Virus record (IMG/VR): IMGVR_UViG_3300048121_001616
Location: 1-27,891 of that record
Strand: one strand, 5' to 3'
Origin: a virus
DNA: 27,891 nt
The notes under the pieces are model-generated. The model was not told the origin of the DNA. It ran no database searches and saw nothing but the letters and a program-made list of their open reading frames with translations. The stretch's first letter is position 1. Each line of letters begins with the position of its first letter. Below, in pieces: positions 1 to 27,891 of this stretch. Position numbers and translations under genes: made by a program.

Positions 1-51
1 GTTGGTGCTCCCCCGCTATTTAAGAAAAAATGTAACAAATATAAAAAATAA
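1..51 (+). CDS. 3' end of an unidentified upstream gene (partial)
   Basis: Reading from base 1 gives 16 codons ending VGAPPLFKKK...KYKK and a TAA at 49-51, four bases before the ATG of the next gene. A short Pro-containing, Lys-rich tail resembles the S/N-P-x-K style of the small proteins that follow. Too little is present to assign a function, and it could be non-coding. Confidence 0.35.
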   Translation, partial: VGAPPLFKKKCNKYKK

Positions 52-55
52 TAAT

Positions 56-265
56 ATGGATCACGATATTGAAAAAATCAAAAAAAATCCTAAACTTTCT
101 GGACAAATAGGCGAAAACGCTATATGGGACGGACCATTAAGCAAAGAAGGTTTTCCAATGGGCGTTGGAAATAGTAATGGTATTACAGGTATGCAAGTAT
201 CTAAATACCCATGCAAATGTGAGCCTGGAACACCAATTACTCAACGAGCTAAAGTTTATAGATAA
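56..265 (+). CDS. Small hypothetical phage protein (69 aa)
   Basis: I do not recognise this protein. The ATG at 56 is chosen over a TTG at 2 because it follows an A/T-rich leader of the type seen before most genes here, and because upstream of it another frame appears to end at 51. The product is a small polar protein with a Lys-rich N-terminus (MDHDIEKIKKNPKLSG), a Gly-rich middle and a C-terminal CKCEPG motif. Two closely spaced cysteines could bind metal or form a disulfide, but no partner motif is visible. Its TAA overlaps the next ATG by one base, so the two are probably translationally coupled. A virion-associated role is only suggested by the neighbourhood. Confidence 0.65.
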   Translation: MDHDIEKIKKNPKLSGQIGENAIWDGPLSKEGFPMGVGNSNGITGMQVSKYPCKCEPGTPITQRAKVYR

Positions 266-1002
266 TGGCAAGTTTTAACAAAAAATTCATGGGTGATTCG
301 CCTATAAAACAAGTGGCTAAAGGTAGAGTCGATAGATTAAGAGCTAGAGCTCAACGTCGTTCTGGAAAATCTGGCGAGACTGGCGGTTATGACTATGAAG
401 ATCCTAAAGTTTTAAAGCTTTTAAATAAAGCAAGTAGAATAGAAAAAAGAAACAACATTAAAGATTCTGGTTTTGTAAAAGGCAAAAAAACTAAAGGACG
501 TGAATTTGGTGAAGACGCTAGAGTTTCAGCTTCATTTGAAAGACCAGATGGGGATAGCGCTATGAATTATGGTTCACCATTGAATTCAACAGTTACACCA
601 GCCGTTGCTCCAACTGCAGATACGTATTATGCTGATAGAGATTTAATGGATATGTCAGATATGTATGAGGCTTTTAGTGGCGGTAGTGGTGAAAAAAAAA
701 CTCAAGTAACTAAACAAAAACAAGCTAAAAAAGAAGACCCTGTAGAAGATCTTTATAAAAAAGTTCAAGCAGAAAATCAAGCTAAAATTGATAAAAGCCA
801 AAAAGATTTAGAAAAACAAAACACAAGAACTAAAACCTTACAAGAAACAACTGCAATGAAATGGATACCAAATTCAGAAGGTTCCACTCAAGGTAGTTTT
901 CAAAGGGTTGATGCTAAAGGAAATATATATACACCAGAACCAGGAAAAGAATATAAAAAAATATTTGATCCACAGGCTGTTATTAAATCAATAATGAGAT
1001 AA
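265..1002 (+). CDS. Hypothetical, probably disordered structural-module protein (245 aa)
   Basis: The protein is highly charged and low in complexity. The N-terminus is basic (Arg-rich, residues about 15-35), the middle is Gly/Asp-rich, and a Lys/Glu/Gln-rich segment at about 145-195 is likely helical or coiled coil. Two short Pro motifs stand out: GDSPIKQVAKG at about residues 10-20 and YGSPLNS near residue 103. Similar S-P-x-K motifs occur in the next two genes. There are no membrane segments or enzymatic motifs. The start overlaps the previous stop (TAATG) and the next gene begins two bases after this stop, so it sits inside a tight cotranscribed run. Possible roles are a minor virion or head-packaged protein. 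Function is unknown. Confidence 0.75.
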   Translation: MASFNKKFMGDSPIKQVAKGRVDRLRARAQRRSGKSGETGGYDYEDPKVLKLLNKASRIEKRNNIKDSGFVKGKKTKGREFGEDARVSASFERPDGDSAMNYGSPLNSTVTPAVAPTADTYYADRDLMDMSDMYEAFSGGSGEKKTQVTKQKQAKKEDPVEDLYKKVQAENQAKIDKSQKDLEKQNTRTKTLQETTAMKWIPNSEGSTQGSFQRVDAKGNIYTPEPGKEYKKIFDPQAVIKSIMR

Positions 1003-1003
1003 A

Positions 1004-1273
1004 ATGGAAAAAGGACATTACGGGCAATACACAGGAAATGCTAGATGCTGTGCTAACCACGCTCACACAAAAGTTACAGCTAGCAACTACAAAGCTACAG
1101 AGCGAGATGATGCCGCTCATATTGACTATTTAAAGCGTGATATTAAGTATGACGCTAAACACGGACATAGCGATGCTAATATGACCGCAGATGAAAAACA
1201 CATCTCTAAGCTTGCTGGAGATATGAAATATGATAAAAAACACAAATCACCAGCAGCTAAGCACTGCTTCTAA
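1004..1273 (+). CDS. His/Lys-rich small protein with an internal repeat (89 aa)
   Basis: The function is unknown. The product is rich in His, Lys, Asp and Ala and carries two related segments of about 28 residues. Both contain HI..L..D(I/M)KYD.KH: AHIDYLKRDIKYDAKHGHS in the first copy and KHISKLAGDMKYDKKHKSP in the second. This suggests an internal duplication of a helical unit. There is a Cys-Cys pair near residue 15 (ARCCANHAH), and the protein ends KSPAAKHCF, so the Pro-Ala-Lys-His motif of the next gene is at its C-terminus. His and Cys clusters could bind metal, but this is not shown. The ATG lies two bases after the previous stop. Confidence 0.75.
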   Translation: MEKGHYGQYTGNARCCANHAHTKVTASNYKATERDDAAHIDYLKRDIKYDAKHGHSDANMTADEKHISKLAGDMKYDKKHKSPAAKHCF

Positions 1274-1284
1274 AACTAAAAACT

Positions 1285-1746
1285 ATGGCTTATTCACCAG
1301 CGAAACATACATCGCAAAAATACGGAAAAGATAACGAAGGGCATTACCACTACAAAGACAAAGATGGTAAACCAACCGCTAAATTTAGCACAACACCAGT
1401 TAAAATGGAAAGTGCTAAACAAGAGAAACACAACTTAATGCATGACAATCCAGTTGCTAAACACGCTAGTGGAGGATCATGGATGTCAAAGCATAGTAAA
1501 TCACATTTTTCATCTCCATTGCAAAACAGAGGCGGCGATGAGAAATCAACATCAAAATCTCAACCAAAAAAAGAAAAAGGATTTTTTGACAAAGTAAAAG
1601 ATGAGGTAAGTGAAATTGTTTACGATCACAAAGGTGATGGTAATATGGTAAGTAGAGCATATGACAAAGCTTTTCCAGCCCCAAGAGGTGGATATAGACC
1701 AATAATAAAAGATGGTAAAATAAATTACGATCCAAATAAATTATAA
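1285..1746 (+). CDS. SPAKH-motif hypothetical protein (153 aa)
   Basis: The protein begins MAYSPAKHTSQKYG and contains further variants of the same short motif: TTPVKME, DNPVAKHASGG and SSPLQNRGG. It is very polar (His, Lys, Ser, Gly), has no membrane segment and is probably disordered in its first 100 residues. A charged stretch around residues 95-115 (KKEKGFFDKVKDEV) could form a helix. It follows the 89-residue His-rich protein by 11 bases, and that protein ends in the same Pro-Ala-Lys-His signature, so the two may act together or share a binding partner. The ATG follows an A-rich leader without Shine-Dalgarno. Function is unknown; virion-associated is my best inference. Confidence 0.75.
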   Translation: MAYSPAKHTSQKYGKDNEGHYHYKDKDGKPTAKFSTTPVKMESAKQEKHNLMHDNPVAKHASGGSWMSKHSKSHFSSPLQNRGGDEKSTSKSQPKKEKGFFDKVKDEVSEIVYDHKGDGNMVSRAYDKAFPAPRGGYRPIIKDGKINYDPNKL

Positions 1747-1775
1747 AATAAACATAAAAATAAAAACATAAAAAA

Positions 1776-2075
1776 ATGTCAACATTATTAAAATTAACCA
1801 ATACAGCTAGCGCACCAATCGTGTTAAACGCAAGTGCTATTATTACTTTGTACGCTAATAACACAGATAGCGCATGCTACGTATTAAATTCAAATTCACA
1901 AGCTGATCAAAATTTAGGTAGTACTAAACTTGCTGGTCAGTTTACGGTAACTGGCGGAAGTTACAATGATTTCGCTAAAGAAATAAACTCAGCTCTAACA
2001 TCTAATCCAGGAGGTCCAGTGATAAAACTTCACACTGAAGCTAAAATAACAGACTACGTAATACTACCAGGATAA
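1776..2075 (+). CDS. Hypothetical protein, paralog A of a tandem pair (99 aa)
   Basis: The protein is small, Asn/Thr/Ser-rich and has the residue pattern of a beta-rich domain. It is clearly related to the next gene: both start with LKLTN, share an AP.VLN segment near residues 13-20, and end with an E-I-.-.-A-.-T-.-.-PGG-.-VI-.-L-.-T-.-.-K-.-T pattern. The C-terminal region contains SNPGGPVIKLHTEAKIT. There is no signal peptide or transmembrane segment. The leader is A-rich (AAAAACATAAAAAAATG). Its position in a structural neighbourhood and its beta-rich look suggest a minor capsid or decoration protein, but no family could be named. Confidence 0.8.
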   Translation: MSTLLKLTNTASAPIVLNASAIITLYANNTDSACYVLNSNSQADQNLGSTKLAGQFTVTGGSYNDFAKEINSALTSNPGGPVIKLHTEAKITDYVILPG

Positions 2076-2100
2076 AATAACAAAATAATAAAACAAAAAA

Positions 2101-2406
2101 ATGGGATATTTAAAATTAACAAACGTTGACTCAAATTATAAAGGAGGTGCTCCTTTCGTATTAAACTTAGACTATATTTTACAGTTTAAAGCAAATTCAA
2201 ATTTCGGCATCACTATATTAACAACAGCATCAACAGGTCAAGGCATAATGGAAGGTTTTATTTCAGTGGACAGTGGTAGTACAACTGCTGACGAAGTAAT
2301 AGCTTTACAAAAAGAAATAGATAACGCTATAACGGCTTCACCTGGAGGAAGAGTTATAGAATTGTCTACAACAACTAAACTAACAGGCTTTAGCTTAGGA
2401 GTCTAA
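2101..2406 (+). CDS. Hypothetical protein, paralog B of a tandem pair (101 aa)
   Basis: This is the second copy of the family encoded just upstream. It keeps the LKLTN start, the APFVLN segment, an EIDNAITASPGGRVIEL segment near residues 75-90 and a C-terminal TTKLTGF, while the middle has diverged. Lengths are nearly equal (99 and 101 residues) and the copies are 25 bases apart, as expected for an old local duplication. There are no catalytic motifs or membrane segments. Near the start the gene contains a perfect 7-bp inverted repeat (2140-2156) that includes an AGGAGG. The next gene starts in the overlap TAATG. Function is unknown; a minor virion protein is an inference. Confidence 0.8.
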   Translation: MGYLKLTNVDSNYKGGAPFVLNLDYILQFKANSNFGITILTTASTGQGIMEGFISVDSGSTTADEVIALQKEIDNAITASPGGRVIELSTTTKLTGFSLGV

Positions 2407-2561
2407 TGAAATCAACAGGTTTAGGAGACGATATAGAAAAGTTTACTAAAGCTACTGGTATTAAAAAAGCAATAGACACAATGAGCAAGGGGTTAAATAT
2501 CCCTTGCGGTTGTGCTGCTAGAAAAGGAGCATTAAATAAAATGTTTCCATACAAAAACTAA
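2406..2561 (+). CDS. Conserved-looking 51-residue phage protein with a CGC motif
   Basis: A short ORF runs from ATG at 2406 (overlapping the previous TAA by one base) to TAA at 2559-2561, filling the gap before the next ATG at 2563. The product begins MKSTGLGDDIEKFTKATGIK and ends with a Cys-Gly-Cys motif (PCGCAARKG) followed by LNKMFPYKN. I recall proteins of this type (GLGD.IEK.T.ATGIK ... CGC..RK..LN..FPY) from phages of Bacteroidota, where they have no assigned function; that is from memory and unsearched. The CGC motif could be a metal or thiol site. Tight spacing on both sides supports it as a real gene despite its size. Confidence 0.8.
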   Translation: MKSTGLGDDIEKFTKATGIKKAIDTMSKGLNIPCGCAARKGALNKMFPYKN

Positions 2562-2562
2562 T

Positions 2563-2871
2563 ATGGCTTTTAAATTAAACAATCCGCCTTACAAGGTAGA
2601 CAATACTCCTATTTACAAAGTAGATATGGAAGAAGGTGTAATGGGTAAAGCTAACAATAATGGCTCTATACTACTTAGCAAAGATTTAAGTCCTGAAGAA
2701 GCTGATGATGTGGTTGCTCATGAAAAAATACATTTGGAACAAATGCGTAGAGGTGATCTTGACTATGATAATGATTACGTTTACTGGAAAGGTAAAAAAT
2801 ATTCTAGATCACAAATGCAAGAAGGAGCTAAAAACTTACCTTGGGAAGCCGAGGCATATAAAAGATCATAA
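2563..2871 (+). CDS. Small HExxH putative zinc metallopeptidase (102 aa)
   Basis: The central sequence VVAHEKIHLEQMRRGD places an HExxH motif at residues 53-57 in a helix-like context, as in zincin metallopeptidases where the two His bind zinc and the Glu is the general base. A downstream glutamate in PWEAEAYKRS (E95 or E97, near the C-terminus) is a good candidate third ligand, giving a minimal gluzincin-like arrangement. At 102 residues it is only a catalytic core. There is no signal peptide. It lies immediately upstream of a holin gene and overlaps it by one base, so a role in lysis is possible, as is virion-protein processing. The zinc and fold assignments rest on the motif alone. Confidence 0.75.
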   Translation: MAFKLNNPPYKVDNTPIYKVDMEEGVMGKANNNGSILLSKDLSPEEADDVVAHEKIHLEQMRRGDLDYDNDYVYWKGKKYSRSQMQEGAKNLPWEAEAYKRS

Positions 2872-3272
2872 TGAAAAAAATTTGGCAATGGCTTACTGGC
2901 TCCGTCATAAAAGAAGTTGGCGAGGTTTTAGATAATCTTACAACTACTAAAGAAGAGAAGCTAGAAGCGCAGCGTCTTATAACAGAAATTCTTGAAAAAG
3001 CTGATAAAGAAGCTCAAGAACAAGTTACAGCGAGATGGCAAGCAGACATGCAGTCTGATTCTTTCTTATCTAAAAACATTCGCCCATTAGTACTTATATA
3101 CTTAACAGTTATATTTACTGTGTGCGCGTTTTTCGACGGAAACGTTGGAGAATTTAAAATAGCAGAAGAGTATATTCCAATATTCCAAACTCTTCTTGTT
3201 ACAGTCTACGGCGCATATTTTGTGGGTCGTACTTGGGAAAAAGCAAAAGCAATAAATAAAAATAATAAATAA
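2871..3272 (+). CDS. Holin, GTA/3TM type
   Basis: A basic/charged helical N-terminal half (residues 1-60) leads into SDSFLSKNIRPLVLIYLT, a signature I associate with the phage/GTA holin family with three predicted membrane segments. Two clear hydrophobic segments follow: about 73-90 and about 102-119 (IPIFQTLLVTVYGAYFVGR). The short amphipathic N-terminus (MKKIWQWLTGSVI) could be the third membrane-associating segment. The protein ends in a Lys/Asn-rich cytoplasmic-type tail. Holins form lesions in the inner membrane that time lysis. No endolysin is obvious beside it; the upstream HExxH protein is the only enzyme-like neighbour. The ATG overlaps the previous stop. Confidence 0.8.
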   Translation: MKKIWQWLTGSVIKEVGEVLDNLTTTKEEKLEAQRLITEILEKADKEAQEQVTARWQADMQSDSFLSKNIRPLVLIYLTVIFTVCAFFDGNVGEFKIAEEYIPIFQTLLVTVYGAYFVGRTWEKAKAINKNNK

Positions 3273-3277
3273 AAATT

Positions 3278-3826
3278 ATGGCATTTAATAAAGCTATTCC
3301 AGTATTACTTAGTGATACTATAAATATTCCACAACCTGGATCTTATCAAAGCGGCGCTAGTTCAACTGGCGCAGGCACACTTACAACTGTTGGTGCTAAA
3401 TTCAATGGAGTTTCAAATCCTGGTAATACAGGTTATTCTGATAAAGTTGCTGTTGGAGATGTTGTTTACGTAGATAACAATTCAACAAATAGACCAGATT
3501 TTATAACTCAAGTATCAGCTGTTGTTAGTGACGAGGAATTAACACTTGATCCACCAGTAAGTGGAATAGCAGCTCCTTACAATTATAAAATATATAGAAG
3601 CAACGGTGGTTCAGATAATTTACTTAAAGGTAATACCGGTTATGGACTACTTGGTCCTTTCAGTACAAGCACTATTATTCACTGTATACTCGCTGGTCAA
3701 ACAGATTCAGTATTTATAAAACCTAATGACACATCTGATTTAGGTTTAGAAAACATCAGAATACAAAGAGTACTAAGCACCGGCACTGTAAGCTTAGATC
3801 AATATGGCCTGGTGGCTGTAGAATAA
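3278..3826 (+). CDS. Probable virion/decoration protein (182 aa)
   Basis: The protein is Gly/Ser/Thr/Asn-rich with alternating beta-type sequence and no membrane segments or catalytic residues. A segment near residues 50-95 (KVAVGDVVYVDNN ... ELTLDPPVSG) reads like a beta-sandwich or barrel of the sort found in phage decoration and tail proteins. The C-terminal half (LSTGTVSLDQYGLVAVE) has the same character. The ATG lies five bases after the holin stop behind an A/T leader. It is the last gene of the first cluster, followed by a 70-base gap with a small hairpin. A capsid-surface or other structural role is an inference from composition and location. Confidence 0.7.
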   Translation: MAFNKAIPVLLSDTINIPQPGSYQSGASSTGAGTLTTVGAKFNGVSNPGNTGYSDKVAVGDVVYVDNNSTNRPDFITQVSAVVSDEELTLDPPVSGIAAPYNYKIYRSNGGSDNLLKGNTGYGLLGPFSTSTIIHCILAGQTDSVFIKPNDTSDLGLENIRIQRVLSTGTVSLDQYGLVAVE

Positions 3827-3834
3827 TAATAAAT

Positions 3835-3852
3835 TTACACAAAACCGTGTAA
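3835..3852 (+). terminator. Small hairpin in the gap after the 182-aa gene
   Basis: TTACAC at 3835-3840 pairs perfectly with GTGTAA at 3847-3852 around a six-base AAAACC loop, in the only sizeable gap (3827-3896) of the first half of the window. The stem is short, AT-rich and lacks a clean T-tract, so it may be a weak terminator or an operator-like palindrome. It marks a possible transcript boundary between the small-gene cluster and the terminase operon. Confidence 0.35.
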
Positions 3853-3896
3853 CTATCTATTTAAGAAGTAAAATTAATTAATTTAAATCAAATCAA

Positions 3897-4130
3897 ATGG
3901 CAAAAATTACAGAAGAACAACTAGAAAAGGTTGTAAAAACAAACAAAGAGTTAGAAGATACTGTACTAGAAATAGGTATTTTAGAAAGCAAAAAACATGG
4001 ATTGCTACATAAGGTTGCTGAAGTAAATAAAGTTCTTGAAGAACAAAAAGTTGAGCTTGAAAAACAGTACGGTAAAATATCTATTGATCTTAAAACTGGT
4101 GAATACACTGAGATAACTGAAGAAGCATAA
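3897..4130 (+). CDS. Small coiled-coil protein (77 aa)
   Basis: Residues 5-60 are almost entirely helical in character with heptad-like spacing of Leu/Ile/Val, rich in Lys and Glu (for example EELEKVV-type repeats and LLHKVAEVNKVLEEQKVELE), so the protein is a probable coiled coil. The C-terminal KISIDLKTGEYTEI looks like a beta hairpin. This arrangement, helical coil then GxYTEI, is one I recall as common in small proteins of Bacteroidota phages with no assigned role. It overlaps the next gene by one base (TAATG) and heads the operon that runs into the terminase genes. Function is unknown. Confidence 0.75.
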   Translation: MAKITEEQLEKVVKTNKELEDTVLEIGILESKKHGLLHKVAEVNKVLEEQKVELEKQYGKISIDLKTGEYTEITEEA

Positions 4131-4357
4131 TGGATTCAGTTATAAGAAAAATAAGTATTGGTTCTGACTACAAGAACGACGCTATGCATTACTCCGTGGG
4201 TCAACAGGTTTACGGCGGTCATGAAATAGCGTATATACTATTTAATGAGTCTGATGGCTCTTATAACATTCATATAAAGAAAAACAATGAAGTGCTGCCT
4301 TGGAAAAAATTTAATTCCAATATGGCAGTATCAGTTGAATATGATTTAGAGTATTAA
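4130..4357 (+). CDS. Hypothetical protein (75 aa) in the terminase operon
   Basis: The product opens VIRKISIGSDYKNDAMHY and continues with VGQQVYGGHEIAYI and a C-terminal NMAVSVEYDLEY. It is a compact alternating-beta sequence with one WKKFN motif, and no signal peptide, Cys pair or catalytic motif. I recall similar short proteins in marine phages lying just upstream of the terminase, always unassigned; this is memory, not a search. It overlaps both neighbours by one base, which argues for coupled translation and a genuine gene. Confidence 0.75.
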   Translation: MDSVIRKISIGSDYKNDAMHYSVGQQVYGGHEIAYILFNESDGSYNIHIKKNNEVLPWKKFNSNMAVSVEYDLEY

Positions 4358-4962
4358 TGAGAAGTTTATACGACTTTATAGTCAAGCCAGTTGGAAAAAA
4401 ATATAATAATACGGTTAAAATAGGTGACAAAGATTTAGTTGTAAATACTAAAATTGAAAACTGGAAATTTGTAAATAGAATAGCCGAAGTTATAGAAACA
4501 CCATTAGCGTTTAATTCTAATATAAAAAAAGGAAACTTAGTGGTTATACATCAAAACGTGTTTAGAACGTTTTATGACATGAAAGGTAACAAGAAGAAAA
4601 GTAGATCTTATTTTAAAAACGATTTATTTTTTTGTGGAGCTGATCAAGTTTATTTATATAAAAACGAAAAAGGCTGGAATACTGTTGGTGACAGATGTTT
4701 TATAACGCCTATAAAAAGTAATGACTCTCTAGCGACCGAAAAAGAACGAAGTCTTGTTGGTATATTAAAATACGGTAATAAGTCGTTAGAAGCGCTAGAA
4801 ATAAACCCAGGCGACTTAGTAGGTTATGCACCTAATGGTGAATGGGAGTTTTTAGTTGAAAATAAGAGACTTTACTGTATGAAATCTAATGATATTGTAA
4901 TTAAATATGAACACCAAGGAAACGAAAAAGAATATAATCCACGCTGGGCGCAGAGCGGTTGA
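4357..4962 (+). CDS. Putative tandem GroES-like (Cpn10-fold) protein (201 aa)
   Basis: The sequence reads as two GroES-like modules. Module 1 (about residues 5-103) has YDFIVKPVG, then RIAEVIETPLAF, KKGNLVVIHQNVFR and a closing FFCGADQVYLYK. Module 2 (about 112-194) repeats the plan: DRCFITPIK, LVGILKYGN, INPGDLVGYAPNGEWEF and RLYCMKSNDIVIKYE. In GroES the equivalent elements are the R-V-L-V-K-P start, the G-x-V strand, the V-K-x-G-D-x-V segment and the final D-I-L-A strand. No alignment was run, so this is pattern-based. A co-chaperonin-like role in capsid folding, as T4 gp31 has with host GroEL, is an attractive inference. No clear GroEL-binding mobile loop is visible. The gene overlaps the next by 56 bases. 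Confidence 0.55.
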   Translation: MRSLYDFIVKPVGKKYNNTVKIGDKDLVVNTKIENWKFVNRIAEVIETPLAFNSNIKKGNLVVIHQNVFRTFYDMKGNKKKSRSYFKNDLFFCGADQVYLYKNEKGWNTVGDRCFITPIKSNDSLATEKERSLVGILKYGNKSLEALEINPGDLVGYAPNGEWEFLVENKRLYCMKSNDIVIKYEHQGNEKEYNPRWAQSG

Positions 4963-5182
4963 AGAATTAATAAAGGTTGCAAAAGAACCAATAGTTGATT
5001 CTGATGACGATATATCAGCTGATAGATTAAAAAACGCTGCTGCTACAAAAAAGCTAGCTATATTCGATGCGTTTGAAATACTTGCTAGAATAGAAAACGA
5101 AGAGGACTTGTTGAACGATAAACCTAAAAAAGTAAAAGAAGAAAGAACTTTTAAAGGTTTTGCAGAAGGAAGATCTAAGTAA
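4907..5182 (+). CDS. Putative small terminase subunit (91 aa)
   Basis: The protein is a highly charged helical sequence directly upstream of the large terminase, overlapping its ATG by one base, which is the classic TerS position. The central region, with AGRRAVEELIKVAKE and SADRLKNAAATKKLAIFDAF, reads as helices suitable for oligomerisation and DNA recognition, and the Lys-rich C-terminus (KPKKVKEERTF) could contact TerL. TerS proteins bind the packaging site and stimulate the motor. At 91 residues it is shorter than many TerS proteins, and I cannot show a helix-turn-helix. The only ATG is at 4907, so the gene overlaps the preceding one by 56 bases. Confidence 0.5.
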   Translation: MNTKETKKNIIHAGRRAVEELIKVAKEPIVDSDDDISADRLKNAAATKKLAIFDAFEILARIENEEDLLNDKPKKVKEERTFKGFAEGRSK

Positions 5183-7392
5183 TGTACAAGCAAGCTCTAT
5201 TTAAGGTTTTAAAAGACCACATTAAACCTAAAACTATTCAACGTATGAACCGTTATAAAAAATGGAAATACGGATACAACAAAGAACACGATATTGTTGT
5301 TATAAGCAAAAGTGGCCAAATTGGTGAAATATATGAAATACAAAATCTAAAAATAGGATTACCAAAAGAACACAATGTTCATAAATTCAAATCTGATACT
5401 TGGGAATATACAGAATATCCTAAAGTTTTAAAAAAGATTAAATCAGTGTTTGATTGGGAAGAATACCCTTTAGATTTTAAAGAAAAATGGTATGATTACA
5501 TTGATAATGAATTTAATAAAAGAGAACAGGGCTTTTGGTTCTATAATAAGGGTGTGGCTACTTACATTACTGGTACTCACTTTATGTACCTGCAGTGGAG
5601 CAAGATTGACGTTGGGCAGCCAGACTTTAGGGAATCAAACAGATTATTCTTTATATTCTGGGAGGCTTGTAAAGCCGACCCACGATCTTATGGAATGTGT
5701 TATCTTAAAAACAGACGTTCCGGATTTTCTTTTATGTCTTCAGCAGAAACCGTTAATATGGCGACAATTACGTCAGATGCACGGTACGGTATCTTGTCTA
5801 AGTCTGGCCCCGATGCTAAGAAGATGTTCACAGACAAGGTCGTACCAATATCAGTCAACTACCCGTTTTTTTTCAAACCGATCCAGGACGGTATGGACAG
5901 GCCCAAGACAGAACTTGCCTATAGAGTACCAGCCACAAAATACACAAGACGTAAACTTGAAACCAACGAAAAGCTTCAAGAGCTTGACGGGCTCGACACT
6001 ACGATCGACTGGAAAAACACAGGCGACAACTCGTACGATGGGGAAAAATTAAAACTACTAGTCCACGATGAAAGTGGTAAGTGGGAAAAACCTAATAATA
6101 TATTAAACAACTGGAGGGTTACAAAAACCTGTTTGAGGTTGGGTTCTAGAATTATTGGTAAGTGTATGATGGGAAGTACATCAAATGCTTTAGATAAAGG
6201 TGGTAGTAACTTCAAAAAATTATACAATGACTCAGATGTTACGAAAAGAAACGCCAATGGACAGACTAAGTCAGGATTATATTCTTTGTTCATACCTATG
6301 GAATGGAACTACGAAGGATACATTGATTCTTATGGCTTACCTGTATTCGACACGCCGAGTAAAGCAGTTAAAGGCCCTCAAGGCGAAGAAATAGACTTAG
6401 GTGTAATAGAGTATTGGGAAAATGAAGTTGAAGGTTTAAAGCAGGATCAAGATGCTTTAAATGAATTTTATAGACAATTTCCTAGAACTACAAAACACGC
6501 GTTTAGAGATGAGTCAAAAGAATCTTTGTTTAATCTAACTAAAATATACGAGCAAATAGATTTTAACGAAGATTTAAAAAACTCTATAAATGTAACAAAA
6601 GGTAATTTTTTGTGGAAAGATGGGATTAAAGATAGTGAGGTTGTTTTTATGCCAAATGACAATGGTAGATTCAATATTACTTGGGTTCCACCTGTTAACA
6701 TACAAAACAACGTAGTAACTAAAAATGGTATTAGATATCCTGGCAATGAGCACGTTGGTGCCTTTGGATGTGATCCATATGATATATCAGGTACAGTTGA
6801 CAAAAGAGGTTCTAATGGCTCTCTTCATGGGCTTACAAAGTTTTCAATGACTGATGCTCCACCAAATCATTTCTTTTTAGAATATATATCTAGACCCCAA
6901 ACGGCTGAGGTATTCTTTGAAGATGTTTTGATGGCTTGTATATTTTACGGTATGCCGATATTAGCTGAAAATAATAAACCAAGACTGCTTTATCATTTTA
7001 AACGTAGAGGTTATAGAGGTTTTTCAATGAATAGACCTGATAGAAAAAGAAACAAGCTTTCGGTAACAGAAAGAGAATTAGGTGGAATACCAAATTCAAG
7101 TGAAGATATAAAACAAGCCCATGCCGCGGCTATAGAGTCTTACATAGAAGATTTTATAGGTTTAAGAGAAAGAGGTTATGGTGATATGTATTTCCAGCGT
7201 ACACTAGAAGACTGGGCTAAATTTAATATAAACAATAGAACAAAGCATGATGCATCTATAAGTTCTGGTTTAGCTTTAATGGCTTGCAATAAACATAGAT
7301 ATGCGCCAAGTGCTCCAAGAAAATTAGTATCATATGATTTAGGTATTAAAAAATATGATAACAGAGGAAATACGTCAAAAATAATAAGTTAA
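5182..7392 (+). CDS. terL: Terminase large subunit (DNA-packaging ATPase/nuclease), 736 aa
   Basis: This is the motor ATPase that pumps DNA into the prohead and cuts the concatemer. The ATPase half has a deviant Walker A, KNRRSGFS at 176-183, lacking the usual GK[ST]; its Lys lies at the start of the motif, as in lambda gpA. Walker B follows as KLLVHDE with D296-E297, then a coupling motif GSTSN at 331-335. The nuclease half has the expected acidic residues: D531 in FGCDPYD, E596 in PILAENN and D690 in TKHDAS, fitting the RNase H-like terminase nuclease. The length is large but within the range for crAss-like and related phages. The start overlaps the TerS stop by one base. Bases 5581-6060 are clearly GC-richer than the rest. 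Confidence 0.93.
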   Translation: MYKQALFKVLKDHIKPKTIQRMNRYKKWKYGYNKEHDIVVISKSGQIGEIYEIQNLKIGLPKEHNVHKFKSDTWEYTEYPKVLKKIKSVFDWEEYPLDFKEKWYDYIDNEFNKREQGFWFYNKGVATYITGTHFMYLQWSKIDVGQPDFRESNRLFFIFWEACKADPRSYGMCYLKNRRSGFSFMSSAETVNMATITSDARYGILSKSGPDAKKMFTDKVVPISVNYPFFFKPIQDGMDRPKTELAYRVPATKYTRRKLETNEKLQELDGLDTTIDWKNTGDNSYDGEKLKLLVHDESGKWEKPNNILNNWRVTKTCLRLGSRIIGKCMMGSTSNALDKGGSNFKKLYNDSDVTKRNANGQTKSGLYSLFIPMEWNYEGYIDSYGLPVFDTPSKAVKGPQGEEIDLGVIEYWENEVEGLKQDQDALNEFYRQFPRTTKHAFRDESKESLFNLTKIYEQIDFNEDLKNSINVTKGNFLWKDGIKDSEVVFMPNDNGRFNITWVPPVNIQNNVVTKNGIRYPGNEHVGAFGCDPYDISGTVDKRGSNGSLHGLTKFSMTDAPPNHFFLEYISRPQTAEVFFEDVLMACIFYGMPILAENNKPRLLYHFKRRGYRGFSMNRPDRKRNKLSVTERELGGIPNSSEDIKQAHAAAIESYIEDFIGLRERGYGDMYFQRTLEDWAKFNINNRTKHDASISSGLALMACNKHRYAPSAPRKLVSYDLGIKKYDNRGNTSKIIS
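5581..6060 (+). other. GC-elevated mosaic patch inside the TerL ATPase domain
   Basis: Counting six 60-base lines here gave 40-52% GC (about 46% on average), against roughly 25-38% for sampled neighbouring lines. Codons end in C or G far more often (GAC, AAC, TAC, ATC, CGG, CCC) than in flanking TerL, where GAT, AAT, TAT and ATA dominate. The patch covers about residues 134-293, from just before Walker A to just before Walker B. The reading frame is intact throughout. Confidence 0.7.
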
Positions 7393-9788
7393 TGAATATA
7401 TATACCAATACTAGAAGTGCATTTCCTAGCCAAGTTGTTAGTGATCAAGAGAAAGCTAGCATTGAATATGGTAAGCAAGTTGCTCAAGCTATAGAAGGCG
7501 AGTGGTTTGATCAAGGTCGAACAACAGGTAATAGGTATTTAACTAATTGGAATAACTATAATCAATTAAGGCTATATGCTAGAGGTGAACAAAGTGTTCA
7601 AAAGTACAAAGATGAATTATCTATAAATGGTGATTTATCTTATCTTAATTTAGATTGGACACCAGTTCCTATTTTGTCTAAATTTGTAGATATAGTTGTT
7701 AATGGAATATCTCAAAAGTCTTACGACGTAAAAGCATACGCTCAAGATCCTGAGTCGGTAAGAAAAAGAACTAACTACGCTTCTAAGTTGTATGAAGATA
7801 TGCTTGCTAAAGAATATTTAGAAAGTTTAGAAGCAACGCTAGGTATTGATGCTTATCAATCAACTAGTAAAGATATAGTTCCAGAAACGCCTGAAGATTT
7901 AGAACTTCACATGCAACTTAGTTATAAGCAGTCTATAGAAATAGCTCAAGAAGAGGCTATATCTAGTGTAATGGCTCAAAATAAATATGATTTAACTAGA
8001 AAAAGGTTAAATATGGATTTAGCTGTGCTTGGTATAGCGGCGGTTAAAACAGATTTTAATACAGCTGAAGGCGTTACTGTAAAGTACGTTGATCCAGCTT
8101 ATATAGTTTATTCTTATACAGAAGATCCTAATTTTGAAGACATATATTATGTTGGTGAAGTTAAGTCTATAACAATACCAGAACTTAAAAAAGAATTTCC
8201 TGGAATACCAACAGCAGAGTTGGAGATGATAGAAAAAATGCCAGGTAATAAGTCGTATATAACTGGTTACGGTAATTATGATAATAATACTGTTCAAGTT
8301 TTATATTTTGACTATAAAACATATCATAATCAAGTTTTCAAAATAAAACAAACAGAACAAGGTTTATTAAAAGCTATTGAAAAACCAGACACTTTTAATC
8401 CACCTGAAAATGATATGTTCGAAAGAGTTTCAAGATCTATAGAGGTTTTATACAGTGGCGCTAAGGTTTTAGGAACTGACATAATGTTAGACTGGAGTTT
8501 GTCAGAAAACATGACTAGACCTACTGCAGATACTACAAAAGTTAGAATGAATTATGCTATTTGTGCTCCTAGAATATACAAAGGTAGAATAGAGTCCATG
8601 GTTAGTAAATGTACTGGCTTTGCTGATATGATTCAACTAACACACTTAAAACTGCAGCAAGTTATATCTCGTATGGTACCAGATGGTGTTTATTTAGACA
8701 TGGACGGTTTAGCTGAAGTTGATCTTGGTAATGGTACAAACTATAATCCAGCTGAAGCATTAAATATGTATTTTCAAACCGGTTCTATCGTGGGTAGATC
8801 ACTTACTCAAGACGGTGATATGAATGCTGGTAAAGTGCCAATACAAGAACTTCAAAGTAGCGGTGGTAATGCTAAAATAGCTAGTTTAATTCAAACTTAT
8901 CAGTATTACTTACAAATGATACGTGACGTGACCGGTCTTAACGAGGCTAGAGATGGAAGTTTGCCAGATAGAAACACATTAGTAGGTTTACAAAAACTAG
9001 CGGCTAACGCTTCTAATACAGCAACTAGACACATATTACAGTCTAGCTTGTATTTGACTCTTAGAACATCAGAAAACGTTGCTCTTAAAATAGCTGACGC
9101 GTTAGAGTTTCCATTAACTAAAAACTCTTTAAAAAATTCTATATCTACTTTTAATGTTAGAACGTTAGAGGAGATAGTTAATTTAAATCTTCATGACTTT
9201 GGTATTTTCTTAGAACTAGAGCCAGATGAAGAAGAGCAAGCGCAGCTGGAACAAAACATACAAGCCGCGATTGCACAGGGTGGTATTGACTTAGAAGACG
9301 CTATAGATTTAAGACAAATAAAAAATCTTAAATTAGCTAACCAAATGTTAAAGGTTAAGCGTAAAGCTAAAGCTGTTCAAGATCAAGCTAATCAACAAGC
9401 TAATATAGCTGCGCAAGCTAGCGCTCAAGCTGAAACAGCTGAAAGAACAGCTATGGCTGAGGTTCAAAAGCAAGAAGCTATTAGTGGCTCTAAGGTGCAG
9501 TATGAGCAAGCTAAAAATCAAATGGAAATACAGCGTATGCAAATACAAAGTGAGCTTGAAATGCAGAAAATGCAAAAGCGATTTGAGTTTGATTTACAAC
9601 TTAAACAAATAGAAGTTGAAACTATTGCTCAAAAAGAACAACAAATAGAAAATAGAAAAGACAAGCGTATAAAAATGGAAGGTACGCAACAAAGTAAAAT
9701 GATTACACAAAGACAAAATGATGGACCTTCTATAAACTTTGAAATGCAAGAAGGTGTTCCAGCAGAGGATATTGATCCATTTGTTTAA
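7392..9788 (+). CDS. Portal protein (798 aa)
   Basis: Position immediately after TerL (TAATG overlap) and overall layout identify this as the portal, the dodecameric ring through which DNA enters and leaves the head and on which TerL docks. Recognisable segments are an N-terminal aromatic-rich region with NWNNYNQLRLYARGEQ, a central core with RDVTGLNEARDGSLPDRNT near residues 515-535, and a helical stretch with SNTATRHILQSSLYLTLRTS. Residues about 639-766 form a long Gln/Ala/Lys/Glu-rich helix or coiled coil, a C-terminal barrel-type extension common in podovirus portals. The tail (SINFEMQEGVPAEDIDPFV) is acidic. The assignment rests on order, length and domain layout. Confidence 0.85.
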   Translation: MNIYTNTRSAFPSQVVSDQEKASIEYGKQVAQAIEGEWFDQGRTTGNRYLTNWNNYNQLRLYARGEQSVQKYKDELSINGDLSYLNLDWTPVPILSKFVDIVVNGISQKSYDVKAYAQDPESVRKRTNYASKLYEDMLAKEYLESLEATLGIDAYQSTSKDIVPETPEDLELHMQLSYKQSIEIAQEEAISSVMAQNKYDLTRKRLNMDLAVLGIAAVKTDFNTAEGVTVKYVDPAYIVYSYTEDPNFEDIYYVGEVKSITIPELKKEFPGIPTAELEMIEKMPGNKSYITGYGNYDNNTVQVLYFDYKTYHNQVFKIKQTEQGLLKAIEKPDTFNPPENDMFERVSRSIEVLYSGAKVLGTDIMLDWSLSENMTRPTADTTKVRMNYAICAPRIYKGRIESMVSKCTGFADMIQLTHLKLQQVISRMVPDGVYLDMDGLAEVDLGNGTNYNPAEALNMYFQTGSIVGRSLTQDGDMNAGKVPIQELQSSGGNAKIASLIQTYQYYLQMIRDVTGLNEARDGSLPDRNTLVGLQKLAANASNTATRHILQSSLYLTLRTSENVALKIADALEFPLTKNSLKNSISTFNVRTLEEIVNLNLHDFGIFLELEPDEEEQAQLEQNIQAAIAQGGIDLEDAIDLRQIKNLKLANQMLKVKRKAKAVQDQANQQANIAAQASAQAETAERTAMAEVQKQEAISGSKVQYEQAKNQMEIQRMQIQSELEMQKMQKRFEFDLQLKQIEVETIAQKEQQIENRKDKRIKMEGTQQSKMITQRQNDGPSINFEMQEGVPAEDIDPFV

Positions 9789-9799
9789 TTTTTTTTAAT

Positions 9800-9821
9800 T
9801 ATTTAATTATATTATATTATG
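9800..9821 (+). promoter_or_regulatory. AT-rich leader motif, copy 1, before the scaffold gene
   Basis: The 22 bases ending in the scaffold ATG match 20 of 22 bases with those ending in the ATG at 12533. They contain no Shine-Dalgarno. The conserved run could be a translation-initiation leader of the Bacteroidota type or part of a late promoter. Confidence 0.4.
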
Positions 9822-11009
9822 TCAACAGAAGTAAAACAAGAAGGTGAGTTCAAAATTAAAAAGAAAACACCTAAAAAATTAACAGAAGTTAAAGATAACG
9901 TTACTAAAGTAAACGTTAATCCAAAAGAACCTTTGATTGAGTTAGAACCAGAGGTTAAAAAAGTAGTAATTCCAAAAAAACAAGAAGATGCCGTTCAAGC
10001 ACAAGAGACAAATGATAGCAATGTTATTGTCGAAAAATCCAAAGACAGTGGCAACAGCGAAGGATTGGTTGAAGAAGTACGGACCGCCGAAAAAGAAGTA
10101 AGTCCATTAAAAGAAGTTTCTGCAGAAGAAGTTAAAAAAGTAGAAGCTGAAGTTAAAGAAGCTATTAGAGATGAAAAAATTTTAGGTAAACAATTACCTG
10201 AGAACATTGAAAAGTTAGTTTCTTTTATGCAAGAAACGGGTGGTACAATAGAGGATTATACAAGATTAAATGCTGATTATTCTAGCATTGACGATAAAAC
10301 TTTATTAAAGGAATACTACAAGAAAAATAAACCTTATCTAGACGATTCAGATGTTAGTCTATTATTAGAAGATTTTGACTATGACGAAGATCTAGACGAG
10401 GAAAAAGATATACGCAAGAAAAAACTTGCATTTAAAGAAGAAGTTGCAAAAGCCAAAAACTTTTTAGAGGAAACTAAGAGTAAATATTACGACGAGATCA
10501 AGTTGAGACCGGGCGTAACTCAGGAACAACAAAAAGCTATGGACTTTTTCAATCGATATAATAAGGAGCAAGAACAAGCTGAGCAACAACATCTTAGATT
10601 CAAAGAATCTACTAATAAGCTTTTTAGCGATAATTTCGAAGGTTTCGATTTTAAAGTAGGCGAAAAAACTTATAAGTACAGTATTCAGAATAAAGATAAA
10701 GTTGCAGAAAGACAGTCAGACATAACAAACCTCGTGGGGAAGTTCCTAGACGAAAGCGGTAATGTTATAGACGCGGCTGGATATCACAAAGCTATGTATG
10801 CTGCTGAAAACGTAGATCGCATTGCAGCTCATTTTTATGAGCAAGGAAAAGCAGACGCTGTAAAAAACGTTGTAAACAATTCAAAAAATCTTAGTAGTTC
10901 TAAAGCTAGATCTACTCAAGGCGAAGTGTTTATTGGTGGATTTAAAGTTAAAGCTATTTCTGGTGCTGATTCTACAAAACTTAAAATTAAAACAAAAAAA
11001 TTTAACTAA
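9819..11009 (+). CDS. Putative head scaffolding protein (396 aa)
   Basis: Position between portal and capsid, strong charge and low complexity point to a scaffold. The N-terminal 110 residues are rich in Lys, Glu and Val and look disordered. A very acidic helical segment follows (LLLEDFDYDEDLDEEKD, about residues 180-200), then a long Lys/Glu helix. The C-terminus is basic (STKLKIKTKKFN), resembling the basic C-terminal capsid-binding element known in scaffolds such as that of P22. Scaffolds bind capsid protein, shape the prohead and leave or are degraded before packaging. No protease motif is present. An AT-rich leader without Shine-Dalgarno precedes the ATG. The function is inferred from context. 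Confidence 0.7.
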   Translation: MSTEVKQEGEFKIKKKTPKKLTEVKDNVTKVNVNPKEPLIELEPEVKKVVIPKKQEDAVQAQETNDSNVIVEKSKDSGNSEGLVEEVRTAEKEVSPLKEVSAEEVKKVEAEVKEAIRDEKILGKQLPENIEKLVSFMQETGGTIEDYTRLNADYSSIDDKTLLKEYYKKNKPYLDDSDVSLLLEDFDYDEDLDEEKDIRKKKLAFKEEVAKAKNFLEETKSKYYDEIKLRPGVTQEQQKAMDFFNRYNKEQEQAEQQHLRFKESTNKLFSDNFEGFDFKVGEKTYKYSIQNKDKVAERQSDITNLVGKFLDESGNVIDAAGYHKAMYAAENVDRIAAHFYEQGKADAVKNVVNNSKNLSSSKARSTQGEVFIGGFKVKAISGADSTKLKIKTKKFN

Positions 11010-11023
11010 AAAAATTATTTATC

Positions 11024-12454
11024 ATGAGTTTAACTCCTCAATTTGGTAGTATTGTACCTAGTGCAACTCAACAAACTTTAGCTAACAACTATCTAGTATT
11101 TGATGGTGCTGCTGGTGGAAATTTTGCACAACAATATTTACCTGAAATTTACGAACAAGAAGTGGAGCGTTACGGAAACCGTACGTTATCTGGATTCTTA
11201 AGAATGGTTGGCGCTGAAATGCCAATGACTTCTGATCAAGTTATTTGGTCTGAACAAACAAGATTGCACATTGCTTATAAAGATTGTGATCTTCCTGCCG
11301 CAACAACTATCGATGTTAACCCTGGTGCTGCTGCTGATATTACAAATGTAGTATCTATTAATGACACAGTTGTTGTAATGCAACCAAGTACAGGTTTAGA
11401 AGCAAAAGGTATCGTTATTGGTAGCGCTGGTTCTGTATTAACTGTTACTTTGTTTTCAGGTGCAACTTTACAAGGTGTATTTGGAGCTGCTGCTGCTGAT
11501 CTTAAACTATTTGTTTACGGTTCTGCTTATCAAAAAGGAACTGCGCTAACTGAAGCTACAGGTGTTAACGCTAAAAGAGTATCTGTTGATCCTTCTTTTA
11601 AGCAATTTTCTAACTCACCAGTTATTATCAAAAACCAATATGTAATTAATGGTTCTGATATGGCTCAAATAGGTTGGGTTGAAGTTGCCACTGAAGACGG
11701 CGCGTCTGGTTACCTATGGTATTTGAAAGCTGAATCTGAAACTCGTTTACGTTTTGAAGATTACTTAGAAATGGCTTTAGTAGAAGGTGAGCAAAATGCA
11801 AACGCTGGTGGTGGTGATTATCAAACTGATTTGTTACCAGGAACAGAAGGTTTATTTGCTGCTATCGAAGATAGAGGTAATGTAAACGTTGGCTTTACAG
11901 CTGCGGCTGGACTTACTGCTTTTGATGCTATTTTGAAAAACTTAGACACTCAAGGTGCTATTGAAGAAAACATGTTATTTTTGCAAAGACAAACTGCTCT
12001 TGATTTTGATGACATGCTAGCTTCTATTTCTGGTGGCGCTCAAGGTGGTACTGCTTATGGATTATTTGAAAACTCTGAAGAAATGGCTTTAAATCTTGGA
12101 TTTAGCGGTTTCCGTAGAGGATCTTATGATTTCTATAAAACTGATTGGAAATACTTAAACGATGCTTCTACTCGTGGAGCTATCGATGGTGTTAATTCAA
12201 TTGAAGGTGTATTAGTACCTGCTGGAACTTCTACTGTTTACGATCAAATCTTAGGAACTAACATTCGTCGTCCATTCTTGCACGTGCGATACAGAGCTTC
12301 TCAAGGTGATGACCGTCGTATGAAGTCTTGGTTAACTGGTTCTGCCGGTGGTGCTTTCACTTCAACTCTTGATGCTATGGAAGTTAACTTCTTATCAGAA
12401 AGATGTTTAGTAACACAAGCTGCTAACAACTTTGTACTCTTCAAAGGAGTGTAA
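11024..12454 (+). CDS. Major capsid protein (476 aa)
   Basis: The gene order portal, scaffold, this gene, and its length are typical of an HK97-fold major capsid protein. The N-terminus (SLTPQFGSIVPSATQQT) is followed by ARM-like and alpha/beta segments with TLSGFLRMVGAEMPMTSDQ, and a middle Gly/Ala-rich domain at about residues 90-170. The C-terminal half has RPFLHVRYRASQGDDRRMKS and ends SERCLVTQAANNFVLFKG. Codon use differs from the neighbours, with more GCT, GGT, TTC and CGT, as often seen for a highly expressed gene. A long hairpin follows the stop, which could terminate transcription or protect the abundant mRNA. The fold itself cannot be verified from sequence reading alone. Confidence 0.88.
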   Translation: MSLTPQFGSIVPSATQQTLANNYLVFDGAAGGNFAQQYLPEIYEQEVERYGNRTLSGFLRMVGAEMPMTSDQVIWSEQTRLHIAYKDCDLPAATTIDVNPGAAADITNVVSINDTVVVMQPSTGLEAKGIVIGSAGSVLTVTLFSGATLQGVFGAAAADLKLFVYGSAYQKGTALTEATGVNAKRVSVDPSFKQFSNSPVIIKNQYVINGSDMAQIGWVEVATEDGASGYLWYLKAESETRLRFEDYLEMALVEGEQNANAGGGDYQTDLLPGTEGLFAAIEDRGNVNVGFTAAAGLTAFDAILKNLDTQGAIEENMLFLQRQTALDFDDMLASISGGAQGGTAYGLFENSEEMALNLGFSGFRRGSYDFYKTDWKYLNDASTRGAIDGVNSIEGVLVPAGTSTVYDQILGTNIRRPFLHVRYRASQGDDRRMKSWLTGSAGGAFTSTLDAMEVNFLSERCLVTQAANNFVLFKGV

Positions 12455-12460
12455 TTACAC

Positions 12461-12505
12461 AGGTAATGTTTACCCTCGTTAAAATAACGGGGGTAACTGT
12501 TACCT
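12461..12505 (+). terminator. Long hairpin after the major capsid gene
   Basis: The inner stem pairs 12470-12481 with 12485-12496 (12 pairs including one T-G wobble) around a 3-base loop. It is extended by AGGTAA at 12461-12466 pairing with TTACCT at 12500-12505 through one mismatch and two wobbles. The result is a nearly continuous stem of about 21 pairs, seven bases after the capsid stop, followed by TTATTAACTATTTAATTTT. This is a likely terminator or 3'-end mRNA stabiliser. Confidence 0.75.
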
Positions 12506-12513
12506 TTATTAAC

Positions 12514-12535
12514 TATTTAATTTTATTATATCATG
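12514..12535 (+). promoter_or_regulatory. AT-rich leader motif, copy 2, after the capsid hairpin
   Basis: The 22-base sequence ending in the ATG at 12533 is identical at 20 of 22 positions with the leader before the scaffold gene, and it keeps the same spacing to the ATG. It directly follows the capsid hairpin, so a restart promoter or initiation leader is plausible. Confidence 0.4.
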
Positions 12536-13372
12536 GCTAAAAAAGCTCAAGCAGAAGAAACTGTTGAGGTTGCACCTCAGTCAACTGTTGCAAAAAACGC
12601 ACCAGTTCAAACAAAAAAACCACAAACTCCAGCTAAACCAAGTTGGGAAATTAAAGATAGAATTTACTATTTAAAAGGAAATAAAAATCCTTTAACATTA
12701 ACAATACCAAGTAAGCATACGCAAAAACACTCTTTGCTTTATTTTGATAAACAAACTGGAGCTCAAAAAGAAATAAGATACGCTACAAATCAGGTATCTT
12801 GCTTTGTAGACGAGCAAAAAGGCGAAGCTACTCTTGGTCATATTATTTTTCAAGATGGAACATTAAGAGTTCCACAAAACAAACAAAACCTTCAAAAACT
12901 ACTTTCATTATACCACCCATTAAAAGGTAGGTTATATGAAGAGTTTGATGCAGTTGAAGTAGCTGAAGATGAGTTAGATATTTTAGATCTTCAAATAGAT
13001 GCTTTAAATGCTGCTAGAAGTATAGACGTAGATCACGCTGAAGCAATATTAAGAGTGGAGTTAGGATCAAAAGTAAACTCAATGAGTTCAAAAGAGCTAA
13101 GAAGAGATTTACTGCTGTTTGCTAGAAACAATCCTGCTTTGTTTATAAATCTTGCTAATGATGATAATGTTCAATTAAGAAACTTTGCCGTGAGAGCTGC
13201 TGAAGCTGGAATAATTAAGTTATCTCAAGATCAAAGAACATTTACGTGGGGAACAAATGGTAGAAAACTAATGAACGTACCTTTTGATGAAAATCCATAT
13301 TCGGCTTTTGCTGCTTTCTTGAAAACAGACGAAGGAGTTGAAGTCTATAAATCTATAGATAAAAAACTATAA
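12533..13372 (+). CDS. Hypothetical structural-module protein (279 aa)
   Basis: I do not recognise the family. After a low-complexity Ala/Pro/Lys/Gln N-terminus (about 40 residues) comes a beta-rich domain with DRIYYLKGNKNPLTLTIPSK and NQVSCFVDEQKGEATL. A charged helical region (about residues 130-220) then contains NDDNVQLRNFAVRAAEAGII, which has a winged-helix-like look. The C-terminus (RKLMNVPFDENPYSAFAAFL) is compact. It is the only gene between two strong hairpins, suggesting it can be transcribed apart from the capsid gene before it and the connector genes after it. A head-completion or minor capsid role follows from position only. Confidence 0.75.
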   Translation: MAKKAQAEETVEVAPQSTVAKNAPVQTKKPQTPAKPSWEIKDRIYYLKGNKNPLTLTIPSKHTQKHSLLYFDKQTGAQKEIRYATNQVSCFVDEQKGEATLGHIIFQDGTLRVPQNKQNLQKLLSLYHPLKGRLYEEFDAVEVAEDELDILDLQIDALNAARSIDVDHAEAILRVELGSKVNSMSSKELRRDLLLFARNNPALFINLANDDNVQLRNFAVRAAEAGIIKLSQDQRTFTWGTNGRKLMNVPFDENPYSAFAAFLKTDEGVEVYKSIDKKL

Positions 13373-13381
13373 AAACAAGTG

Positions 13382-13418
13382 ATACTAATATAGGCGGTTT
13401 CGGCCGCCTTCTTAGTAT
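13382..13418 (+). terminator. Hairpin terminator before the connector genes
   Basis: ATACTAA at 13382-13388 pairs perfectly with TTAGTAT at 13412-13418. Inside this, AGGCGG at 13392-13397 pairs with CCGCCT at 13404-13409 around a TTTCGG loop. The GC core is conspicuous in this AT-rich genome. It begins ten bases after the stop of the 279-residue gene, and a short T run follows. This is a good rho-independent terminator candidate. Confidence 0.75.
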
Positions 13419-13435
13419 TTATATAAAAATATAAA

Positions 13436-14212
13436 ATGGCAGTAAACGTAAACACAGTATACACAACAGTCTTGTACATATTAAACAAAGAACAAAGAGG
13501 TTATGTAACACCTGCTGAATTTAATAGTATTGCTGATTTAGTACAGAAAGAAATATTTAATTCTTATTTTCCTGATGCTAACCAGCAAAACAGAAAAAAC
13601 CAAAACAACACAGAAAACGATACAGAGTTTTTTAACATGTTTAAAGACATTGCTTACAAGTTGTATCCGTTTGAAAAAGAAATAGCGTTTACGTATGATT
13701 CAGCTAATAATTCTTTTTACAATGCCGCGTCTGATACTATCTACAAAATAGGTGAAGTCATAACAACTTACAATGGCCAACCTAAATATCAGTCTATAAC
13801 TCAATTGGTTAGTAAAAAAGATTTTGACAAAATTACAAGATCAAAACTAACCGCTCCGACAAAACAATATCCTTTATTTATTACAACAAACGCAACACCT
13901 ACTGGTTTAGAAAATCAACTAGCATTGGTTATATCACCATCTCCCACAGCCGCTGATAGCGTTAGTGTCAATTGCATAACAAATCCAACGTCTCCAATAT
14001 GGGGCTATAACATTGGCGCATTAGGACAGTATGAGTTTGTTGACGCTTCAATAGTTGGTTCTACAACTGTTAATTTTCAACTAGACATATCAGAGCAAAC
14101 TAATATAATTATAAATATATTAAAATATTTTGGTGTTGTAATAAATGATCCTACTATAATTGATGTTGCGGCTCAAGAGGCTCAAGCAACTGAAGTAAAT
14201 AAAAAATCTTAA
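13436..14212 (+). CDS. Putative head-tail connector or ring protein (258 aa)
   Basis: The N-terminal region (NVNTVYTTVLYILNKEQRGY then TPAEFNSIADLVQKEIF) is helical, like the helical bundle of phage adaptor proteins that dock under the portal. The central and C-terminal parts are Thr/Asn/Ser-rich and beta-like, with KQYPLFITTNATPTG and a closing NIIINILKYFGVVIN segment. No enzymatic motif is seen. It sits between the hairpin-bounded 279-residue gene and the next connector candidate, four bases from it, in the region where podoviruses encode their head-completion rings. The function is inferred from order and helical/beta character, and I could not match it to a named family. Confidence 0.7.
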   Translation: MAVNVNTVYTTVLYILNKEQRGYVTPAEFNSIADLVQKEIFNSYFPDANQQNRKNQNNTENDTEFFNMFKDIAYKLYPFEKEIAFTYDSANNSFYNAASDTIYKIGEVITTYNGQPKYQSITQLVSKKDFDKITRSKLTAPTKQYPLFITTNATPTGLENQLALVISPSPTAADSVSVNCITNPTSPIWGYNIGALGQYEFVDASIVGSTTVNFQLDISEQTNIIINILKYFGVVINDPTIIDVAAQEAQATEVNKKS

Positions 14213-14216
14213 TTAA

Positions 14217-15443
14217 ATGAGTACAGAAACTAACCAACAATATTATCAAGGCGCACAACCTTTTTTAATTACTGATGTAGCTGGCCAAAGTTCTTTCGTA
14301 ACTACTTTTGATACGGATCTAGTTTTTGGATCATATGATAACACAGAAATAAATTACGCGTTAAATAATTTTAAATTATATACAAGTCCAAGTGGTTTAC
14401 CAGGAAGTTTTACGGAATATACAAGTCAATACGAGGTAAATAACAACACGATATATATAGGTACGCAAGCTGTGCCGATTTTGTTGCCACAAAACACTAT
14501 CGTAGTTGTACAATTAAAAACACTCAGTGGTGGTAACTACGGCAATCAAGATGCTTTTGGTCAAACTGTTGAAGAAAACTATGGCGGTTATGAATACATA
14601 ACATTAAACGATGCTATAGATAATTTTATGGTTGGTTATGTTGGTGACGGTAAAATACTTCAAAAATGTAAAAAATCTGATGTATTATTTTTTGCTAAAA
14701 GATCTTTGCAAGAATTTAGTTATGATACATTAAAAAGTGTACATTCTCAAGAGCTAACAGTTCCAGCTTCATTAAGCATTGTATTGCCTCAAGATTACGT
14801 AAACTACGTTAGAGTTTCGCGTATAGATGAGTTAGGTATAAAAAGAATAATATATCCAGTTAATAATTTAACAATAAATCCTTACAACAATCCTGTTCAA
14901 GACGCGACTGGAGTTCCTACACAAGATAACTTTGGTGAAAATATTGAAGGAACATCTTTGACTGAAGAGCGATTTAAAAAAGCAAATTTAGATTTATTAA
15001 ACTTTAATTTATTAGATAATTTTCAAGACTTTGCTTACTGGTGGAATCTTTATGGTTTTGATGGTAATTTTAATACTGGTAGATTGTATGGCTCTGATCC
15101 ACAGACATCCCAAGTAAACGGTTGGTTTAGCATAAATCATAGAGAAGGTAAAATGTCTTTTTCTAATGATTTAGCAGATAAGCTAATCGTATTAGAATAC
15201 ATATCTGACGGTTTAGCAACTGATCTTGACACTAAAGTTCCAAAGCTAGCAGAAGATGCTCTATATGCTTCTATACTATATAATATAGTCGCTACAAGAT
15301 CTGGCCAACAAGAATATTTGGTACAAAGACTTAAAAAAGATAGAAGCGCTAAATTAAGAAATGCAAAAATTAGATTATCAAATATAAAACTTGATGAGTT
15401 TGTACAAGTTATGCGTGGTAAGTCTAAATGGATAAAACACTAG
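14217..15443 (+). CDS. Putative tail-stabilisation/ring protein with an extra N-terminal domain (408 aa)
   Basis: The core (about residues 120-200) has ITLNDAIDNFMVGYVGDGK, then FFAKRSLQEFSYDTLKS and SLSIVLPQDYVNYVRVSR. I recall this arrangement from connector or stabilisation proteins of Bacteroidota podoviruses and crAss-like phages. The C-terminal part contains HREGKMSFSNDLADKLIVLEYISDG followed by a Lys/Arg-rich helical end. Residues 1-115 form a separate beta-rich domain (for example YEVNNNTIYIG then NTIVVVQLKT) reminiscent of fibre-attachment domains, which may be an added module. The protein probably forms a ring beneath the portal that accepts the nozzle. The next gene begins six bases after its stop. 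Confidence 0.65.
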   Translation: MSTETNQQYYQGAQPFLITDVAGQSSFVTTFDTDLVFGSYDNTEINYALNNFKLYTSPSGLPGSFTEYTSQYEVNNNTIYIGTQAVPILLPQNTIVVVQLKTLSGGNYGNQDAFGQTVEENYGGYEYITLNDAIDNFMVGYVGDGKILQKCKKSDVLFFAKRSLQEFSYDTLKSVHSQELTVPASLSIVLPQDYVNYVRVSRIDELGIKRIIYPVNNLTINPYNNPVQDATGVPTQDNFGENIEGTSLTEERFKKANLDLLNFNLLDNFQDFAYWWNLYGFDGNFNTGRLYGSDPQTSQVNGWFSINHREGKMSFSNDLADKLIVLEYISDGLATDLDTKVPKLAEDALYASILYNIVATRSGQQEYLVQRLKKDRSAKLRNAKIRLSNIKLDEFVQVMRGKSKWIKH

Positions 15444-15449
15444 AATTAA

Positions 15450-18400
15450 ATGGCAGAGATTAAAAATAGTTTCATCAAATCTAAAATGAATAAAGATCTT
15501 GATGATAGATTAATCCCTAATGGTGAATATAGAAACGCTGTTAATGTATCTATAAATAAATCTACTGGAGAAAACGTAGGAACAGCTCAAACTGTTTTAG
15601 GCAATAAGTTTATTGCTTCTATTGATTCACTGCTTGGTAAAACTGACCTTCAATTTGTAGGTGCTTTACCGGATAATACTAATAATATTATATACGCTTT
15701 TCTAACCAACAATATATTAGAACCGTATGTAGCAAATGGATCAGTTGGAAACAATCAAACATACCCTGATAATCAAGACACTTCAACTGGAGGTCCAATA
15801 AGTATCACTGCAGCTGGTAGTACTTATACTACAGAAATAACAGGTGAAACTACAAATATTACAGTTGCTAATGCAGACGCTAATGGTTTAACAGTTGGTA
15901 TAACAGTTGATGGCACAGGTCAAGTAACTAGTGCGACTATAATTAGTTTCGGCGCTGGATACACTGTTGGAGATGTTGTTCAAATAGACGGAGGCAATAA
16001 CGCGGCTAGATTAACTATACAATCTATACTTCCTTCTGATAGCGTTATAGTTTCATACAGTATAGACTCTGGCAATTTAACAACTCTTGTTGACGGTCCT
16101 TTTTTAAATTTTTCTACACTATATCCAATAACTGGTATAAGTCTATTAGAAGAATTATTGTTTTTCACTGACAATAGAAACCAGCCTAGAAAAATAAATA
16201 TAAATAGAGATAGTACATATTACACTACAGAAGATCAAATATCAGTAGCTAAATACTATCCTTATGAAACCATACAGCTCTATCAACCTAGTCAAGCTTC
16301 TAGCGCTGTTTTCGCAACAGCAGATTTATCTTCAGCTGTAAATAATTCTAACATTTTACCTTTAACTAGTACTACAGGATCTGTTCCTTCTAACGGTGAT
16401 GGAGTTGTTGGTACTAATGCAACCTTAGTCAATGCTGGTTTATCATATACAACTGGTTCATATGGAACTACAGGCGGTTTAGGTAGTGGTTTAATTATAA
16501 ATGTAACAAGCGTAGGTGGTAGTGGAGAAATAACAGGTTTTACTATAACTGACCCAGGTAAGGGATATATTAATGGTGAAACAATAACTGTTATTGGTGC
16601 TACAGGAAACAATGCTGCTACTCTACTAGTAAACGTTGTTAACAGTAATACATTTATAATATCAGAAAACTGGCCAACAGACGTTACAGTTAATCAAAAC
16701 TTAACACTTCCATCGGGTACAGCTTTGAGTTTTGTTGATGCTGAGACAACAATGCAAGACGCTATAAGCGAGTATCTACCAGTTGAAGCTAACTCTGATA
16801 TAGATGCTATAACCTCTCCTACAGACTTTAACTTAACATTAGCTAATTATGTCGGTGAAGTAGATGTTGTGGGGTTAAATGTTTTTTTAGAAAACTCTAG
16901 TGGTGATTTTGTAGATACAGGTTCTACAGTTACTGCTTTTAATAAAGTTGTAGCTGCACCAACTCCTTATATACAAATATTATGTACGCCGGGTATAACT
17001 TCTCCAGATTACGTTATTGGTACAAATGTTAAATTAGCTTTAGCAAATCCTTACTTTGACAATATATTTAAAGATAATGCCAACGTAGATTTTTTAGAAG
17101 ATAAATTTGTAAGATTTTCATATAGATTTAGATTTGATGACGGTGAATACTCTTTAATAGCTCCATTTACGCAGCCATGTTTTATACCTAAACAAGATGG
17201 TTATTTTAGAAATACAGAGTTTGGAGCTTCTGACGAAGAGTTAACAGACGAAGAAAAGGCGTATAGAAGTACTGAAGTTGGCTTTATGGAAAATAAAGTT
17301 AATAAAATACTTTTAAATGTTCCTTTACCTTCTTCAGCTGATGACTTAAATAGCGTTTTAAAAGTTGTTGAGTTAGATATACTGTATAAAGAGTCTGATC
17401 AAACAACCATAAAAGTAGTTGAAAGTATACCTCTTGAAAATAACGTTTACGGTGAAAGCCCTTATTATCAATATGAATATGGATCAAAACCTCCATTTAA
17501 AGTTTTACCACAAAAAGAAACAACTAGAGTTTCTGATAAAATACCAGTAAAAGCTGTATCTCAAGAAGTTGTAAGCAATAGAGTTATATATGGTAATTTT
17601 CAAGACAAGCACACGCCACCGAAATTTTTAGATTATACATTAGGCGCTGGCGCTAAAGAAGAAGAATTTTTTATAAGTGACAATGTGGTTAACAATTATA
17701 CTAGCATTGTAGAATATCCTAACGCTGGTTTAAAACAAAATAGAAACTACGAAGTTGGCGTTGTACTATCAGATAAGTTTGGAAGACAATCTACTGTAAT
17801 TTTTTCTAAGTCTAGACTTGGCGGTCAATCTAGTTTTTTAGCTTCTTCTATATTTACACAGTTTAGAAGTTTAGAAGACAATCAAACTAGCTCTAGTAAT
17901 CCAACAAATGGTATACCTTATTTTGATGGAGATTCATTAAAAATACAATTTAATGATTTTGTATCTAGTATAAAAAACCCTACAACAGGAACGCCTGGTT
18001 TATATAATGGTGATCCTAATTCTGCAACCTATAATCCATTAGGTTGGTACTCTTTTAAAATAGTAGTGAAACAAACTGAACAGGAGTATTATAATATTTA
18101 TGTTCCTACAGCAATGGCCGCTTATCCATTAGACAGGGATAAAGAAGTAGATAACACGTCTCATATAGTTTTATATAACGATAATATAAATAAAATACCT
18201 AGAGATTTAACAGAAGTAGGTCCAACCCAAAGAGAGTTTAGAAGTAGCGTTAGATTATTTCCTAAAGTAGCAAACAATCCGCCAACCGCGGCGCCAGGTT
18301 TATTGCTTAATTATCAATATTACACAGGTAGAACACCTGATATAACAACTACAATAGCCACTATAAAAGACTTATTTAATTATGAAGATTTTCCAATAAT

Positions 18401-20111
18401 TACAACTGGGGAATACGTTTTTTATAATTTTGAATATGATACTACAACAGCTGGTCAAGAAAAGTTTCCAGACGCGAGTTCTCTTATAGCTAGAATAAAT
18501 ACAAATAAGCAGTTTGGTGTTCAAGTTCCAACGCCTAGCGGTTTTTATACTGTTGCACCAAAGCTAAACGTGCTAGAAACAGAACCTGTAGTTTCTTTAC
18601 TAGATATATATTATGAAACTTCTACAACCGGTAGAATAGATTTATTAAATAAAGCTATTGATGAAGGACCTCCACCAAATGCTTTCGACAGAATACAAGG
18701 TGGTGCTTGGAAATTAAATGAAGGTATGGAAGGTTTAAATGCTTCGCCTGTAACTGATTTAGATATTGATGTAACAGCTCCTTTCAAACCTGTTAGACTT
18801 GATGGTTCTGACTTTACAAATCCAGCGCAAAACAGTTGTAACTTAATATCTGTAACAAACCAGGTTGGTGGTGGTTCAAACCCTAATACAGAAAATCAAG
18901 AAGGAATTCCTTATTATAACTCTTCAAACGAAGCTTTAGGTATATTTAAAGTTATTCCTACAAACGCAGCAAGTCCAAACGGTTTCTTTAAAATAGTATT
19001 ATGTTTAGACCCGGTTACAACACCCGTTAGTGATGTTCCTGGTTTAGTGGTTACAGATAACATTTTAGACCATACATATACATTTAATTTAGAGTTTGAT
19101 AATCCAGAGTCTGGAGCTCCTTTAATAGATGAAATAACAGGTGTATTAGGTAATATACAGCCAGATCCACCAGTAATTACAATACCTAAAGCAAGCGTAA
19201 CATTATCATGTGGTGGTCCTTTAGTTCTTATAACTAGTTCTACGTTTGATGTAGACGAAGATTACGGTCCTTTGTTTAAGCTAGAATCTGAAAATGGCTC
19301 TTCAACACAAGATTTAGATCAATTAAATTTAGATTTTCAAATACAAAATTTAGCGCAATTTAACACGAGTACTGGAGTTTATGATACTATATCACCAGTT
19401 GGTAAGTTTTTTATAGATTCAAATGCTTCTGGTCCATTATTTTCTCCAGGCAGCGTCGCGGTAAGTGTACCTCAAAATAACACATTGCAGTCTAATGTTG
19501 GTTATAGATTAACAATATTAGTAACTGATGGTGGTGGTCTTCAAAATACTTGTACTGTTTTCTTTGAGTTTTCACAAGCACCTGCAATACTTTGGTGGGC
19601 GCCATCCACTTCGTATGCTTTAATATCTGGTAGTAGTAGTAATTCTCCATCTAGATTTTTTGAAGTTAAGAAAAATTGGACTTGGATTCAAAGCTTTTTT
19701 CCTCCAAGCGCATCGCCCCCTTTTCCTAACAATGGATTTAATAGTAATGTATCTGAAGGCACCGTTAGATTATCAAATGACGCAGACGTTACAATGACAG
19801 CTGAGTTTCGTGCACTTGACAATGACCCACTTAAAAGTGAACTTTTAGGATTAGTAAGAGTGGAACATAGATTTTCTGAAACCAGTAATTTTACTTCTCC
19901 TGATTACACTTTGGTTGTTATTGGAGTTGGAGTAACCACTAACACTTCTCCTACTTATACAGCTTCACCACCTTTTACAATGCCTGCTGGATGGGGTCTT
20001 TCAACTCCGAACAACGCTTATAATGTTCAAACAGAAGTAACTTGTTCTAATATTTTAGGACCTTTTACAGGTAACCCTTACGTACAGTTTTATTTAAAAG
20101 CTTTAGCTTAA
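15450..20111 (+). CDS. Very large tail nozzle/muzzle-like protein (1553 aa)
   Basis: The start, KSKMNKDLDDRLIPNGEYRN followed by NVGTAQTVLGN, is the entry pattern I associate with large tail-nozzle or muzzle proteins of crAss-like and related podoviruses, counterparts of T7 gp12. Residues 223-252 (LYPITGISLLEELLFFTDN, then RNQPRKIN) resemble a blade of such beta-rich proteins. Two copies of a small beta-domain (GAGYTVGD and GKGYINGE, near residues 150-193 and 350-398) are inserted around it. Residues about 1239-1381 look cadherin-like, with GYRLTILVTDGGGLQNTC. The C-terminal 170 residues are another Ser/Pro-rich beta region. The protein likely forms the tail tube end and receptor-contact surface. 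It is followed by a 481-residue gene that may complete it. Confidence 0.75.
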   Translation: MAEIKNSFIKSKMNKDLDDRLIPNGEYRNAVNVSINKSTGENVGTAQTVLGNKFIASIDSLLGKTDLQFVGALPDNTNNIIYAFLTNNILEPYVANGSVGNNQTYPDNQDTSTGGPISITAAGSTYTTEITGETTNITVANADANGLTVGITVDGTGQVTSATIISFGAGYTVGDVVQIDGGNNAARLTIQSILPSDSVIVSYSIDSGNLTTLVDGPFLNFSTLYPITGISLLEELLFFTDNRNQPRKININRDSTYYTTEDQISVAKYYPYETIQLYQPSQASSAVFATADLSSAVNNSNILPLTSTTGSVPSNGDGVVGTNATLVNAGLSYTTGSYGTTGGLGSGLIINVTSVGGSGEITGFTITDPGKGYINGETITVIGATGNNAATLLVNVVNSNTFIISENWPTDVTVNQNLTLPSGTALSFVDAETTMQDAISEYLPVEANSDIDAITSPTDFNLTLANYVGEVDVVGLNVFLENSSGDFVDTGSTVTAFNKVVAAPTPYIQILCTPGITSPDYVIGTNVKLALANPYFDNIFKDNANVDFLEDKFVRFSYRFRFDDGEYSLIAPFTQPCFIPKQDGYFRNTEFGASDEELTDEEKAYRSTEVGFMENKVNKILLNVPLPSSADDLNSVLKVVELDILYKESDQTTIKVVESIPLENNVYGESPYYQYEYGSKPPFKVLPQKETTRVSDKIPVKAVSQEVVSNRVIYGNFQDKHTPPKFLDYTLGAGAKEEEFFISDNVVNNYTSIVEYPNAGLKQNRNYEVGVVLSDKFGRQSTVIFSKSRLGGQSSFLASSIFTQFRSLEDNQTSSSNPTNGIPYFDGDSLKIQFNDFVSSIKNPTTGTPGLYNGDPNSATYNPLGWYSFKIVVKQTEQEYYNIYVPTAMAAYPLDRDKEVDNTSHIVLYNDNINKIPRDLTEVGPTQREFRSSVRLFPKVANNPPTAAPGLLLNYQYYTGRTPDITTTIATIKDLFNYEDFPIITTGEYVFYNFEYDTTTAGQEKFPDASSLIARINTNKQFGVQVPTPSGFYTVAPKLNVLETEPVVSLLDIYYETSTTGRIDLLNKAIDEGPPPNAFDRIQGGAWKLNEGMEGLNASPVTDLDIDVTAPFKPVRLDGSDFTNPAQNSCNLISVTNQVGGGSNPNTENQEGIPYYNSSNEALGIFKVIPTNAASPNGFFKIVLCLDPVTTPVSDVPGLVVTDNILDHTYTFNLEFDNPESGAPLIDEITGVLGNIQPDPPVITIPKASVTLSCGGPLVLITSSTFDVDEDYGPLFKLESENGSSTQDLDQLNLDFQIQNLAQFNTSTGVYDTISPVGKFFIDSNASGPLFSPGSVAVSVPQNNTLQSNVGYRLTILVTDGGGLQNTCTVFFEFSQAPAILWWAPSTSYALISGSSSNSPSRFFEVKKNWTWIQSFFPPSASPPFPNNGFNSNVSEGTVRLSNDADVTMTAEFRALDNDPLKSELLGLVRVEHRFSETSNFTSPDYTLVVIGVGVTTNTSPTYTASPPFTMPAGWGLSTPNNAYNVQTEVTCSNILGPFTGNPYVQFYLKALA
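15888..16028 (+). repeat. Inserted beta-domain, copy 1 (within the nozzle-like gene)
   Basis: This encodes residues 147-193. They share with residues 348-398 the pattern of alternating beta residues, then G-x-GY-x-x-G-(D/E), a short hydrophobic run, and G-NNAA-x-L. The identity is at the protein level and the DNA has diverged. Confidence 0.6.
16491..16643 (+). repeat. Inserted beta-domain, copy 2 (within the nozzle-like gene)
   Basis: This encodes residues 348-398. It matches copy 1 in the GSGEITGFTI, GKGYINGETI and GNNAATLL elements. The spacing between copies is about 200 residues, with the FFTDNRNQPRKIN segment between them. Confidence 0.6.
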
Positions 20112-20149
20112 TAGTAAAATTTATAAAAAAAAAGTAATAATAAAAAAAT

Positions 20150-21595
20150 ATGGCTACTATTTTAGAAGTAAAATACTTTAACAGCTATGTGCTTAAAAAG
20201 ATGCTAGATAACACTTCTGCGACGCCGAGGTGGAATGGCTCTTTTGGTATACCTGAAGATATAGGTGGTTTTCCTAGAACCACAAACATAAATAACGATC
20301 TTAGCTGGATAGTAGAAGAATCAAGAATTAGAGGTGGTTATAACAATACTTCTACTGATTATGGTGTTAGGGCTTATCTAGTTGAATTAGAACCTAACTC
20401 TAGTATTAGATTTAATTCTTTAATATATTCAGGTATATATAACTCTAGAACTGGTGTTAATGAAACTAATGTTTTTAGTGTAGCTGAAGAAATAACTAAA
20501 AGTTTAGATCCAGCTAATGGCTCTATTCAAAAGCTTTATGCAGAAGATACTAACTTGATTATATTTCAAGAATTCAAAGTAAACAAAGCATTGATAGATA
20601 AGGATGCTATATATTCTGCTGAAGGTGGTGGTTTACCGGTTAGCTCACTTAAAACAGTTGTTGGTCAAATTGTTCCATTTGCTGGAAATTTTGGTATAGG
20701 TAAACATCCTGAAAGTTTTGCAGTTTATGGTTATAATAAATACTTTGTAGATCCAAATCAACACTCTGTATTAAGATTAGGTGCTAATGGCATTGAGGAA
20801 ATATCAAATACAGGTATGAACTCTTTCTTTAGAAGTGAAATAATAAACATAGACTCTACTAATTTTGGTAAAGGAAAAATTATAGGTGCTTGGGATATAT
20901 ACAATAAAGAGTATGTTTTATCTTTACAAGCTTCTAATCCTACTTTAGAATTAACATATCCAACTTTATCTTATGATGAAAGAGCTGCGGGTTGGATAAG
21001 CTTCTACAGTTATAAGCCTAGTCAATCATTTAGTATTAGAAATCAACACTATACTACATTTGAAGACAAGTTATATTTACATAATACACCAGATGGTATT
21101 TATAATGAATTTTATGGTGTTTCAACACCTTCATCGGTTGATTTTGTTTTCAACCCAATGCCTAGTAACTCAAAAGTTTTTAATACTGTAAATTACGAAG
21201 GAACTAACGGTTGGCAAGTTAACTCTTTTTCATCAGATGAAACTGGACCTGGAACTTATGTAAGTGCTAATGCTTTTGTAGTTGATACAACAGCGTTGGT
21301 TAGAAGTTACACAGAAGGTGCTTATGACTCAGCTGTACCTCCAAATACTGGATCAGCTGCTGTAATTCAGCCTATATTTAGAGCAGGTTTTGATAGAAAA
21401 GAAAATAAATACTGCGCTAATTTAATAAACAATACACCTGTTTCGCAAGGTGAAATAATATTTGGAGATCAAATATCAGGAATAAAAGGATTTTTTGCAA
21501 ATGTTAAAGTATCAACAGACACAACCACGGATCCACAAGGATTTAAAGAGTTATTTGCAGTTTCATCAAATTATACATTCGCAAGTGGATATTAA
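20150..21595 (+). CDS. Putative second nozzle/beta-propeller component (481 aa)
   Basis: A long beta-rich sequence with ESRIRGGYNNTSTDYGVRAY near residue 60, then LDPANGSIQKLYAEDTNLII, FQEFKVNKALIDKD and YGYNKYFVDPNQHSVLRLG. These read as successive propeller-type blades (hydrophobic strand, turn, Asp/Asn loop). In related phages, as I recall, this set of motifs lies in the same large tail protein as the entry motifs of the 1553-residue gene, so the two may together make one nozzle. There are no catalytic residues. The gene starts after a 38-base A-rich gap, and the next gene starts 18 bases after its stop. Confidence in a tail role is good; the split-gene idea is an inference. Confidence 0.65.
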   Translation: MATILEVKYFNSYVLKKMLDNTSATPRWNGSFGIPEDIGGFPRTTNINNDLSWIVEESRIRGGYNNTSTDYGVRAYLVELEPNSSIRFNSLIYSGIYNSRTGVNETNVFSVAEEITKSLDPANGSIQKLYAEDTNLIIFQEFKVNKALIDKDAIYSAEGGGLPVSSLKTVVGQIVPFAGNFGIGKHPESFAVYGYNKYFVDPNQHSVLRLGANGIEEISNTGMNSFFRSEIINIDSTNFGKGKIIGAWDIYNKEYVLSLQASNPTLELTYPTLSYDERAAGWISFYSYKPSQSFSIRNQHYTTFEDKLYLHNTPDGIYNEFYGVSTPSSVDFVFNPMPSNSKVFNTVNYEGTNGWQVNSFSSDETGPGTYVSANAFVVDTTALVRSYTEGAYDSAVPPNTGSAAVIQPIFRAGFDRKENKYCANLINNTPVSQGEIIFGDQISGIKGFFANVKVSTDTTTDPQGFKELFAVSSNYTFASGY

Positions 21596-21613
21596 TAATA
21601 AAAATAAAAAATT

Positions 21614-22327
21614 ATGCCAGCATCATTAATAATAGGAGGCGCCTTAAAAATAGCAGGAGGAATATTTGGTTCTAGAGCTGCAAAGCGTAGAGCTAGAGCG
21701 TTGGCTAGACAGGTTAGACAAGAAACAGCTAAACTAAACTCGCTTGAGTCTAGTAGACAACAAATTATAAACCCCTATAGAGGTGTAGAAGACGTTTCTG
21801 CGTTAGCCAAAGATTTATCTAGTAAAGTTACAAACCCTTTTGCTAATTTAAGTGTAGCTACAAAAGCGGCTGAAATACAAATGGAACAAAGTGATATTGC
21901 CTTGGCAAACACTTTAGATACATTGAGGGCTACTGGCGCTGGCGCAGGTGGCGCAACTGCTCTTGCTCAAGCTGCATTACAAAGTAAGCAAGGTGTTGCT
22001 GCTAGTATTGAAAGTCAAGAAGCTCAAAACGAAAAACTAAGAGCTCAAGGCCAACAACAAATGGAACAAGCTCAATTAGCAGACGCACAAAGAATACAAC
22101 AACTTCAAATATCTGAAGCTGGTAGGGTGCAAGAGTTAACTGGTAGAGGCGAGCAGATTAGACAGCAAATGACGGAGACTAGAGAGCAAGATTCTATAAA
22201 CTACCAAAGAAATAAATTAGCCGCATTAACAGGAGCTAAATCAAAAGCACAAGCAGCGTCATCAAACGCCATGACAAATGCTATTGGAGGTTTAGGGTCT
22301 GCATTAATGGGAATGGGTCAATCATAA
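21614..22327 (+). CDS. Putative internal virion/DNA-ejection protein (237 aa)
   Basis: The N-terminus (PASLIIGGALKIAGGIFGSR, residues 2-21) is a Gly-rich hydrophobic helix suited to inserting in membranes, and a strongly basic stretch follows. Residues 90-190 are Ala/Gln-rich helical sequence (LAQAALQSKQGVAASIESQE and a Gln-rich continuation). The protein ends in another Gly/Met-rich hydrophobic tail (GGLGSALMGMGQS). Two hydrophobic Gly-rich ends flanking a long Ala/Gln helix is the style of podovirus ejection proteins such as T7 gp14-type internal core proteins, which leave the head with DNA and form a channel across the envelope. The neighbouring genes are also of internal-virion type. No homology search was made. 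Confidence 0.7.
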   Translation: MPASLIIGGALKIAGGIFGSRAAKRRARALARQVRQETAKLNSLESSRQQIINPYRGVEDVSALAKDLSSKVTNPFANLSVATKAAEIQMEQSDIALANTLDTLRATGAGAGGATALAQAALQSKQGVAASIESQEAQNEKLRAQGQQQMEQAQLADAQRIQQLQISEAGRVQELTGRGEQIRQQMTETREQDSINYQRNKLAALTGAKSKAQAASSNAMTNAIGGLGSALMGMGQS

Positions 22328-22331
22328 TAAC

Positions 22332-23429
22332 ATGGAGAATAAAAATATAAGTACAAATCTTTTAATAAGACAGCTAAATCAAAGCAACGCGCTTGGTTTT
22401 GACAAGAGATTTATAGCTAGCAATTACGATGTTAACTTTGACATATTAGGTAAAGCATTTAGGCCTACAGGTAAAATATACGCTGCATTAATGATGGCTA
22501 TAGAAAATAACACTTGCACAACAGATAACTGTGAATATGAATATCAGCAGTTAAAAATAATTAAAGAATCACCAACTAATGCTATTGAATTTTTATCTGA
22601 AGTTACATCTCAATTGCAAGTAACAGAAGATTCTAACTTTGATCCTAACAATAATTTTAAATATACTGTAGCAAACTCTATATTGACTGAAAAACCTGGT
22701 TTCTCTAAAACACATGGTTATGATGTAGTTTTAAACTTATTAGAAAACGGGTCTCAAGAACTTATTTTTACAGGACCCTTATTTGAAGAGCCTTTGGTTA
22801 TAAACAGTTCTGCTATAACTATATTAGCAGAAGCTGGCACTAGCATTGTAACTGCTACACCTAATATAAGCGAATTAATGTTAGCTTTGTTACCTCAAAT
22901 AGGTTTATTTGATGCTGAGGATATGCAAGAAAATGGTGAATTAGCACCTACAGCTAAAATATCAGAAGAGTTTGTACTTAAAAATCCTGATGGATCATTT
23001 GACTATGAAATAGTTGACATCGGAAATGGTAAAGGTAGAAACGTACTACAATACGATATGGATAAAATCACTAGAAAAGCTATGCCATTTATTGAAGCTG
23101 AAGTTGCTGGTATATTAGGTCAAGAGCAAGAAGCTGTAGCTCTGTGGAACGTTTATATCGCAAAAGGAACAAGCGTTGCAGAAGATGCTGAAATGGTACA
23201 AAATGCTAATGCAGCATCTGAAAGCTGGAGTTATGAGGAAGATTTACCATTAAGCCAAGACAAAAAAGTTTTATTTGAAAGAAAATACATAAGCTATTTT
23301 ATGAACAATTATTTATCTCAATTTTTAACAAATCAGCTACCTACCGTTGAAGAAGACGCTAGCGTTTTTGATTTAGAAGAAGGCAAAAAGGCCAAAGTAG
23401 AAAAGTTCATGCAAGAAAACAACATTTAA
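22332..23429 (+). CDS. Hypothetical virion-module protein (365 aa)
   Basis: I do not recognise this protein. It is mixed alpha/beta with an acidic second half. Segments include NISTNLLIRQLNQSNALGFD at the start, a middle Ser/Ile/Thr-rich region (SSAITILAEAGTSIVTATPN) and a mostly helical end with WNVYIAKGTS and YISYFMNNYLSQFLTNQL. No Walker, HExxH, Cys cluster or membrane segment is seen. It starts four bases after the ejection-type gene and is followed ten bases later by the giant gene, so it is probably cotranscribed with both and part of the internal or ejection set. A partner role for the giant protein is a guess from order alone. Confidence 0.7.
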   Translation: MENKNISTNLLIRQLNQSNALGFDKRFIASNYDVNFDILGKAFRPTGKIYAALMMAIENNTCTTDNCEYEYQQLKIIKESPTNAIEFLSEVTSQLQVTEDSNFDPNNNFKYTVANSILTEKPGFSKTHGYDVVLNLLENGSQELIFTGPLFEEPLVINSSAITILAEAGTSIVTATPNISELMLALLPQIGLFDAEDMQENGELAPTAKISEEFVLKNPDGSFDYEIVDIGNGKGRNVLQYDMDKITRKAMPFIEAEVAGILGQEQEAVALWNVYIAKGTSVAEDAEMVQNANAASESWSYEEDLPLSQDKKVLFERKYISYFMNNYLSQFLTNQLPTVEEDASVFDLEEGKKAKVEKFMQENNI

Positions 23430-23439
23430 ATTTAATATA

Positions 23440-26400
23440 ATGAATATACAAGAGTGGGAGAAAAATAAAGCAGATTATTTCTTTTCAGTTCAAACGCTAC
23501 CGCAAGAAGAAAGAAAACAAGCTTTACAACAGTGGTTAGCTAGTAATCCTCAGCCTTCAGAACAAGCTGAAGTAGTAGAAGAAGAAGAGGTAAAGACAGA
23601 GGGTGCTGCAACCCAGGAGGATGCAGATGTAGCACCCACCGAACAACCGGAAGCATCCGAGAAAAAAAGTACGGTATCTATTTTCGATCCGCGTTCTTTG
23701 GACTCACTATCACAAGAAGTAGCTAATTTTGGTGCTAGTATAAAATCACAACCTGTAGACAGAGCTGAAGTAATAAATAATTACTTACAAAAAGAATACG
23801 AAGGTGCACCAAAAGCAGGTGAGATTATAGAGGCCAATGACTATCAATATAAATATGAAGCTGACGTAGATGATGAAGGAAATTTAAACTTACAGGTTTT
23901 ATATAAAGGACCTGAAGATGAAGAGTTTATTAACGCTAGTGAAAAAGCTAAAAGTAATCCAAAAAATATAGCTCTTCAAAATGCTGAGGCGTCTATATTG
24001 TCTCAGTTAGGTTTTTTACCAGAGGAAATACAAGAGCAGGCCGTTGCTCAGCTTCAACCTCAGCAAACACAACTTCAAGACTTTGACACGTCAAGAGAAG
24101 GAGTGCAGTCATTTGATGACATGCTTTTTTACAATTATGAGGAAGCTGATAGAGTAAATGATTTAGAAGCTGCAGATAGAAATGTATATATAAGTCAAGA
24201 CAAGGCTTTAAAACAAAGAGAAGTTTTTCAAGATTTACTAAAAGATCCTGATAATAAAAAATTAGTTGAAAGCAAAATAGCTAAAAAAAGAGCTGATTTA
24301 GAAAACAAAATACAGAAACTTGGCGACAAAGATCCTGTTAAACTAAAAGAATACCAAGATCAACTTAGCTCTTTAAATACAGAACAAGGAATACTAGATG
24401 TTATAGGTGAAGGCTCTGTTATAAGCTCTTTTGACAAAGCTCTAAAAGAAATGCTTCCAGATATAGAAAAACAAGCAGCGGAAGCTGCAGCTATAAAACC
24501 TTTTGACGAGGAAACTGGATTAGGTGTTGTAGACGGTGTTTTTGATATACAAGGAAATATAAAATTTAGAACAAACGCTTTAGGTAGAACATACGAAGAG
24601 CAAATGTCTCCTGTATATTTTGAAGATAAAAATTTATTAGAGCAAAAAGCACTTTATGATCAAGCCAAGAAAATATACGCTAAAAGAAATAATGTAGAGC
24701 TAGATACTGTTACATTGGATCAAGCTAGACCAATAGTTGAAGAGCTTTACGCTAAAAAAATATATACTGAAAAAGAGCAAGAATTATTGGAAGGATATTC
24801 TAAGGCAATGCTAGAAATAAACTCTATGGCTGGTGGTCCTAATATTGGCAAACTTGCTTTTGGTTTTAAAGACTTTAAAGATATATTTGGTGACACGTCT
24901 GATGAAAAAAGAATTAAACTAGAAACAGCAGCTAAAAAGCTAGACGTAGCTAAAGATGCTTTAGTTATAGACATTGCAACTCAAGATACTGCAGCTAAAA
25001 ACTTAAAATCATTAGCGCTAGTTAATAGAACTTATTTAAGCGAAGAAGAGGCGGAAAAAGCTAGAAAAGAATTAAATCTAATAAACATAGAAAATAAAGC
25101 TAATTATGATATAGTTCAAAAAAAGCTTGACACTTTAAGTGAAAAACAAAGAACCGCTGATCAAGCAGAGCTTTTTAATAATTTGTATGGTAGAAACTAT
25201 GGATTCGCAACTCAGCTAGCTGGCAATGCCGCAACCTCTACGTTAGATCTTTTTGTTAATGGTTTAACTGAATACGCTACTAGAATGGGCGTAACAGATT
25301 TAATACTAGCTTCAAATCCACTTATAGCAACAGCTAATTTAAATAATAAACTTTCAGGATTACCAACATTTGGCAGAATAAAAGCTGGTGAGTTTATGGG
25401 TGGAGTTGATGACGTTGTTAATTACATAAACAACGAAATGGCATTACCAACTACCATAAATGATAATAAAACAGCTATGGACTGGGCTAGATGGGGTGGT
25501 CAAACCGCTGGTCAACAAATTCCTATATACGCTGTTTTATTTGGAACTGGCGGTGCTGGATTACCTTTAATAGGCATGTCTACTGCTGGTAGCAAGTTTA
25601 GAGAAATGCAGAAAGAAATTGATCTTGGAACTGCTGATTATAATATATTTCAAATGTACGCTGCTGCTCATTTAGTTGGAGCATCTGCTGTAGCCACTGA
25701 ATATGTTACACAAGGAATGCTTAAAAGACTTCAATTTTCTTACCAGAATTTACCAGGTTTTAAGGAAGGTTTCAGTGACTCTATGAAAGGTTTACTAACT
25801 GGAGCTGGTAGATGGGCTAAAGACATGGGTGAAGAAATACCTAGTGAAATGCTAGATAATCTTATAGGTAATATAGGCGACAGATATATACTTGGCAAAA
25901 AAGATGTCAATCTTTTTGATGGCATGAAAGAAACTGCTTTTAGCACTCTTTGGACGGCTGGTGTATTTATTAGAGCTCCACATATTGGCAAACAATTAAT
26001 GGCGCCTTTTACTAGCAAGCAAGCTTTTCAAGTTGTTGGTGAAAACACGGCTAGGGTTAACGAGCTAAACACTGTTTTAACTACAAACAAAAATTTAAGC
26101 CCAGAAGCCATTAATCAAATAAAAAATGAAATAAACCAGCTTTCTACTGAAAACATGAAAGCAATGAAAATAGAGTTTGATCGTCTTGATCAAATGACTG
26201 ATGGTGAAAAGAAAGTTTTATTAGACAATAAAGCTAAAGAATATGAGATTAAAAGAGAAATAAAGTCTATATTAAATGACAGCTCTATAGATCAAAAAAC
26301 AAAAAATGCTTTAATAGAGTCAAAAAACAAGCAACTTTACAGCGTAGGTACATCATCTGCTAATGTGTTGGCTAAGTATGTTCTTGAGGAAAACAAACAA

Positions 26401-27891
26401 AAGAACATGCCTAAAATTGAGCAAGACATTGAAACTGTTAAAAAATTTGCTGGTGAAGATAATGTCACAGTAATAGAGACAGAAGAAGAGTTTGCTGAAA
26501 AAACTGGAAAACCAAAAGACTCTGATGCTTTTATAGATGAGGAAACTGGTCAAATATTTATAAACAAATCTTGGGCAGCTAAAGTTAACGCTGTTACCGC
26601 TGCTAACCACGAGTTATTTCATAAGATTGTTAGAGCTAAAATGAGTTCTGATCCAGCAGCTGCAGTTCAACTCGTTGAAGACTTTAAAAACATTTTAAGT
26701 GATAAAGAACTATCGATAGTGCAAAAACGTATTGATGATAATTATCGTTATGTTAGAGATGAAAACGGCGTAATACAAAAAGACAGCGAAGGTAATCTTA
26801 TAGAAAATGATATATCTGAATATGCTGAAGAGTATTTAACAGCGTACTCTGATGCTATAGGTAAAGGGGAAATAACTTGGTCTGACAATTTAAGTGAAAG
26901 CTTTTTAAGATTAGGTAAAAAAATTATAAATTTTCTTAAAGGTAAAGGCTTTGATCAAATAGAGTTTGAGACTGGTAGAGATGTTTATAACTTTATAAGA
27001 GACTATCAAGCGAATATACAAAAAGGCAAGTTAACTAAAACTGGTCAAAAAATGCTTACTGAATCTGAGCAGTTTATAGCTGATAGAGATAAAAAAGCTC
27101 AAGTTAAAGATGATAAACTATCAATAACTAAAAGAGGTCAGGAGTTTATAGGTCTTACGAAAGAAGGCGTATATAACAATGAAGATTTAGTTAACATTAT
27201 TAACTCTCCATCTTCAAATCAAACTGACAGGTTTGGAGCTATGGATGCTGTAGTTGAAAACAACTGGCCTGTAATTAGTAAAGGTCTTAAGTTTAACCCA
27301 ACAGGTAGCATACCAATGGATGCTGTTAAAACAGCTGTAACAGAGCAAATGCAAGGTATATTTCCAGGTAGAAACAAAGAATTGCTAGCTGATTTTAATG
27401 CTGATACAGCTCAGGTTAACACATATCTTGGATCTTTAATGCGTCAACGTCAAGCTGAGATATTAGAAAGAGCTAAACAAATAGGTGGTGTAACACAAGA
27501 AGGTACTAGTATCGACTCAGAAGCTGCTAGACAAGTTGTTGCTAAAGCTCCAACTACAACAACCACAAAAGAAGCTAAAGTGGCTAAAAAACCTACAGAA
27601 ACTGTAGAGTTTTCACAAGTGCAAGTAGAAAAAATAAATGCTAAAGATAAAGCCGAAGTTGAAGCAAGAATAACAGAAGCTACAACAAAAGCTTTTGAAG
27701 GCAAAGACATAACTAGATACGGCGAAACTAGAAACGTACCAAAAGCTGTTGCTGATATATATGCTAATATGTTTGGTTTAAATCCTCAAACTATAACTGA
27801 TAAAACTAGAAATTATCAGAAAACAGACTCCGAGGGGTTGACAACGGCTAAACAGTTTTTACTTAAAAACGCCGCTAATGACTTTGCTAGA
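23440..27891 (+). CDS. Giant internal-virion/polyvalent-type protein with embedded zincin (partial, at least 1484 aa)
   Basis: An open frame runs from ATG at 23440 to the window end without a stop, so the C-terminus is missing. In order: a helical N-terminus with QQWLASNPQP; an acidic linker at about residues 45-85; long Lys/Glu helical segments at about 260-350 and 470-580; a Gly-rich hydrophobic stretch at about 690-720 (IPIYAVLFGTGGAGLPLIG) that could enter a membrane; and a metallopeptidase motif HELFH at 1057-1061 in AANHELFHKIVRAK, with a candidate third ligand among E1127/E1130/E1131 in SEYAEEYL. The visible C-terminal part contains RNYQKTDSEGLTTAKQFLL. Giant last-in-module proteins with helices and enzymatic domains are typical of ejected internal proteins and of phage polyvalent proteins. 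The precise role is inferred. Confidence 0.75.
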   Translation, partial: MNIQEWEKNKADYFFSVQTLPQEERKQALQQWLASNPQPSEQAEVVEEEEVKTEGAATQEDADVAPTEQPEASEKKSTVSIFDPRSLDSLSQEVANFGASIKSQPVDRAEVINNYLQKEYEGAPKAGEIIEANDYQYKYEADVDDEGNLNLQVLYKGPEDEEFINASEKAKSNPKNIALQNAEASILSQLGFLPEEIQEQAVAQLQPQQTQLQDFDTSREGVQSFDDMLFYNYEEADRVNDLEAADRNVYISQDKALKQREVFQDLLKDPDNKKLVESKIAKKRADLENKIQKLGDKDPVKLKEYQDQLSSLNTEQGILDVIGEGSVISSFDKALKEMLPDIEKQAAEAAAIKPFDEETGLGVVDGVFDIQGNIKFRTNALGRTYEEQMSPVYFEDKNLLEQKALYDQAKKIYAKRNNVELDTVTLDQARPIVEELYAKKIYTEKEQELLEGYSKAMLEINSMAGGPNIGKLAFGFKDFKDIFGDTSDEKRIKLETAAKKLDVAKDALVIDIATQDTAAKNLKSLALVNRTYLSEEEAEKARKELNLINIENKANYDIVQKKLDTLSEKQRTADQAELFNNLYGRNYGFATQLAGNAATSTLDLFVNGLTEYATRMGVTDLILASNPLIATANLNNKLSGLPTFGRIKAGEFMGGVDDVVNYINNEMALPTTINDNKTAMDWARWGGQTAGQQIPIYAVLFGTGGAGLPLIGMSTAGSKFREMQKEIDLGTADYNIFQMYAAAHLVGASAVATEYVTQGMLKRLQFSYQNLPGFKEGFSDSMKGLLTGAGRWAKDMGEEIPSEMLDNLIGNIGDRYILGKKDVNLFDGMKETAFSTLWTAGVFIRAPHIGKQLMAPFTSKQAFQVVGENTARVNELNTVLTTNKNLSPEAINQIKNEINQLSTENMKAMKIEFDRLDQMTDGEKKVLLDNKAKEYEIKREIKSILNDSSIDQKTKNALIESKNKQLYSVGTSSANVLAKYVLEENKQKNMPKIEQDIETVKKFAGEDNVTVIETEEEFAEKTGKPKDSDAFIDEETGQIFINKSWAAKVNAVTAANHELFHKIVRAKMSSDPAAAVQLVEDFKNILSDKELSIVQKRIDDNYRYVRDENGVIQKDSEGNLIENDISEYAEEYLTAYSDAIGKGEITWSDNLSESFLRLGKKIINFLKGKGFDQIEFETGRDVYNFIRDYQANIQKGKLTKTGQKMLTESEQFIADRDKKAQVKDDKLSITKRGQEFIGLTKEGVYNNEDLVNIINSPSSNQTDRFGAMDAVVENNWPVISKGLKFNPTGSIPMDAVKTAVTEQMQGIFPGRNKELLADFNADTAQVNTYLGSLMRQRQAEILERAKQIGGVTQEGTSIDSEAARQVVAKAPTTTTTKEAKVAKKPTETVEFSQVQVEKINAKDKAEVEARITEATTKAFEGKDITRYGETRNVPKAVADIYANMFGLNPQTITDKTRNYQKTDSEGLTTAKQFLLKNAANDFAR

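Follow-up and report, generated by a model that had tools for sequence, protein, structure and literature searches.

The giant protein encoded in the virion module of a phage whose hosts are probably marine Flavobacteria contains a zincin-like metallopeptidase domain, as predicted from conserved motifs, fold modelling and profile comparisons. We regard it as a polyvalent-type cargo protein that would be ejected from the particle, and we consider it probable that the zincin processes its own polypeptide. The gene lies at the end of the window (the whole 27,891-base stretch of viral contig analyzed) and comprises there an ATG-started open reading frame of 1484 codons (23440..27891, on the + strand, as are all features given below). 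The frame is still open where the contig ends, and the window thus holds the 5' half of the gene. The preliminary description had given a last frame of more than 1484 codons with HELFH at residues 1057-1061, and the open reading frame and its translation agree with both statements. Full-length relatives have 2,953-3,117 aa (about 2,950-3,120 aa). The missing half of the protein is probably mirrored by one of them (L002; 3,117 aa), judging from its 72% identity.

The predicted zincin-like domain spans residues 991-1199 (26410..27036). Its HELFH motif (residues 1057-1061, 26608..26622), comprising two presumed zinc ligands and the general base, is the sole HExxH in the 1484-residue frame, which contains only 4 His; any HExxH appeared in 0.06% of shuffles with the same composition. 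A family search retrieved 80 viral loci, each with a single HExxH within the giant frame (80/80). Conservation was read from an alignment of 77 non-redundant sequences with identity down to 23% and a mean column identity of 31%, in which H1057, E1058, H1061 and E1131 are invariant. The glutamate cluster that the preliminary description placed 66-70 residues past the motif was located at E1127, E1130 and E1131 (66, 69 and 70 residues beyond H1061, respectively). Of the three candidates that it named, E1131 is present in 77/77 sequences and E1130 in 74/77, with Asp in the other three (26827..26832 for the pair), while E1127 is not conserved and was dropped. E1131 is therefore the best candidate for the putative third zinc ligand. 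In 45 loci retrieved with a glutamate-free pattern, HExxH was kept throughout, as was E1131 wherever its column was read. The domain ends in a conserved GRDVYNFIRDY element (residues 1179-1189, 26974..27006) with an invariant F1185. In comparisons with the two closest relatives, dN/dS is about 0.07, which shows that the domain is under purifying selection between close relatives.

An AlphaFold2 model of residues 991-1199 (pLDDT 85, pTM 0.75) has the element order helix 2-14, strands 19-22, 40-42 and 49-52, helix 64-80 and helix 139-151 (model numbering), with further helices between them. HELFH falls in helix 64-80 and E1130/E1131 in the later helix 139-151, and both helices are conserved. The model thus suggests a zincin-like layout of three short strands followed by the HELFH and glutamate helices. 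This is the order of the core described by Iyer et al. 2017 (PMC5512222) for the zincin-like metallopeptidase (MPTase) domains of phage polyvalent proteins, which form 12 clades: a three-stranded sheet with an N-terminal helix and two C-terminal helices, the former of these bearing HExxH and the latter Glu. Of the two points on which the zincin idea could have failed, homologs without the two His and the Glu did not turn up among the 77 sequences, and a motif outside an active-site helix was not indicated at the level of secondary structure, since the model has HELFH in a helix. In a Foldseek search of the PDB, the domain model did not match any solved zincin significantly; the minigluzincin jannalysin (PDB 4jix), also a small metallopeptidase, was in the fold list but not significant (rank 48, E 5.5, probability 0.10). 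An initial AlphaFold2 model from ten sequences reached a pLDDT of 79, and no usable result came from it or from comparing it with the PDB. All BFVD matches with a probability of at least 0.84 were large viral proteins of at least 791 residues, including the elemoC structural protein and one protein annotated with a large-polyvalent-protein domain.

Sequence and profile searches of Pfam, NCBIfam and the PDB did not yield a zincin assignment. PF18818 (MPTase-PolyVal) matched none of ten family members, P0001 or seven cultured relatives, and a match to PF18510 ('Nuclease domain', E 0.009) was below cut-off. With two family zincins as queries, tblastn against phage records gave no match. One genome-collection scan matched only two contigs of metagenome-assembled genomes (MAGs), of which one belongs to a Flavobacteriaceae MAG. 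When the N4 and Gundel zincin regions were each used singly as scan queries, they found nothing but the same phages. The zincin aligned by hhalign with the N4 virion RNA polymerase alignment at 73.3% (E 3e-5 for a single comparison, over 57 columns only), with HExxH and the preceding strand in register; the reversed control scored 0.14%. The N4 protein is likewise a giant multi-domain phage protein, but an RNA polymerase domain was not recognized in the giant studied here. In an attempt to assign residues ~1316-1345 to sigma-70 region 2, using the sigma factors of a flavobacterial MAG, the segment aligned as expected, but its probability of 1.4% was below that of the control (3.0%), and the assignment is not supported.

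A homologous zincin occurs in gp21 of Elemovirus (Flavobacterium phage vB_FspP_elemoA_7-9A), an annotated structural protein of 3,694 aa encoded by the last virion-module gene. It matched the zincin (hhalign 95%, HMM 26.9 bits), the HMM alignment also pairing the EE residues of both proteins, and a core region discussed below (hhalign 97.4%). However, the core identity is only about 25%, the zincin lies at residue 1543, and the HAD and C-terminal domains of other relatives were not detected in it. The Elemovirus match and the possible link to the N4 protein support the kinship with polyvalent-protein metallopeptidases that the preliminary description had considered. As in these enzymes, strands precede the HExxH helix and a conserved Glu sits in a helix further on, but the domain has its own C-terminal element (GRDVYNFIKDY in the family). 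Taken together, motif conservation, helix placement and profile links argue for the zincin-type domain of that description.

The genes preceding the giant place it in the virion module. Its position is fixed by the packaging and head-tail genes at 5182..15443 (terminase large subunit, portal, capsid-type and other virion structural proteins; phrog_6681, 6547, 13704, 14543 and 13977), and the giant gene therefore belongs to the same module. Two large virion genes follow (15450..21595; 1553 and 481 aa; phrog_14478), the 481-aa protein carrying the Crassvirales muzzle C-terminal domain (PF25729, E 1.2e-13, over cut-off). Between this muzzle and the giant are two smaller genes of 237 and 365 aa (21614..23429). 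A muzzle-like gene is found closely upstream of the giant in 66/80 loci, a homolog of the 237-aa gene in 76/80, and one of the 365-aa gene in 27/80. The match to Crass_capsid (PF23898, E 0.056) was below cut-off, and the terminase large subunit is closest to those of the unclassified MW202828 and Elemovirus. The position in the virion module claimed earlier is thus supported by neighbouring structural and tail genes, both here and in the family loci.

The same order of muzzle, two smaller genes and giant occurs with the cargo proteins gp45-gp47 of phi-crAss001, of which gp47 has been detected in virions (PMC10172136). In our analysis gp47 was found to carry HEAFH, a motif that its Crassvirales relatives retain. 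Taken in its entirety, the giant had no detectable homology to the crAss001 cargo proteins, and the zincin-to-zincin hhalign value was only 25%. The small genes before the giant had no significant match to crAss001 gp45/gp46 or to their counterparts in phi18:3, phi38:1 and elemo phages.

Upstream of the zincin, residues 571-981 (25150..26382) form a core common to gp123 of the Cellulophaga phage phi18:3 (Pachyviridae), as detected by hhalign (98.4%, to gp123 residues 176-557), by blastp with the relative P0002 as query (E 3e-17), and through phrog_22602 (residues 666-1042, E 1.1e-14). The core also matches parts of Elemovirus gp21 and of the phi19:3, phi38:1 and Gundel giants, and was detected by HMM in only 17/79 zincin giants. 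The phi18:3 protein has the same module-end position, and its record is annotated as a virion protein by MS/MS. In contrast to the giant studied here, it lacks HExxH, HAD and a matching C-terminal domain; HExxH is also missing from its allies phi19:3, phi38:1 and Panino. Since the zincin-free gp123 was recorded by MS/MS, the zincin is not required to package the core. We consider the giant protein likely to be packed in the virus particle, and the zincin-bearing region would be packaged with it. The core contains several weak hydrophobic segments. The Gly-rich stretch noted earlier about 340 residues before the motif was found at residues 692-718 (25513..25593), some 340-365 residues N-terminal to HELFH. 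Its peak 19-residue Kyte-Doolittle mean of 1.49 falls slightly short of the usual cut-off of ~1.6 for a transmembrane helix, and it is therefore borderline as a possible membrane-entry helix. Three other segments, around residues 588-635, 735-757 and 832-850, are weaker still.

We propose that this polyvalent-type protein of about 3,000 residues, from a short-tailed Bacteroidota phage, would be made alongside the virion proteins, would enter the particle with them and would leave it before or with the DNA. Zinc would be held by H1057, H1061 and probably E1131, with E1058 as the general base, and the peptidase would cut its own giant chain during packing or after ejection. Such cutting may free downstream effector parts, for example the HAD phosphatase-like domain of relatives. 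The analysis itself established that the motif is conserved, that the domain is under purifying selection, where the model places the helices, how the genes are ordered, and that the N-terminal core is homologous to an MS/MS-recorded virion protein; metal binding, activity, packaging of the zincin domain and self-cleavage are inferred. Other enzymatic domains of the same chain were seen in relatives, outside the window (the HAD motif FDFDDT, and a P-loop kinase, PF13671, E 2.8e-15, in P0002). Among 62 long giants, HAD was found in 47 (not detected in 15) and the C-terminal domain in 54, and the zincin was always N-terminal to these parts (62/62). A single zincin per giant, always before the HAD and C-terminal parts, is as expected of the processing enzyme of a multi-domain chain, and autoprocessing has been proposed for such metallopeptidases (Iyer et al. 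2017, PMC5512222). Against self-processing stands the N4 virion RNA polymerase, whose possibly related domain does not prevent it from being packaged in unprocessed form. We also counted against the self-cutting cargo protein the core found in only 17/79 giants, the HAD undetected in 15/62, the zincin-free MS/MS protein, and the sequence and fold searches that gave no significant hit among solved zincins.

Self-processing is no less likely than action on a host protein. The main rival, conceivable if rather doubtful, is that the zincin is an injected effector cutting a host protein (in defence, envelope or transcription) early in infection, with the rest of the giant as its delivery vehicle. 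The location in the virion and ejection module agrees with this, Iyer et al. 2017 (PMC5512222) include effectors among the functions that they suggest for zincins, and other parts of the giant vary strongly, as in cassette exchange (residues 231-560 are ~30% identical between close relatives vs 94-97% for the zincin). A typical arms-race effector comes and goes, however, whereas the zincin occurs in every retrieved giant, in fixed order and under strong constraint between close relatives, although the family was retrieved via the zincin domain itself and absence in sister lineages is thus under-counted. Less probable still is a role in virion maturation or entry, in which the protease would cut other proteins of the particle, or would attack the host envelope at ejection, and would leave its own chain intact; the adjoining tail/muzzle and small virion-module genes are conserved alongside, but phi18:3, phi19:3 and phi38:1 have core giants and virion modules without an HExxH giant.

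Two further readings deny the peptidase altogether. That the fold is kept as a structural or metal-binding element seems very improbable from the alignment: similarity to solved peptidases does not reach significance in Foldseek, but the general base E1058 is invariant, and a purely structural zinc site would need none. For a motif arising by chance in a long, mostly helical structural protein, the probability is negligible, given the rarity of HExxH in shuffled sequences and its presence without exception in 77 sequences whose identity falls as low as 23%, which contradict it.

The self-processing cargo protein favored here fits among the phage 'polyvalent' proteins, a class already described. 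Predictions of metallopeptidases within giant proteins of phages date back to 2017, with the protein's own chain, virion proteins and host proteins as candidate substrates. A protease family absent from the standard databases is now delimited well enough for bench work: its domain is compact (about 210 aa) and deeply conserved, the predicted catalytic residues are defined, and one relative is available as a cultured phage-host pair (Elemovirus on Flavobacterium sp. BAL314). Should crAss001 gp47 carry an HExxH of the same kind, the question would extend to the most abundant gut phages.

The window, a viral contig of 27.9 kb, contains a module for packaging and the head (with terminase, portal, and capsid-type protein), a muzzle-type protein at 15450-21595 (+) that seems to be the product of two genes (1553 and 481 aa), two smaller genes, and the giant frame at 23440-27891 (+), which runs for 1484 codons until the contig end cuts it. 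The Crassvirales muzzle C-terminal domain (crAss_MUZ_C; PF25729, E 1.2e-13) was found in the second of the two large tail genes. The closest annotated terminase is from Podoviridae sp. ctfjg026 (MW202828; 64% identity). Elemovirus comes next at 44%, then Maribacter phage Panino at 41% and phages of Cellulophaga or Tenacibaculum at 31-39%; the hosts known from culture for these relatives are Flavobacteriaceae. The window also encodes a second, small HExxH protein (2563-2871, 102 aa) with HEKIH, WEAEAY further on, and a weak likeness to metallopeptidase families (DUF6782, E 0.013), and a likely holin at 2871-3272 (GTA_holin_3TM, E 3.1e-5, right at the cut-off).

The HELFH motif of the giant protein was found at residues 1057-1061, and glutamates 1127, 1130, and 1131 were located as in the preliminary description. 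The first round of comparison included six related contigs, four of which have a stop codon past the motif domain, with frames of 2,326 (L004), 2,953 (L006), 3,011 (L007), and 3,117 (L002) residues. The L004 frame stops early, with a further frame of 668 aa after it, and thus its giant gene may be split in two. A scan of a viral collection from a 10-sequence alignment gave 122 relatives, of which 80 loci were retained; each carries a single giant frame with a single HExxH. Among 77 non-redundant sequences, H1057, E1058, H1061, and E1131 are invariant, E1130 is replaced by Asp in three, and E1127, previously proposed as a candidate glutamate, is unconserved. Neither of the two scan patterns contained HExxH; one included Glu-Glu, and the Glu-Glu count is therefore biased. 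HExxH is present in all 45 loci matched solely by the other pattern, as is E1131 in all 40 of these for which that column was read, the remaining five being duplicates. Past the domain, GRDVYNFIRDY (26974-27006) includes F1185, which is invariant in 77/77 sequences.

The AlphaFold2 model built from the 77 sequences (pLDDT 85, pTM 0.75) has three strands followed by two conserved helices carrying HELFH and E1130/E1131. Foldseek gave no significant match among solved structures; among predicted viral proteins the best matches were large phage proteins, including an Elemovirus elemoC structural protein (E 4e-3). In hhalign runs, which are one-to-one comparisons whose E-values are not database E-values, the family scored 95% against Elemovirus gp21, 53% against Gundel gp074, and 34% against one MW202828 site (unrelated regions, 0.1-0.4%), and 73% against a nine-sequence N4-type alignment (reversed control, 0.14%). 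Taken together with the motif, these comparisons make it very likely that the domain is a zincin, and likely that it is tied to the polyvalent-protein metallopeptidases.

Other giant phage proteins also contain HExxH. The MW202828 giant (L010 741-12320, 3,859 aa; the nearest annotated phage) has HEFGH at residues 1615 and 2500, of which only the latter aligns with the family at HExxH. The Crassvirales cargo protein crAss001 gp47 (L129 21120-28145), reportedly detected in virions by mass spectrometry (PMC10172136), has HEAFH at residue 2157. HEA[FW]H is kept in eight Crassvirales-type sequences (L129, L131-L137), from Steigviridae and Suoliviridae among others, mostly labeled RNA-polymerase subunit or hypothetical; this region is weakly similar (25%) to the family, and the openly accessible crAss papers searched do not mention a protease for gp47. 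The Panino giant (L016 229-5718), at the same gene position, lacks HExxH; it bears a domain of the tRNA methyltransferase type (phrog_4752, E 1.7e-16).

Conservation is uneven along the protein. Compared with its two nearest relatives (L002 and L003), residues 231-560 are about 30% identical, whereas the zincin and the next 285 residues retain 90-97% identity, with dN/dS of about 0.07 in the zincin domain. This contrast suggests a mosaic gene shaped by modular, or cassette, exchange. Upstream of the giant gene are a 237-aa gene (76/80 loci) and a muzzle-like gene (66/80). Homology links residues 571-981, the core, to phi18:3 gp123 (hhalign 98.4%), whose record annotation is based on MS/MS proteomics. 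Since gp123 lacks HExxH, we can only infer packaging of the zincin part in the virion, which we consider quite probable. Elemovirus gp21, like the window giant, has both core and zincin, 'structural protein' being its annotation label. The preliminary description was correct in its observation, and its interpretation, a virion protein with a possible membrane-entry segment that would deliver a peptidase, is supported in part; the hydrophobic segment is present and borderline as a membrane helix (peak mean 1.49).

Beyond the window end, relatives continue from the zincin to a HAD-type domain (in 47 of 62) and a C-terminal domain (in 54), in an order kept in 62/62. In some, a P-loop kinase (AAA_33/zeta-toxin/PNK-like) is inserted about 39 residues past the first HAD motif, as in the L002 giant protein P0002 (FDFDDTL, residues ~2015-2400), L029, L040-L042, and L103; the insert is absent from L006 and L007. 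For such proteins, Iyer et al. (PMC5512222) considered autoprocessing before packing, processing after injection, and attack on host proteins. One peptidase, present in every chain and set among separable enzyme domains, fits the picture of a processing enzyme, and we propose that the predicted peptidase would cut its own giant chain. Judged from sequence, self-processing has about an even chance of being the role; cleavage of a host target is only half as probable, and some other function accounts for the rest. The zincin giant is a further member of an already known kind of protein, and its zincin domain is of interest for being conserved, compact, and testable.
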